From Gloeocapsa sp. DLM2.Bin57 (GTDB lineage: Bacteria; Cyanobacteriota; Cyanobacteriia; Cyanobacteriales; Gloeocapsaceae): a stretch of DNA of 57,761 nucleotides. The position numbers and the translations under genes are program-made. Where the stretch lies: the NCBI GenBank assembly GCA_007693955.1, contig RECR01000061.1, forward strand, positions 1 to 57,761, read 5' to 3'. The notes under the pieces are model-generated. The model made no database searches. It was not told the DNA's origin and worked only from the letters and a program-made list of their open reading frames with translations. Shown one piece after another: positions 1 through 57,761 of this stretch; within the stretch, counting starts at the first letter, position 1; the number at the start of each line of letters is the position of its first letter.

Positions 1-60
1 TCTCACGCTTATTTGAGAAAATAAAGCTTGAGGCTTCTCGCGGTTAAGCTAAAAGTTAAT
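1..60 (-). repeat. Hairpin repeat, copy A (possible solo IS200/IS605 right end)
   Basis: Read on the minus strand, this has the order AGAAGCC (complement of 32-38) followed at once by an imperfect stem formed by 24-32 and 2-10 (8 of 9 pairs). The same sequence with a few changes recurs at 2781-2838, including the flanking 'ggttaagctaaaa'-like tail (about 42-55). AGAAGCC followed by a hairpin resembles the right end and guide-RNA 3' part of cyanobacterial IS200/IS605-TnpB elements. No transposase lies beside it, so a solo end or MITE-like derivative is inferred. The left border may lie outside the window. Nothing codes in the rest of 61-297. Confidence 0.45.
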
Positions 61-309
61 TAGAAAATGCTCAATGTGGAAGATGTCATGCTCCGCCCTA
101 TATTAACCCAAAATCACTAAACAAATCCTCAGCGCGATCGCTCAAACCGAGTAGCGAACTATTTTATCAGTGGCAATACTTACAAATGGTAGCTATTTTA
201 ACTTGACTTGTGATAACTTATCTTTATAATAATTAACAAATTACTATACCTGTTACGAGCAACTAGACTAAATACAATAAATCATTAGAAATTAAGGATG
301 GAAAAAGTG

Positions 310-660
310 ATGAGGAGCATATTAACTAAGGCAGACTTTCTGAGTTTAGCACCAGAAGGATACCTATGCGCTGCTAACGCTGCTATCTTTCAACAGCAAC
401 TAAGTCAATCTTTATCCTCTGTCTCTTCCCCAAGTCAAAAAGCTATTTTAGTAGATATGAGTAAAGTAGAGTTTTTAGATAGTGCAGGGTTGATGTGTTT
501 AGTATCCGCTTATCGTTTAGCTAAAGAATTAGGTAAACGTTTCAGTATCTGTTCTCTCAATCCTAGTGTCAAGATGATCTTTGAATTAACTCAACTAGAT
601 CAATCCTTAGAGATTTTTGAGAGTCCTAAACAATTTGAAGAGGTACTAACTGCAGCCTAA
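310..660 (+). CDS. STAS-domain protein (anti-sigma factor antagonist-like)
   Basis: This is a single STAS domain of the SpoIIAA type. Such small proteins bind anti-sigma/kinase partners and are switched by phosphorylation of a Ser in the motif D-S-x-G. Here the motif is visible as 'VEFLDSAGLMCLV' about halfway along, with the phosphorylatable Ser in DSAG. The domain fills the whole protein (116 aa), with no attached output domain. I chose the ATG at 310 because AAGG at 294-297 then sits about 12 bases upstream; the in-frame ATG at 298 would overlap that ribosome-binding site. No partner kinase or sigma factor is adjacent, so the signalling pathway it serves is unknown. Confidence in the fold is high, in the role low. 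Confidence 0.85.
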   Translation: MRSILTKADFLSLAPEGYLCAANAAIFQQQLSQSLSSVSSPSQKAILVDMSKVEFLDSAGLMCLVSAYRLAKELGKRFSICSLNPSVKMIFELTQLDQSLEIFESPKQFEEVLTAA

Positions 661-719
661 AATTAAGAATGACTAAACGGTAGAATGAGGATATATTAAC
701 TCTAGCTAGCCCATCTACC

Positions 720-2606
720 GTGAAAACAACCAATAACTATCAAAACATTCAATCATTAGCGCAGATTTGGGATCTAACAGCCAGTTTTGGGGATATCATT
801 GCTCTGTTAGATCCTCATAGTCATCCCCAAGTCAGCATAACTTATCGAGAATTAAACACACAGATTAAAACCTTTGCCGCAGGTTTACAAGCTTTAGGCA
901 TACAACCGAGAGATAAAATCGCCCTAATCGCTGATAATAGTCCTCGTTGGTTCATAGCTGACCAAGGAATTATGACCGCCGGAGGAGTCAACGTAGTTAG
1001 GTCTAGTCAAGCCGAACAACAAGAACTACTTTATATTCTAGCTAATAGCGATAGTACGACTTTAATAGTTGAAAACCAAAAAACCTTCAATAAGATTGAG
1101 TCAGGTTTAGCAGATTTACCAATAAGCAGAATTATCCTACTCTCTGATGAAATAATAACCACAGAAAACCCAATCAAACCCCTTAATTTTAACCAATTAA
1201 TGGATATAGGGGCTAAATCAACCCGCCAAACAGTAGAACAAACCCCAGAAACCCTCGCTACACTTATCTACACTTCAGGAACTACGGGTAAACCCAAAGG
1301 AGTAATGTTATCTCACGGTAATTTATTACATCAAGTTCAATACTTAGAAACCATTATTCAACCACAACCAGGAGAAACAGTTTTAAGTATATTACCGAGT
1401 TGGCATTCTTATGAACGCGCTGCAGAATACTTTCTCTTATCCCGAGGTTGTACTCAAATCTATACCAATATCCGTAACTTTAAAAAAGACCTCAAAGACT
1501 ATCAACCTAACTATATGGTAGGAGTTCCCAGACTCTGGGAATCAATCTACGAAGGGATACAAAAACAATTTAGGGAACAACCAGCTAAAAAACAACGTAT
1601 CGTTAACAATTGTCTAGCTATTTCTCAACGTTATCTTCTTAATCGTCGTATCGCTAATGGATTGAGTTTAGAACATCTTAACTCTAGTAAAAGTCAAAAA
1701 CTCTTAGCTAGAATACAAGCTATTTTGCTTGCACCCTTGCACAAATTAGCAGATAAACTAGTTTATGCCAAAATCCGCCAAGGGGTAGGTGGAAAACTAA
1801 AAACCCTGATCAGTGGAGGTGGATCTCTAGCTATGCACCTAGAAAACTTCTACGAAATTGTCAATATTCCTCTATTAGTAGGATATGGACTCACCGAAAC
1901 CTCTCCCGTCACTAATGCTCGTGTTTTAACACATAATTTGAGAGGATCTTCAGGACGTCCTCTACCAGAGACAGCTATCCGCATCGTTAATCCCGAAACT
2001 AAAGCAGATTTACCCCAAGGAGAAAGGGGTTTAGTCTTGGTGCGTGGTTCTCAAGTTATGCAAGGCTACTATAAACTACCTGAAGCAACGGCTAAAGTAA
2101 TTGATGATCAAGGTTGGTTTGATACGGGAGATTTAGGATGGGTAACTAAAGAACAGGATCTAGTGCTCACAGGTAGAGCTAAAGATACCATAGTCTTAAC
2201 TAATGGGGAAAATATCGAACCCCAACCCATAGAAGATGCTTGTTTACGCAGTACCTATATAGACCAAATTATGTTAGTTGGACAAGATCAACGTTGTTTG
2301 GGTGCACTGATTGTCCCTAATTTAGAGGCTTTAGCAACATGGGCGATCGCTTCTAATCTGGATTTAGATTTTAGTCAACCGAATACAGATATTATCAATC
2401 AACAAGTAGTGAAAGACTTATTCCGTCGTGAATTAAATCGTGAGGTACAAAATCGTCCAGGTTATCGCATCGACGATCGCATTGGTGTTTTTAGTTTGAT
2501 CCTAGAACCCTTTTCTCAAGAAAATGGCATGATGACTCAAACCCTTAAGATTAAAAGACCTGTAGTTACTCAACACTATCAGGATTTAATCAACAGTATG
2601 TTTTAG
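720..2606 (+). CDS. aas: Long-chain acyl-ACP/acyl-CoA synthetase (AMP-forming)
   Basis: This is an ANL-superfamily adenylate-forming enzyme of 628 aa. The AMP-binding P-loop 'TSGTTGKPKGVMLSH' lies near residues 185-199, followed by 'GYGLTETSP' and the 'DTGDLG...GRAKDTIVLTNGENIEP' hinge region. In cyanobacteria the long single-copy enzyme of this type is the acyl-ACP synthetase that recycles free fatty acids released from membrane lipids; that specific role is from family knowledge. The GTG start at 720 is the only start before the conserved N-terminus and has no strong ribosome-binding site. It stands alone: STAS upstream (about 60 bases) and a repeat-filled gap downstream. No catalytic residue appears to be missing. 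Confidence 0.9.
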   Translation: MKTTNNYQNIQSLAQIWDLTASFGDIIALLDPHSHPQVSITYRELNTQIKTFAAGLQALGIQPRDKIALIADNSPRWFIADQGIMTAGGVNVVRSSQAEQQELLYILANSDSTTLIVENQKTFNKIESGLADLPISRIILLSDEIITTENPIKPLNFNQLMDIGAKSTRQTVEQTPETLATLIYTSGTTGKPKGVMLSHGNLLHQVQYLETIIQPQPGETVLSILPSWHSYERAAEYFLLSRGCTQIYTNIRNFKKDLKDYQPNYMVGVPRLWESIYEGIQKQFREQPAKKQRIVNNCLAISQRYLLNRRIANGLSLEHLNSSKSQKLLARIQAILLAPLHKLADKLVYAKIRQGVGGKLKTLISGGGSLAMHLENFYEIVNIPLLVGYGLTETSPVTNARVLTHNLRGSSGRPLPETAIRIVNPETKADLPQGERGLVLVRGSQVMQGYYKLPEATAKVIDDQGWFDTGDLGWVTKEQDLVLTGRAKDTIVLTNGENIEPQPIEDACLRSTYIDQIMLVGQDQRCLGALIVPNLEALATWAIASNLDLDFSQPNTDIINQQVVKDLFRRELNREVQNRPGYRIDDRIGVFSLILEPFSQENGMMTQTLKIKRPVVTQHYQDLINSMF

Positions 2607-2611
2607 TCTAA

Positions 2612-2660
2612 GGTGACATAATCCTACACCAAATCAAAGATTATGATGTAGGCTTCTTAC
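2612..2660 (-). repeat. Hairpin element after aas (possible solo IS200/IS605 right end)
   Basis: On the minus strand AGAAGCC (complement of 2651-2657) is followed by a hairpin whose arms are 2647-2652 and 2623-2628 (6 perfect pairs), then by 'ATTATGTCAC' (complement of 2612-2621). An overlapping alternative stem pairs 2617-2623 with 2639-2645 (7 perfect pairs). This order (AGAAGCC, hairpin, GTCAC-like end) resembles IS200/IS605-TnpB right ends, though that identity is inferred. It starts 6 bases past the aas stop codon, so it may also serve as the aas transcript end. Confidence 0.4.
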
Positions 2661-2780
2661 CTTTCCTATTAAAGAATTGGTCGTTTTATACTGAGGCGAT
2701 ACCCATCCCCAGTTTTTCGGTTCAACCAGCATTTTAAGCTTTGTTGAACTCCTTTTATTGTACAATAAAAAAGCGATTCA

Positions 2781-2838
2781 TCTCACACTTATTTTTTAAA
2801 AATAAAGTGTGAGGCTTCTCAGGATTAAGCTAAAATTA
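2781..2838 (-). repeat. Hairpin repeat, copy B (possible solo IS200/IS605 right end)
   Basis: This is a near copy of positions 1-58 in the same orientation. The stem is 2782-2790 with 2805-2813 (9 perfect pairs), directly preceded on the minus strand by AGAAGCC (complement of 2813-2819). Where copy A differs, copy B keeps better pairing. The tail 'ggattaagctaaaat' matches copy A at 13 or so of 15 positions. Together the two copies bracket the STAS and aas genes as direct repeats about 2.78 kb apart. It lies about 50 bases upstream of crtE. Confidence 0.5.
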
Positions 2839-2890
2839 CCCAATACCTGTAAAATAATAACAGCAATCGGTTGGTCACAGGCATTATATT

Positions 2891-3817
2891 ATGGTCAAAG
2901 CGAACGAAATACTAGCTGATAATCTCAACTCCCAATTTGACTTAAAAACTTATTTAGAATCCCAAAAAAGCATTGTCGAAGCAGCTTTAGACCGCTCACT
3001 CTCTATCCGTAAACCAGAAAAAATCTATGAAGCAATGCGTTACTCTCTGTTAGCAGGAGGTAAACGTTTGCGTCCGATTCTCTGTCTAGCAACTTGTGAA
3101 CTCTTAGGAGGGACTACAGCCATGGCTTTACCTACAGCCTGCGCTTTAGAAATGATTCACACTATGTCTCTGATCCACGATGATTTACCCGCTATGGATA
3201 ATGACGATTATCGTCGCGGTAAACTCACTAATCACAAAGTCTATGGCGATGATATCGCGATTTTGGCAGGAGATGGTCTTTTAGCTTATGCTTTTGAATA
3301 CGTGGCGACTCAAACTCAAGACGTACCCCCAGAAAGACTTTTACAGGTAATTACTTATCTGAGTCACGCAGTAGGTGCAGAAGGGTTAGTAGGTGGTCAA
3401 GTTTTGGATTTAGAGTCAGAAGGGAAAAACGATATTTCCGCAGAAACTCTCACCTTTATTCATACTCATAAAACCGGCGCTTTGTTAGAAGCTTGTGTAC
3501 TCTCAGGTGCAGTACTCGCAGGAGCAACTAAAGAAGATTTAGAAGGTTTAGCTAAATACGCTCAAAATATTGGTCTAGCTTTTCAAATCATCGATGATAT
3601 TCTCGATATTACGGCTACAGGGGAAGAATTAGGTAAAACCGCAGGTAAAGACCTCAAAGCTCAAAAAATTACTTACCCTCGATTATGGGGTTTAGAAGCT
3701 TCTCGAAAACAAGCCCAAGAACTCATAGACGTAGCCATCGAGCAATTGAAGCCCTATGGGATTAAAGGTGAGCCTTTAAAAGCGATCGCTAATTACATTA
3801 TTACTCGTAAAAATTAA
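2891..3817 (+). CDS. crtE: Geranylgeranyl diphosphate synthase (class I trans-prenyltransferase)
   Basis: This enzyme condenses isopentenyl diphosphate with allylic diphosphates to give GGPP, the precursor of carotenoids, phytol and quinone tails. Both Mg-binding aspartate-rich motifs are present: '[10 protein letters not shown]' at residues 96-105 and 'IIDDILD' at 233-239. 'GGKRLRP' at about 56-62 also fits the family. Length (308 aa) is typical of bacterial/plastid GGPPS. The ATG at 2891 begins right after the variable N-terminus seen in cyanobacterial members. The next gene (DUF212) starts 8 bases after the stop, an arrangement common in cyanobacteria, so the two are likely cotranscribed. 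Confidence 0.95.
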
Positions 3818-3825
3818 CAGCTAAT

Positions 3826-4281
3826 ATGGAGGAATTCGCTACCATCTTTGACAATCAGGTCTTATTAGTCTCTCTAATCGCCTGTGTATCAGCTCAAGTT
3901 TTAAAAGTGCTGATTGAGTTAATTAGAAATGGTAAGGTTACTATAACGTACTTGTTTACTACTGGGGGTATGCCTAGTGCTCACTCAGCTTTAGTGGGAG
4001 GTTTAGCTACATCCGTAGGCATATTAACAGGGTGGTCATCTACCGAATTTGCGATCGCCTGTTTATTCGCTGTGATTGTCATGTATGATGCAGCGGGTAT
4101 TCGTCAAGCTGCGGGTAAACAAGCCCGCGTTATCAACCAAATGTTGGATAATTTCTTAAAAGATGGTAAACAGTTTGACGAAGAAAAGCTGAGAGAATTA
4201 CTAGGACATACACCCTTTCAAGTCTTTGTGGGTTTAGCCCTAGGTATTTTTATCGCTTTTGTGGCTCTGCCCATAGTTTAA
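3826..4281 (+). CDS. Divergent PAP2 family protein (DUF212)
   Basis: This is a small integral membrane protein (151 aa) with hydrophobic segments near residues 12-32, 60-85 and 130-150. The motif 'GGMPSAHSALVGGLAT' is the Ser/His core of the PAP2-like phosphatase family, as is 'MYDAAGIRQAAGKQA'. The family is kept throughout cyanobacteria and plants, but its substrate is not established. Its position 8 bases behind crtE suggests a lipid or isoprenoid diphosphate substrate; this is inference from neighbourhood only. Its TAA stop overlaps the stop of ycf54 on the other strand (4278-4281), so the two genes are tail-to-tail with no room for a terminator. Confidence 0.85.
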   Translation: MEEFATIFDNQVLLVSLIACVSAQVLKVLIELIRNGKVTITYLFTTGGMPSAHSALVGGLATSVGILTGWSSTEFAIACLFAVIVMYDAAGIRQAAGKQARVINQMLDNFLKDGKQFDEEKLRELLGHTPFQVFVGLALGIFIAFVALPIV

Positions 4282-4607
4282 CTTGTAGTAGATAGAGAAG
4301 CTAACGGGTCAGGGATAGTTTCCGAGGGAGCGTCAAACTCACCCGTTATCACAAATTCTAACCGCAATTTAAGCCAAGTAATAAAGGTAGAATTAGTCGA
4401 GACGATCGCTGCTGACTCTCGGGGGACTTTAGCTTTAATTTCGGCGAATTCGGGAGCTTCTAGAAAAGCAGGTTGAGTCACTACCCAAAAGTCTATCTCT
4501 TTATTTTGTTCTTGGTAATTACGGATACGCTCCTGTAATACCTCATCTAAGGGCTCTTCTTCTAGTAAAAACTTTTGGCTCGCTAAAACGTAATAATATG
4601 TCGTCAT
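4278..4607 (-). CDS. ycf54: Ycf54, Mg-protoporphyrin IX monomethylester cyclase assembly factor
   Basis: Ycf54 (DUF2488) is needed for the oxidative ring-E cyclase step of chlorophyll synthesis. It binds the AcsF/CycI subunit and stabilises it. The typical start 'MTTYYYVLASQKFLLEEEP' and the blocks 'EIDFWVVTQPAFLEAPE' and 'TWLKLRLEFV' are unmistakable; length is 109 aa. I place the start at the ATG read from 4607, which has AAGGA about 7 bases upstream. An earlier in-frame start would only add residues not found in the family and overlap pdxJ. It follows pdxJ by 7 bases, so the two are likely one operon. A 13-residue tail rich in Ser/Pro/Thr is less conserved. Confidence 0.93.
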   Translation of the reverse strand: MTTYYYVLASQKFLLEEEPLDEVLQERIRNYQEQNKEIDFWVVTQPAFLEAPEFAEIKAKVPRESAAIVSTNSTFITWLKLRLEFVITGEFDAPSETIPDPLASLSTTS

Positions 4608-4614
4608 AATTTCC

Positions 4615-5337
4615 TTATAATTGTCCTTTGATAGCAAGTTTCATGTCTCGTACAGCTCGCTCTATACCAACGAAAACCGCACGACTAATGATGGTATGAC
4701 CGATATTAAGCTCTTCAACACCCCTTAAACAAGCAACGGGATAAACATTATTATAGGTCAAACCATGTCCTACATTAATCCGCAATCCTTGAGCGATCGC
4801 CTGTTCACAACCTAAGCGCAACACTTCTAACTCTTGTTGACGAGTTATTTCTGATTGAGCTTCAGCGTATTTACCCGTATGTAATTCGATAAATTGAGCC
4901 TGAGTTTTAGCTGCTGTCTCAATTTGGGCTGTATCTGCATCAATAAACCAACTAACAGGTATTCCCCCGCTTTGTAACTTATCGACAATCTCAGTAAAAC
5001 GCTCAAAATTGCTCAACAGGTCGATTCCACCTTCAGTAGTAATCTCCTCTCGCTTTTCGGGTACTAGAGTAACATAATCTGGTTTAATAGACAAAGCGAT
5101 GCTCACCATTTCTGGAGTTGGGGCCATTTCCAAATTTAAATGAGTACGTACCGTTTCTCTTAGAATACGAACATCGCGATCTTGAATATGACGGCGATCC
5201 TCCCGTAAATGTACCGTAATGCCATCAGCTCCCCCAAGTTCTGCTAACACAGCAGCAGTAACGGGATCTGGCTCTACGGTACGTCGGGCTTGTCTAATAG
5301 TAGCGATATGGTCTATATTGACACCTAAACTAGGCAT
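4615..5337 (-). CDS. pdxJ: Pyridoxine 5'-phosphate synthase
   Basis: PdxJ condenses 3-amino-2-oxopropyl phosphate with deoxyxylulose 5-phosphate to form pyridoxine 5'-phosphate in the DXP-dependent vitamin B6 route. It forms a TIM barrel. The N-terminal '[16 protein letters not shown]', the '[16 protein letters not shown]' segment and the C-terminal '[11 protein letters not shown]' with '[11 protein letters not shown]' are all present. The start is the ATG at 5337, which gives the usual [11 protein letters not shown]-terminus (240 aa); an in-frame GTG at 5355 would add six residues. It is likely the first gene of a two-gene unit with ycf54. About 100 bases of repeat-rich DNA separate it from the DUF721 gene upstream. 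Confidence 0.95.
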
Positions 5338-5378
5338 ATTTTCTTGGCTAATCACGCTAAACAGATTATTTTAGCACA

Positions 5379-5447
5379 TTAGGTTTTAGGTTTTAGGTGC
5401 TATTATTCCTATATATCATGCTCCCCTACACCCGACACCCTACTCCC
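5379..5447 (-). repeat. G-rich intergenic repeat with G-quadruplex pattern, copy 1
   Basis: On the minus strand there are four runs of three or four G with 4-base spacers (complement of 5423-5447), then 'ATGATATATAGGAATAATA' (complement of 5403-5421), then a short tandem 'CCTAAAA' (around 5379-5395). The same order, with 'ATGATATATAGGGATAATA', occurs on the plus strand at 54909-54995. The G runs overlap the last codons and stop of the DUF721 gene, so the repeat seems to have landed on that gene's 3' end. Such dispersed intergenic repeats are common in cyanobacteria; function is unknown. Confidence 0.55.
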
Positions 5448-5892
5448 TACTTTTACTCCACTCACGAGCGATACAAAAAGCACAAACAGACCAACGCTCT
5501 AACTCAGCAACAGGAGTATGACAATGGCAGCGAGGACAGATAGTTAGTTGGTGTTCAATCTTGGTTGACTCAACCTCCTGCTTAACTACAGTCTGTTTTT
5601 TCACCCAATTAACCGTATTAAAGCGCAAATCCTTGACAGTATCGGGGAGAAGAATATTTAACTTTTGCAGAATCTGATAACGTTGAAAAGTCAAAGTTTG
5701 CGCCCAAACAGAATTAGCGGTAGCCACCCAGAGAACCCGACGAGTTAGAGAGACAGGGCGACTATGTTGCGCTACCAAGGGGTCAACAATTTGACCCCAA
5801 GACTCCACCAAACGACGATAAAGTCGAATAGATTCCCATTCTGGTTGTGCTTCTAGACTTTGAATAATCTGTGGTAGAGGTTTAAAAGACAT
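5440..5892 (-). CDS. DUF721 (DciA-like) protein with C-terminal zinc ribbon
   Basis: This 150-aa protein has an N-terminal DUF721 domain (about residues 1-95; 'RRVLWVATANSVWAQTLTFQRYQILQKLN'). In other bacteria the DUF721 protein DciA helps load the replicative helicase DnaB. Residues about 119-142 add a zinc ribbon with two cysteine pairs, 'CPRCHCHTP' and 'CAFC'. That tail is usual for the cyanobacterial form. The helicase-loading role here is inferred from the family. Its ATG follows the stop of the upstream PfkB kinase gene with no gap (TAA then ATG at 5893/5892), so the two are translationally coupled. Its last codons lie in the G-rich repeat. Confidence 0.75.
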   Translation of the reverse strand: MSFKPLPQIIQSLEAQPEWESIRLYRRLVESWGQIVDPLVAQHSRPVSLTRRVLWVATANSVWAQTLTFQRYQILQKLNILLPDTVKDLRFNTVNWVKKQTVVKQEVESTKIEHQLTICPRCHCHTPVAELERWSVCAFCIAREWSKSRE

Positions 5893-6870
5893 TTACTTCA
5901 GGAGATTTTTAAGTTCAGCTGTAGCAGATCTCGCGCCAAATTGACTAACTACTAATCCAGCTGCTTGAGAAGCTAAATTACCCGCATCAGGATAACTAAA
6001 ACCATGGGTAATTCCATAGAGAAAAGCTCCGGCGTACATATCTCCGGCACCTACAGTATCTACAGCTTTTACTTTGATTGCTTTTATTTCGTGAAGTTTT
6101 TCCCCATCAAAAATTAACGAACCCTCAGCACCTTGGGTAATGGCAAAACCTTTAGTTAGAGTTTTTAAATGAGCGATCGCTTGATTAAGATCCTCAGTTT
6201 TAGCCATTTTCAGTGCTTCTGTTTCATTAGCAAAGATAAAATCTAATCCAGGTCCGATCATTTCTAACAAACCATCAGCAAAAAATTCCGTCATATTAGC
6301 ATCAGAAAGAGATAAAGAAGTTTTCACCCCCTTACTTTGAGCTAATTCTCTGGCTTTAATCGCGGCTGCTTTCCCTGTAGGTGAAGTTACTAGATACCCT
6401 TCGAGATATAAATATTCTGAATCAGATAAAGCCTCCGTAACCAATTCCTGTTCTGATAAACTACCACTAATCCCTAAAAAAGTCCCCATAGTGCGATCAG
6501 CATCAGGAGTCACCAAAACTATACACTTACCCGTAATTCCAGGAGTGCCATTATGAACATTGGTATCTACACCACAAGCGATTAAATCTTGTAAATAAAA
6601 ATTGCCCGTCTCATCATTAGCCACTTTACAGGAATAAAAACCAGTTCCCCCTAATTGACTAATTGCTACCATGGTATTAGCTGCTGAGCCACCGCAACTT
6701 TTTTTACAAGCATAGTCTTGTAATGTTTGCACAATTTCTGCTTGATGGGCTTCATCCATCAGAGTCATAACCCCTTTGTCAATCTTTAGTTTCTGCAGCA
6801 TGGCGGTATCTACCTCAAACTCCATATCCACTAGAGCATTACCGATACCATATACGTTATATTTTGCCAT
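5893..6870 (-). CDS. PfkB-family sugar/nucleoside kinase (adenosine kinase-like)
   Basis: This is a ribokinase-fold kinase (325 aa). 'GIGNALVDM' at the N-terminus, '[20 protein letters not shown]' (PfkB signature 1) and the catalytic '[16 protein letters not shown]' (signature 2, with the base Asp in GAGD) are all present. The N-terminus and the AxNT block resemble adenosine kinases, so phosphorylation of adenosine or a related ribonucleoside is likely. Substrate cannot be settled within PfkB from sequence alone. It heads a minus-strand pair with the DUF721 gene. It is divergent from sigF, sharing about 180 bases of upstream DNA. Confidence 0.85.
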
Positions 6871-7052
6871 ATCTTTTTATCTAGGTACAATTGCGATTAT
6901 ATTATAGGTTTAAAAACTTCAGTAAAAACCAGTAAAATTCTTTTGTAAAGAAAGATGAGCAATGGTAAAAACGCTGTTGTTAAAGTTGATCTTGAAATCT
7001 TATGCTAATCGTTAGGATCAATTCTGGTAGCAGAAACAAGAGGAACTCGTCC

Positions 7053-7835
7053 ATGTCCACTTCTACGACTCAAAAAGTCAATAACAATTTAAAACTAGAA
7101 TGTTTGCGTCTATTCCAAGATTACCGCGCTTCGGGTGATCTAGAGTTACGTAACAAAATTATGCACCTTAATTTTGGGTTAGTTAAAAAAGAAGTATATA
7201 ACTGGATTAACCAATATCACGAAAGTTATGAAGATTTGTTACAGGTAGGTTGTCTAGGATTACTCAGAGCGATCGAAAAATTTGATCTAGAAAAAGGTTA
7301 CGCCTTTAGCTCATTTGCTATACCCTATATCAGAGGAGAAATTCAACACTACCTCCGAGATAAAAACCATTCTGTTAAAATTCCTCGTCGTTGGTTAGAA
7401 TTAGGACAACAAGCAGCTACCGCCACTAAAAATTTTCAAAAACAATATAATCGTATTCCCTTAGACTCTGAAATCGCCCAAATTCTCGAAATCTCCCAAC
7501 AAGAATGGCGCGAAATTAAACTAGCTCATCAAAATAGAGATCCCATCAGTCTAGACGCTACTGTCAATGATAACGAAGACAACTCAACTACTCTAGTTGA
7601 TTTAGTTCCTGATGCTGAGTATCGCAGTTTCCAACTAGCACAAGAAGATAAAATCCGTCTGCAAAGCGCTTTAAATGATCTCGAAGAAAAAACCCGTAAT
7701 GTCTTAGAATTCGTCTTTTTATACGATTTAACCCAAAAAGAAACCGCAGAGCGTCTAGGAATAAGCGTTATCACTGTTTCTCGTCATATGAAGAAGGGTT
7801 TAAACTCTCTGAAAAATTTAATGGGTCAAGAGTAG
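7053..7835 (+). CDS. sigF: Group 3 RNA polymerase sigma factor, SigF type
   Basis: This is an alternative sigma-70 family factor (260 aa). Region 2 is 'DLLQVGCLGLLRAIEKFDLEKGYAFSSFA', region 3 starts near 'PRRWLELGQQAATA', and region 4 has the helix-turn-helix 'TQKETAERLGISVITVSRHMKKGL'. Overall layout matches cyanobacterial SigF, which controls pilus/motility genes in Synechocystis; that regulon is from family knowledge. I start at the ATG at 7053, which has GAGGA about 8 bases upstream. An in-frame ATG at 7002 would add 17 residues of low similarity. No anti-sigma factor gene is adjacent. Confidence 0.85.
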   Translation: MSTSTTQKVNNNLKLECLRLFQDYRASGDLELRNKIMHLNFGLVKKEVYNWINQYHESYEDLLQVGCLGLLRAIEKFDLEKGYAFSSFAIPYIRGEIQHYLRDKNHSVKIPRRWLELGQQAATATKNFQKQYNRIPLDSEIAQILEISQQEWREIKLAHQNRDPISLDATVNDNEDNSTTLVDLVPDAEYRSFQLAQEDKIRLQSALNDLEEKTRNVLEFVFLYDLTQKETAERLGISVITVSRHMKKGLNSLKNLMGQE

Positions 7836-7906
7836 GTTTTCTACTTGATCCTCAGCGCCAATTAATATTAAACTTTAATTAGTGGTAATAAGCAAAAGGT
7901 TGCGGT

Positions 7907-8563
7907 ATGAGCAAAACATGGCTAAGCTTAATCATAGTTTTAATCGGTCTTGGGATAGGAAGTTGTGCTCCCTCTTCTAATAACGAGACAGCAGATATTC
8001 CCATACCCCCACCCGCAGAACAACCTCAACCAGAAGCTCAACCCGAAGCTGAAATTGTCGAAGAAACCAGCGAAAGAGTAGCTGTATCTGGTTTAATACC
8101 CCCCACTAATCCTGAAACCAGAGTTGAAGGAATTGCTAGAGGTGTTAGTAACCCCTTTGCTTCACTTGCTCCTACACCAGTAGTTACGATAACTGAAGAC
8201 CAAATCCCCACAGAAGGAGGGGATGTATCAAATCTACCTGAGCCACCACCTGAGGGAGTTCTACCCCCTGAAGGTAATCAAACCCCAACCTCAGAAGGGG
8301 AAACAGAGCCTAATCTAGAATTAGCTAGATCCGTAGTAGTTAGCGGTATAGTCACTTTAGGGGATACGGTGCAAATTATCCTCACAGCACCAAGAGAGAA
8401 TTTTACTCGCTACGTAGAATTAGGTCAATACGTCTCTAATGGAGAAGTTCTCGTGAAGAGAATCGAAGAAGGAGATAATAGAAATATGTTTGTTGTATTT
8501 GAGCAATCAGGAGTAGAAGTACGCAGACCTGTTGGTAACACTGAACCCTCAACCTCATCATAG
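7907..8563 (+). CDS. Proline/glutamate-rich lipoprotein, function unknown
   Basis: The protein begins with a lipoprotein signal, hydrophobic residues 5-18 followed by the lipobox 'GIGSC' with Cys20, so it is probably anchored to a membrane facing the periplasm. Residues about 25-60 and 110-140 are low-complexity Pro/Glu/Gln linkers. A conserved-looking C-terminal domain (about 140-205) starts 'SVVVSGIVTLGDTVQIILTAP' and has a beta-strand-rich repeat character. AGG lies about 8 bases before the ATG. The next gene starts 8 bases after the stop, so they are likely cotranscribed. I do not recognise a function; secretion or pilus assembly partners have similar small beta domains, but this is only a thought. 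Confidence 0.7.
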   Translation: MSKTWLSLIIVLIGLGIGSCAPSSNNETADIPIPPPAEQPQPEAQPEAEIVEETSERVAVSGLIPPTNPETRVEGIARGVSNPFASLAPTPVVTITEDQIPTEGGDVSNLPEPPPEGVLPPEGNQTPTSEGETEPNLELARSVVVSGIVTLGDTVQIILTAPRENFTRYVELGQYVSNGEVLVKRIEEGDNRNMFVVFEQSGVEVRRPVGNTEPSTSS

Positions 8564-8571
8564 GAGCATTC

Positions 8572-8841
8572 ATGCAAGCTACTACATTGACCACACAACA
8601 AACCGTAACCTATCCTAACCTTCCTTTAGCAGTCTATCGGGAAATAGCCGCTCATCTCAGTCAAATAGATGGTGTAAAAGTTACTATACTCCCCCAACTA
8701 GACACTGTTTTTGATTATTACCAGAGTCAAGTTGGTGGATTGTTACTGGAGTATCCCTCGGATTTAGATACTACCTTATTACAACAAATTTTAACTTATT
8801 ATCGGGAAAAATGTCTTAACCCATCGGGATATACGGTTTGA
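8572..8841 (+). CDS. Small conserved cyanobacterial protein, function unknown
   Basis: This 89-aa protein has no signal peptide or membrane segment. The middle 'YREIAAHLSQIDGVKVTILPQ' followed by a second helix at the C-terminus suggests a compact alpha/beta fold. The start has a clear AGGAG seven bases upstream of the ATG at 8572. It is probably in one transcript with the lipoprotein gene before it. Its last 43 bases overlap the 3' end of the pentapeptide-repeat gene on the other strand, so both stop codons lie inside the neighbour. I do not recognise a family name. Confidence 0.65.
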   Translation: MQATTLTTQQTVTYPNLPLAVYREIAAHLSQIDGVKVTILPQLDTVFDYYQSQVGGLLLEYPSDLDTTLLQQILTYYREKCLNPSGYTV

Positions 8842-9335
8842 GCATCCATAACCCCTTCGGTTAAATCCATGTTTTTAGCTCCAGATAAATTAGCCCCTTT
8901 TAAAATAGTCGAGGATAATTTAGCATTATTGAGTTTAGCTCGACTAAGGTTAGCCCCAGTTAAATCAGCTCCCGTTAAGTCAGCTTCAGTTAAATCAGCT
9001 TCAATTAAATTAGCTAATCTTAAACTAACCCCCTGTAAATTAGCGTAACGAAGATTAGCTCGGGAAAGACTCCCACGGCTTAAATTAGCCCCTGTTAAAT
9101 TAGCTTGATAGAGAGAAGCATTATCTAATTGGACTCTTTCTAAATTAGTTTGTACTAAATTGGCTTGAGCTAGGTTAGCATAGGGTAAGTAAGTTTGAGT
9201 TAAATTGCTCTGACTCAAGTCTATATCCTTGAGATTGGCTTCAAATAACTCTACTTGTTGTAAGTTAACTTGTTGAAATTGTCTTCTTCCTTGAGAATAT
9301 TGTACTAATAATTCCTCTCTACTCAATTTCTGCAT
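8799..9335 (-). CDS. Pentapeptide-repeat protein
   Basis: The body from about residue 25 to 160 is an uninterrupted run of A(D/N)Lxx pentapeptides, for example 'ANLTGANLSRGSLSRANL' and 'ADLTEADLTGADLTGANL', which fold as a right-handed quadrilateral beta-helix. A short N-terminal helix ('SREELLVQYSQGRRQFQQ') precedes it, a common cap in cyanobacterial members. There is no signal peptide, so it is probably cytoplasmic. Cyanobacteria carry many such proteins and most have no known partner. The gene is convergent with, and overlaps by 43 bases, the small gene on the plus strand. It diverges from uvrD with a 100-base shared upstream region. Confidence 0.85.
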   Translation of the reverse strand: MQKLSREELLVQYSQGRRQFQQVNLQQVELFEANLKDIDLSQSNLTQTYLPYANLAQANLVQTNLERVQLDNASLYQANLTGANLSRGSLSRANLRYANLQGVSLRLANLIEADLTEADLTGADLTGANLSRAKLNNAKLSSTILKGANLSGAKNMDLTEGVMDAQTVYPDGLRHFSR

Positions 9336-9435
9336 CTTTTACTTGTTTAAAAATAAGCATAATTACTTAGTTAAATAAGTTAACTTAGATTAACAATAAT
9401 CAGATTAGTTATAACTTTTTCTTAATATTTGTCCA

Positions 9436-11727
9436 ATGAATGATATTTACAGTCGTCTTAACCCCTCACAAAACAAAGCAGTCAAACATTTTTGTGGACC
9501 TTTACTCGTAGTAGCGGGAGCGGGATCAGGGAAAACGAGGGCTTTAACTTACAGAATAGCGCATTTAATCCAAGAACACCAAGTTAGTCCTGAAAATATT
9601 TTAGCTGTGACTTTTACTAATAAAGCAGCTAGGGAAATGAAAGCGCGTTTAGAGTTGATTTTTGCTCAAACAATCGCTCAAAAAACTCAACAAACACCTT
9701 GGGAATTATTACCAGCAGAAGATCAAGTTAAAATACGTTCTAAGGTTTATCATAACATTACTAAACATCTCTGGATAGGAACTTTTCATAGTATTTTTGC
9801 GCGAATTTTACGTTATGATATTAATAAATATCAAGACCAAAAAGGCAGACAATGGAATAAGAATTTTTCGATATTTGATGAATCAGACGTCCAAAGTTTA
9901 ATTAAAAGTATAGTTACTAAAAAACTTAATTTAGATGATAAAAAATTTGACCCACGTCAGGTTCGCTATCAAATCAGTAACGCTAAAAATTTGGGTTTAT
10001 CTCCCCAAGAATATTTACAAGAAAATACTGACTATCGCGGGAAAGTAATAGCAGAAATCTATGAGAATTATCAAACAGAATTAGCTGCTAATAATGGGTT
10101 AGATTTCGATGATTTAATCTTAGTTCCCGTTAAGTTATTTCAACAGAATGAGTCTATTTTAGGTTATTGGCATAGTCAATTTAAACATATCCTAGTAGAT
10201 GAATATCAAGATACTAACCGCACTCAATACGAGTTAATCAGTCTGTTAGCTACTAATGGAGAAAGAGAAAAAAGTCAATTATCTTGGCAAAATCGGTCTA
10301 TTTTTGTGGTAGGAGACGCTGATCAATCTATCTATTCTTTTAGGATGGCTGACTTTACTATTCTTCTGGATTTTCAAGAAGACTTTGGGGATGGTTTAAA
10401 ACCAGAAATAAGCGAAACTATGGTTAAGTTAGAAGAAAACTATCGTTCTCAAGAAAACATCCTAGAAGCAGCTAATAAATTGATTGAAAATAATAGCCAA
10501 AGAATTGATAAAGTTTTGAAAGCGACTAGGGGAAGTGGAGAGAAGATATATTGTTATAAAGCAGCTAATGAGCAAAGAGAAGCTGATTTTGTCATTCAAC
10601 AAATTAATCAATTAAAGCAAAAAAATCCTGAGTTAAATTGGGGAGATTTTGCGATTCTTTATCGGATAAATGCTCAATCTCGTTCTTTTGAAGAAATATT
10701 AATTGGTGCGGGTATTCCCTATCGGGTAATTGGAGGAATGCGATTTTACGATCGCAAAGAAATTAAAGACGCGATCGCCTATTTACGAATTATTGCCAAT
10801 CCCTCTGACACAGTAAGTTTATTGAGAGTGATTAATACACCAAGACGGGGAATAGGTCAAAAAACCATTGATTCACTCTTACTAGCTGCAACAGAATTAG
10901 GTATCCCATTATGGCAAATTTTAGCAGATGAAACCTCTGTCAATAGTTTAGCGGGAAGGAGTAGTAAAGGGGTAAATGAATTTGCCAGAATAATTATTAA
11001 GTATCAACAACAGTTAACCGATTTACCAGCTACAGAAATTCTCAACGGTATCTTAGCAGATTCTGGTTATATCTTGGATTTACAAAAACAAAATACAGAA
11101 GAAGCAGATACTCGTCTGGAAAATTTAAACGAACTTTATAACGCGATTCAACAATATCAAGAAAATAATGAGGATAATAGTTTAGAAGGATTTATCGCTA
11201 ACGCTTCTTTAGCGTCTGACTTGGATAATCTCCGCGAAGGTGAAGAAGCGGTATCCTTGATGACGATACATTCAGCCAAGGGTTTAGAATTTACCGTAGT
11301 CTTTTTAGTAGGTTTAGAACAGGGTTTATTTCCCCATAATCGTAGTTTAAAAGATCCTCTACAACTAGAAGAAGAGCGACGCTTATGTTATGTAGGAGTG
11401 ACTAGAGCTAAAGAACGCTTATTTTTAAGTTATACCCGCGAACGTAATCTCTGGGGCAGGACAGAAATAGCACAACCATCTCAATTTTTAGATGAACTTC
11501 CCGAAGAGTTAATTACAGGGAGAAACACTAAAACTAGTAAAGTTAAAGCGACCGAAAGTAAGCTAAACTGGTCAGTAGGCGATCGCCTAATTCATCCTAG
11601 TTTTGGTCAAGGTGTAATTACACATATTTTTGGGTCAGGAAAAAAAGTGACTCTAGCGATTAAATTTTCTGGAATAGGTCAAAAAATCATCGATCCCAAG
11701 TTAGCGAAATTACACCCTGTGGACTAG
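9436..11727 (+). CDS. ATP-dependent 3'-5' DNA helicase, UvrD/PcrA/Rep type (SF1)
   Basis: This is a 763-aa superfamily 1A helicase. The motifs run in order: Q-motif 'NPSQNKAV', Walker A 'GAGSGKTRAL' (about 29-38), Ia 'TFTNKAAREMK', Walker B 'ILVDEYQDTN', III 'VGDADQSIYSFR', IV 'ENYRSQENI', V 'TIHSAKGLEF' and VI 'VTRAKERLFLSY'. The C-terminal tail 'VGDRLIHPSFGQGVI...KLAKLHPVD' is the Tudor-like RNA-polymerase-binding segment of PcrA/UvrD. It should work in nucleotide excision repair and in removing blocked replication or transcription complexes. All motifs are intact. It appears monocistronic. Confidence 0.93.
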   Translation: MNDIYSRLNPSQNKAVKHFCGPLLVVAGAGSGKTRALTYRIAHLIQEHQVSPENILAVTFTNKAAREMKARLELIFAQTIAQKTQQTPWELLPAEDQVKIRSKVYHNITKHLWIGTFHSIFARILRYDINKYQDQKGRQWNKNFSIFDESDVQSLIKSIVTKKLNLDDKKFDPRQVRYQISNAKNLGLSPQEYLQENTDYRGKVIAEIYENYQTELAANNGLDFDDLILVPVKLFQQNESILGYWHSQFKHILVDEYQDTNRTQYELISLLATNGEREKSQLSWQNRSIFVVGDADQSIYSFRMADFTILLDFQEDFGDGLKPEISETMVKLEENYRSQENILEAANKLIENNSQRIDKVLKATRGSGEKIYCYKAANEQREADFVIQQINQLKQKNPELNWGDFAILYRINAQSRSFEEILIGAGIPYRVIGGMRFYDRKEIKDAIAYLRIIANPSDTVSLLRVINTPRRGIGQKTIDSLLLAATELGIPLWQILADETSVNSLAGRSSKGVNEFARIIIKYQQQLTDLPATEILNGILADSGYILDLQKQNTEEADTRLENLNELYNAIQQYQENNEDNSLEGFIANASLASDLDNLREGEEAVSLMTIHSAKGLEFTVVFLVGLEQGLFPHNRSLKDPLQLEEERRLCYVGVTRAKERLFLSYTRERNLWGRTEIAQPSQFLDELPEELITGRNTKTSKVKATESKLNWSVGDRLIHPSFGQGVITHIFGSGKKVTLAIKFSGIGQKIIDPKLAKLHPVD

Positions 11728-11922
11728 GAAAGAAGAGGAAAGGGGTTAAAATCAAGAATTAAGAATTAATTATTTTTTGTGCATTTGTGCATTTGGAATA
11801 ACACCTGATACCTAATACTCAAATCTTGCACCAGTATTTTTAGGCTAACTTTGGTTGAGGAAAAGTTCTTTCCAAAGAATAAGAGAGCAAGATGCTCGCA
11901 CTAAGTATAAATTAGGATTTAT

Positions 11923-14568
11923 CTAGAAAACGATAATATTACTAGCGGTTAAATCAGGTTCATTGCGCAAAACAGCTAACTGAGTCAAGGGAATATTATT
12001 CTCGCGATCGATGAAAGCTAGTCTCCCGATACTTTCTGCATAAATAAAACCTAAATCAAAACTATCGTCAAGTTGGGTAAAACGAGATACACTTAAGAAT
12101 TGTTCCTCAGGAAGAAAACCTCTAGATAAATCATTACCAAAACCACGACGAGAAACGGTAATAAAATCAGCTCGAGGATTAAAATCAGCAATGGTATCTA
12201 CTCCCTCTCTATAGTTATTAAATTGGAATCTGTCTCTACCAGGTCCACCCACGAGAGTATCATTACCAGGTCCTCCTATTAAAATAGCGTTACCAGGTCC
12301 ACCGAAGAGTAAATCTCTCCCGCGACCACCTTCTAGGGTATCGTTACCTAGTCCTCCTCTAAGGGTATCGTCACCAGGTCCACCTTCAAGTAAGTCATTA
12401 CCGCGACCTCCATCAAGACTATCATCACCGTTGAACCCTCGTAAGGTATCGTTACCTCCTAAACCTTCGATAGTATCGTTAGCGTCTGTTCCTACTAAGA
12501 AATCGTCACGATTTGTCCCGATAATAGGTCCAACTACCTCTAATGCTCCTGCATCTACTCTAGAACCAGAGATACGGGGAAAACCACGCTGATCCACGGG
12601 AAGAGGCTCGGTAAAATCGCGATTATTATTCAAATCTAGGAAATCTTGGGGAAGAATACTATCAACACCATTATCTAAAGCTAGACTATTGGGTGAAAGG
12701 TTATGAGTCAGGGTAGAACCACCGTTATCCCCTAGGGGTTCGAGTCCTAAATTACGTTGGAGAACACCTGTTCTATCCCTGGTTGCGGTAAAAGCATCTA
12801 TCTCACGTCCTGTACCAATTATGTTACCACCTAAACTTTCGTAGATTTCTCCATCTACATTGATGATGGTTTCTCCATCACTAGGTAAATTTCCTGCTAT
12901 AATACTATTACCTACTATAGTCCTTCCTGCGCTTAATATTCCTGCACCTACATTGCTACGAGCAGTATTATTGGTGATAGTACTATTATTGATGGTTATA
13001 GTTCCTCTGAAGTTAAATATCCCTCCTGCTTCAAGGGTTGCTGAGTTTCCCGAAATAGTAACATTGGTCAGAGTAGTAGTTCCACTTCCATAAGTATTGC
13101 GATTGAATAATCCACCAGTTTTACCTGTATTATTAATAATCGCACTATTAGCAATTATTAGATTCTGGTCTCTATTATAGATACCCCCTGCTTGATTACC
13201 TATATTCTCTGCAATAGTTGTATCAATAATAGTGAGATTTGCTCTGTTAGCTATTCCTCCTGTTCCTATATTAGATGTATTACCTGTAACCGTACTCTGG
13301 ATGAGAATCATCTGACTACCATTAAAAATTCCACCATGAGAACCAATACCTGTCCCACTATTATTTAAGAATTGGCTCCCAGTGATATTGATTGTGCCAC
13401 CATTTCCCAGTCCTCCTGCTCCTCCTCCACTAAAATTTTCTTCAAAGATTACATTATTAATAGTACCATTACCTGTATTACTTATGCCTCCATGAGAATA
13501 ACTAGCACTATTATTGCTGATTTGGCTATTGCTGATGGTTAATGTTCCACTGCTGGATATTCCCCCAATTGCTCTACTACTGTTTTGGGTAATGACACTA
13601 TTATTAATTTCTAAATTACCACTGTTATTAATACCTCCTGAGTTACCAATTATGGTGGAGTTTTGTATTTGTAGGTTACCCCCGTTGCTGATACCCTCCC
13701 CTGAGTTATCAATTATGGTGCTATCTTCTAGGGTTAAGTTATCGCTATTAGAAATCGCACTTTCACTAGCGTTAGTTAAAACTAAATCTTTGATAGTTAC
13801 CTCAACTTGATCATCAGAGATATCATTATTAAAGATGCGTAAAATCTGACTAGACTCATTACCATTGATAGTTAATCCACCTTCAATAACTACATCGTCG
13901 ATTATTTGTAGTGGACCATTGGTTAGGGTGAGGGTTTCTCCCTCTAGTGATGGTGAGAAGGTAATATTGGTTACTCCTTCCCTTTGATTTCCCGCGTTAA
14001 TCGCATCTCGTAGAGAAATACCCCCTCTATTTACCCCGTCGTCTTCGTCTTCTAGGGTATCGACAATAAAATTTTGCTCTAAGACTCCAGCATAATTGGC
14101 TATAGTCTCTGAATTAAAGGCTAGAGATGGTGTTATGTTTCCTTGAGTGATTTCTAACTCCCAGTTACCACCTAGGCTAGAATTACCCGTTAAAGTATTA
14201 GAAGCGGCGATATTTGCTCCTGTTAATTTATGTAATTTACTGATTAATTCTGTTCCCCCATCGCCTAAAGCGACTTGACATCCGTAGATCAGAATATTTT
14301 TAACTCCCCAACTACCGAGTAAAGAGGCGTATTGTTCAATATTATCTAAGTTTAAGGCTGTTTTCCCTAAATATAAATATCCTGGACTACCGTGAGAGAC
14401 TAGATGAAGCGTATCATATCTTTTTTGTAACTTATTGGTGATACTTACGATCCCGTCTTCTTGAGAGTCAATTACCACTACTTCGGAATCAAAAACTAAA
14501 CCTGCTAGTAAGCAAGAGCGATCGCTTACGGAAGAATCGATAACCACTAGGGTTGATTTATTGTACAT
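11923..14568 (-). CDS. Secreted DUF4347 / parallel beta-helix / RTX calcium-binding protein
   Basis: This 881-aa protein has three parts. Residues 1-165 are a DUF4347 domain ('LHLVSHGSPGYLYLGKTALNL', 'ILIYGCQVALGDGG'). Residues about 170-680 are a parallel beta-helix rich in 'NNSTITNNT'-type turns, ending in a choice-of-anchor Q block ('LEPLGDNGGSTLTHNLSPNS', 'DQRGFPRISGSRVDAGALEV'). From about 685 there are RTX nonapeptides 'GGPGNDTLxGGxGxD', then a C-terminal region like those recognised by type I secretion. There is no Sec signal. Such cyanobacterial proteins are presumed surface adhesins exported by HlyB/D-TolC systems; no exporter is in the window. The nucleotide repeats make long spurious open frames on the opposite strand. 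Confidence 0.85.
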   Translation of the reverse strand: MYNKSTLVVIDSSVSDRSCLLAGLVFDSEVVVIDSQEDGIVSITNKLQKRYDTLHLVSHGSPGYLYLGKTALNLDNIEQYASLLGSWGVKNILIYGCQVALGDGGTELISKLHKLTGANIAASNTLTGNSSLGGNWELEITQGNITPSLAFNSETIANYAGVLEQNFIVDTLEDEDDGVNRGGISLRDAINAGNQREGVTNITFSPSLEGETLTLTNGPLQIIDDVVIEGGLTINGNESSQILRIFNNDISDDQVEVTIKDLVLTNASESAISNSDNLTLEDSTIIDNSGEGISNGGNLQIQNSTIIGNSGGINNSGNLEINNSVITQNSSRAIGGISSSGTLTISNSQISNNSASYSHGGISNTGNGTINNVIFEENFSGGGAGGLGNGGTINITGSQFLNNSGTGIGSHGGIFNGSQMILIQSTVTGNTSNIGTGGIANRANLTIIDTTIAENIGNQAGGIYNRDQNLIIANSAIINNTGKTGGLFNRNTYGSGTTTLTNVTISGNSATLEAGGIFNFRGTITINNSTITNNTARSNVGAGILSAGRTIVGNSIIAGNLPSDGETIINVDGEIYESLGGNIIGTGREIDAFTATRDRTGVLQRNLGLEPLGDNGGSTLTHNLSPNSLALDNGVDSILPQDFLDLNNNRDFTEPLPVDQRGFPRISGSRVDAGALEVVGPIIGTNRDDFLVGTDANDTIEGLGGNDTLRGFNGDDSLDGGRGNDLLEGGPGDDTLRGGLGNDTLEGGRGRDLLFGGPGNAILIGGPGNDTLVGGPGRDRFQFNNYREGVDTIADFNPRADFITVSRRGFGNDLSRGFLPEEQFLSVSRFTQLDDSFDLGFIYAESIGRLAFIDRENNIPLTQLAVLRNEPDLTASNIIVF

Positions 14569-14587
14569 GACACTAATATTTGGTCTT

Positions 14588-14614
14588 TAACCACTACAGA
14601 ATAACACGTGGTTA
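14588..14614. promoter_or_regulatory. Inverted repeat upstream of the DUF4347/RTX gene
   Basis: Arms TAACCAC (14588-14594) and GTGGTTA (14608-14614) form a perfect 7-bp inverted repeat with 13 bases between, about 20 bases upstream of the minus-strand gene's ATG. The position suits an operator or a 5'-leader hairpin. No known binding-site consensus is recognised, so the role is open. Confidence 0.3.
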
Positions 14615-14701
14615 GGTAAACTGAAGTAAATTTAATAAGTTTTTAGTCATGGCGAACGATCGCCAGATGAGTAATTGCGCACAGCAAATCAATTATCAAA
14701 A

Positions 14702-14732
14702 TAGGTAGTCGTGCCTTAAGCATAACTACCTA
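14702..14732 (-). terminator. Rho-independent terminator of psbY
   Basis: On the minus strand, 26 bases past the psbY stop, TAGGTAGT (complement of 14725-14732) pairs perfectly with ACTACCTA (complement of 14702-14709). An inner TGC/GCA pair (20-22 with 12-14) extends the stem, and a short T run (TTTT at about 14697-14701) follows. The T run is short, so efficiency is uncertain. Confidence 0.6.
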
Positions 14733-14758
14733 ATTATTATGTTAGTTAAGAAATTATC

Positions 14759-14878
14759 TTAACTTTCTTTATTCAAAAACTGTTGAGCTTGATTTAAAGC
14801 AGCACCAGCAATATTAATCAAAGCCCAAGAGGCTGCGATAATGATCGGAGAAAGAACCAAAATAACGCGCCAGTCCAT
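14759..14878 (-). CDS. psbY: Photosystem II protein PsbY
   Basis: PsbY is a 39-residue single-span protein at the edge of photosystem II near cytochrome b559, where it helps protect against photoinhibition. The translation starts [20 protein letters not shown] and ends [10 protein letters not shown]. The 'MDWRV' start, one hydrophobic helix (about 5-27) and a short polar cytoplasmic-side tail match the cyanobacterial PsbY pattern. AGAGGA lies about 9 bases upstream of the ATG. It is monocistronic with its own hairpin terminator. It is too short for most gene finders' length cut-offs, so it is easily missed. Confidence 0.9.
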
Positions 14879-14972
14879 TTTTATATATCCTCTTAAAATT
14901 CAGATATGTAATTAAGTTATCTATATTTTTTCACATTTTGGCTCTTTTTGGCAAGGTCTTGAGGAATTTTTT

Positions 14973-15506
14973 TTAGTTAGGGTAAAATCCGATATCTGTA
15001 CCTTTACCCGCATGAACTAGAGCTAATTTATAGTATTTTTGAGCGTGAGAGATTAAATCTTCGGCTTCGGTGGGGTTGATATCTCGTAATTTTTTACCTG
15101 GAACACCTACAATGAGAGAGTGAGATGGGACGTCTTTAGTAACTATGCTACCAGCACCTATTATACTACCCGTACCTACTCTCACGCCATCAAGAATCAC
15201 CGCGCCAATACCGATTAGACAACCTGTTTCAATCCAGGCAGAGTGAATAACGGCGCGATGACCTACTGTAACATATTCCTCCAGAATAGTTGGTTGACCA
15301 GGATCGCCGTGTAAAATAGCTCCATCCTGGATATTAGTATAAGCGCCAATTTGGATCATTTCTACATCGGCGCGCACAACGGAGTTATACCAGATACTGA
15401 CTCCAGAGGCGATCGCCACATTACCCATAACGGTAGCATTAGGAGCGATAAAAGCCGCAGCTGTTAAGTCAGGAGGAGACCAAACTGATTGGTTAGAATT
15501 ATTCAT
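14973..15506 (-). CDS. Gamma-class carbonic anhydrase family protein
   Basis: This is a left-handed beta-helix protein of 177 aa made of hexapeptide repeats ('[20 protein letters not shown]'). 'ILHGDPG' and '[11 protein letters not shown]' carry the His residues that bind the zinc between subunits in gamma carbonic anhydrases. Homologues include the CcmM N-terminal domain, the plant complex I gamma-CA subunits and bacterial YrdA/PaaY. Whether this copy is catalytically active cannot be judged. It has no CcmM small-subunit repeats, so it is not the carboxysome scaffold. Monocistronic; divergent from the TIGR02652 gene. Confidence 0.85.
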
Positions 15507-15590
15507 GCTATGGTTAAAGAAAAGTCAGAACCTAACCCTTGAGTTTATCTACTTAAGTTAAAATCATAACATATTATCTAATTTTAAAAG

Positions 15591-16097
15591 ATGAATTTAG
15601 CTAATACTTACCCTATTTTTGGTCCTGAAATTCTTTGTCCCCATTGCCGACAAACTATCCCCGCTTTGACGTTAACCGATACCTATCTCTGTCCTCGTCA
15701 TGGCGCTTTTGAAGCAGATCCTCAAACAGGTGAACTAATTCATCTACAATCAGGTCGTAATTGGCGTTCTTGGGAAGGAAAATGGTATAGACAACATACT
15801 CATCCCGACGGTATTCGTTTTGAAATTCACGAAGCCTTAGATAGACTCTATAGTGAAGGATATAAAGCTACGAAAGTAATTATAGCTAGACGTTATCGAG
15901 AGTTAGTCAGCGCTTATTTAGATAAAAGCGGTACAAAGCGTTATAAATCAGACGCGGCTTTACCCAAACTTTATGGACTCCCCGTAGATTTTAGTCCCGA
16001 AACAGCAGTAGATCCCTGTTGGGAAGTAATCAATTTTGATCTAGAAAAAGAACCAGGTGCACCAACACGCTATCCCTATTTTCGTATGTTTGAGTAA
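15591..16097 (+). CDS. TIGR02652-type conserved cyanobacterial protein with zinc-ribbon start
   Basis: The 168-aa protein starts with a small metal-binding-like ribbon, 'CPHC' at about 16-19 and 'CPRH' near 32-35, followed by 'GAFEADPQTGELIHLQSGRNWR'. The rest is basic and aromatic-rich with no membrane segment. I recognise it as the cyanobacteria-specific TIGR02652 family, whose function is not known. The stop codon shares its last A with the ATG of the VOC gene (position 16097), so the two are translationally coupled. With coaX behind, these form a three-gene transcript. Confidence 0.75.
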   Translation: MNLANTYPIFGPEILCPHCRQTIPALTLTDTYLCPRHGAFEADPQTGELIHLQSGRNWRSWEGKWYRQHTHPDGIRFEIHEALDRLYSEGYKATKVIIARRYRELVSAYLDKSGTKRYKSDAALPKLYGLPVDFSPETAVDPCWEVINFDLEKEPGAPTRYPYFRMFE

Positions 16098-16501
16098 TGT
16101 TACATCACATTTCCATTCGCACAGCAGATATTCATAGGGCGATCGCTTTTTACGAACAACTCGGATTCACTGTCCAAGAACGTTTTACCACGGGATATAC
16201 CCTAGCTTGTTGGTTAGAAGGTTTACAGGGTAGAATCGAATTGATTCAAATACCCGAACCCAAACCCGCACCAGATGCTTTTGCCGATGAACATTATGTA
16301 GGTTATTATCATATTTCCTTTGATTTAACTGAGATAACCGAAGATTTAACTAGTTGGTTAAAGCAGTTACAAGCTAAGGATAACTCTGTACGGGTATTAT
16401 TAGAGCCAAAACAACAAATGATCGGCGATCGCCTTTATGAAGTGATGTTTATTGCTGATACCGATGGGTTACCCCTAGAATTTATTAGAGTAATCAAATG
16501 A
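16097..16501 (+). CDS. VOC (glyoxalase/bleomycin-resistance fold) family protein
   Basis: This is a 134-aa protein built of two beta-alpha-beta-beta-beta modules. The N-terminal 'LHHISIRTADIHRAIAFYEQLGFTVQERF' and C-terminal 'YEVMFIADTDGLPLEFIRV' are typical of the vicinal oxygen chelate superfamily. His4, a mid-sequence His and the Glu in 'LEFI' could be metal ligands. Substrate is unknown; members include glyoxalase I, dioxygenases and binding proteins. It overlaps the stop of the gene before by one base and the start of coaX by four (ATGA), so all three are coupled. Confidence 0.8.
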   Translation: MLHHISIRTADIHRAIAFYEQLGFTVQERFTTGYTLACWLEGLQGRIELIQIPEPKPAPDAFADEHYVGYYHISFDLTEITEDLTSWLKQLQAKDNSVRVLLEPKQQMIGDRLYEVMFIADTDGLPLEFIRVIK

Positions 16502-17205
16502 GTTCTGACTGGTTAGCAGTAATTATCGGTAATTCCCGCTTGCATTGGGCTTATTTTCACCAACAAGAATTACAACAGAGTTGGGATAGTGAAGAAGGGA
16601 TTATCCCTCCTGAGTGGGAAGAATTACCACTTTATCTAGTCTCAGTAGTCGAGGCTAAAAATTTATTATTTCAACAACATATGGATTTAAGGATTATTAA
16701 ACTAGAAGATATACCTCTTAAAGGGATATACTCTACTATGGGAGTAGATCGCGCCTTAGCCTTATGGGGAGCGATGCAGACTTGGGGTTATCCCTGTTTA
16801 GTTATCGACGGGGGAACAGCTTTAACCCTAACAGGAGCTAATAATCAGGGAGAATTTAGTGGAGGAGCGATTCTACCAGGATTAAGACTGCAATTAGAAT
16901 CTTTAGCCACTAGTACAGCTTCCTTACCGAGGGTACATCTTAGCTCACAACTACCCTTACTGTGGGCAAAAAGTACACCAGAAGCGATTCAAAGTGGGGT
17001 TATTTATACTGTCTTAACAGGAATCAAGCACTTTTTAGCTAATTGGTGGAAACAATTCCCGAAAAGTCCTGTAATTTTTACTGGTGGAGATGGAGAGATA
17101 TTGTCTCAATATTTAATCGAGTTGAATACTGAGAAGACTGATTTATTATATTTTGAACCGAAGCTAATTTTTTGGGGATTAAAAACCATCGTCAATGAGA
17201 ACTAA
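16498..17205 (+). CDS. coaX: Type III pantothenate kinase
   Basis: CoaX phosphorylates pantothenate in the first step of CoA synthesis and belongs to the ASKHA fold. The 235-aa sequence has 'VIIGNSRLHWAYF' (phosphate 1), 'VIDGGTALTLTG' (phosphate 2 with the catalytic Asp), 'GGAILPGLRLQLESLAT' and 'VIFTGGDGE' (adenosine loop). It is a little short compared with the usual ~250 aa but no motif is missing. The ATG at 16498 overlaps the stop of the VOC gene as ATGA. No other CoA gene is in the window. Confidence 0.9.
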   Translation: MSSDWLAVIIGNSRLHWAYFHQQELQQSWDSEEGIIPPEWEELPLYLVSVVEAKNLLFQQHMDLRIIKLEDIPLKGIYSTMGVDRALALWGAMQTWGYPCLVIDGGTALTLTGANNQGEFSGGAILPGLRLQLESLATSTASLPRVHLSSQLPLLWAKSTPEAIQSGVIYTVLTGIKHFLANWWKQFPKSPVIFTGGDGEILSQYLIELNTEKTDLLYFEPKLIFWGLKTIVNEN

Positions 17206-17273
17206 AACAGGTGCTCAAAACTTGATAAGATAATCAAAATGTGATTTTATTTTTACTTTAGGAAAGTCGCTAC

Positions 17274-18530
17274 ATGATACATGAAGTTTTTATGCCCGCG
17301 TTAAGTTCAACGATGACAGAAGGTAAAATAGTCTCTTGGACAAAATCTCCAGGAGATAAAGTCGCCAAAGGAGAAACCGTCTTAGTCGTTGAATCAGACA
17401 AAGCCGATATGGATGTAGAATCTTTTTCTGAGGGTTATTTAGCGACGATTCTTGTACCCGCAGGAGAAAGCGCACCAGTGGGAGCAACTATTGGTTTAAT
17501 CGCTGAAACTGAGGCAGAAATTGCAGCAGCTCAACAACAAGCTAGCACAGAATCAGCACCCCAAACTACCCCAGAGGAGAGTACACCAGAACCTGTAGTA
17601 ACAGCTAGCACACCTACTCCTCCTGTTACTACAACCGTTAGTAATAATGGACGTAAAGTCGCTTCTCCTCGCGCGCGTAAACTAGCCAAAGAATTGGGTA
17701 TAGATTGGCAGAGTATCCCTGGCAGTGGTCCTCATGGTAGAGTAGTAGTAGAAGATATCGAAAAAGCTTCAGGTAAAGCACCCGTAGCCACAACACCTAC
17801 TCTTGAAGTTAAACCCGCGTCTAAACCCCAGACAGTAGCAGTTACTCCTACCCCTTCAGGAGAAGTCAGCGCTTTTAATACCCTACAACAAGCCGTTAAT
17901 CGTAATATGATGGCTAGTTTAGAAGTGCCTACTTTCCACGTTAGTTATACAATTACTACCGACGCTCTCGATAATCTCTATCGTCAAATCAAGAGTAAGG
18001 GAGTGACTATGACAGCACTATTAGCTAAAGCGGTAGCAGTAACCCTGCAAAAACATCCTTTACTCAATGCTAATTATACTGACGGTGGTATTCAATACCG
18101 CTCTAATATTAATATTGCTGTAGCTGTAGCTATGCCCAATGGTGGCTTAATTACTCCAGTACTGCAAAATGCTGCACAAATCGATATTTACTCTCTCTCC
18201 CGTAGTTGGAAAGAATTAGTGGATAAAGCTAGAGCTAAACAACTACAACCAGAAGAATATACCACAGGAACTTTCACTCTTTCTAATCTAGGAATGTATG
18301 GAGTAAATAGCTTTGATGCTATCTTACCACCAGGACAGGGTTCTATTTTGGCGATCGGTGCTTCTCGTCCTCAAGTTGTAGCCACAGAGACAGGAATGTT
18401 GGGAATTCGTCAACAGATGAATGTCACTATAACCTGTGACCACCGTGTTATTTATGGAGCAGATGCGGCTAGTTTCTTACAGGATTTAGCTAAACTAATC
18501 GAAACTGAACCCCAAAGTTTAACCCTTTAA
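17274..18530 (+). CDS. pdhC: Dihydrolipoyl acetyltransferase, E2 of the pyruvate dehydrogenase complex (plastid type)
   Basis: This is a 418-aa E2. The lipoyl domain (1-77) has the modified Lys43 in 'ESDKADMDVE'; a Pro/Thr/Glu linker follows. The E1/E3-binding domain lies near 126-160 ('ASPRARKLAKELGIDW...GPHGRVVVEDI') and the catalytic domain covers about 195-418. The active-site motif reads 'CDHRVIYGAD': the His is kept but the usual Asp of DHRxxDG is Tyr. The same substitution is, from memory, found in plastid and other cyanobacterial E2s, so it is a lineage feature and not damage. AGGA precedes the ATG at 17274. Monocistronic with a hairpin terminator right after the stop. Confidence 0.93.
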   Translation: MIHEVFMPALSSTMTEGKIVSWTKSPGDKVAKGETVLVVESDKADMDVESFSEGYLATILVPAGESAPVGATIGLIAETEAEIAAAQQQASTESAPQTTPEESTPEPVVTASTPTPPVTTTVSNNGRKVASPRARKLAKELGIDWQSIPGSGPHGRVVVEDIEKASGKAPVATTPTLEVKPASKPQTVAVTPTPSGEVSAFNTLQQAVNRNMMASLEVPTFHVSYTITTDALDNLYRQIKSKGVTMTALLAKAVAVTLQKHPLLNANYTDGGIQYRSNINIAVAVAMPNGGLITPVLQNAAQIDIYSLSRSWKELVDKARAKQLQPEEYTTGTFTLSNLGMYGVNSFDAILPPGQGSILAIGASRPQVVATETGMLGIRQQMNVTITCDHRVIYGADAASFLQDLAKLIETEPQSLTL

Positions 18531-18538
18531 GCAAAATT

Positions 18539-18565
18539 GCCCTAAGTTATTTAGGGCTATTCTTT
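18539..18565 (+). terminator. Rho-independent terminator of pdhC
   Basis: GCCCTAA (18539-18545) and TTAGGGC (18551-18557) form a perfect 7-bp stem with a 5-base loop, followed by TATTCTTT. It begins 8 bases after the pdhC stop and just touches the stop codon of the convergent DUF3616 gene, so it may act in both directions. Confidence 0.7.
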
Positions 18566-19513
18566 GCTAATCCAAACACTTCTAAAATATTTACTAGGGT
18601 GATCGTGAGCAAGATTTTTACAAGGAGTTCCTAGCATTCTTTCTATTGAACCATCATCACTAAGTAGGTGTAATTGACCATCGCGATTGGGATAAGATAT
18701 AACACTTTCGGGAATAAAATTAGAAGCTAAACCTTTTACTTCAATAAGTTGAGGATTTTCTGTGGTTATTCCTGACCATTGGTAGAGAGCAAACTTATGG
18801 CTACTATCATATGATCCTGCAGCAATAAGATAACAACCTTCACTTGACCAATACTCAATACTTCTGATTCCTAGACCATTTAAATCAAGTTCGATAACAT
18901 CACCAAAAATTGCCTTACTGTCTTTTTTAAGTAAATCTTGAGGATTTTTCAAGGGTAAAAGAATCGCTTTATCTTGAGGAAGAGGATTGCGAAAACCAAT
19001 TAAAAGTTCTTCTTCAGGAGTTGTGGTTAATCCTTCTATGTTTAATCCTCCTTTTTCTTTAGGAGGTATTTTAGCTGCTGTGGCGAATTGATAAATATCT
19101 AAACGACTATCTAGCAACATATCTTCAAGAAGTTGGGTAGAGGAAGAGCCAACCTGTTTTAAACTCCAACAACCATTATGAATTGAGATTTTATTACCAA
19201 AAAATTGACGACGTTCCGGTCTTGATTTACCTTGTCTATTAGTACCGTGAGAAGTAATCCAGTAAATAGTTTTCCCGAGTTGAGTTGCTGCTTCTATATC
19301 TACTTCTTTTTGTTTAGGATTATTAACAAAGTAATTGCTAACATCTATCTCAGAGACCGGATATCCTGAGGTATCAGAGCGATAAATCCTGAGAATATTA
19401 TCCTCATCATCAGCAACCAGAAAATGATCTTGAGCTAAAGGAACTGCGGCTGAAGCGTCACAGATACCATAATGTTCTAATTCTCGTTCTACTTTAAATT
19501 TATATTGGCTCAT
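18557..19513 (-). CDS. DUF3616 protein
   Basis: This 318-aa protein opens 'GICDASAAVPLAQDHFLVADDEDNILRIY', the signature of the DUF3616 family. The blocks 'DIEAATQLGKTIYWITSHG', 'GLNIEGLTTTPEEELLIGFRNP' and 'FGDVIELDLNGLGIRSIEYW' fit a beta-propeller-like sheet fold. There is no signal peptide. Function is unknown. It starts head-to-head with cobS: the ATG is at 19513 and the likely cobS start is at 19523, leaving 9 bases. The promoter of each gene must therefore lie inside the other's coding sequence. Confidence 0.8.
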   Translation of the reverse strand: MSQYKFKVERELEHYGICDASAAVPLAQDHFLVADDEDNILRIYRSDTSGYPVSEIDVSNYFVNNPKQKEVDIEAATQLGKTIYWITSHGTNRQGKSRPERRQFFGNKISIHNGCWSLKQVGSSSTQLLEDMLLDSRLDIYQFATAAKIPPKEKGGLNIEGLTTTPEEELLIGFRNPLPQDKAILLPLKNPQDLLKKDSKAIFGDVIELDLNGLGIRSIEYWSSEGCYLIAAGSYDSSHKFALYQWSGITTENPQLIEVKGLASNFIPESVISYPNRDGQLHLLSDDGSIERMLGTPCKNLAHDHPSKYFRSVWISKE

Positions 19514-19522
19514 TTTTTACTA

Positions 19523-20287
19523 GTGAAAACAATCCTTAAGTCCTTTTTAGGAGCAATAGTATTTTATACCATAATTCCTCTACCTCTATCTTGGGGATTA
19601 GAGATAGGGAGAATCGCTCGTTGGACACCAATTATTGGTTTAATTATCGGAGGGATACTTAATCTAACGGATTTTCTGCTGATTCAGCTAAATATGCCCA
19701 TATTAACTCGTACTGGCTTGATTTTAGCTCTCTGGGTAGCTCTCACAGGAGCATTACACCTAGATGGAGTGATGGATACAGCAGATGGTTTAGGGGTAAC
19801 TGATAGTGATAGACGTCTAGAAGTAATGCAAGATAGTCGGGTAGGTGCTTTTGGGGCGATCGCCGCTATGTTTTTATTATTACTGAAATTTACTAGCCTA
19901 GTAGAGTTAGGAAGCGCACGCTATCTGGGATTAATTTTAGCGCCAATTTGGGGACGTTGGGGACAAGTTTGGGCGATCGCCCTTTATCCTTATCTTAAAC
20001 CCACGGGAAAGGGTGCATTTCACAAAGAGAATATACAATTACCCCAAGACTTATTGATAGGATTATTCTGCTTATTAAGTATAATTACTCTAATAATGAT
20101 TTTCTTTGAACCCCAGCAATGGTGGTGTGGAATTGCTATGATTTTATCTGGTTTAGTAGTTACTTTTGCTACTAATTTTTGGTTTTACCGTCAGTTAGGA
20201 GGATTTACGGGTGATAGTTATGGAGCTGTTGTGGAATGGATAGAGACACTTTTTCTCTGCTGCTTAATAATCATAAACAATAGATGA
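19523..20287 (+). CDS. cobS: Cobalamin synthase (adenosylcobinamide-GDP ribazoletransferase)
   Basis: CobS joins adenosylcobinamide-GDP and alpha-ribazole (or its phosphate) in the last steps of B12 or pseudo-B12 synthesis. It is an integral membrane enzyme with about six hydrophobic segments. The conserved 'ALHLDGVMDTADGLGV' and 'MQDSRVGAFGAIAA' segments hold the metal-binding acidic residues, and 'GGFTGDSYGAVVEW' closes the protein. I prefer the GTG at 19523 (254 aa); a TTG at 19505 is in frame but would overlap the DUF3616 start. No strong ribosome-binding site is seen for either. Its end overlaps the flippase gene as ATGA, tying a B12 gene to the polysaccharide cluster. No other B12 gene is near. 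Confidence 0.9.
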   Translation: MKTILKSFLGAIVFYTIIPLPLSWGLEIGRIARWTPIIGLIIGGILNLTDFLLIQLNMPILTRTGLILALWVALTGALHLDGVMDTADGLGVTDSDRRLEVMQDSRVGAFGAIAAMFLLLLKFTSLVELGSARYLGLILAPIWGRWGQVWAIALYPYLKPTGKGAFHKENIQLPQDLLIGLFCLLSIITLIMIFFEPQQWWCGIAMILSGLVVTFATNFWFYRQLGGFTGDSYGAVVEWIETLFLCCLIIINNR

Positions 20288-21795
20288 AAAACACCCCAAA
20301 AGCTAAAAATCTCACCAATCATAGCCTAAATTCCGTCCTGTGGTTACTCTCGGGAACAGGGTTAAAGATTCTGATCCAATTACTCCAGACGGTTATTCTC
20401 TCCCGTTTACTTACCCCTAAAGATTTTGGGTTAATGGGAGCAGCTTTAATCATTGTTAGATTTATTGAACAATATCCTGTAGGTATTGGACCTGCATTAA
20501 TTCAATTACCCCATCTAGAAACAAAACATTTACGTACAGGTTTTACCCTTTCTCTGTTGTTTGGGTTATTAATTGGGGGGATTTTATGGTTATGTGCTCC
20601 TGCTTTTGCTTTATTTATCGCTAATGAGCAAACTATACCCATTTTACGCTTTATCGCTATTAGCTTTCCCCTGCGCAGTATAGCTACAGTAGCAGAAGCT
20701 TTAATGGAGAGAGAGTTAAAATTCCGTTGGTTATCTACTATCCAAGTTTTAGCCTACGTTATTGGTTATGGTGTGGTGGGAATTACTTTAGCTTTTCTCG
20801 GTTTTGGGGTTTGGTCTCTAGTTTTAGCTTATACTGTACAAATTATCATCCGTAGTTTAATACCCTTAATCTTACAACCTCATCCGAAACAACTGCAATT
20901 AGATAAAACCACCGCTAAAGAGCTAGTCAGTCTCAGTGGTGGTTTTATGTTAACTAATATCTTAGAGTTTTTTGCTCTACAAGGAGATTATATAGTCGTC
21001 AGTCGTGGTTTAGGTTTAACCGCTTTAGGACTATATACTAAAGCTTACCACTTAATGAATTTACCTGCAGCCACCCTAGGACAAGCTTTGAATCGGGTTT
21101 TATTTGCTACCTTAGCTAGAGTACAAAATGAGCAGGAACGTTTAATTAAGGCTTATCGTCGTAATATCGTGATTGTGGCTTTAACCATCTTACCCCTTAG
21201 CGTGGTTATGGGTGTCCTCGCTAAAGAAATTATTCTAGTCTTATTAGGTTCACAATGGACAGAAGTAATCGCACCTTTTGAAATTCTAGCTTTGGGGACT
21301 TTTTTCCGTTTTGGGGATAAAGTCACTAGTTCTTTAGCTAGGTCTTCGGGACAATTATATCATGTGGCTTGGCTTAAGTTTATTTATGCAGCTTGTGTAA
21401 TTATTGGTTCTCTTTGGGGTTTGGCTTATGGTATCTTAGGTGTCACCATTGGGGTAACCATCGCTCTGATTATACAATACCTCTTATTAACCCAATTAGC
21501 AGTAAGTTTAACTAAAATTTCTTGGCAAAGCGTAATTATTAGTCATACTACTGCAATACCTTTGACTCTGGTTACGGGTTTAGTCGTCTGGAGTAATGCT
21601 ACCCTGTGGAGAAGTTTAGAGTTAGGTAATTTTCTAGTTTTGACTTTATCAGTGGTCATTACTGCTAGTTTAGTTTTATTATTAATCTATTTAAAACCTA
21701 ATTTCTTTCTAGGAGAAGATGGGGAATGGTGGTTAACTACTCTCTCGAAACCTCTAGCTAAATTAAAAAGTAAACGTAATGCTAAAAATTCCTAA
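20284..21795 (+). CDS. Polysaccharide repeat-unit flippase, Wzx/WzxC-like (MOP superfamily)
   Basis: This 503-aa membrane protein has about 12-14 hydrophobic segments. The N-terminal 'LLQTVILSRLLTPKDFGLMGAALI' is characteristic of the polysaccharide transporter (PST) family, and the polar mid-region 'YTKAYHLMNLPAATLGQALNRVLFATLARVQ' is typical of WzxC. It should flip lipid-linked sugar repeat units across the inner membrane. It starts inside the cobS stop (ATGA) and runs 17 bases into the sulfotransferase gene. The next genes supply polymerase, glycosyltransferases and sulfotransferases, which supports an exopolysaccharide role. Confidence 0.88.
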   Translation: MKNTPKAKNLTNHSLNSVLWLLSGTGLKILIQLLQTVILSRLLTPKDFGLMGAALIIVRFIEQYPVGIGPALIQLPHLETKHLRTGFTLSLLFGLLIGGILWLCAPAFALFIANEQTIPILRFIAISFPLRSIATVAEALMERELKFRWLSTIQVLAYVIGYGVVGITLAFLGFGVWSLVLAYTVQIIIRSLIPLILQPHPKQLQLDKTTAKELVSLSGGFMLTNILEFFALQGDYIVVSRGLGLTALGLYTKAYHLMNLPAATLGQALNRVLFATLARVQNEQERLIKAYRRNIVIVALTILPLSVVMGVLAKEIILVLLGSQWTEVIAPFEILALGTFFRFGDKVTSSLARSSGQLYHVAWLKFIYAACVIIGSLWGLAYGILGVTIGVTIALIIQYLLLTQLAVSLTKISWQSVIISHTTAIPLTLVTGLVVWSNATLWRSLELGNFLVLTLSVVITASLVLLLIYLKPNFFLGEDGEWWLTTLSKPLAKLKSKRNAKNS

Positions 21796-22693
21796 TGTTA
21801 TTATTGGTGGTGCTCCGAAATCGGGTACTAGTTCTCTCTATAATTGGTTAGTAGCTCACAGAGATGTCTGTCATTCTACCATTAAAGAAACCTATTATCT
21901 CTTAGATAAAGGTCACCCTTTACAATCTCCTGAATATAATTATCATCTTTATGGTTTAGAGGGATATCAAAAGTACTTTAATCACTGTAGCGATGACTGT
22001 AAAATTAGAATTGAAGCGACAACTCATTATTTATATCAAGAAACCGCTTTAGAAGTTTTAGCAGGAATTACACCTTTACCTAGGGTAATATTTATGTTAA
22101 GAAACCCGACTAAAAGATTATATTCTGCTTATCAATTTACCTGTAATAATTTAGCTACGCTTAATAAAAATGTCTCTTTTACTGAGTTAATCAATTTAGT
22201 AGAAAATGAGTCATGGGATTTACTAGAAAAATATAGTAATCCTCGCACAGCTACTAATTTAAAACAAATAATTAAGCGGAGTTGTTATTTAGAATATTTA
22301 AGAAAATGGCGGACTAAATTCGGCGATAATTTAGATGTCTTCTTATTTGAAGAGTTAAAAAATAATCCCCGAGAATTTGTGAAAAAAGTAGCTAGTAAAT
22401 TAGATATAGATCCCAGTTTTTATGATGATTACGATTTTAACCCCAGAAATCAAACCTTTACAGTTAAAAATCAATTCTTACACCGCAACGCTAGAAAGAT
22501 AGCGAAAAAAATGCCTAAGAGTTTATTGAAAAATGTGTTAATCAATAGTTATTTAAAAGTTTTCGCTAAGAATAAAAAACAAGAAATGAGTAGCGAAGAC
22601 TTAAAAACTATGGCAGAATTAGATAAATATTTTGCGCCAATGAATCAACAATTAGCTGAAGAATTTAACTTAGATATATCCTTGTGGAAGTAA
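21779..22693 (+). CDS. PAPS-dependent sulfotransferase (Sulfotransfer_1-like)
   Basis: This 304-aa enzyme has the 5'-phosphosulfate loop 'IIGGAPKSGTSSLYNWL' at residues 7-23, including the catalytic Lys. The 3'-phosphate element 'FMLRNPTKRLYSAYQF' lies near 104-119. It should transfer sulfate from PAPS to a sugar hydroxyl. The pattern resembles heparan-sulfate-type and bacterial polysaccharide sulfotransferases. The ATG at 21779 lies 17 bases before the flippase stop, so the genes are translationally coupled. Its AT-rich codon use is stronger than that of the flippase. The acceptor is presumably the sugar repeat unit handled by its neighbours. Confidence 0.85.
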   Translation: MLKIPNVIIGGAPKSGTSSLYNWLVAHRDVCHSTIKETYYLLDKGHPLQSPEYNYHLYGLEGYQKYFNHCSDDCKIRIEATTHYLYQETALEVLAGITPLPRVIFMLRNPTKRLYSAYQFTCNNLATLNKNVSFTELINLVENESWDLLEKYSNPRTATNLKQIIKRSCYLEYLRKWRTKFGDNLDVFLFEELKNNPREFVKKVASKLDIDPSFYDDYDFNPRNQTFTVKNQFLHRNARKIAKKMPKSLLKNVLINSYLKVFAKNKKQEMSSEDLKTMAELDKYFAPMNQQLAEEFNLDISLWK

Positions 22694-22697
22694 AAAT

Positions 22698-24203
22698 ATG
22701 AATCCAACCATAGACTTAAAAACCTTACTCAAACCTCGTCCGAAAGCATCTCCTTTTGTGCCGATTAAACTATATTATAGAATTGGTTTAGTTATTTTAT
22801 TAGGGTTGCAGTTATTAATTGAGTTTATCGAGTTTTTAAATAGTCCTAATGAGGCGACTAGTTGGGCTGCTTTAGCTGCTTTAGGACAATCAATCATGTT
22901 ATACTTACCCATATTTTTTTATCGTAAGAGTTATGGTTGGTTTCACCCCTTGGTATTTATTCCCCTATATACTTTTGCTTTTAATTTACCGACATTTATT
23001 CCGAAAGTTATTACTTTATTAGTAGAAGGTAGTGGTAGTTTAAATTATGTTCCCATAACTAGTGTAGCCTTAAGAGGTTGGGGACAAGAAAGTTTAATTA
23101 ACTTGAATGCTTTTGCTTCTTTAGTAACGATAATCAGTTTAGGCGCATATTATTTAGGCTTTTTTCTCTTACCTGCGCCGAAGACTCCTAAACTAAGATT
23201 AAGACCAATAAAATATCCAGGGATTAAAACTCTAGTAGCGGTCTTATTTTCTCTGTTAGTATTTGCTATCTTTTTACAACTCCATGGAGGATTAGGAGGT
23301 CATTTAATCGCCAATTGGTTAGGAGGAAGACACGCTAATCTCGCGGGTAAATATTATTGGGCTTTTTTCATTAACTTTGGTTTAGTTGGTTGTTTAATTT
23401 GGTTAGGAATGGATTCAACTGCATTTATAAAACCCTTGTTTTGGGGTTGCGCAATTACAGCGATGATGACGAGATTTTTATATAGTGGTTCCCGTGGATC
23501 TGTAATCTTTTTCTTGATGATTGGGGTGATGATTTGGATGATGCGCAAAGGAAGATTTTCTTTTACGAAAGTAATCGTAATTATTTTAGTAGCTATCTTG
23601 GGAGTGGGGATATTAGGAACATTTAGAAATGTGGTTAGAGATACTGGGGTAGCTGATGTAACTACTTTAACAGATTTGCAAGGAGGGATAACTAAAGCGA
23701 TTGGTAACGATGAAGAAGCAGGAGAATTAACAGGAGGTCGTAACGGTGGACCATTACCGATGTTAGCATATGTACCCAAGCGAGAAGGTTATTTGTATGG
23801 GAGTACTTATTTAGCTGCAGTAACTTTGTTTATTCCTAGAAGTATTTGGCCCGATAAACCTGGTTTATGTGGTAGTCGCGCGTCGAGAACATTTTATTTT
23901 GAAAACGCCAATTGGGGTATTCCTTGTGGTTCAATTGGGGAAGCTTATTGGAATTTTGGTATTCCTGGAGTGTGTGTGGCTTTTTTCCTTTATGGTTATT
24001 TTCATAAGTGGTTAGCTAACTCTTTTCGGAAGTATTCAGGTGAAGTGGGGATGATAGTTTTGTATGCGATCGCTTTATTTTACATACGTCCTGATACAAC
24101 AGTAATTATGAAAGCGGTTCAGTTATTAATTCAAGCGGTAATTTTACTATATCTCTGGGGTGGAATAGCTGTTTTTTCTCGTCGTCGGAAGAGAATTGGC
24201 TAA
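22698..24203 (+). CDS. O-antigen/exopolysaccharide polymerase, Wzy-like
   Basis: This is an integral membrane protein of 501 aa with about 11-12 hydrophobic segments and a long loop around residues 325-400 ('GGRNGGPLPMLAYVPKREGYLYGSTYLAAVTLFIPRSIWP'), which fits the large periplasmic loop of Wzy polymerases. 'FLYSGSRGSVIFFLMIGVMIW' recalls the WzyE/EpsK-like O-antigen ligase-polymerase group. Sequence identity among Wzy proteins is poor, so the call rests on topology plus its place between flippase, sulfotransferase and glycosyltransferases. It starts 4 bases after the sulfotransferase stop. Confidence 0.7.
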   Translation: MNPTIDLKTLLKPRPKASPFVPIKLYYRIGLVILLGLQLLIEFIEFLNSPNEATSWAALAALGQSIMLYLPIFFYRKSYGWFHPLVFIPLYTFAFNLPTFIPKVITLLVEGSGSLNYVPITSVALRGWGQESLINLNAFASLVTIISLGAYYLGFFLLPAPKTPKLRLRPIKYPGIKTLVAVLFSLLVFAIFLQLHGGLGGHLIANWLGGRHANLAGKYYWAFFINFGLVGCLIWLGMDSTAFIKPLFWGCAITAMMTRFLYSGSRGSVIFFLMIGVMIWMMRKGRFSFTKVIVIILVAILGVGILGTFRNVVRDTGVADVTTLTDLQGGITKAIGNDEEAGELTGGRNGGPLPMLAYVPKREGYLYGSTYLAAVTLFIPRSIWPDKPGLCGSRASRTFYFENANWGIPCGSIGEAYWNFGIPGVCVAFFLYGYFHKWLANSFRKYSGEVGMIVLYAIALFYIRPDTTVIMKAVQLLIQAVILLYLWGGIAVFSRRRKRIG

Positions 24204-24205
24204 AA

Positions 24206-25090
24206 ATGTTAATTTCTGTAGGGATTCCTTTTTATAATAATCAAACCACTTTACCTGAAGCGATTCGTTCTGTTTTTGCCCAAACTTACCAGAATTGGGA
24301 GTTATTATTGGTTGATGATGGTTCGAGTGATGCTTCTGTAGCGATCGCTAAATCTAGCCAAGATAGTCGGGTAAGGGTAATAACCGATGGAGAAAATAAG
24401 GGTTTAGCTTGGCGTTTAAATCAAATTGCACAGTTAGCTAAAGGTGAATATTTAGCTAGAATGGATGGAGATGATTTAATGCACCCAGAAAGGTTACAAC
24501 GTCAGTTAGAATACTTAACCCAAAACCCCCAAGTAGATTTAATCGCTACAGGGGTTTATTCTCTTAATCAGGATAATCAGATTCAGGGTATCCGTGGTTT
24601 AGAAGACTTAACAGATATGAGTGCAAAAAAGGTATTGTTAAATAAGGGTTTGATTATTCATCCTACGGTTATGGCAACTAGAGAATGGTTTAGACGTTAT
24701 CCCTATGATACTTCTTATCCTCGTACTCAAGATCGGGAGTTATGGTGTCGGGTAGCTAATACTTCTCGTTTTGCTAAAATATCCGAGCCTTTGTATTTTT
24801 ATCGTGAGAGTTTGATTAATCCCCAAAAGTATCTGAAAACCTATTGGTTGTCTTCTCGTCTAAATTGGCGCTTATTGCGAAGCTATGGTATGACTAATTT
24901 AGGCTTATTGGGTACTTTACAACAAATGGGGAGTATCCCTGTAAAAATGTTAGCTTATCAGGGTTTGACTTGGTTGGGGAAACAAGATTTATTATTGCGT
25001 CAACGTAATGAAACTCTGAGTCTTAATCAACAACAAGAAGCGGAAGTTATCCTTAATCATATTCTTAATTATCCTGTAGCTGGTTTATGA
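24206..25090 (+). CDS. Glycosyltransferase family 2
   Basis: This 294-aa enzyme has a GT-A fold. 'ISVGIPFYNNQTTLPEAIRSVFAQTYQNWELLLVDDGSSD' is the nucleotide-sugar-binding start, and 'LARMDGDDLMHPERL' holds the DxD metal site. 'GLIIHPTVMATREW' and 'TQDRELWCRV' match the acceptor-side ED/RE motifs. It should add one sugar to a lipid-linked repeat unit at the cytoplasmic membrane face. The ATG lies 2 bases after the Wzy stop, and its own stop overlaps the next start (ATGA). Confidence 0.9.
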   Translation: MLISVGIPFYNNQTTLPEAIRSVFAQTYQNWELLLVDDGSSDASVAIAKSSQDSRVRVITDGENKGLAWRLNQIAQLAKGEYLARMDGDDLMHPERLQRQLEYLTQNPQVDLIATGVYSLNQDNQIQGIRGLEDLTDMSAKKVLLNKGLIIHPTVMATREWFRRYPYDTSYPRTQDRELWCRVANTSRFAKISEPLYFYRESLINPQKYLKTYWLSSRLNWRLLRSYGMTNLGLLGTLQQMGSIPVKMLAYQGLTWLGKQDLLLRQRNETLSLNQQQEAEVILNHILNYPVAGL

Positions 25091-26226
25091 AGACGAAGAT
25101 TTTACACTTAATTACTAGATTAGCGGTTGGTGGGGCTCAGGATAATACCTTTATTTCTGTCGAAAAAGGCGATCGCTCTCGTTTTATGATACATCTAGCT
25201 TCTCATCCTGAAGGAATATGGCGCGATCGCGCTAACCAAGTAGCAGATGTTTTTCATCCTATACCCCATTTAGTTAACCCCGTTAATCCCGTCACCGATT
25301 TACAAGCTTTATTAGAAATCATCTCTCTGTTACGTCGGGAAAATTTTGCTTTAATTCACACGCACAGTTCAAAAGCGGGTATTTTAGGACGTATAGCTGC
25401 TAGAATAGTCGGTGTACCCGTGATTATCCACACTATCCACGGTTTTTCTTTTCATGATTTTATGCCTTTTTGGCAACGTCAACTCTATATCAATCTAGAA
25501 AAAATGATGAAATCTTACAGTGATTTTATTATTACTGTCAGTGAATTAAATCGTCAACAGGGAGTTGAGTTGGGTATTCTGGATTTAGAACGTAGTCAAA
25601 CGGTTTATAGTGGGATAGACTTTAGTAAATTAGATCAACCCGTCAATCAAGAAGCAATGCGTCAAAATCTGGATATACCCCCAGACTATCAGATTATTGT
25701 TATGGTAGGACGTTTAGACCCCCAAAAAGCCCCCCAATATCTGATTGATGCTTTTGCTCAAGTATTGTTATCTTGTCCCCAAACTATATTATTATTAGTA
25801 GGAGAAGGTGAAGAGCAAGTTAATCTAGAACATCAAGTAAAAACACTAGGAATCGCCCAAAAGGTGAAATTCTTAGGCTTTAGAAGGGATATTCCCTCTA
25901 TTTTACAAACAGCTGATATTTTTGCTCTCTCTTCTCTCTGGGAAGGGTTAGGAAGAGCAATGACAGAAGCGATGTTATTAGGTAAACCCGTTGTTGTCCC
26001 TGAAATTTATGGTATTCCAGAAATAGTCCATCATCAGGAGACTGGTTTATTGTTTCCACCTAAAGACGTGAATCAATTAGCGCAACATCTGATTTACTTA
26101 CTGGAAAATCCACCACTAGCTAAACAACTAGGGGATAATGCTCAAAAACTAACTAGAGAGTTGTTTGATGCTAAAATCATGGTCAAACAATTAGAAGATA
26201 TTTATTTAAAACTGCTCAATGAGTAA
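25087..26226 (+). CDS. Glycosyltransferase family 4
   Basis: This is a GT-B enzyme of 379 aa. The N-terminal domain starts 'ILHLITRLAVGGAQDNTF', a pattern typical of GT4, and includes 'IHTHSSKAGILGRIAARI'. The C-terminal nucleotide-sugar domain has 'VGRLDPQKAPQYLIDAFA' and the E-x7-E region 'SLWEGLGRAMTEAM', followed by 'VVVPEIYGIPEIV'. All key elements are present. Its ATG overlaps the stop of the GT2 gene and its stop overlaps the next start by 8 bases. Sugar specificity cannot be told. Confidence 0.9.
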   Translation: MKTKILHLITRLAVGGAQDNTFISVEKGDRSRFMIHLASHPEGIWRDRANQVADVFHPIPHLVNPVNPVTDLQALLEIISLLRRENFALIHTHSSKAGILGRIAARIVGVPVIIHTIHGFSFHDFMPFWQRQLYINLEKMMKSYSDFIITVSELNRQQGVELGILDLERSQTVYSGIDFSKLDQPVNQEAMRQNLDIPPDYQIIVMVGRLDPQKAPQYLIDAFAQVLLSCPQTILLLVGEGEEQVNLEHQVKTLGIAQKVKFLGFRRDIPSILQTADIFALSSLWEGLGRAMTEAMLLGKPVVVPEIYGIPEIVHHQETGLLFPPKDVNQLAQHLIYLLENPPLAKQLGDNAQKLTRELFDAKIMVKQLEDIYLKLLNE

Positions 26227-26956
26227 TAAGTTAGTCCAAAAAATCAGTTTACGCTTACAGGGTTATGATAGTCTCAAAGATGTGGTTATTCATGAGTATA
26301 AAGTTATTTATTTTGTTATTCCTAAAGTAGCTAGTAGTAGCGTTAAAACCCTCTTTAAAAATTTACTCGATATCGACTCTCCTTCTCCCCATACGACTAA
26401 GTTTCCTACTCTCGATCGCCATAAGTTATCAGAGTATCCCGATTATTTAAAATTCTGTTTTGTCAGAAATCCTTGGGATAGGTTAGTGTCTTGTTATTTT
26501 AGTAAAATTAAAAAAGATTATAATCTTAATATCGATACCAGAGTGAGATTAGCCCAACTTTTACAACCTTCTCTCAGTGGTAAGGTGAGTTGGTTACCCT
26601 ATCCCGTGATTAATTCCCAGATGAGTTTTACTGAATTTGTTTACGCGGTTGCTGATATTCCCGAGAGTAAAGCTGATAAACATTTTCGTTCTCAATATAC
26701 CTTTATTACCGATTCTGAAGGTAAGTTAATACCTGATTTTATTGGACATTTTGAAACTTTAAACGCTGATTTTGCCACCATTGTGCAAAAAATTGGTTTA
26801 CCTACCCCCAATCTTCCCCACGAACTGAAAACTAATCACCAACATTATAGTACTTATTATACTCCTGAAACCTGGGCGATCGTTGCACAACGTTATCAAA
26901 GGGATATAGAGTTATTCGGTTATGATCAAGATGATTTAAACATATTAAGTAGTTAA
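26219..26956 (+). CDS. Carbohydrate sulfotransferase (Sulfotransfer_2 family)
   Basis: This second sulfotransferase of 245 aa belongs to a different family from the one at 21.8 kb. 'VIYFVIPKVASSSVKTLF' is the 5'-PAPS loop (residues about 28-45) and 'FCFVRNPWDRLVSCYF' the 3'-phosphate-binding strand-helix, as in chondroitin/HNK-1-type enzymes. It overlaps the GT4 gene by 8 bases and ends the tightly packed run. Two unrelated sulfotransferases in one cluster suggest that two different positions or sugars are sulfated; this is inference. Confidence 0.83.
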   Translation: MSNKLVQKISLRLQGYDSLKDVVIHEYKVIYFVIPKVASSSVKTLFKNLLDIDSPSPHTTKFPTLDRHKLSEYPDYLKFCFVRNPWDRLVSCYFSKIKKDYNLNIDTRVRLAQLLQPSLSGKVSWLPYPVINSQMSFTEFVYAVADIPESKADKHFRSQYTFITDSEGKLIPDFIGHFETLNADFATIVQKIGLPTPNLPHELKTNHQHYSTYYTPETWAIVAQRYQRDIELFGYDQDDLNILSS

Positions 26957-26970
26957 GGAAATTGATCATT

Positions 26971-27537
26971 ATGACAGAAACTCAAGTAAATAATTTCTGG
27001 ACAAATGAAGATTTAGAATTGTTTCCCAATACCGAAGGTATAAACTATGAAATTATTGCGGGAGAATTGCTAGTGAGTCGAAGTCCCCATCGTTTTCATC
27101 AGCAAATAATCGTAAAAATTGCCACTCAATTAGAACTAGGGTCACGAAAAAGTGGTTGAGGAGAAACAATTATTAGTCCAGGAATTATTTTTAGTGATAC
27201 TGATAGTGTGATTCCTGATCTAATCTGGGTTAGTAAGGAAAGATTAGCAGTAATAGAGGACGAACAAGGTCATTTAACCGCCGCACCAGAATTAGTAATT
27301 GAAGTACTTTCTCCTGGAAAAGAAAACGAAAGACGCGATCGCCGACTTAAACTGAAATTATATTCAGTACAGGGTGTACAAGAATATTGGTTAGTAGATC
27401 GCTTTGGGAAGCAAGTAGAGGTTTATCGTCGTCAACAAGGTAAATTAATCTTAGCTGGGACTTTCTTTACCCCTGATGAACTTACTTCTCCTTTACTACC
27501 GAAATTCATTAGTCAAGTCCAAGATTTTTTCCCCTAA
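26971..27537 (+). pseudogene. Uma2-family (DUF820) endonuclease-like gene, broken by a nonsense codon
   Basis: The 188-codon frame carries the full Uma2 pattern: 'NYEIIAGELLVSRSPHRFHQQI', 'SPGIIFSDTDSVIPDLIW', 'APELVIEVLSPGKENERRDRRLKLKLYS' and 'VQEYWLVDRFGKQVEVYRR', i.e. the PD-(D/E)xK-like core. It is interrupted by an in-frame TGA at 27157-27159, between 'GSRKSG' and 'GETIISPG'. Homologues usually have a Leu or similar residue there, so one base change would explain it. The ATG at 26971 has AAGGA about 11 bases upstream. The downstream half remains open, so the break looks recent. Cyanobacterial genomes hold dozens of these genes, often decayed. Confidence 0.88.
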
Positions 27538-27574
27538 TTTGGTAGCTAACTGATGTATAGGTTAAGGGATAAAC

Positions 27575-27580
27575 TATAAT
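27575..27580 (+). promoter_or_regulatory. Candidate -10 box for the Cys-repeat gene
   Basis: A perfect TATAAT lies about 100 bases upstream of the secreted Cys-repeat gene. There is no convincing -35 box 16-18 bases before it, as is often the case in cyanobacterial type 2 promoters. It is offered only as a candidate. Confidence 0.35.
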
Positions 27581-27604
27581 GGCATAAAAATAAAAATACT
27601 GCTT

Positions 27605-27646
27605 GTTTTCACGCTATGGCTGTTAAGCCATGGATACTTCTCGTTC
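27605..27646 (-). repeat. Hairpin element, weak match to IS200/IS605 right ends
   Basis: On the minus strand 'GTGAACGAGAAG' (complement of 27635-27646) is followed by an 8-bp stem, 27626-27633 with 27614-27621 (one G-T pair), and a 4-base loop, then 'AGCGTGA' (about 27609-27615). The order GAGAAG, hairpin, GTGA resembles the elements at 1-60 and 2781-2838, but the sequence is not a close copy. It might instead be a leader hairpin of the Cys-repeat gene. Confidence 0.3.
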
Positions 27647-27682
27647 ACAATGTTAAAGCTTGAACTCTTAGAAAATAAATCA

Positions 27683-28165
27683 ATGAAAAATTTACTACAA
27701 TATACTATTAGTCTCACCCTACTCTGTGCTAGTTTACCCTCTGGTTCTGTATTAGCTAATCCCTATAACTCTTGTACCAGAAATTTAGTAGGTACAGGTA
27801 TTGACTCTCAATCCGCTAGTATAGCTTGTTCTCAAGCTCTTGTTCCTGCTGATTTAGGATTTTGTGTCCAACGCATTAACCAACAGACAGGAATCAATCC
27901 CGAAGAAGCACTACAAAATTGTTATCAAGTACGACGTCCTCGGGAATTAGCTACCTGCGTCAGAAATATCGATCGCAGCATCACCGTTACCTCTGCTAAT
28001 ATGATTGTTGATAATTGTCGTAAGAGTCTTTTACCTAGACGTTATGCTCAATGTGTTGTCGGTATCAGTAACCAAAATACAGGGATTAGTGGAGAAGACG
28101 CCTTAACTAATTGTCTTGCTGCTAAAGATCTTGCTGAGGTTATTTTTCCGTCAAACAGTGATTAG
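27683..28165 (+). CDS. Secreted protein with four cysteine-paired repeats, function unknown
   Basis: The 160-aa product starts with a Sec signal peptide (about 1-26; 'LLQYTISLTLLCASLPSGSVLA' then NPYN). The mature part is made of about four 30-36-residue repeats, each with the frame C-x3-(I/L/V)-x5-13-C and a basic 'RPRELATCVRNI'-like linker. Examples are 'GFCVQRINQQTGINPEEALQNC' and 'AQCVVGISNQNTGISGEDALTNC'. The even spacing of cysteines suggests one disulfide per helical repeat in the periplasm. I take the ATG at 27683, which gives a clean signal peptide, over an in-frame upstream start at 27650. I do not recognise the family. A hairpin at 28180-28220 follows the stop. Confidence 0.7.
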   Translation: MKNLLQYTISLTLLCASLPSGSVLANPYNSCTRNLVGTGIDSQSASIACSQALVPADLGFCVQRINQQTGINPEEALQNCYQVRRPRELATCVRNIDRSITVTSANMIVDNCRKSLLPRRYAQCVVGISNQNTGISGEDALTNCLAAKDLAEVIFPSNSD

Positions 28166-28179
28166 AGAAATAAGCCAAA

Positions 28180-28220
28180 TAAGGGAAGATCTAAAGCATG
28201 TATAGTTAAATCTTCCCTTA
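28180..28220 (+). terminator. Hairpin after the Cys-repeat gene, probable terminator
   Basis: Arms 28180-28190 and 28210-28220 pair perfectly over 11 bp (TAAGGGAAGAT with ATCTTCCCTTA), with a 19-base loop, starting 14 bases after the stop. A T-rich 'ATTTATT' follows. The loop is long for a classical terminator, so a binding site is another option. Confidence 0.5.
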
Positions 28221-28561
28221 ATTTATTCTAGGCAGAAGAGAGTAAAATTTCAGAGTGAAGCGCAGCGTAACTCTGTAGAAATCTTAAATATAGCATTACT
28301 TTCCGCGCGGTGTTTGACATTTTAAAGTTATGAAACCGAGTACTAATCTACTTTTGCCTGAGTGCATGAGTGCAAGAGAGCCTTGCACGTAGTGCTATAG
28401 TACTTATTAAATCCTAAACATTAATTAAATTACCGAAAAATATTAAAAAAATATAAATAAATCTAAGATGATTAAACTTGTAATGTAATATGTAAGAGTA
28501 ATAAAAAAATTAAACAGCAGGTATCTAATTACTAATTACTGACCACAGCTCTGAAAAATTG

Positions 28562-28611
28562 ATCAGGTGCAATGGTGGTAAAGGTGCTGGTCCACATCAC
28601 CTTGTCCTGAT
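28562..28611 (+). ncRNA. Candidate structured RNA / leader element before the dynamin operon
   Basis: Three helix blocks line up: ATCAGG (28562-28567) with CCTGAT (28606-28611), CAA (28570-28572) with TTG (28602-28604), and GGTG (28574-28577) with CACC (28598-28601). They are separated by one- or two-base bulges and closed by a 20-base loop containing a second GGTG that could swap partners. It is about 140 bases upstream of the first dynamin gene and is less AT-rich than its surroundings. No known RNA family is recognised; the signature of SRP RNA is absent. Confidence 0.3.
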
Positions 28612-28751
28612 TTAGTTCACTAAGCCCTTTTTAATTATACTTCTTGCATTAAGTCAGAAAACTTTTTATAGGGAATAGGGAACAGTGTTAGAAACTAATT
28701 GTTTTTCTAGCTTAACTGATTTTATTTTTACTTTTGCAAGAGATTATTATT

Positions 28752-30695
28752 ATGCTTAAATCAACTTTTGCTATAGAATATCACGAAAAGTTACAAGCTT
28801 TAACCTGTTGTGATGAACATCTGGACTTTATTGAAAAAATTGTCAGTAGTAACTTAGTTGTTCAAGCAGATAAATTAACCATTCTGAACCAAGTTAAGAA
28901 AATTAAGAATCGGAGTCTAGATCCTAACTTTTATTTAGCTGTAGTGGGAGAATTTTCTAGTGGTAAAAGTAGTTTTATCAATGCTTTGCTAAGAGATGAA
29001 TTGTTAAAAACATCAGCTTTAGTAACCACTGCTGTAGCTACAGAAATAAGATTTGGAAAACATTTGGTACTTAAAACTATTTTAAATTTAAATGGCAAGG
29101 AATGGAAATTAAAAACATTTGAAAATTCAAAACTCATTACTATTACTGCTTTAAATATACAAAAAATAACAATAAGAGAATTAATTCATCTCTTGACTAG
29201 CGATAATCATCTCACAGCAAAAATCAATAATCTAACAATTAGCCATCCTGCTAACTTTCTGAAAGAAGGAACTGTTATTATTGACACTCCAGGAACTAAT
29301 GCTATCAATGTAGAACACGGAACTATTACAAAACAAACGATCGCCGATATAGCAGATGCAGCAGTAATTATCATTCCCGCAACCACCCCTTTATCTCAAA
29401 GTCTAGCTAACTTCTTAGATACTTCTCTACGTCCTTTCTTACATAGATGTATTTTTGTAGTCACTAAAATGGATAATATTAGGAAAAGAGAAAGGGAAAG
29501 TTTAGTCGAGGATTTAAAAAATCGTCTCACTACCATGTTAGGTCTTGACAATCCCGATCTTTTGCCAATATCTTCTCAAGTTGTTTTAGATCAACTTACC
29601 CTAGATGAAGAAAGCGAAATTTCATCAGAAGAACAAATTTGGTTAAATCGTTTTCAGGATTTAGAAAACTTTTTAAGCCAAAAACTGCGTTCAGAAAGAA
29701 TAATTATTATTGCTGAAAATTTGCTGCGACTATTAACTAATATTCTAGAACAACTTGAAATCAACTTAACTCAAGAATGGCAAACCTATGAAGATCGTCA
29801 ATTAGCCTTAAAAAATAATATTATTCAAGACTTAGGCTATTTTACTTCAGAACATAAAAATAAATATCGTTCTGAAATAGAGCAAGCTATCCAACAAACT
29901 CAAAATCAACTCAATTCTAAAATACTGGAATATCAAGAACAAAAAAAACAACAAATTAAACGTGAAATTTTGACTATTACTGATTGGGATGAATTAAAAG
30001 TTTTTACAGAAAATGGTGCAGAATCAATACTTGGAGGAGGACAACCACTCTTACAAAGAATAATCGAAACGCAAATTAATGATTTAAACAATAAACACCA
30101 AAAAGCACAAGAAAACTTTTTACAAGAATTTTCTCAAGAATACAAAAAACTCGAAGCATTAGGAAATACTTTAAATGTATCTAATCATATCACTAGTCAA
30201 GCTTTAGCTCAAGATACAGGTCAGATTTTTTCAGAAATGAAAGAACTTCATACCCAGCAAGAAAATGAAGCCGCAGGTAGAGTCATGACAGGTATTGCTG
30301 TAGGTATAATAGGCTCTATTTTAATACCTGGGGTAGGGGCACTTTTAGGAGGAATAATTGGTGCTTCAGTTTCTCGGTGGCTAGGACCATCTTTAGAAGA
30401 AAGAAAAAATGATTTATGGTTTAAATTAGAGCCAAGTTTAAATAGTTATTTTCAAGATTTAAAAAAACAAATCCAAAATGAAATTACTACTCATGGTTAC
30501 CAATTAATAAATTCTTTAGAGGAACATATTGATTTATATATGAATAAATATAAGAGTGTAGTTGACATAATGCTATTGGAACAACAAGAAGAGTTAAATC
30601 GGTTAAACGAATTGCAAATCAATACCGAAACATATTTAAAAGAAATTGCCAGACGGAAAAAGCAAATAGAACAACAAAAAACTAGATTAATTTAA
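28752..30695 (+). CDS. Dynamin-like GTPase 1 of the dynamin operon
   Basis: This 647-aa protein is a bacterial dynamin-like GTPase. G1 is 'GEFSSGKSS' (about 66-74), the G2 Thr lies in 'TTAVATEI', G3 is 'DTPGTNA' and G4 'TKMD'. Long helices follow (about 290-500), then a hydrophobic hairpin 'GIAVGIIGSILIPGVGALLGGIIGA' near 512-537, in the place of the membrane paddle, and a final helix rich in Glu/Gln/Lys. It should bind GTP, oligomerise and act on membranes. The ATG at 28752 has AAGAGA about 10 bases upstream; an in-frame TTG at 28734 is less likely. The peptidase gene follows after 22 bases with a strong ribosome-binding site. Confidence 0.88.
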   Translation: MLKSTFAIEYHEKLQALTCCDEHLDFIEKIVSSNLVVQADKLTILNQVKKIKNRSLDPNFYLAVVGEFSSGKSSFINALLRDELLKTSALVTTAVATEIRFGKHLVLKTILNLNGKEWKLKTFENSKLITITALNIQKITIRELIHLLTSDNHLTAKINNLTISHPANFLKEGTVIIDTPGTNAINVEHGTITKQTIADIADAAVIIIPATTPLSQSLANFLDTSLRPFLHRCIFVVTKMDNIRKRERESLVEDLKNRLTTMLGLDNPDLLPISSQVVLDQLTLDEESEISSEEQIWLNRFQDLENFLSQKLRSERIIIIAENLLRLLTNILEQLEINLTQEWQTYEDRQLALKNNIIQDLGYFTSEHKNKYRSEIEQAIQQTQNQLNSKILEYQEQKKQQIKREILTITDWDELKVFTENGAESILGGGQPLLQRIIETQINDLNNKHQKAQENFLQEFSQEYKKLEALGNTLNVSNHITSQALAQDTGQIFSEMKELHTQQENEAAGRVMTGIAVGIIGSILIPGVGALLGGIIGASVSRWLGPSLEERKNDLWFKLEPSLNSYFQDLKKQIQNEITTHGYQLINSLEEHIDLYMNKYKSVVDIMLLEQQEELNRLNELQINTETYLKEIARRKKQIEQQKTRLI

Positions 30696-30717
30696 AGAAT
30701 GCAAGGAGAAACAGCTA

Positions 30718-31494
30718 ATGTTTTTAGATAATATTTTTAATTTAATCGATGATTGGCTGATCCAGGAAGAAAACTTGAATTTAGATGAACTAGAATCAAT
30801 ACCTATAGATTACCCTGAACAATATTATCTTAGCGAAGAAATACAATATTTAAGCTTAGATTTAGAATTAGGACAAAGCTTTTTAGATTCTCCAGATTAC
30901 TTTATCTATGAAGAAAGTTGGGATATAGCTGAATTTAATGGTGTTGGTAATCCTTGGGAAGATGCTCAATTTTGGCAATATCAAGAAGGTTCAAATTCTT
31001 GTGCAATAGTTGCCCAAATGGGAGTATTTCAATCCCTAACAGGATTAGATGTATTAGAAAGTGAGCTTTGTCAAATAGCTGAAGCTAATGGTTGGTTTGA
31101 CCCTCATTCTGGTACTACGCTAGAATCCATGGATAACATACTCAATAGTTTCGGTTTATCCACCGAATCCTATTACAATGCGAACCTTAATGATATCGCT
31201 GAAGCCTTAGCCAACGGTGACAAAGTAATTGTAGCTCTAGACGCTCAGGAAATTTGGCAACCTCTGCGAGATAATAATGATAATCCTCTAGAACAATTAG
31301 ACGCAGGTCATGCAGTTTGGGTAACAGGAATAGACCAACTTCCCGATGGTAGTATTAAAATCATTATTAATGATAGTGGTACTTCTGACGGTCAAATGAA
31401 AGTTGTTGATGCTGTGGACTTTATTAATGCTTGGGATGACTTTGGTAATTATGTAGTTATTACTCATAACTCACCTAGTTTAGTAACAGTTTAA
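30718..31494 (+). CDS. C39/papain-like cysteine peptidase fold protein, cytoplasmic
   Basis: In this 258-aa protein residues 1-75 are very acidic and probably form helices. From about 85 it shows a papain-like C39 layout: Gln90 (oxyanion), Cys95 in 'GSNSCAIVAQMGVFQSLTG', His198 in 'AGHAVWVTGID' and Asn218/Asp219 in 'IINDSG'. All catalytic positions are present. There is no signal peptide or membrane segment, unlike most stand-alone C39 proteins, and no ABC transporter, so it is not a bacteriocin exporter. AAGGAGA precedes the ATG. It lies between two dynamin genes, 22 bases after one and 25 before the next, so it should act with them, perhaps cleaving one. Enzyme activity is inferred. Confidence 0.75.
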   Translation: MFLDNIFNLIDDWLIQEENLNLDELESIPIDYPEQYYLSEEIQYLSLDLELGQSFLDSPDYFIYEESWDIAEFNGVGNPWEDAQFWQYQEGSNSCAIVAQMGVFQSLTGLDVLESELCQIAEANGWFDPHSGTTLESMDNILNSFGLSTESYYNANLNDIAEALANGDKVIVALDAQEIWQPLRDNNDNPLEQLDAGHAVWVTGIDQLPDGSIKIIINDSGTSDGQMKVVDAVDFINAWDDFGNYVVITHNSPSLVTV

Positions 31495-31519
31495 ATCAAT
31501 AAATCAGGAAAGTTTAATC

Positions 31520-33901
31520 ATGAAAATAGATCCCGAATTGCTCAAAAAAATAACCACTCAATCTTTAGCCAATAAATCAATAGGTGTTAAAGGATTACTT
31601 AACAGTATTCACCAAGATCCTAAGTTGAGAAATTGGGTAACCATGGAATCCATTCCTTTAGTACCTATTCCTTTTAAAAAACATAATAATTGGCATATTT
31701 TAACATTATTAGTGACTCGCCAGACTCTCGAAGACGGTACTCAAATATTTAATTCACCTTGGGGAATGATTGAATGGGTTGTCCCCCAAGGTATAGTTGT
31801 CCAAATACAAGATTTACGCTGGAATGACAGTATTATTGAATTGCAAGCCAATCAACCCAAAACTATTAATATTGAACCTGCTGAGCCTAATTTAACCCTA
31901 AATAATGAAACTAAACTGCACAGAGAAAATACACTTTTTGAATTATTAGACTCCTTCTTTTTAGAGCCTTTTCCTTTAGATAATCTAGCGCCTCACTACC
32001 TAGGATTATTACCCAGAGAGATTTATGATTATTACTGGTTGTTAATTCCTGAAAGCAAAACATGGTTAACTCCCCATTTTTCAACCGAGGATGAAACCGA
32101 AACTACCAATCAAGAAACAGAAATAATTACTGATACTCAACCAGAGAAAAATGCCGTTAATCAAGAATCAACTTTACCCCTACCTTTAGATTTAAGTATC
32201 TATTTACAGGAATGGATTGAAGAATTACAGCAGATAGTTGATACCGGGAAAATCCCAGGATTGTTAAATGAATTAGATGATTATGAATTTCGACTATTAC
32301 AACCTGGTTTTAGATTAGCAGTTGTAGGTGAATTTAGTCGAGGCAAAAGTAACTTAATCAATTCTTTATTAGGAGAAGATGTTGTACCTGTTGGTAATTT
32401 GCCAACCACATCTTGTTTAATCTCCATATGTTCAGATCAAGAAAATAAAATTGATTTTTATTTGCCTAATCAAACAGTCAAAACTAAAACATTGAGCGAA
32501 GAATCTTGGTCAGAATTATTAACAACAGATATTACCGAAGATAATCTCGCTAAAATTAGGGTGAAAATTAACAATCCTTGGTTAGAAAAACTTGATGTTG
32601 AACTAATCGATACTCCTGGAGCTAATGATTTAAATACTCAAAGAGCAGCTATTATTTTTGACTTGCTCAATCAGTGTGACGCAGTAATATTAGTAATTAG
32701 TGCCACAATGCCACTAAGTTTAACAGAAGTTAATTTTTTGGAAGAAGAAATAATCGGTCGTCATGTTCCTCGTATTTTGGTAGTAATTTCTAAACTAGAT
32801 CTAATTGAAAGCCAAGAAAGAGAGTCAGTATTCAACCATATCACTAACCGTTTAGCCCAAATCTCCGCCAATATTCCTGTTTTACCATTACATCCTCTTG
32901 AGTCAAATCAATCAGCAACAGATACCATAGGTAATATCAAGAACTATTTAAAACAAATGGTTGATCAAGGTGAACGAAAAGTATGGCGTAGTCGTCAAAT
33001 TGCTTCACAGTTGTTAGATTATTGCACTCAATTAAAAAGTTTAGGAGAAGCAGTAATTGCTCAGGATTCATTAGAAGAAGATAACCGCCAAAAAGAAATC
33101 AATGAAATTAAAAAATCAATTCAAGAAGCGGAAATATATTGGCAACAATTAGAAATAGATTTAGAACAAAAAAGAATGACAAATTATCGATACTTCGAAC
33201 AAAAAATCTTAGAATTTAAGCATAATTTATTAGATATACTTAAATTCCAACTCAAGAAAACATCTAATCCTAAACTGTGGTGGGAAGAAGATTTACAATT
33301 TATTTTACGCAAAGAACTAGTTAATTTTTCTCGCAACCTAGAAAATACCCTTGTTCAAAAAATAGCCGAAGATAATACCTGGTTAGAAACTAAAGTAACT
33401 GAGTATTTTGCCACAGAAATGGCTACAGTCCTTCCCGTCAGTAATTATAATTGTGATATGCTGCTCAATAACCTAGAAGAATTATCTTTAACAGACTTAA
33501 AAAAATATCGTCTTTTAACTCGTTTAGGTAGTAGCGCTGCCATTATTGGAGGCTATATTTTAGGAGGTCCAATTGGGGTTATTGCTAGTACAGGAATCTG
33601 GTTATATGGGGAAGATCTAATGAATAGAACAGGAGAAGACCAAAAAGAAATAATAGAGCAAGAGTTAGAGTCTAAAATAACTTTATCTTTTACTCAGTAT
33701 TGTCAAAAAATATCCCAAAGATTAACCGATGTTTATCGACAAATTATTCAAGAAACTTGGGTAACAAAAAAACAATGGCAACAACGTAAACAAGCTTTGG
33801 TTGAGAAAACCAATTCTCCCCAAGACATAGAAAAATGGACAAGAATCGTTAAACAAATTAATGATGTCCAAGCCAATATTATTAACGCTCTAAACCAATA
33901 A
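31520..33901 (+). CDS. Dynamin-like GTPase 2 with a novel N-terminal domain
   Basis: This 793-aa protein begins with a ~185-residue domain that I do not recognise ('LRNWVTMESIPLVPIPFKKH', 'WHILTLLVTRQTLEDGTQIF', 'LGLLPREIYDYYWLLIP'). A Glu/Thr/Asn linker (about 187-220) joins it to a dynamin-like GTPase: G1 'GEFSRGKSN' at 270-278, G2 Thr in 'PTTSCLI', G3 'DTPGAND', G4 'SKLD'. Coiled-coil helices follow, then a hydrophobic hairpin 'GSSAAIIGGYILGGPIGVIASTGIWL' near 672-697. It is about 140 aa longer than its neighbours because of the N-terminal domain. CAGGAAAG stands about 9 bases before the ATG. The third dynamin gene starts 21 bases after its stop. Confidence 0.87.
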   Translation: MKIDPELLKKITTQSLANKSIGVKGLLNSIHQDPKLRNWVTMESIPLVPIPFKKHNNWHILTLLVTRQTLEDGTQIFNSPWGMIEWVVPQGIVVQIQDLRWNDSIIELQANQPKTINIEPAEPNLTLNNETKLHRENTLFELLDSFFLEPFPLDNLAPHYLGLLPREIYDYYWLLIPESKTWLTPHFSTEDETETTNQETEIITDTQPEKNAVNQESTLPLPLDLSIYLQEWIEELQQIVDTGKIPGLLNELDDYEFRLLQPGFRLAVVGEFSRGKSNLINSLLGEDVVPVGNLPTTSCLISICSDQENKIDFYLPNQTVKTKTLSEESWSELLTTDITEDNLAKIRVKINNPWLEKLDVELIDTPGANDLNTQRAAIIFDLLNQCDAVILVISATMPLSLTEVNFLEEEIIGRHVPRILVVISKLDLIESQERESVFNHITNRLAQISANIPVLPLHPLESNQSATDTIGNIKNYLKQMVDQGERKVWRSRQIASQLLDYCTQLKSLGEAVIAQDSLEEDNRQKEINEIKKSIQEAEIYWQQLEIDLEQKRMTNYRYFEQKILEFKHNLLDILKFQLKKTSNPKLWWEEDLQFILRKELVNFSRNLENTLVQKIAEDNTWLETKVTEYFATEMATVLPVSNYNCDMLLNNLEELSLTDLKKYRLLTRLGSSAAIIGGYILGGPIGVIASTGIWLYGEDLMNRTGEDQKEIIEQELESKITLSFTQYCQKISQRLTDVYRQIIQETWVTKKQWQQRKQALVEKTNSPQDIEKWTRIVKQINDVQANIINALNQ

Positions 33902-33922
33902 CTAATTAATCAGGAGTTGATC

Positions 33923-35914
33923 ATGACAGATACTAATGGATACAGCAGTTTTCTTCACAACCGCAAAATTCTCGAAAAACTAATTGTTCAACAACTCAGT
34001 TTCCTTGAAGTTTTAGAAATGAAAGGCTGGATTGAAACCCTCAATAATCTTCAAGAAAGAGTCAGATCTGATAACTTTAAAGTGTTGGTAGTTGGTGAGT
34101 TTAAAAGAGGTAAAAGTACTTTTATCAATGCTCTTTTAGGTCAAGAAATCTTACCTTCTTACGCTAAACCATGTACAGCAATTATTAATGAAATAAAATG
34201 GGGAAATGTTCCCCGTGCTGTGTTGCACTTTAATTCTGATGAAAATGGTTATGTTAAACCAGCTCAAGAAATTCCTATTGACCAAGTGGAAAACTATGTA
34301 GTTATCAAAGATGGTTTTGATCAAAGAGAAGCTATTAATACCACTCCTTATGAAAAAGTGGAAATTTTTTGGCAACTAGATTTATGTCAAAATGGTGTAG
34401 AAATTATTGATTCTCCTGGATTGAATGAAAACGAAATTCGTCAGAAAGTCACGATGGACTACTTGTCAACGGTTGATGCGATTTTATTTGTGTTAACCTG
34501 TGAAGCTTTAGCAGCTCAATCAGAAATAGACGTTATCAATAATACTTTGAGAAAAGCAGGTCATGAAGATATCTTTTTTGTCTGTAATCGCTTTGATTCA
34601 ATTCGCAAGAAAGAACAAGCAGACTTGAAAGAATATGGTATTTCTCGCTTAGCCCCATTAACAAAAAAAGGTGAAAGAAGAGTCTTTTTTATTAGCGCTT
34701 TAAAAGCTTTAGAAGCTCGGTTAGATGAAGATGAAGAAGAGTTAGAAAAATCAGGAATTATTCCCCTAGAAAATGACTTACAAGAATTTTTAATAAATGA
34801 ACGAGGGAAAGTTAAATTATTACGTCCTGCCATGGAGTTAAGACGTTCTCTTCAAGAAGCACGCCGAATCTTACCAGAGCGACGCAATCTGCTGAGAACT
34901 GATATTAAAACCCTTGAACAACGTTTTGCTGAAGCTCAAAAACCTCTAGAACAATTAGAGCTACAACGTAAACAAATTGTTAGTCGCATTAATAATTTTC
35001 TTGAAGATATGCGCTTAGCTGTGAGAGGACAAGCACAAGAATTTTATGTACAATTAGCTGATGTTAAGATTAATGAATGGATAGCAAATTATGAAGTTAA
35101 AGAGCCAATAGAATTTTTTAAATTTGAACTCTTAACTAAGCAAATTGAACGAGTAGCTACAGAGATTACTGAATATTTTGCCCAGCAAATTGAACAAGAA
35201 TTGGGTGATTGGCAAAGTAAAAACTTAGAGCCAATGATTAAACAAAGGCTAGAAAGTCTTATGTTGGAACTCGATACAAAAACTGAAAAATTTATCGAAA
35301 ACGTCGATAATTTACGATTAACAATCGCTCCTGGTAGTTTTAATATCTCTAATGTAGCTGATTCAGAAAGAAAAGTCTCAGCAATAGAAAGAATTTTAGC
35401 TACAGCTGGTGGTTTTGTGATAGGTGGTTTTGGTAGCGCAGCGGTTGGAGCGGTATTTGGATACCAAGAAATGTTAAAAAGTATCATACCTCAAATAGCT
35501 TTAGCATTTGGAGCACTTTTATTAGGTTTGACTAGTCCTTGGGTTTTAGTTCCCTTATTAATGGGGGGTGGTTTAGTACAGGGATTGTTTAAAATGCAAT
35601 CCACCAACAATAAGGTAAAAGAAGCAGTTGCTAAAGAATATATTAAGCAATTACGTAACGCTAATTATGAACAATCTTCTCAAATTGCTGATTCTATAGT
35701 TGACAAATTACGGGAATTTCAAACAAATATAGATAAGGGTTTAGAAAAGGAAATTCAAAGTATTCGCGACCAGGTTAATTCTGTCTTGATTGAAAAGCAA
35801 AAAGGAGAAGCTAATGTAGCTCAAAAAATCACAGAATTAGAAGAAATTGAGGAGCAGTTAAATCAAATTGATAGTAAGTTAGACGAATTTATTACTAAAG
35901 TTACTTTAGGTTAG
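33923..35914 (+). CDS. Dynamin-like GTPase 3 of the dynamin operon
   Basis: This 663-aa protein has G1 'GEFKRGKST' at 58-66, G2 Thr in 'PCTAIINEI', G3 'DSPGLNE' and G4 'NRFD'. Unlike the other two it has a longer double hydrophobic segment (about 490-555, 'TAGGFVIGGFGSAAVGAVFG' and 'IALAFGALLLGLTSPWVLVPLL'), so it may span or insert into the membrane more stably. The rest is long coiled coil, with a final Glu/Gln/Lys helix. The ATG at 33923 has AGGAG 7 bases upstream and was preferred to an in-frame TTG at 33917. The three GTPases differ strongly outside the G motifs, so they are not a recent triplication; hetero-oligomers are likely. A hairpin follows the stop. Confidence 0.88.
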   Translation: MTDTNGYSSFLHNRKILEKLIVQQLSFLEVLEMKGWIETLNNLQERVRSDNFKVLVVGEFKRGKSTFINALLGQEILPSYAKPCTAIINEIKWGNVPRAVLHFNSDENGYVKPAQEIPIDQVENYVVIKDGFDQREAINTTPYEKVEIFWQLDLCQNGVEIIDSPGLNENEIRQKVTMDYLSTVDAILFVLTCEALAAQSEIDVINNTLRKAGHEDIFFVCNRFDSIRKKEQADLKEYGISRLAPLTKKGERRVFFISALKALEARLDEDEEELEKSGIIPLENDLQEFLINERGKVKLLRPAMELRRSLQEARRILPERRNLLRTDIKTLEQRFAEAQKPLEQLELQRKQIVSRINNFLEDMRLAVRGQAQEFYVQLADVKINEWIANYEVKEPIEFFKFELLTKQIERVATEITEYFAQQIEQELGDWQSKNLEPMIKQRLESLMLELDTKTEKFIENVDNLRLTIAPGSFNISNVADSERKVSAIERILATAGGFVIGGFGSAAVGAVFGYQEMLKSIIPQIALAFGALLLGLTSPWVLVPLLMGGGLVQGLFKMQSTNNKVKEAVAKEYIKQLRNANYEQSSQIADSIVDKLREFQTNIDKGLEKEIQSIRDQVNSVLIEKQKGEANVAQKITELEEIEEQLNQIDSKLDEFITKVTLG

Positions 35915-35939
35915 TATTTTGTTACTTTTATCGAAATAT

Positions 35940-35960
35940 CCCCAACCTGAAAAGTTGGGG
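35940..35960. terminator. Hairpin between the dynamin operon and gnd, probable two-way terminator
   Basis: CCCCAAC (35940-35946) and GTTGGGG (35954-35960) make a perfect 7-bp GC-rich stem with a 7-base A-rich loop. It is centred between two convergent genes whose stops are 25 bases before and 11 after. There is no long T run on either side. Confidence 0.55.
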
Positions 35961-35970
35961 GTATAAACTC

Positions 35971-37389
35971 TTATGTCCACTGAGTGTGGAAAAACTCACC
36001 TCTGGGTTTGTCAATACGCTCATAAGTATGTGCGCCAAAATAATCCCGTTGAGCCTGGGTAAGATTTTGAGGAAGGCGATCGCGTCTGTAGCTATCAAAG
36101 TAATCTAGAGAAGCACTAAAAGCGGGTACAGCGATACCAGATTGATTAGAAACCACTAAAACGTCTCGCCAAGCTTGTTGTCGATCGAGAATAGACTGTT
36201 TAAACTCAGGAGCTAACAATAAGTTAGGTAACTCAGGGTTATCACTAAAAGCTGATTTAATCTTATCTAAAAATCCTGCTCTAATGATACAACCTCCCTT
36301 CCAGATACGGGCGATTTCCCCTAGATTAAGGTTATAGTTATATTCTTGAGAAGCTTTACTCAATAGAGCCATACCTTGAGCGTAAGAGCACATTTTTGAG
36401 CAGTAGAGAGCATCTCTAACCTTAGCGATGAACTCTTGTTTATCTCCTGAATAAGCTTTAACTACAGGTCCTGTTAACTCTTTAGCTGCTGCTAATCTTT
36501 CCTCTTTATATCCAGATATAACCCGAGCGTTAACCGCAGCGTACATAGTAGGAATGGGGACACCTAATTCTAGAGAACTAACTACAGTCCAACGTCCTGT
36601 ACCTTTTTGTCCTGCTGAGTCTAAGATAAAGTCTATTAACTCTTTACCTGTGTCGGGTTCGACGTATTTAAAGATATCGGCGCTAATCTCGATTAAAAAG
36701 GAGTTTAACTCGTCAGTTTCGTTCCATTGAGTAAATACTTCTCCTAACTCTTGATTAGTCAATCCTAGAACATTTTTCAGGATATCGTAAGCTTCAGCGA
36801 TTAACTGCATATCGCCGTATTCAATGCCATTGTGTACCATTTTTACATAATGACCCGCCCCTCCAGGTCCGATAAAGGTCACACAAGGACCGTCATCTAC
36901 TTGAGCAGCGATTTTAGTTAAAATTGGCTCTAATTCTTGATAAGCAGCTTCTGTACCTCCAGGCATCAAGGAAGGACCATTTAACGCCCCTTCTTCACCG
37001 CCACTGACTCCCATACCGACAAAACCTAATCCGGAGGCTTCTAATTCTTGGGTACGTCTTTCTGTGTCTTCATAGAGAGAGTTACCACCATCGATAATCA
37101 TATCTCCTTCTTCAAGAAGAGGTTTAAGTTGTTGAATTACTCCATCTACAGGACCTCCTGCTTTTACCATTACCAGGATTTGACGGGGACGTTCTAAACT
37201 GTTAACAAATTCTTCTAAAGAATAAGCAGCTTTAATGTCTTTCCCTTGTCCTCTTTCGCTCATAAAGGTTTCTGTTTTAGCAGAAGTTCGATTATAGACG
37301 GCGATGGGAAACCCTCGACTTTCTACGTTGAGGGCTAGGTTTTCTCCCATTACGGCTAAGCCAATCACGCCAAAGCTTCTTTTTACCAT
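35971..37389 (-). CDS. gnd: 6-phosphogluconate dehydrogenase (decarboxylating)
   Basis: Gnd oxidises 6-phosphogluconate to ribulose 5-phosphate with NADP+ in the oxidative pentose phosphate pathway, the main route of dark sugar breakdown in cyanobacteria. The 472-aa sequence has '[12 protein letters not shown]' (Rossmann start), '[14 protein letters not shown]', the substrate site '[19 protein letters not shown]', catalytic '[20 protein letters not shown]' and 'QKGTGRWTV'. The C-terminus '[19 protein letters not shown]' is complete. Length and motifs are standard. It appears monocistronic, separated by nearly 200 bases from tamB. Confidence 0.97.
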
Positions 37390-37522
37390 ATTATTGCTTC
37401 ACTCTAGTTCATTTTATAAGATCCTCAAAAATAACTCTAGATTATCTAAAGGTATTTCTAATCATTCTATAGTAACTTTAATCTCTTAACTCAGCAACCA
37501 AGCTAGATCATAGGCGGAAGAG

Positions 37523-37552
37523 GGGGAGTGTGGGGAGAAGGGGAGCAGGGGA
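37523..37552 (+). repeat. G-rich intergenic tract with G-quadruplex pattern, copy 2
   Basis: Four runs of four or five G (37523-37527, 37533-37536, 37541-37544, 37549-37552) with spacers of 4-5 bases lie between the tamB stop and gnd start. On the transcribed minus strand the sequence is C-rich, so a quadruplex would form in the non-transcript strand. It shares the G-tract but not the 'ATGATATATAGG' tail with the copies at 5.4 and 54.9 kb. Confidence 0.5.
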
Positions 37553-37585
37553 GCCATTCTTGATTCGGAATTGCGAACTCATGAA

Positions 37586-40500
37586 TTAAAAACCAAATTC
37601 ATATCTAAGCTGTCCCTCGGTAGAGAAATAATCATAGGTAAGTCTGACAGAAGACTGATTACTAATTTGAAAGACATTTTCAACCACAGGATAGATACGC
37701 AGGTCATTTAAACCCACACGTTTACCACCTTTACCTACAAACTGTTCAACAGCAAAAATACTATCTCGAAACACTGGACCAATAATAAATTGATCTACTC
37801 CTAATTCTAGTAACTCTCCCCCGCTACTATTTTGTAAAATCTCAGCTAATCCCAAAAATTGACCAGCTAGAAGATCGATAATTTCTGATTTAGGACGAGG
37901 AGGACTACTACTTAAATTAACGTTAGGAGAATTTAACAGATCATTATTACGTTGACCACTTTCAGCGATACTCGTTAACTGTACACAAGTTGATAACTGT
38001 GCCAACATCTCCTCAGAAACAGGATCAGGGTTAATAGGAGGGGTTGCCGCAGGTCTTAAGCGACAGGCGATCGCCGGATCTCTAGCTAACTGAGGAATGA
38101 TTTGATTAGCACGTCCTTCAATGGATATATTAACCTGAATACGGTTACTTCTTTGAGACAAAATATCATCTCTAATTTCATTAAGAGTAGATTGTCTCCC
38201 TTCACTAGGAATCTCAGAGACAGCGGTTTCCATGTAAATATTCAAATCAGGATTAAATAAACCCTGATCACCCTTAAACTCCAAAGTGCTAGTCTGACGA
38301 CGAGATAAAATAAATTGGGTATCAACAAAAGTTACTTCGCCTCGGGTAAGGGTAATTAACCCATCTGCTTCTAAATCTGGCAATTGGAGTAATTCTCCAT
38401 TAAGAATTAAATCTCCTCCAAAAGTAAAGCGATACAAAGAAAACTGAGTTAAATTGACATTATCTAGTTGGACATTAAAATCAGTCAACCCAATCTTAAA
38501 GGGTGGCTCAACCTCTTCGACTGGACCTAATAAATTTTCTGCTAGATCTGAAGGTGCTTGTTCTTCTTCTTGAGCTTCAGGTATAAACACCCTACCATTA
38601 GTCAGAATTAGTTCTCCACCGATAACAGGATTTAAAGCTGTTCCAGTTAAAACAATATTACCGTCAATCTTACCTTGATAGAGGTTGGTTAGATCAACAT
38701 TTCCCTCTTGAATATCAAGGGTTAAAGGATTATTAGCATCGCGATGATTAGGGCCTATTGGTTTAACCAAAGGAAAAACACCCACAATAGCAATCTCAGT
38801 ATCAGCTAAAGTCGCAGTTAAATCCTCTACCTTCAGTAATTGATTTTCAAATTGTACTTCACCTTGAAGATATAATTGAGCATCAATAATGCTATTATCA
38901 ATTAGAGCATTGTCTAGAGTCAGATTACCCGTAATTTCTAAAGCTTCTAATAATGACGTTAACTCCAAAGGCTCAGACCAGTCTAGAGGTAAACTAGCGT
39001 TAATATTTAACATCCCCTCACCATCGGTCCAACTTAACTGTCCTGCGGTTACAACTTGTAATAACCTAAAAACCTCACGAGTCAACTGTAAATCAACCGT
39101 AGCGATTCCCTTACCCGTTTCACTAGTTGGTGAAGGGATATTAGCTTCTAGTTGAATTATTTCAGGATAAGTTGTCCGAAACTCAGCAGTAGTGGTAGGA
39201 TCATAGCTAAATTCTCCTCTTAACTCAGGAACAAGATCTTGACCATTTAAAGCAGTATCTAGTATCGTCACCTCTCCTAAGACAATAGGTGCATTTAAAT
39301 TACCCGTTAAAGTACCATTGACATTAATTAAACCCGTTAATGGTAAAGGTAAATTAACAAATTCATTAATTAAATCTAGAGATAAATTCTCTACAGAAAA
39401 CTCAGATTTTTGTGTCTGATCTAAAGCAAAAGTACCTTGGACATTAACTATGCTATTCTCGACTTGTAGGCGTATGGGTTCAACATTTAATATACCATTA
39501 GAGAAATTACCAGCTAAAAGTACTTCAGGGATTTCAATCATTTCTTGATTTGACCACACCAACCCTAGTTGGTCAACTACAGTTAACACCCCAGGTTTAG
39601 TTCGCCATTGCCAATCTTCCCCCTGAAAAGTAAAGTTAACTTCAGGTTGAGTAAGTGTACCCTTGAGCAGAATTTGACCACCATATTGACCTGTGATATC
39701 TAATTCTAGAGGATAATTACCCTGTCTAATTTGTTGATTAGCTATTTTGATTTTTTGTTCTACAAACCATAATAAGTTTACCTGTTCAGCTATAGTTGCT
39801 AGAGAATTACCTAGATTGTTAGGTTGAACGTTTGCAGCGCTGGTATAGACAGGAGGATTAATCAATCGTAAAACATCATTGACATTTGACCATTGTAATA
39901 ACTGAAAAATATCAGCAATATTGTTTTGATTTAAGTCTAATTCACCTTGAATAGCTCCCGAATCTAGGTCTAAATTAGCTTGAAGGTTATATTCTGTATT
40001 TTTAAATCTAAAAGAACTATCAATTAATTGTGCTTGAGATGCTTGAGAATCATAAGCAAATTTAGCCTCTAAAGCTTCTGTTTCTAAATAACCTAAAGAA
40101 GGTTGGGCTACTTTTAACTCTCCATTGGTAGCAAAATTATATAAATTAATAACTAAATCTGCGGTAACTATACCATCAATTATACCTGGTATGCCAAAAC
40201 TTTCCCCTGGAGCTAAATTAAATATACTTAGAGGAAAATTTTTAACTTCGCTAACTAATTCGTCTCCTTGACGTATCCCTGAAACAATAATAGCTTCTGA
40301 ATCTTGACCTTGACGCAATTGATAACCTGTGGGTAAATAGGGTAAACGACAATCTTCTCTAGTACAAGGCTCTAAACTAGCAGCAATTATGTCTCTATTT
40401 CCTCTTAAATCAAGACTAATATTTTGCTCGGGATTCACTATCAACGAGCCTATTAACTCTGGTTCAAATTGTCTTTGATTTAGGTTAAGATTAGCAACTT

Positions 40501-42994
40501 GTAACTCTCCAATTAGACTAAGATTTTCTAAAGGATTGCTGAGTAATTGTTCTGCTAATAAATTACCACTAAAATTAGCTTTACCAGTTAAATCAATATC
40601 ACTAGGTGTTAAGACAACAGGTAAATTAACCTGGTCTAAAATAGTTTCTAGGGGGATTTCTGCTAAATTAACTAAAGCATTAAGATTAAGATCGACTAAA
40701 TCTATTTCTGGTTGATTGTTTCTGAGTGATAATTGTACTTGTCCTTGACTATTTAAATAATTCTCTCCTAAAGCTAGATCTGCTTGATTAACAGCAATCG
40801 GAATGATGATATTTTCCTGAAAAAGATATTCTAATTCTCCTTCTAATTGTACTTGAGCGTTAACAGGTTGGGTAAGTAATGAGTTAAAATTACTAAGTTG
40901 CAATTGGTTAGCATTAATAATTGTACTCCAATTACCTTGATTAATGAGAGTATTAGTGTTTAATTCTCCTTGATTGTTAATATTAACATTAGCTTGGATT
41001 TCTCCTTGGATAGTTTCTAAGGTATCTTTATTGATATTTTGAGTATTTAATAGTAAATCTAGAGGGAGTGAGAGATTAGCTTGAGCTTGATTGAGGTTAA
41101 CTTCAGGATAAACATTAATCTGTCTTGCTTGTAATTGAGTATTTAATGTTCCTTGATTAAGTTGAGTATCTACATTAATATTACCTTGATTAACATCTAG
41201 ATTAAGTTGAGCTAAACCAGACCAATCATCAATTTTTTCTAAACTGAAATTACCTGCTAATTCCATTTCAGCGTTATTCAGTCTAACTGACTCTAGAGGA
41301 AGATTTGTCGGTAAAAAAGGTGTTAAAACAATATTTTGACTATCAATTTGCGCATTCCAAGTTTGTGAATCAAGAGAAGCGATCGCGTTGACTTCTACAT
41401 TACCTTCATTAATATCAATAAATGTGTTATAAATATTAATAACTTGGTCTTGTAAAAGAACCTCACCTTGTCCTTGAATGGTGGGATCTGCATTACTTAA
41501 TAACCATTGCAATTTACCCGCAGGATTACCTAATGTACCCTGGACAACTCCTACTGTCTGAAATTTATCTAAAGATACCTCTACAGGTAGTTGATAATAA
41601 GGTTCAATTAATTTTTCTAGGGGTAGGTCACCACTAATATTAGCTAAAACGGCTATTTGACGCCAATCTAGGGGTGTTTCTGACCAAACTGGGTTTAATT
41701 GTCCTGTCAGTTCGACTTTTCCTCCTACAGTAGGTTCTAAGGTGAGATTGTCAATATTAACTTGGTTGAGATCTCCACTCAAGTTCCCATTAAGTTGACT
41801 AAGACTAATTTTATCAATACTAATTGGAGTAATATTATTTAAAATACCTGTAAACTCAGGATTATCTAACGCACCGTTGATGTTAATTTGACTATTAAGT
41901 TGACCAGCGATCGCTATTGGTAATTCTAACTGAAAACTCTCAACTAATTCTGCTAGATCTATACTATCTAGATTTAATTGTAACTGATATCCTTGTTGCC
42001 AGTTTATTTCTCCTGTTAATTCTCCTTGTAATTGTCCTAAATTTACTTGTGCTTGTTGTATAGCGATAGTTTGTTCTGACCAGATTAAGTCTAAATCTGC
42101 ACTAATCGTCTCTTGATTACTATCAATTCTTCCTCGCAGATTATTGAGATTAATTGTCCCCTGTCCTCTAGTTTGTTCTAGATTATCTATGGGTGCTATA
42201 TTGGCTTCAAGATTAGCTTGAAATTCTCCTGTATCTATAGTAAAAAACCTATTAGGAATCAGGCTAAAAATTGGTACTAAATTTAAAGGATCGCTCTTAA
42301 TTTGTACTTGAGTTTGACCATTATCTAAGTTACTATTACCTGTGATATTTAGACTGCCATTGCCTATATTTGTATTAAAATCATAGTCTATAAGCTGTTG
42401 TTCTGTTTTACGATATCTTCCGTTACCATCAATTTCAATAACTAATAATTCTTGAGTGGTTAGAGGTTGTAATTGAATAACCCCATTATCTATCTCTAAA
42501 CCAATATCTAATTTGATGGGTAGTTTTTCTAAAGGTGATTCTGTAGATGTACTTTCTGGTTGTGGAGGTAATTCTAATTCTAACCATTTCCCAGGTTCAT
42601 CTTCTGCTATATATGCTTCTAAATCTACTATGCTAACTTGTGCGTCTAAAGGACGTCTAATTAATAACGGGAGAATATTATATTTAATATCTATTAAAGC
42701 AATACTCAAGGTATCTGGATCTGACTCTGTTTCTGGTATTAATACTCCTTCTACAGTCAGACGATTTAAGCTTAAATTACTAACCTTGCTAATCTCTACT
42801 GGACGATTTAAGGTTTTATTGAGTTCCGTTTCCAACCAAGTTGGTAAGTTTCTCTGTAACCAAATACGACCTGTTGTGTAAGTAACCATACTGACAACAA
42901 TGACGCTTCCCGTAACTATTAGAGTTGAGGGACGCTTAATTACCTGGAATAACTTATTCACAACAGAGGAGTTAGAATCGGGGGATTGACTCAT
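37586..42994 (-). CDS. tamB: TamB/Tic236-type translocation and assembly module protein (DUF490)
   Basis: This 1802-aa protein has an N-terminal membrane anchor (about residues 22-46), an enormous body of short beta-strand repeats ('LDLSIIxLxQLQGELTGEIN'-like) and a C-terminal DUF490 domain (about 1400-1802) ending in an aromatic residue ('LRYEFGF'). TamB proteins bridge inner and outer membranes as hydrophobic grooves and take part in lipid transport and outer-membrane protein assembly. Tic236 is the plastid relative and links TIC to Toc75. Two or more Cys pairs ('CTREDC', 'CRLRP...CVQL') are present. The ATG at 42994 has AGGA about 10 bases upstream. It lies 23 bases behind ldpA and may be its last operon partner. 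Confidence 0.9.
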   Translation of the reverse strand: MSQSPDSNSSVVNKLFQVIKRPSTLIVTGSVIVVSMVTYTTGRIWLQRNLPTWLETELNKTLNRPVEISKVSNLSLNRLTVEGVLIPETESDPDTLSIALIDIKYNILPLLIRRPLDAQVSIVDLEAYIAEDEPGKWLELELPPQPESTSTESPLEKLPIKLDIGLEIDNGVIQLQPLTTQELLVIEIDGNGRYRKTEQQLIDYDFNTNIGNGSLNITGNSNLDNGQTQVQIKSDPLNLVPIFSLIPNRFFTIDTGEFQANLEANIAPIDNLEQTRGQGTINLNNLRGRIDSNQETISADLDLIWSEQTIAIQQAQVNLGQLQGELTGEINWQQGYQLQLNLDSIDLAELVESFQLELPIAIAGQLNSQININGALDNPEFTGILNNITPISIDKISLSQLNGNLSGDLNQVNIDNLTLEPTVGGKVELTGQLNPVWSETPLDWRQIAVLANISGDLPLEKLIEPYYQLPVEVSLDKFQTVGVVQGTLGNPAGKLQWLLSNADPTIQGQGEVLLQDQVINIYNTFIDINEGNVEVNAIASLDSQTWNAQIDSQNIVLTPFLPTNLPLESVRLNNAEMELAGNFSLEKIDDWSGLAQLNLDVNQGNINVDTQLNQGTLNTQLQARQINVYPEVNLNQAQANLSLPLDLLLNTQNINKDTLETIQGEIQANVNINNQGELNTNTLINQGNWSTIINANQLQLSNFNSLLTQPVNAQVQLEGELEYLFQENIIIPIAVNQADLALGENYLNSQGQVQLSLRNNQPEIDLVDLNLNALVNLAEIPLETILDQVNLPVVLTPSDIDLTGKANFSGNLLAEQLLSNPLENLSLIGELQVANLNLNQRQFEPELIGSLIVNPEQNISLDLRGNRDIIAASLEPCTREDCRLPYLPTGYQLRQGQDSEAIIVSGIRQGDELVSEVKNFPLSIFNLAPGESFGIPGIIDGIVTADLVINLYNFATNGELKVAQPSLGYLETEALEAKFAYDSQASQAQLIDSSFRFKNTEYNLQANLDLDSGAIQGELDLNQNNIADIFQLLQWSNVNDVLRLINPPVYTSAANVQPNNLGNSLATIAEQVNLLWFVEQKIKIANQQIRQGNYPLELDITGQYGGQILLKGTLTQPEVNFTFQGEDWQWRTKPGVLTVVDQLGLVWSNQEMIEIPEVLLAGNFSNGILNVEPIRLQVENSIVNVQGTFALDQTQKSEFSVENLSLDLINEFVNLPLPLTGLINVNGTLTGNLNAPIVLGEVTILDTALNGQDLVPELRGEFSYDPTTTAEFRTTYPEIIQLEANIPSPTSETGKGIATVDLQLTREVFRLLQVVTAGQLSWTDGEGMLNINASLPLDWSEPLELTSLLEALEITGNLTLDNALIDNSIIDAQLYLQGEVQFENQLLKVEDLTATLADTEIAIVGVFPLVKPIGPNHRDANNPLTLDIQEGNVDLTNLYQGKIDGNIVLTGTALNPVIGGELILTNGRVFIPEAQEEEQAPSDLAENLLGPVEEVEPPFKIGLTDFNVQLDNVNLTQFSLYRFTFGGDLILNGELLQLPDLEADGLITLTRGEVTFVDTQFILSRRQTSTLEFKGDQGLFNPDLNIYMETAVSEIPSEGRQSTLNEIRDDILSQRSNRIQVNISIEGRANQIIPQLARDPAIACRLRPAATPPINPDPVSEEMLAQLSTCVQLTSIAESGQRNNDLLNSPNVNLSSSPPRPKSEIIDLLAGQFLGLAEILQNSSGGELLELGVDQFIIGPVFRDSIFAVEQFVGKGGKRVGLNDLRIYPVVENVFQISNQSSVRLTYDYFSTEGQLRYEFGF

Positions 42995-43017
42995 AGTATT
43001 GTCCTAACTTTTCGTTG

Positions 43018-44076
43018 TTAGCATTTTAGCGAATCTTGATTATTCTGGTGTTTAAGTGGTGAAACTAGAGTATCAGCTGTCTTCACAGCTTTCCAGAGTA
43101 AATCGGGATCAACTTCTAAATCAGCTTGATCAGGGTTAAGAGTATCTAGGATAGGTAATAAAAGAGAACGAGCGTAGCTACCATAAGCTACGCCTGCTAT
43201 ATAATAGTTAAGATCAGGGGTCTTCAGGAGATTGTGCGATCGCAATTTAGCGACAGTATAACCATTAGTACCACCTGCTAATTGTACCATACCAGGGAGA
43301 CCTGCGGCTAAGACTTTGGTAGCTAGTTTAATCGCAGGGTGGGTAGTACCTGCACCTATATCACCACTCATCGGTCTCCCGTCGGTTTGCCAAATCAAAG
43401 TACCTGTAAAGGTTTTGACGATTTGAGAGAGAGAGTAAAGATAGTCAAGGAGACCATCTCCATCAGGACAACTAATCGATAAAATTTGCAGTTGTTCTTG
43501 ATAGGGTAAAATTGCTTTCCAGAGTCGGGAGAAATCCTGTTCACGTCCTACTTGGGTATGAATTTCGATAGCTTGAATACCCAATTGATGTAAACTAGGA
43601 GCGATCGCCCCAGGAGTAGAGACGTAGGAACGAGACTCGATGAGTTGACTAGGACAAACAGGGAGACAACGACCACAACCATAACAATGTGGGGTTAATA
43701 CACCTTCCCAAGAGATAGCGTCAACGGGACAAACCTGTTCACAAGGACGATGACAATCACTAGGACATTGACTAGACTCAAAAAAAGCCTTACGAAAGTG
43801 TGGATCTTCGCCATCGTTGAGACTAACCATTAATATTGGTGTATTTTGATAGAGAAAACCGCGAGATTGAGCGATCGCTCCTAAAGAGGTAGCCACATTG
43901 ATTCCCTCTCTAGCTGCTGCAATCACCGCAGGATCAGCGGCGACATCGATACAATCAGCCCCTGCGAGAGTATAAACTAGGGCTAGATTACGAATCGTGG
44001 GTACGTATTCATAACTAGCACCACAAATTAATTTAAACCAATGTCCTTGGTTAAGAGAATCTAATGCTGTTTTCAC
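43018..44076 (-). CDS. ldpA: Circadian input iron-sulfur protein LdpA
   Basis: LdpA (light-dependent period) senses redox state and tunes the period of the Kai clock in Synechococcus. The 352-aa protein has two ferredoxin-like cysteine clusters: C-x3-C-x3-C-x3-CP at residues 104-117 and C-x2-C-x2-C-x3-CP at 131-142. A TIM-barrel-like N-terminal region ('YTLAGADCIDVAADPAVIAAAREG') and an LdpA-specific C-terminal domain surround them. All eight cysteines are in place. Its ATG overlaps the drmA stop (ATGA, 44073-44076), so its translation depends partly on the helicase gene before it. Confidence 0.88.
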   Translation of the reverse strand: MKTALDSLNQGHWFKLICGASYEYVPTIRNLALVYTLAGADCIDVAADPAVIAAAREGINVATSLGAIAQSRGFLYQNTPILMVSLNDGEDPHFRKAFFESSQCPSDCHRPCEQVCPVDAISWEGVLTPHCYGCGRCLPVCPSQLIESRSYVSTPGAIAPSLHQLGIQAIEIHTQVGREQDFSRLWKAILPYQEQLQILSISCPDGDGLLDYLYSLSQIVKTFTGTLIWQTDGRPMSGDIGAGTTHPAIKLATKVLAAGLPGMVQLAGGTNGYTVAKLRSHNLLKTPDLNYYIAGVAYGSYARSLLLPILDTLNPDQADLEVDPDLLWKAVKTADTLVSPLKHQNNQDSLKC

Positions 44077-47000
44077 TGGTGAAAAGGTTCATATAAACGC
44101 ATATTGTCATCATCTGTAGGTTGATTAGTAAAGATGAGATTAATACTCGTTTCCACATTGCGCAGGGAATTAGGACAAGCAAAATCATCCCAACTCTCAC
44201 CTACTGGTATTTCTAGTAAACCAATACTAGTACCATCTTTTTCTTCTCTGTATTTTAATACAGCTCCACCCTTGAGACTTTGGATTTTCCGCAACCAGAG
44301 AGCAACTTTTCTAGTTAATTCCCCGCGGATTTGGGCTTCTTTTTCCTCATTTTCAATTTTACCTGCTCTAGTGGCAATGACTTCTATAGCTCGTTGTAAT
44401 AAAGGATGATCAGCGGTGATTTCTCCTGCTTGCTCATTTTTGTTCAACTGCTGATCACTGAGTCTAACTAGAGATACCAATAAAGCACTCAAACCGCGAT
44501 AAATAGAACCAGTAGCAAAGGGTGTCACTGAGAGAGCTTCTACTTGTTGGTAAAAGGTAGCGTGATAATGTTCAAAACGCTCATAATGGGATAAATCCCT
44601 TGGTCTAGCCCAATTATAGACAGTAATCACCAAACCTGGATAAGTTCTCCCTACCCTAGAGGTTGCTTGAATATATTCTGCGGTATTTTTCGGTTGTCCA
44701 GAAACAACCATCATTCCGAGACGTTTAACATCTACTCCTACTGAGAGCATATTAGTAGCTAGGACTACATCTAGGGGTTTTTTGTGCTTGCTTTTACGAT
44801 CATTAAAAGGTATTTCCAAGCGATCCAAAATCTCGGGAATATCCGTAGAAGCTTTGCGAGAGGTTAACTCTTCTATTTCTTGTAATTGGCGATCGGCTAA
44901 ACCTCTTTGACTCATTCTACCGAGACGAATGCGAATATCATCATCAACTAAACGTCTTGTTCCTCCTAACTCCCGTATGGAATTAAAATAGCCTACCAAG
45001 GTCATCCAGGGATCAATTACTGAACCATATTTTTTATAAAGATATTGCGTACTAGCCATGGCGGCGAGATACACTCTAATAGTAACTGCTTTCATTCTTC
45101 TACCTTGTGCACAAATACCGAGATATAGTCTTCCTGGTGTTTCTTCGTTAGTTGGTCGTTGACGTGAGAAGAAGTTATCTTGAATATCGATTCCTTGGGG
45201 AGGAAAAATAGCTAATTGACGGGAGAACAATTTTTTGACTTGATTTTCTGCTTGTTTAATCGTCGCGGTAGAAGCGATAATTTTCGGATAGATTGTTTTA
45301 CCGTTTAATTCCCAACTACAGAGATTATCTACTACAGTCTCATATAATCCCACCAAACTACCCAATGGACCACTAATCAAGTGTAACTCGTCTTGGATGA
45401 TTAAATCTGGCGGACGTAACAGAAGATGATCGATGGTTTTAGCAGCCGGTAAAAAACGAGTTTTGTTGTGTTGATCCTTATCTTCTAAATCTGGAGAACG
45501 AAAACCGTGTCTTTCACAATAACCGCTAATTTGCCCAAAAAGCATCTGTACTGGTCCTTTCCAAGGCATTTGGGCGAATTTATCTACTGTAGCGATTAAA
45601 AGTGTGGGCAAAAGGCGATAAATCTCTTCATCTACTACTACAAGGGGTAAACCTTCTCCTGTACTAAAGGGACATTCTCCGAGAAGTTCCCCACATTTTA
45701 TGAAAGTTCTTCCTCTTCCCTGTTTAGAGGATTCTACCTGAATATCTTTACCTGGATCAAGAGGAGTTCCACACCAGGGACAATTAGTTAGTTGATGGGG
45801 TGAGCCACTGGCTGGTTTTTGTTGTTGTCCTCGAATACTTTTGATAAAGTCTTCACTACCTGAGGTTTGATTAGGGGTGCTTTTTCCTCCTAACCACAAA
45901 CCAATGCGAAAAGGCTCTGTACCCCATTTACTTTCATCTTGTCTTCTAATGTTTTCACAAGCACAAATCAAGGTTGTAGAGCGTTGAAACTGTTGTAAGG
46001 TCAATAACCTCAATGTGTAACGCATTAAAACGGTTATTCCTGCGGGGTGTCTATCCCCTATTATTCCTTGAAGTCTTCTCATACCCATGGTATAAGCTGC
46101 TACTCCTAGATAAGCTTCGGTTTTACCTCCTCCTGTGGGAAACCAGAGTAAATCAGCGCACGCCTCTTCTAGATTACTGCGTTCGGGGTGTGCTAAATCT
46201 GTCAAACTAGGTATATTCAGTAAAATAAAAGCTAACTGAAAAGGATACCAACTGCGGTTGGGGGGAATATCGATCTCTTCTAGGGTGAGATCTTCTCCCC
46301 GACGTTTTTTTTCAGTATAAATCGAATGTATCCTCTGTTGATACATAGCTTGATTCATAAATTGAAAAGCTTCTCTAGCTTGGGGATTCTCGATTAAGGT
46401 AGTTATTCCCGCTTGAATACGTTGTTTAGTTTTTTGACATTTAGCTAAAGCAATAGCGCCAATTTCCGCATATTCAGGTAAAGTCGTTAATTTTTGTGCT
46501 TGTTTATCGATCCAAGTTTGATAAGCTTGTGCCAAAATCTCTAATTGTTGAGGCTCACTATTACTTAACTGCTGCATATCTAACAGCAATCCCTCTAATT
46601 CGGGTATTTCCGAGATTTTCGGGGGTGAGGTTTTCGGGACTTCGTAACGAGGGATAATCGTTGTTTGCAGAGAAATAGCTTTTTGCGGGTTATCTCGGGA
46701 GATTTCCGCGTGTACATTAATTCCATGTCCTACAGCGAACTCTACATGATTACGGTAGAGCATCGCCATAATTTGTTCTTCTTGATTATCTATAGCGTTG
46801 CTGAGGGGTGTACGTCGAAAAATGGCACTTTTATCTACTGCCATAATTTTGAGTTTAGGTTGAAATAACCAGTATTTATCTTTATTTTTAGATAATTCTT
46901 TTTGAGCATTAACTAAAAATAGGGAAATTATCCAGTCTTGATTCTCTAATCTCTTGATTGTCGTTTTTACATAGACTTCAGGTGCTTCTTCGGGGTTAAC

Positions 47001-47486
47001 AACCCATTGATAGTCTTTAGTTTCTCTTAACTTTAGGATAGTTTCTCCTCCCATAGGGTAACGTTTCCAGACTATTTTGGGATTGCCATTTTCAGTAAAA
47101 TTGATTTCGCTTCTTTCTCTTTCGTATCTTCCCCAACTCGCGCTAATACTGATTGCATTTACTTGACTATCTACACAAAAGGTTAAACCCAGAGAAGAGG
47201 GAAACATGGTACTAGCAACAGGAGGTACATTACTATCTATTGTGCCATCTTCCGTGCTTGTTCCTTCTTCTCTATCCGTATTGTCTTGTGTTTCTGGTTG
47301 TTCTTCTACAGTTTTTTCTGTACGTTTTTGGGGAGCAAGTAATCCGACTAAATAGCGATCGCTTACTCTATTTTCCTCTATTTCTTCGGTTTCTCCTTCC
47401 ACTGGACCTAATAAATCTTGAATAATTGCTGTTTCTAATTCAGCACGAAGTTGATAGGGTGAAGGTACATTAAGAATATCAGACAT
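44073..47486 (-). CDS. drmA: DrmA-type helicase (DISARM family), orphan
   Basis: This 1137-aa superfamily 2 helicase-like protein matches DrmA, the helicase of the DISARM anti-phage system. Walker A is 'FPTGGGKTEAYLG' near residue 450, motif II the unusual 'IQDELHLISGPLGS' near 697, and motifs V-VI 'ATNMLSVGVDVKRLGMMV' and 'QATSRVGRTYPG' near 915-945. A four-Cys zinc-binding insert ('CPWC...CGELLGECPF') lies near 569-605. DISARM also needs DrmB (DUF1998), DrmC and a methyltransferase; none is in the window. It starts 12 bases behind an hpnB-like gene and overlaps ldpA by four bases, so here it is part of a housekeeping operon. Its job may differ from phage defence. Confidence 0.8.
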   Translation of the reverse strand: MSDILNVPSPYQLRAELETAIIQDLLGPVEGETEEIEENRVSDRYLVGLLAPQKRTEKTVEEQPETQDNTDREEGTSTEDGTIDSNVPPVASTMFPSSLGLTFCVDSQVNAISISASWGRYERERSEINFTENGNPKIVWKRYPMGGETILKLRETKDYQWVVNPEEAPEVYVKTTIKRLENQDWIISLFLVNAQKELSKNKDKYWLFQPKLKIMAVDKSAIFRRTPLSNAIDNQEEQIMAMLYRNHVEFAVGHGINVHAEISRDNPQKAISLQTTIIPRYEVPKTSPPKISEIPELEGLLLDMQQLSNSEPQQLEILAQAYQTWIDKQAQKLTTLPEYAEIGAIALAKCQKTKQRIQAGITTLIENPQAREAFQFMNQAMYQQRIHSIYTEKKRRGEDLTLEEIDIPPNRSWYPFQLAFILLNIPSLTDLAHPERSNLEEACADLLWFPTGGGKTEAYLGVAAYTMGMRRLQGIIGDRHPAGITVLMRYTLRLLTLQQFQRSTTLICACENIRRQDESKWGTEPFRIGLWLGGKSTPNQTSGSEDFIKSIRGQQQKPASGSPHQLTNCPWCGTPLDPGKDIQVESSKQGRGRTFIKCGELLGECPFSTGEGLPLVVVDEEIYRLLPTLLIATVDKFAQMPWKGPVQMLFGQISGYCERHGFRSPDLEDKDQHNKTRFLPAAKTIDHLLLRPPDLIIQDELHLISGPLGSLVGLYETVVDNLCSWELNGKTIYPKIIASTATIKQAENQVKKLFSRQLAIFPPQGIDIQDNFFSRQRPTNEETPGRLYLGICAQGRRMKAVTIRVYLAAMASTQYLYKKYGSVIDPWMTLVGYFNSIRELGGTRRLVDDDIRIRLGRMSQRGLADRQLQEIEELTSRKASTDIPEILDRLEIPFNDRKSKHKKPLDVVLATNMLSVGVDVKRLGMMVVSGQPKNTAEYIQATSRVGRTYPGLVITVYNWARPRDLSHYERFEHYHATFYQQVEALSVTPFATGSIYRGLSALLVSLVRLSDQQLNKNEQAGEITADHPLLQRAIEVIATRAGKIENEEKEAQIRGELTRKVALWLRKIQSLKGGAVLKYREEKDGTSIGLLEIPVGESWDDFACPNSLRNVETSINLIFTNQPTDDDNMRLYEPFHQ

Positions 47487-47498
47487 AATAACTTGAGA

Positions 47499-48662
47499 TT
47501 AATTTTGAGGATAAATACGTCCTTTCCACGCGCCACCTTTACCCCTCCAATGACGCCAAGCTGAGTCTATAGTCATTAGGGTATATAAAAAAGCAATTAC
47601 AGGTAAACTGAAAGCGCGCCAGAATGAACCTTGATATAATTTTACCGTAGGAAGGTACGCTACAGCCATCAGTAACCAAGTTATTACACTAAAAATTATT
47701 AAAACTTTATCTTTGGCTACTATTCCTAAGATCAGACCAATTGGTGGTAATAGATACACTATGATCATTCCTACGACTGTACCAACTAATAACCACCCTG
47801 AGTAATTAAGTTGAGTATAAGCTGTCCTAGCCACCATATCCCATATTGTCTGTAAAGAGTCATAAGGACGTAAACTTAAACTAGTTTCAGTTAAACCCAA
47901 CCAGATTGGGTATTGTCTAGATTTTACTTTTTGGGCTAGAGTACAATCATCAATTAGTGCATCTTTTAAAACCCCTATTCCACCAATTTCTGTCAGGGTT
48001 TCCCTTTTTAATAAGATACAACCTCCTGCAGCAGCAGCCATAGAGCGCTTAGGTTGATTCACCCAGGGAAAAGGGTATAATTGTTGAAAGAAAAACACAA
48101 AAGCAGGGATTAATAGTTTTTCCCAGAAACTCTCACAGCGTAATTTTACCATCAGAGAAACTAAGGCTAAATCCCTACTTTTTGCTTGATTAACTAACTC
48201 AGTTAGAGTATTGACTCCATGTTGAATATCCGCATCGGTAAAGAAAAAATATTCTACCTCAGGGTAATTAATCATAGCATAATTTATACCCTGTTCCATT
48301 GCCCATAATTTACCAGTCCAACCAATGGGTAAAGGTTGACCACTAATTACAGTTAATCTCTCTTCTTGATTAAGAGTTTTGGCTAAATTTTGGGCTAGAT
48401 TTCCCGTGTTATCTTGACTTTGGTCATCTATGAGGACAATCCTTAAACAACTCGGGTAATTCTGCAATAACAATGATTGTAAACTAGATTCGATCACTTC
48501 TGCTTCATTTCTAGCAGGGATAATCCCACAGACAGTAGGATAAGACTCTAGTTGTTGGTGACTATCTAAACGTTGGTTACACAACCAAAAATTACCCCAC
48601 AGGGTTAACAAAATTACCCAAATTAACAACGAGAGACAAACAAGGATGAGTACAATCAACAT
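47499..48662 (-). CDS. Membrane glycosyltransferase family 2, HpnB-like
   Basis: This 387-aa protein has an N-terminal membrane helix (about 2-24), then a GT2 domain: 'CGIIPARNEAEVIESSLQSLL', 'IVLIDDQSQDNTGNLAQ', 'WTGKLWAMEQGI', 'FFFTDADIQHG' (DxD) and 'KDALIDDCTLAQKVK'. Three or four C-terminal helices follow. The 'WTGKLWAM' block and topology match hopene-associated HpnB. Hopanoid linkage is by family name; no squalene-hopene cyclase is nearby. drmA starts 12 bases after its stop, so it heads the hpnB-drmA-ldpA-tamB run. The intergenic space to the divergent gene at 48719 is only 56 bases. Confidence 0.78.
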   Translation of the reverse strand: MLIVLILVCLSLLIWVILLTLWGNFWLCNQRLDSHQQLESYPTVCGIIPARNEAEVIESSLQSLLLQNYPSCLRIVLIDDQSQDNTGNLAQNLAKTLNQEERLTVISGQPLPIGWTGKLWAMEQGINYAMINYPEVEYFFFTDADIQHGVNTLTELVNQAKSRDLALVSLMVKLRCESFWEKLLIPAFVFFFQQLYPFPWVNQPKRSMAAAAGGCILLKRETLTEIGGIGVLKDALIDDCTLAQKVKSRQYPIWLGLTETSLSLRPYDSLQTIWDMVARTAYTQLNYSGWLLVGTVVGMIIVYLLPPIGLILGIVAKDKVLIIFSVITWLLMAVAYLPTVKLYQGSFWRAFSLPVIAFLYTLMTIDSAWRHWRGKGGAWKGRIYPQN

Positions 48663-48718
48663 ATGGTTAAGAGAAAATCAAGTATAATTATCATCGGACA
48701 TAAATTACTTTAATTTCC

Positions 48719-49604
48719 TTGACTAGATTTATCTACGACCAATTTAGCAAAGACTATTTAGAGACTATTCTAACTCCCTATGGTCAAATAGAAACAGCTA
48801 AACAAGTTGCTGATGAAGTCAGAGAAATCGACCTCTATTTTATCCCTAATTCCCGGATTTTACCCCCTGAATTAGGGTTAATTGGTCGTTTAGCTATTAC
48901 TCCTTGTTTATTTGAACCCTATCGTAATCCCGTAACTGTTAAAGAAATAGGGGATTGTCTCCTCAAACTTTTAGCTTTAACTTCTCAATTACAAAGAATA
49001 GCCAGTAGAAATAAAGAACGTCTCTCTCCCTCTGAGTTACCTAAACTCTGGATTATTACCCCAACAGCATCCAAAAGGATTTTAGCTGAGTTTGGAGCAC
49101 AAACACAAGTAGAATCAGGAGTTTATCAGTTAGCGAACTCTTTAAGAACAGGAATTATAGTAATACATCAACTAACAGTAACCAAAGAGACTTTATGGTT
49201 AAGATTGTTGGGAAGAGGAAAAGTGCAACAACAGGGTATCGATGAATTGCTCAGTTTACCAAGAGATGAACCCTTAAAATCAGCTATTATAGAGATACTA
49301 TATACTTTACAAAAGAATTTAGAAGTTAATCAAACCTTAGCAAAACCAGAAGAGAGAGTTAATGATGAGATTAGCACCATTGTATCAGGAAGATAAAGCT
49401 AGAGCTAGAGAAGAAGGAAGAAGAGAAGGAGAGATTAATTTAGCGTTATGTCAGCTTACTAAAAAATTAGGGAATTTAGATACACAGATAACTACCCAAA
49501 TTAACCAACTAAGTTTAACCCAAGTAGAAAACCTAGCCGAAGCTTTATTAGACTTTAGTAATCTTGAAGATTTACAAATATGGTTAAGAGAAAATTTACC
49601 GTGA
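48719..49604 (+). pseudogene. PDDEXK/Rpn-like cyanobacterial gene with DUF4351 end, split by a frameshift
   Basis: The first frame (48719-49396) encodes the well-known 'MTRFIYDQFSKDYLETILTPYG...REIDLYFIP' nuclease-like family, with 'LWIITPTASKRIL' and 'LWLRLLGRGKVQQQGIDEL'. Its expected continuation, 'MMRLAPLYQEDKARAREEGRREG' plus a DUF4351 C-terminus ('LTKKLGNLDTQI...LSLTQVENLAEALLDF'), lies in another frame (to 49604). Adding one GA to the (AG)4 tract at 49351-49358 restores the family sequence (E-E-R-E-L-M-M-R-L-A-P-L-Y). So a two-base slippage deletion broke the gene. The start is TTG at 48719, matching the family N-terminus. A sequencing error or phase variation are alternatives. Confidence 0.83.
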
Positions 49605-49668
49605 TAACCAGTTAAAATGCAATAAACGCATAATACTTATTTTTAAAACGCATATTAATTAAATATTT

Positions 49669-49710
49669 GTTACAAAATATACAAAAATTTACAAAACAAA
49701 AATTTAACAT
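49669..49710 (+). promoter_or_regulatory. NtcA-activated class II promoter of nrtABCD
   Basis: GTT-N8-TAC at 49669-49682 is one base away from the NtcA consensus GTA-N8-TAC. It is followed after exactly 22 bases by TAACAT (49705-49710), which fits the -10 form TAN3T. This spacing is that of established NtcA-dependent promoters, which are switched on by 2-oxoglutarate under nitrogen limitation. Transcription would start near 49717, giving a leader of about 150 bases before nrtA. Confidence 0.8.
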
Positions 49711-49805
49711 TTATTCAACATTAAAATAACAAAGGACCTAGAGAGATTATTACTTTGAAAATAGCTTAATCAAGCAACATTTTGACTTATAACTAATCAA
49801 TCATA

Positions 49806-49829
49806 CCTTGAACTATAGGCAGTTCAAGG
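49806..49829 (+). promoter_or_regulatory. Perfect stem-loop in the nrtA leader
   Basis: CCTTGAACT (49806-49814) and AGTTCAAGG (49821-49829) pair perfectly over 9 bp around a 6-base loop (ATAGGC). It sits about 42 bases before the nrtA start and about 90 after the predicted transcription start. No T run follows, so it is not a classical terminator. A leader RNA element or a palindromic protein-binding site are the likely options. Confidence 0.5.
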
Positions 49830-49870
49830 AAACTTTATCTACCCAAAATTATCACAATTAACTAACATCA

Positions 49871-51193
49871 ATGAGTAAATTATCCAGAAGAAAATTTCTG
49901 TTCACCGCAAGTACAGTAGCCGCTGGAACATTAGTAATCCACGGTTGCAGCGCTCCTGACCATAACACAAACACTACAGCAGAGACACCAACAACTACCG
50001 CTACTCCCGTGGTAGCTAGTGGTGATGCACCAGAAACCAATAAAGCTAAATTAGGGTTTATTGCTTTAACAGACTCAGCACCCCTAATTATAGCCCTAGA
50101 AAAAGGATTTTTTGCTAAATATGGCATGACTGAGGTAGAAATCCTCAAACAAGCTTCCTGGCCCGTTACCAGAGATAATCTAGAATTAGGATCAGGTGGT
50201 GGTGGAATCGATGGAGCACACATTTTAACACCTATGCCCTATCAAATGACTTTAGGTACAATTACGCAACAACCAGTACCTATGTACATTCTAGCCAGAT
50301 TAAATGTCAACGGACAAGGAATTTCTGTTGGTAACAATTATCAAGGTTTAAATCTAGGTTTAGATAGTTCAATCTTACAAGATTCTGTCGCTCAACTTAA
50401 ATCATCAGGAAAAGATGCAACCTTTGCGATGACCTTCCCTGGAGGAACTCACGATCTGTGGATGCGTTATTGGTTAGCAGCAGGAGGTATAGATCCTAGT
50501 ACAGTGTCTGTAGTTCCTATTCCCCCACCCCAAATGGTAGCCAATATGAAAGTAGGAACAATGGAAGCTTTTTGTGTCGGTGAACCCTGGAACGCGCAAT
50601 TAATCAACCAACAAGAAGGTTTTTCCGCTTTAGTCACAGGACAATTATGGCACGATCACCCCGAAAAAGCCCTCTCAATGCGTCAAGATTGGGTTGACCA
50701 AAACCCCAAAGCTGCTAAAGCAATTTTAATGGCTGTTATGGAAGCACAACAGTGGTGCGATCAGCCCGAAAATATCGAGGAGATGTGTACGATCGTTTCT
50801 CAGGATAGATGGTTTAAAGTTCCTGTAGCTGATATTCTCCCTCGCGCTCAAGGTACAATCGATTTTGGTAATGGAGTAGTAGAAGAAAACTTCCCCTACG
50901 CGATGAAATTCTGGTCTGATAATGCTTCTTACCCTTTCCCAAGTCATGATTTGTGGTTTTTAACAGAAAATATTCGCTGGGGTTATATTCCCGCTGATAC
51001 CGATACTCAAGGATTAATTGCACAAGTAAATAGAGAGGATTTGTGGAGAGAAGCAGCAGCAACTTTAGGAGTACCTGAAGCCGAAATTCCTACTAGTACT
51101 TCTCGGGGAGTTGAGGAGTTTTTTGATGGTGTAAAATTTGACCCCGAAAATCCTCAAGGGTATCTAGATAGTTTAAAAATCAAAAAAGTTTAA
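49871..51193 (+). CDS. nrtA: Nitrate/nitrite ABC transporter substrate-binding lipoprotein
   Basis: NrtA captures nitrate and nitrite in the periplasm. The 440-aa protein has a Tat-type lipoprotein signal (SRRKFLF, then 'LVIHGC' with the lipid Cys near 26). The mature part starts 'AKLGFIALTDSAPLIIALEKG'. The blocks 'GGGIDGAHILTPMPY', 'FPGGTHDLWMRYWLAAGGIDP' and 'FCVGEPWNAQL' are of the NrtA kind; the bicarbonate paralogue CmpA differs at these sites. It is the first gene after the NtcA promoter, and nrtB follows 21 bases after its stop. No nirA lies upstream. Confidence 0.93.
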   Translation: MSKLSRRKFLFTASTVAAGTLVIHGCSAPDHNTNTTAETPTTTATPVVASGDAPETNKAKLGFIALTDSAPLIIALEKGFFAKYGMTEVEILKQASWPVTRDNLELGSGGGGIDGAHILTPMPYQMTLGTITQQPVPMYILARLNVNGQGISVGNNYQGLNLGLDSSILQDSVAQLKSSGKDATFAMTFPGGTHDLWMRYWLAAGGIDPSTVSVVPIPPPQMVANMKVGTMEAFCVGEPWNAQLINQQEGFSALVTGQLWHDHPEKALSMRQDWVDQNPKAAKAILMAVMEAQQWCDQPENIEEMCTIVSQDRWFKVPVADILPRAQGTIDFGNGVVEENFPYAMKFWSDNASYPFPSHDLWFLTENIRWGYIPADTDTQGLIAQVNREDLWREAAATLGVPEAEIPTSTSRGVEEFFDGVKFDPENPQGYLDSLKIKKV

Positions 51194-51214
51194 GATTAAG
51201 GAGAAATCAGATAA

Positions 51215-52039
51215 ATGACTACTGTTTTAACCCGCAGAAAAAGTAACAAAATTGTCAGTTTTTTTGTGCAAAATCGTCAAAAAATTATTGCACCTATCGT
51301 AGCTATAGCAGTTTTACTACTTATTTGGCAGCTACTAACTATGGGAGAAAAACCTAACCTACCTTCCCCAATTACGGTGATTAAAGAAACCTATGATCCA
51401 CTAATTATTAACCCATTTTTTGATAATGGTGGAACAGATAAAGGCTTGTTTTGGCAAATATTAGCCAGCTTAAGAAGAGTTGCTATAGGTTTTTCTTTAG
51501 CTGCTATAGTTGGGATAGTTTTAGGAGTGTTAATCGGTAGTATATCTTTGGTTTTCGATGCGTTAGATCCTGTTTTTCAAGTCTTAAGAACCATTCCTCC
51601 TTTAGCTTGGTTACCTATCTCTCTAGCTGCTTTAAGACAATCAGAACCATCGGCAATTTTCGTAATTTTTATCACCGCAATTTGGCCAATAATTATTAAT
51701 ACAACCGTTGGGGTTCAACAAATACCTCAAGACTATCAAAACGTGGCTAAAGTCTTGCGCTTATCCAAAATAGAGTATTTTTTCAATATTCTTATACCCT
51801 CTTCACTTCCCTATATTTTTACTGGTTTACGTATCGGGATAGGGTTATCTTGGTTAGCGATTGTAGCAGCAGAAATGTTAGTAGGTGGAGTCGGAATAGG
51901 TTTTTTTATTTGGGATGCTTATAATAGCTCGCGAATGAGTGAAATTATTATCGCTTTACTCTATGTAGGATTGGTGGGATTGTTATTAGATAGATTAGTC
52001 GGTTTAGTTAGTAATTTGATAGTTGCTAGTGATAAATAA
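51215..52039 (+). CDS. nrtB: Nitrate/nitrite ABC transporter permease
   Basis: This 274-aa inner-membrane permease is of the Binding-protein-dependent transport type with about six helices. The segment 'VFQVLRTIPPLAWLPISLAALRQSEPSAIFVIFITAIWPIIINTTVGVQQIPQDYQNVAKVLRLSKIEYF' includes the EAA loop that contacts the ATPases. AAGGAGA lies about 9 bases before the ATG at 51215. It should form a homodimer with NrtC and NrtD on the cytoplasmic face. Only 13 bases separate it from nrtC. Confidence 0.93.
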   Translation: MTTVLTRRKSNKIVSFFVQNRQKIIAPIVAIAVLLLIWQLLTMGEKPNLPSPITVIKETYDPLIINPFFDNGGTDKGLFWQILASLRRVAIGFSLAAIVGIVLGVLIGSISLVFDALDPVFQVLRTIPPLAWLPISLAALRQSEPSAIFVIFITAIWPIIINTTVGVQQIPQDYQNVAKVLRLSKIEYFFNILIPSSLPYIFTGLRIGIGLSWLAIVAAEMLVGGVGIGFFIWDAYNSSRMSEIIIALLYVGLVGLLLDRLVGLVSNLIVASDK

Positions 52040-52052
52040 AGTAGATAAAATT

Positions 52053-54050
52053 ATGCTTCCACTTATAGATATAGATCACGTACATCGCGTTTTTCCTTTG
52101 GCTGATGGTGGTAATTATATTGCCCTGAAAAATATTGATTTCAAAATAAATCAAGGTGAATTTATCTCTCTGATTGGTCACTCAGGTTGTGGTAAATCAA
52201 CCCTACTCAATATCGTCGCGGGATTAGATCAACCCACCGAAGGAGGAGTAATCCTCGAAGGAAGAGAAGTACGTGGACCTGGTCCCGATCGCATGGTAGT
52301 CTTTCAAAACTACTCTCTCTTACCTTGGTTAACAGTCAGACAAAATATTGCTTTGGCGGTTAATAGAGTCATGAGACATCTACCCAAGGGAGAAAGAAAG
52401 GGCATAGTTGAACACAATATCGAGTTAGTAGGATTACAACACGCAGCCCATAAACACCCTCGGGAATTGTCTGGAGGAATGAAACAAAGAGTGGCGATCG
52501 CCCGCGCTTTAGCCATACGTCCCAAAGTACTCTTATTAGATGAACCCTTCGGCGCTTTAGACGCTTTAACCCGAGGTAATCTACAACAAAAACTAGCCGA
52601 AATAGTCCAAGAAAATAACGTCACTTGCATCATGGTAACTCACGACGTTGACGAAGCTTTATTACTATCAGATCGCATAGTGATGTTAACCACAGGTCCT
52701 GAAGCCCAGATTGGACAAATACTAGAAGTAGCCATCCCTCATCCTCGTCAGCGTCTAGAAGTAGTTAACCATCCTAGTTACTACGCACTCAGAGGAGAAA
52801 TAGTTTACTTCCTACAACAACAAAAACGTTCTCGTCAAAAAGTTGGCATACCTCAAGCAGTTACATCTAGTAATGGTTTAGAAAAAATCAATCTAGAATT
52901 AGGGTTTATTCCCCTAACAGATTGCGCACCCCTAGTAGTAGCTTTAGAAAAAGGATTCTTTCAAGAAGAAGGTTTAGAACAAGTTACTCTGTGTCGTGAA
53001 CCAAGTTGGAAAGCGATCGCCAAAGGTGTAGCCGAAGGACGTTTAGACGGCGCACAAATGGTAGCAGGGATGCCTCTAGGTATGACTATTGGCGCAGGTG
53101 GTAAACAACCTATCCCTATGGTTAGTGCGATGGTGTTAAGTCGCAATGGCAACGCTATTACCCTAGGTAATAAATTTACTGACGTTAACAACGCCAGTGA
53201 TTTAAAAGCAGCCATCAGCAAAACACCAGATACCATTCATTCCCTCGGGATGGTACACCCCGCATCGATGCACAATTTACTCTTACGTTATTGGTTAGCA
53301 TCAGGAGAAATCGACCCCGATAACGATGTTAATCTAGTAGTCATTCCACCATCACAAATGGTGCATAATCTCAAAGCGGGTAATATCGATGGTTATTGCG
53401 TGGGTGAGCCTTGGAATTCCTTAGCTGTACATGAAAATCTCGGTTTTGTAGTCGCTACAGATTTAGATATCTGGAATAGTCACCCCGAAAAAGTCTTAGG
53501 AGTAAGAGAGGATTGGGTTGCTAAATACCCCCAAACTCATCTAGCTTTGATTAAAGCCCTTTTACGCGCTTGTGAATATTGCGATGATCCGCGTAACCGA
53601 GAAGAAATCTTAGCTTTACTGGTTAAACCTGAATATGTAGGATCTGCACCAGAATATACTCGTCCTGGTTTTATTGATCCTTATGATTATGGACGAGATA
53701 CCGCACCTGTGTCTCTCTATCGTTTTAATCAATTTTTTGTAGAACAGAGTACTTATCCTAGTGAAACTGAGGCTTTATGGATTCTAACTCAATTAGCTCG
53801 TTGGGGATACACTCCTTTTCCTAAAAATTGGCAAGAAGTAGTTACTAGAGTCAGACGTACAGATTTATACGGTGAAGCTTGTCGTCAACTAGATTTACCT
53901 AATCTTCAACCTAATCGCAGTAACATCAAGCTTTTTGACGGAATGGTCTTTAATCCTGATGATCCTGTGGGTTATCTAGAACGTTTCAATATTTGTCGTG
54001 AATTCTCGGTTCAAGAAATCCCTTTAGTTATTCCTAATCTCAGCAAGTAA
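52053..54050 (+). CDS. nrtC: Nitrate transporter ATPase fused to an NrtA-like regulatory domain
   Basis: This is a 665-aa two-domain protein. Residues 1-260 are an ABC ATPase (Walker A 'GHSGCGKST' at 42-50, signature 'LSGGMKQRV', Walker B 'LLLDEPFG', His in 'TVTHD'-like 'MVTHDVD'). Residues from about 275 resemble NrtA ('LELGFIPLTDCAPLVVALEKGFF', 'MVHPASMHNLLLRYWLASGEIDP') but lack a signal peptide, so they stay in the cytoplasm. In Synechococcus this tail mediates ammonium-promoted inhibition of uptake. The ATG at 52053 is 13 bases after nrtB; an in-frame TTG at 52023 lies inside nrtB and is less likely. nrtD starts 5 bases after the stop. Confidence 0.93.
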   Translation: MLPLIDIDHVHRVFPLADGGNYIALKNIDFKINQGEFISLIGHSGCGKSTLLNIVAGLDQPTEGGVILEGREVRGPGPDRMVVFQNYSLLPWLTVRQNIALAVNRVMRHLPKGERKGIVEHNIELVGLQHAAHKHPRELSGGMKQRVAIARALAIRPKVLLLDEPFGALDALTRGNLQQKLAEIVQENNVTCIMVTHDVDEALLLSDRIVMLTTGPEAQIGQILEVAIPHPRQRLEVVNHPSYYALRGEIVYFLQQQKRSRQKVGIPQAVTSSNGLEKINLELGFIPLTDCAPLVVALEKGFFQEEGLEQVTLCREPSWKAIAKGVAEGRLDGAQMVAGMPLGMTIGAGGKQPIPMVSAMVLSRNGNAITLGNKFTDVNNASDLKAAISKTPDTIHSLGMVHPASMHNLLLRYWLASGEIDPDNDVNLVVIPPSQMVHNLKAGNIDGYCVGEPWNSLAVHENLGFVVATDLDIWNSHPEKVLGVREDWVAKYPQTHLALIKALLRACEYCDDPRNREEILALLVKPEYVGSAPEYTRPGFIDPYDYGRDTAPVSLYRFNQFFVEQSTYPSETEALWILTQLARWGYTPFPKNWQEVVTRVRRTDLYGEACRQLDLPNLQPNRSNIKLFDGMVFNPDDPVGYLERFNICREFSVQEIPLVIPNLSK

Positions 54051-54055
54051 ATAAA

Positions 54056-54889
54056 ATGACTCAAGTGCAAGCATATAATCAACTAGACTCCCAGAAAAAA
54101 GCTAATTTTCTCGTTATTGAGGACGTTTCTAAGGTTTATCTGACTCCTAATGGTCCTTATCCCGTTTTAGATGGCGTTAATTTGACCATCGCTGAAGGTG
54201 AATTCGTTTGTTTTATTGGTCACTCAGGTTGTGGAAAATCTACTCTACTGAATATGGTATCGGGATTTAATCAACCTAGTTCGGGAAAGGTGACGGTAGA
54301 TAACGTTAGGGTAACTCAACCAGGTCCCGATCGCATGATGGTTTTTCAAAATTATGCTTTACTTCCTTGGAAAACCGCTTTTGATAATGTTTATCTCGCG
54401 GTTAATACCGTCTTCCCTGGTAAGTCTAAGGCTGATAAAGTGGCTATCGTAGAAGAACACCTAGCTATGGTAGGTTTGACTGAAGCTGCTCATAAAAAAC
54501 CACAACAAATGTCGGGAGGAATGAAACAAAGAGTGGCGATCGCTCGTGCGTTGGCTATTTGTCCCCAAGTTTTAATACTTGATGAACCTTTTGGCGCTTT
54601 AGACGCGATTACTAAAGAAGAGTTACAAGAAGAGTTAATCAAAATTTGGCAACAAAATAGTTTAACCGTGTTAATGGTTACTCATGATATCGACGAAGCT
54701 TTATTTTTAAGCGATCGCCTCGTAATGATGACCAATGGTCCATCTGCTAAAATAGGCGAAATCCTTGATATTCCTTTTGCTCGTCCAAGAAATCGCGATC
54801 GTCTCTCTGAAGATCCTCGTTATTACGAATTACGTAATTATGCTCTAGATTTCCTTTATCGACGTTATGCTCACGATGAAGATGCTTAA
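54056..54889 (+). CDS. nrtD: Nitrate transporter ATPase
   Basis: This 277-aa ABC ATPase has Walker A 'GHSGCGKST' at 55-63, Q-loop 'VFQNYALLPW', signature 'MSGGMKQRVAIARAL', Walker B 'LILDEPFGALDA' and switch His in 'VTHDID'. It pairs with the ATPase half of NrtC to power the NrtB channel. It has no regulatory tail. It is the last gene of the operon; in many cyanobacteria narB follows, but here yaaA does. The gene is close kin to the NrtC ATPase, especially near Walker A and the signature. Confidence 0.93.
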   Translation: MTQVQAYNQLDSQKKANFLVIEDVSKVYLTPNGPYPVLDGVNLTIAEGEFVCFIGHSGCGKSTLLNMVSGFNQPSSGKVTVDNVRVTQPGPDRMMVFQNYALLPWKTAFDNVYLAVNTVFPGKSKADKVAIVEEHLAMVGLTEAAHKKPQQMSGGMKQRVAIARALAICPQVLILDEPFGALDAITKEELQEELIKIWQQNSLTVLMVTHDIDEALFLSDRLVMMTNGPSAKIGEILDIPFARPRNRDRLSEDPRYYELRNYALDFLYRRYAHDEDA

Positions 54890-54908
54890 ATAGGTGCGTG
54901 TGGTTCGA

Positions 54909-54995
54909 GGGGAGATGGGGGAGATGGGGAGAGGGGGAGTAGGGAGATGGGAAGTATGATATATAGGGATAATAACACCGTTCTACCGTTCTACC
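54909..54995 (+). repeat. G-rich intergenic repeat with G-quadruplex pattern, copy 3
   Basis: Six runs of three to five G lie between 54909 and 54951 with 3-5-base spacers, followed by 'ATGATATATAGGGATAATA' (about 54957-54975) and the tandem CCGTTCTA-CCGTTCTA. The order and sequence match copy 1 at 5379-5447 read on the minus strand. In both cases it follows directly after a gene's stop codon in the same orientation, here 19 bases after nrtD. Confidence 0.6.
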
Positions 54996-55049
54996 TAACC
55001 CCTAGGTTTTACTGTTATATTTTTGATTAAACAGTTATCCAGGCTAATA

Positions 55050-55796
55050 ATGTTATTAATTCTCTCTTCCGCTAAAACCTTAGTATTTGACGATATTTTG
55101 ACAGTTCCTCAAATAACTCGACCAATTTTTCAAGAAGAGGAACAATTTTTAGTTAATTATCTACAAACTTTATCAACTGAACAACTAGGAAAAATATTGC
55201 AAGTTAGTGAATCTTTAGCAACTTTAAATTATCAAAGATATCAATCATTTACCACTACTCAAAAACAAGCAGCAATTTTAGCTTATCGAGGAGATGTTTT
55301 TCAACAATTAGAAATTGAGAAATTCCAAGATACTGATTATTTATTTGCCCAAGAACATTTAAGGATTATCTCGGGACTTTATGGTATTTTACGTCCTCTT
55401 GATCAAATTAGACCCTATAGACTGGAGATGAATACGCGGTTAAAATCAGAAAATCTCTCTAAGTTTTGGACAGAAAAAGTTAGCAAATATTTAAATCGAG
55501 AGTTAGAAAAACACCAAACAAAAGTTTTAATCAACCTTGCTTCTGATGAATATTATCGGGTTATTAACCCTAAGTATTTCCCTTATCCTATTCTTAAAGT
55601 TTCTTTTAAAGAAATCAGAGATGGCAAGTTGAAAACCATTGGATTACTAGCTAAGAAAAGTAGAGGATTAATGACTAATTGGATTATTAAAAATAAAATT
55701 TATGACCCTTCACAACTAAAAGATTATTCAGGTTTATTAGGTTATAATTACAATGAAAGTTTATCGAATGAACAAGAAATAGTTTTTCTTAAATAA
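55050..55796 (+). CDS. yaaA: Peroxide stress protein YaaA (DUF328/UPF0246)
   Basis: YaaA lowers free iron and oxidative DNA damage under peroxide stress in E. coli and has a DNA-binding fold. The 248-aa sequence starts 'MLLILSSAKTLVFDD', with 'AILAYRGDVFQQLE', 'HLRIISGLYGILRPLDQIRPYRLEM' and 'LINLASDEYYRVI', all typical. I start at the ATG at 55050; an in-frame start at 55023 adds nine unrelated residues. It is not clearly in an operon. The role in this cyanobacterium is taken from the family. Confidence 0.88.
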   Translation: MLLILSSAKTLVFDDILTVPQITRPIFQEEEQFLVNYLQTLSTEQLGKILQVSESLATLNYQRYQSFTTTQKQAAILAYRGDVFQQLEIEKFQDTDYLFAQEHLRIISGLYGILRPLDQIRPYRLEMNTRLKSENLSKFWTEKVSKYLNRELEKHQTKVLINLASDEYYRVINPKYFPYPILKVSFKEIRDGKLKTIGLLAKKSRGLMTNWIIKNKIYDPSQLKDYSGLLGYNYNESLSNEQEIVFLK

Positions 55797-55903
55797 CCGT
55801 ACAAGTGTACTAATTTAAAAAATTTAGTGATCAAGTTTACAAATTTTAATATTTATGATAAGGTTAAGATAACCAAAAATAAATAAGAAAGGGGGTGAGC
55901 TCT

Positions 55904-56155
55904 GTGGTTAAATTAGGTCAAAACAGCCTCATCGTAGTAGATCTAACCGACAAGATCTGGATCTATACTCAAATCCCTGCTGAAAACCATGCTGCACTAC
56001 GTTCTGGTTTCGCAGGATATCCAGCTAATCCGCGTTGGAATGCAACTAAATATCGCGCTTGGAAACAAGGTTATCAATGGCGACGGGAATTATCCCTAGG
56101 AAAATTAACTGTACGTGAATCTGATTCTCAATTAGTTCCTATCTTAATCGCGTGA
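55904..56155 (+). CDS. Small conserved cyanobacterial protein, function unknown
   Basis: This protein of about 83 aa has 'IVVDLTDKIWIYTQIPAENHAALRSGFAGYPANPRW' and a basic 'KYRAWKQGYQWRREL' segment. There is no membrane segment. I recognise the pattern as a cyanobacteria-wide family without a known role. Of the two in-frame GTG starts (55895 and 55904) I prefer 55904, since AGGGGG then lies about 10 bases upstream. The 5' region carries a near-palindromic GTACAAGTGTAC at about 55799-55810. The gene is intact, unlike those on its right. Confidence 0.6.
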   Translation: MVKLGQNSLIVVDLTDKIWIYTQIPAENHAALRSGFAGYPANPRWNATKYRAWKQGYQWRRELSLGKLTVRESDSQLVPILIA

Positions 56156-56257
56156 GAGTACTCCCGTTATAATGCGCGATGACCTCCTGTAATTTTTTTA
56201 AGAATCCAGCCTTTTTTCTCAACAATGTCCAAATAATTACAAATCGGAATTTGAAGA

Positions 56258-56569
56258 ATGATAGAGACGAGCCTACAGGAAGTTGTGATAGAAGAGAATC
56301 TGAAGCAATTTTTGCTAGTGCTTTCGGTTTCTTTGAGTGTGGCCACTCTGCCACAAATTATAAGCTGGTTTCGCCGAATTCCTTATACGCTGCTGCTAGT
56401 AATTGTGGGATTAGGGCTGGCGTTGGCAGATGTGCGATTGGTCAATCTTTCGCCTGAATTGATTCTATTAATTTTTCTACCGCCACTGCTGTTTGAAGCG
56501 GCCTGGAATTTGAAATGGTCGAGGTTGAAGCAAGATATAATTCCAATTTGTCTTTTTGCTGTCTTCGGT
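56258..56569 (+). pseudogene. Cation/proton antiporter (NhaP/KefB-like) N-terminal fragment
   Basis: The first about 104 codons encode the start of a Na+/H+ (CPA1) antiporter: a polar N-terminus, then hydrophobic segments 'FLLVLSVSLSVATLPQIIS', 'IPYTLLLVIVGLGLAL' and 'LILLIFLPPLLFEAAWN', with the 'FLPPLLFEAA' signature. The match stops after 'IIPICLFAVFG' at about 56567-56569. From there the DNA is antisense TnpA sequence. Intact antiporters have over 400 residues, so more than three quarters are missing here. The rest may lie beyond the right edge, on the far side of the inserted element. Confidence 0.85.
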
Positions 56570-56800
56570 AAAGATATATCTGGTTTGTACTCAATCACTA
56601 AATGAATATGGTCAGACTCTCCATTAAACTCAATTAAATCACATTTCCATTTACACAAGGTTTCTGTCAAGATTTCTTTTAGCCTCAATAATACCTGTTC
56701 TGAAATTGCTTTTTGACGATATTTTGTCACTAAAACAACGTGAGCAGTAAGTTTATAGACTGACCTAAACCCTTTATTATAATTGATTGAAATTTTAAAG
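56570..56800 (-). pseudogene. tnpA: IS200/IS605 transposase TnpA (HUH/Y1), truncated at both ends
   Basis: Read on the minus strand the frame gives 'NYNKGFRSVYKLTAHVVLVTKYRQKAISEQVLLRLKEILTE', 'KCDLIEFNGESDHIHLVIEYKPDISL', a Y1 transposase N-terminal half with the HUH metal motif as 'HIH'. No ATG is present before the conserved start. After 'SLPK' the sequence becomes antisense antiporter, so the part with the catalytic Tyr is lost. It cannot make active transposase. The divergent tnpB starts about 45 bases away, the usual IS605 arrangement. Confidence 0.8.
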
Positions 56801-56845
56801 CAGTAAGTGTATTATAGCAGTATAACAAACAAATCGTTAAAGCAA

Positions 56846-57761
56846 GTGATTACTCTTAACTACCAATACAAGTTAAACCTAAACGCCCAGCAAATAGCAC
56901 AGATAGAAGAAATTTTATCTGTGTGCAAAAGTGTTTATAACTTTGCGGTAGCAGAGAGAAAAGATTGGATTAACAGCCGAAAGTCACCTGTAAATGCGTG
57001 TTCACTAAAATCAGAATACATTATCTCTGCTGACGCTCCTTATCCCAATTATTACCACCAAGCCAAACAATTAACCAAAGCAAAAAAACATTTCCCCCGG
57101 TTAAAAACTGTTAACGCTCAAGTGTTGCAACAGGTATTAAAAACTGTTGATAAAGCGTTGGCTGATATGAAAGCTAAGAGTTTTGGCTTTCCCAGATTCA
57201 AAAGAAACCTGAAAAGCTTTGTTTTCCCTCAGCTTCCTAAAAATTGTTTAGGGGCAAATAGGGTAAAACTACCTCAAATCGGTTGGGTAAATATCAAACA
57301 ATCTAGAGAATATCCTGCAGGGTTTACTCCCAAACAGATAAGAGTAGTCAAGAAAGCGAGCGGTTATTATCTGATGATTTGTTTTCAATCAGAAGAATCA
57401 GTTCCAGATAATCCGATAGGTGATATTTCATTAGGAATAGATGCAGGAATAGAATCGTTTATAGCCACGTCTAGAGGAGAATTAATCAAAGCGCCAAGGT
57501 TTTTATTAGAGGTCATGAGTAAGCTTAAATTGCTACAAAGAAGACTAAAATCTAAAACTAAAGGGTCTAAGAATTGGTTAAAACTCCAAACCAAAATAGC
57601 TAGATTGCACGAGAAAGTAGCAGATACTCGTAAAGATTGGCAATTCAAACTAGCACATTATTTATGTGACTTAGCCGATAATATCTTTATTGAGAATATT
57701 AACTAAAAATCCTGGGCAAAAGGATTATTTAGTAAGATTTCTAATGACTTAGCACCAGGTC
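56846..57761 (+). pseudogene. tnpB: IS200/IS605 TnpB nuclease gene, with nonsense codon, cut by window edge
   Basis: TnpB is the RNA-guided nuclease ancestor of Cas12. The frame from a GTG at 56846 (another GTG at 56807 is possible) encodes 'LNYQYKLNLNAQQIAQIEEIL', 'VNAQVLQQVLKTVDKALADM', the RuvC-I start 'GDISLGIDAGIESFIATS' with its Asp, and 'NIFIENIN' with the RuvC-II Glu. An in-frame TAA at 57704-57706 sits where a Leu codon is expected; the frame then continues 'KSWAKGLFSKISNDLAPG' to the last base. The zinc ribbon and last RuvC Asp would be lost. A T-to-A change would explain it. Confidence 0.87.

Follow-up and report, generated by a model that had tools for sequence, protein, structure and literature searches.

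How does a gene for a papain-fold peptidase come to lie among the genes of three different dynamin-like GTPases, and do the four form a working unit? The question is raised by a locus of Gloeocapsa sp. DLM2.Bin57 (assembly GCA_007693955.1), within a stretch of 57,761 nucleotides of contig RECR01000061.1 that is called the window here. To our knowledge, most bacterial dynamins have no known function in vivo, and we know of no multi-dynamin arrangement recognized so far apart from tandem pairs.

Organization of the Four-Gene Operon

The four genes, D1 (28752-30695, 647 aa, with an alternative TTG start at 28734), PEP (30718-31494, 258 aa), D2 (31520-33901, 793 aa), and D3 (33923-35914, 663 aa), all lie on the + strand and are spaced by 22, 25, and 21 bases, as described in the first-pass annotation of this DNA. 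The ribosome-binding sites that it had placed at genes 2 to 4 were also found, as the Shine-Dalgarno-like sequences AAGGAG upstream of PEP (30703-30708), AGGA upstream of D2 (31506-31509), and AGGAG upstream of D3 (33912-33916), all on the + strand; the corresponding sequence ahead of D1 is weak. Between D3 and a convergent 6-phosphogluconate dehydrogenase gene (35971-37389, - strand) there is an inverted repeat, CCCCAAC-CTGAAAA-GTTGGGG (35940-35960), which might possibly mark the end of the transcription unit, but the case for a terminator is weak because the terminator scan did not flag the repeat. Promoter and terminator scans yielded nothing beyond chance expectation.

Three Distinct Dynamin-Like GTPases

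D1, D2, and D3 each match the Pfam family Dynamin_N (E = 5e-27, 2e-26, and 1.5e-27, respectively), and a check of the sequences confirmed that all three keep the G1, G3, and G4 motifs (in D1, GEFSSGKS, DTPG, and TKMD). By these features they are assigned to the bacterial dynamin-like proteins, and are predicted to hydrolyze GTP and remodel membranes. Outside the G domain they differ as strongly as had been claimed, with identities among D1, D2, and D3 of 24-33% that fall nearly all within the G domain. The hydrophobic hairpin earlier assigned to each GTPase is clear in D1 (approximately residues 507-541; best 19-residue mean 2.18) and D3 (approximately residues 517-549; 2.06), but the equivalent paddle hydrophobicity of D2 is weak (1.58).

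The best solved-structure match of D1 is Campylobacter jejuni Cj-DLP1/2 (5owv, E = 8e-14). D3, which is of the Nostoc BDLP type, has a helical stalk domain (PF21808, E = 1e-21), and its closest solved structure is 2j68 (E = 7e-42 across residues 37-646). D2 carries an N-terminal extension ahead of its G domain (Dynamin_N match at residues 266-425), and residues 217-793 of its model match mitofusins (Z up to 24.5) and BDLP (Z = 18.6), a dynamin body with a helical stalk.

In a phylogenetic tree, the three proteins fall into separate, well-supported clades (D1, 7 rows, SH-aLRT 100; D2, 14 rows, SH-aLRT 99; D3, 8 rows, SH-aLRT 100), each of which spans Cyanobacteriota, Acidobacteriota, and Bacillota, with Acidobacteria and Paenibacillaceae members inside, and the identities of D1, D2, and D3 run in parallel across loci. 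The D3 clade is distinct from that of an alternative tandem pair described below; the best match of D3 is NosDLP, a protein absent from the tree. In one genome (G004), relatives of D1 and D3 are present without PEP or D2.

A C39-Like Papain-Fold Peptidase

PEP begins with an acidic, mostly disordered stretch (residues 1-64), followed by a peptidase domain (approximately residues 68-252), and no signal peptide was evident. Its score against Peptidase_C39_2 (PF13529) is 23.4 bits, slightly below the gathering cut-off of 24. The AlphaFold model, with pLDDT of at least 90 over most of residues 70-250, was matched by Foldseek to the C39-like structure 3erv (E = 3e-7). Four residues, Q89 (30982-30984), C95 (31000-31002), H198 (31309-31311), and D219 (31372-31374, with neighbor N218), all encoded on the + strand, are invariant, being identical in 15 of the 15 PEP rows of alignment A4; by likeness to C39 and papain peptidases, they are the probable active-site residues. 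The fold matches and the retained Gln, Cys, His, and Asp uphold the proposal that a C39-like papain-fold peptidase is encoded between the first and second GTPases.

The N-Terminal Domain of D2 Co-Occurs With PEP

The N-terminal domain of D2, here called D2N, covers approximately residues 1-188 (about 190 residues; 31520-32083, + strand) and is predicted to form three helices, six strands, and then further helices; R37, P49, W86, and R100 are among its conserved residues. Residues 188-219 (32081-32176, + strand), between D2N and the G domain, have pLDDT below 50 and are unconserved in alignment A5; this linker is variable and predicted to be disordered, making it a candidate cleavage or hinge region, although it shows no cleavage motif that is conserved. 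A Pfam scan of two cyanobacterial D2N rows gave no match up to E = 0.5. DUF1822, a domain fused ahead of a dynamin at another locus (L052), was ruled out as an identity for D2N (hhalign probability 0.3%).

D2N is common to the PEP-linked D2 proteins. It is present in 4 of 386 cyanobacterial genomes, next to PEP in all four, and the sole D2 protein lacking it (L022) comes from a genome without PEP. On the Anabaena plasmid pANA01, D2N is a separate gene that directly follows a C39 peptidase (26.1 bits against PF13529) and precedes two dynamins. A leave-one-out HMM recovered this stand-alone D2N at E = 1.6e-11, and reversed decoys were absent from the matches listed; blastp also found it (E = 3.8e-6); hhalign gave a probability of 100%, with the same row also inside the query. 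Like the operon, pANA01 and Rhodococcus plasmids have a C39 peptidase near two dynamin-like genes, but their PEP identity is only 27-39%, Hsp70 is present, and there is no fused D2.

The Gene Set Recurs in Three Phyla

Across 84,980 species genomes scanned, relatives of PEP were found at 13 loci, and D2 is immediately downstream of PEP at nine of these. When genome searches were included, the number of distinct intact PEP-D2 loci came to 12, spread over Cyanobacteriota, Acidobacteriota, and Bacillota; several of the comparison loci are from MAGs, and the Acidobacteria contig carries nothing but the operon. The co-occurrence asked about in the first-pass annotation was borne out, with all four genes at seven of the 12 loci, in the order D1-PEP-D2-D3 at six and PEP-D2-D3-D1 at one. 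At the other five, a different side-by-side dynamin pair, whose best match is also 2j68, follows PEP-D2 and replaces D1 and D3, and we therefore regard PEP-D2 as the core and the pair as exchangeable.

Flanking genes are not common to most loci, and the operon's neighbors in complete contexts are mostly housekeeping genes (topA, urease genes, gnd). Four close PEP relatives (L054, L055, L058, and L060) stand alone, without dynamins. A search of 298 further Bacillota genomes found no PEP relative. A cassette carried by viruses or plasmids was ruled out, since no relatives were found in phage records or viral contigs and the plasmid matches are distant. The operon is rare, and its distribution is patchy and crosses phyla.

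Comparison With Known Dynamin Systems

Dynamin genes lie side by side in cyanobacteria both in this operon and in the Nostoc punctiforme BDLP1/BDLP2 tandem, and D3 resembles BDLP1 (2j68) over its full length; unlike the tandem, the operon combines three dynamins with a peptidase, and D1, D2, and D3 belong to clades of their own. The Nostoc pair represents the Tandem B/A clades of Jilly et al. (2018; PMC5827413), whose text describes the dynamin clades and contexts as KGK, HSR1, chaperone, and tandem, and places a peptidase in none of them. Heterotypic or tandem dynamins, as in the operon, are also seen in Campylobacter Cj-DLP1/2 and mycobacterial IniA/IniC, and heterotypic pairing is established among other bacterial dynamins (PMC6104087), but these two systems have two dynamins and neither a C39 peptidase nor D2N.

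Escherichia coli LeoABC is likewise a multi-gene dynamin operon, and in PADLOC D1 and D3 hit the profiles for LeoA and LeoBC; however, the second dynamin of LeoABC is divided between LeoB and LeoC, and a peptidase is absent. Bacillus subtilis DynA has been tied to membrane protection during phage infection and to phage tolerance (PMC8844932), but it is one fused double dynamin, whereas those of the operon are single. Both labels were rejected because the curated scores were not reached: D3 scores 19.7 bits against a cut-off of 325 for the LeoA/HP0731 family (NF041922), and scores for the DynA equivalog (NF052648), whose two fused dynamins have no counterpart here, are 34.6-43.3 bits against a cut-off of 1600. 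A triple dynamin set with a papain-fold protein had appeared unfamiliar at first reading, and no description of one, or of any peptidase-dynamin operon, was found in the freely accessible papers searched, and none of these describes proteolytic control of bacterial dynamins.

Discussion

Recurrence in Acidobacteria and Bacillota, together with the linkage of the peptidase to D2N, makes a real peptidase-regulated membrane machine likelier than a chance arrangement. The earlier interpretation is supported in part: the genes do form an operon-like, cross-phylum unit in which three distinct dynamins accompany a peptidase with its catalytic residues. It is refined in that the core is PEP and D2, joined through D2N. 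Our main reading, to which we give a probability of roughly 0.45, is that the four genes are one horizontally spread module, in which D2, as an adaptor or regulatory dynamin, would bring the active peptidase to a heterotypic pair of working membrane dynamins, D1 and D3. The pair would assemble on the membrane and, with GTP, reshape or tether it. The dynamin body of D2 would join this assembly and D2N would hold PEP by physical contact, such that GTP-driven assembly places or switches the peptidase at the membrane. PEP might then cut a component of the assembly (the D2 linker or a partner dynamin), and this cleavage would limit or reset remodeling. The likeliest occasion may be envelope damage, phage attack included. 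Several observations speak against this reading, namely the lack of a conserved cleavage motif in the D2 linker, the four close PEP relatives that have no dynamins beside them, and the D1 and D3 relatives of G004 in a genome without PEP or D2; the MAG origin of several comparison loci and the Acidobacteria contig limited to the operon also count against it.

Possible, although we consider it unlikely, is that PEP is an effector and the dynamins its sensor: assembly of D1-D3 on an invaded or damaged membrane would concentrate and activate PEP via D2N, and PEP would cleave cellular or phage proteins, causing growth arrest or cell death. The tie between PEP and D2N and the patchy, cross-phylum distribution are consistent with this, the acidic disordered tail of PEP could serve as a switch, and the neighbors of the distant pANA01 relative include Hsp70, two DO-GTPases, and a CHAT protein, typical parts of predicted conflict systems. 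However, the operon itself has mostly housekeeping neighbors and no phage or viral-contig relatives. DO-GTPases (Kaur et al., 2020) were sought in the four operon proteins without a match, and occur only beside the pANA01 relative; no PADLOC anti-phage model fits the set, whose dynamins resemble LeoA/LeoBC only in a general way and whose PEP has no match there.

That PEP is no endopeptidase and regulates without cutting dynamins, being a related papain-fold enzyme (an amidase, a transpeptidase, or, like phytochelatin synthase, a peptide deconjugase) or simply a binding partner of D2N, seems improbable. Its best structural matches (VIA-align) do include the phytochelatin-synthase-like Alr0975 (Z = 18.9) beside C39 peptidases (Z = 15-17), but 3erv (Z = 17.1) and the ComA/PCAT peptidase domains match nearly equally, and invariance of the whole catalytic set argues for catalysis. 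Still harder to accept is an ordinary LeoABC-like or BDLP-like operon for vesiculation or membrane repair, in which PEP would act on a substrate in the envelope and not be tied directly to the dynamins; the resemblance of D1 and D3 to the LeoA/LeoBC profiles and a class 3 lipase downstream in some relatives would suit it, but PEP has no evident signal peptide and tracks D2N specifically, whether the latter is fused or a separate gene. Accidental proximity, the outcome expected had the homologues almost never been adjacent elsewhere, is refuted by the survey: C39-like peptidases and dynamins both occur elsewhere in the same genomes, but recurrence of PEP-D2 as neighbors at 12 distinct loci across three phyla, among unrelated flanking genes, places the grouping beyond chance.

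Beyond the main reading of PEP as a regulator of the dynamins, it is conceivable, though we would not expect it, that the operon encodes a GTPase-gated protease machine, with a three-dynamin coat that senses a damaged or invaded membrane and controls the papain-fold peptidase via the adaptor D2N. If so, it would be the first proteolytically coupled bacterial dynamin system, and a functional, rather than descent-based, bacterial counterpart of the platforms formed by guanylate-binding proteins and caspases. The operon points to proteolysis as a means of dynamin control, undescribed in the papers searched, and its conserved three-dynamin set, dedicated peptidase, and adaptor domain offer a concrete handle on the regulation of bacterial dynamin assemblies.

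The peptidase and D2 form the constant part of the operon

The four ORFs (28752-35914, + strand) encoding three dynamin-like GTPases (D1, D2 and D3) and a C39-like papain-fold cysteine peptidase (PEP) are co-directional, as claimed in the first-pass annotation, and are separated by gaps of 22, 25 and 21 bases. Pfam matched Dynamin_N in all three GTPases (E near 1e-26), D3 additionally matched the helical domain of bacterial dynamins, and the Peptidase_C39_2 match of PEP was just under the curated cut-off. Motifs G1, G3 and G4 are kept in D1, D2 and D3, and the divergence reported elsewhere in the chains was borne out, with 24-33% identity among the three proteins in the window, confined almost wholly to the G domain. 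The hydrophobic hairpin claimed for each GTPase is strongly hydrophobic in D1 and D3, but weak in D2. A weak hairpin is common to most PEP-linked cyanobacterial D2 proteins (1.4-1.75 on a 19-residue scale), and the PEP-less D2 of locus L022 scored 2.18 on that scale.

To survey co-occurrence, D2 was used to search 120 genomes of the same order, PEP and D2 were each used to search 386 cyanobacterial genomes, and a PEP alignment was used to search 84,980 species genomes, followed by inspection of neighborhoods. In this last scan, D2 was the next gene or next but one in 9 of 13 PEP loci. The first-pass annotation held that the grouping would be accidental if the four homologues were almost never adjacent in other genomes; when adjacency was checked, all searches together gave 12 distinct intact PEP-D2 loci after removal of duplicates, and the grouping is not accidental. 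These loci are from the window, G067, G271, Oscillatoria PCC 10802, Oscillatoria Prado101, Anabaena CRKS33, Nostoc linckia z4, Okeania SIO2B3, Sphaerospermopsis aphanizomenoides, Trichodesmium MAG_R03, one Acidobacteria MAG and one Paenibacillaceae MAG. The Paenibacillaceae contig is 277 kb, and the Acidobacteria contig carries this operon alone, so its host assignment rests on binning. A congener of the window genome (G001) has a degenerate copy, with a stop codon inside PEP and a truncated D2. Flanking genes are mostly not common to the loci, so long-range synteny does not account for the grouping.

PEP and the D1/D3 pair each also exist outside the operon, since four close PEP relatives stand alone, and genome G004 has D1 and D3 relatives on separate contigs, unaccompanied by PEP or D2. 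The D3-type dynamin of G004 is fused to the C-terminal side of a Ser/Thr kinase domain (Pkinase E 6e-36), giving a protein of 982 aa (L079, 926-3874).

All four genes were found in seven loci, six ordered D1-PEP-D2-D3 (the window, two Oscillatoria, Anabaena CRKS33, G271 and the Acidobacteria MAG) and one ordered PEP-D2-D3-D1 (Paenibacillaceae). At five loci, PEP-D2 is followed by another side-by-side dynamin pair, also Nostoc BDLP-like. Across these two editions, PEP always has three dynamins beside it; PEP and D2 stay constant, and the remaining pair can be swapped. A quick-search dynamin tree, supported by SH-aLRT only, placed D1 (7 rows, SH-aLRT 100), D2 (14 rows, 99) and D3 (8 rows, 100) in separate clades, each containing Acidobacteria and Paenibacillaceae members; its deep joins should be read with caution, given the long branches and uneven composition. 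The second-edition D2 proteins form a nested group (SH-aLRT 97), suggesting a single change of partner within cyanobacteria.

Several of these loci carry additional genes. Class 3 lipase genes lie directly downstream of the alternative pair in Nostoc linckia (L051, 14322-15365) and Sphaerospermopsis (L053, 18382-19356), and a gene for the circadian oscillating protein COP23 (PF14218) lies between PEP and D2 in Okeania (L052, 10684-11202) and Trichodesmium (L059, 10683-11201). A 931-aa dynamin fused behind a DUF1822 domain (L052, 4545-7340) is encoded on the other strand from the Okeania operon.

An N-terminal domain of D2 is tied to the peptidase

In every PEP locus, D2 carries an N-terminal domain (D2N) of ∼190 residues, which a disordered linker separates from the G domain. 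The two cyanobacterial D2N rows scanned against Pfam gave no match. D2N was present in 4 of the 386 cyanobacterial genomes, with PEP immediately upstream in all four, and is conserved in the D2 of Acidobacteria and Paenibacillaceae. The sole D2 lacking it is that of L022, whose genome has no detectable PEP. On Anabaena plasmid pANA01, the gene immediately following that of a C39 peptidase encodes a stand-alone D2N of 187 residues, and two dynamin genes come after it; a profile built without this protein recovered it at E 1.6e-11 and listed no reversed decoy (the alignment used for the hhalign comparison contained it). These four independent observations tie D2N to PEP, and the two are inseparable in the sampled loci. 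Fusion of a domain in one lineage, with the same domain encoded by a separate neighboring gene in another, typically points to functional partnership, and we infer that the partner of D2N is PEP.

The predicted model of PEP has a papain-like fold, with pLDDT at or above 90 for the bulk of residues 70-250. Its closest structure was the phytochelatin-synthase-like Alr0975 (Z 18.9), followed by C39-like 3erv (Z 17.1) and ComA/PCAT peptidase domains (Z 15-17). Since Q89, C95, H198 and D219 are also invariant in 15 of 15 sequences, PEP is likely to be an active enzyme, a putative endopeptidase.

Proposed working of the operon

Heterotypic pairs are the usual state of bacterial dynamins (PMC6104087; PMC4159319). 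In the simplest reading, D1 and D3, or the alternative pair, would be the membrane-remodeling pair, and D2, with its weak paddle, would be an adaptor whose dynamin body takes part in the assembly and whose D2N bears PEP. In the leading model, PEP would go on to cleave a component of the dynamin assembly; the main rival is that the assembly switches PEP on, and PEP cuts something else. Envelope-stress repair and phage defense are both candidate roles, and DynA offers a precedent for each (PMC8844932). No phage-side relatives were found in phage records or viral contigs, and the neighbors seen beside the operon are mostly housekeeping genes. A short, probably 5'-truncated Uma2-type endonuclease-like ORF (PADLOC PDC-S03 match) lies at 27208-27537 in the window.

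Other dynamin-peptidase neighborhoods

Cyanobacterial dynamins were previously sorted into KGK, HSR1, chaperone and tandem clades (Jilly et al., 2018; PMC5827413), and the text of that paper describes no peptidase context, in contrast to the operon studied here. The operon also falls under the curated thresholds for LeoABC and DynA. A cluster in G408 (L046, 7135-16131), close to an apparently caspase-like gene, likewise combines dynamins with a peptidase, having four dynamin-like genes in a row, but the peptidase gene among them encodes an M48 metallopeptidase, a different class from PEP. Lysinibacillus capsici plasmid pFN9B, which carries a florfenicol efflux gene, has three dynamin family genes in succession (L065, 2014-8680) but no peptidase with them.

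The co-directional run on pANA01 (L061, Anabaena sp. 90, 2571-13921) encodes Hsp70, a hypothetical protein, DO-GTPase1, a DO-GTPase2-like protein, a second hypothetical protein, the C39 peptidase, D2N and the two dynamins. A CHAT-domain gene and an HTH gene lie upstream of the run, and the region brings dynamins together with parts of predicted conflict systems. On Rhodococcus plasmids (L062 and L064), one stretch of about 10 kb holds a dynamin, a small gene, a GTPase and Hsp70 in that order, together with a C39-like peptidase whose next genes encode a small acidic protein and a sigma factor. This actinobacterial peptidase-dynamin-Hsp70 neighborhood is apparently undescribed. Together, the C39-dynamin-Hsp70 neighborhoods of the Rhodococcus plasmids and pANA01 hint at a broader family of units combining a peptidase with dynamins, one that is as yet undescribed.
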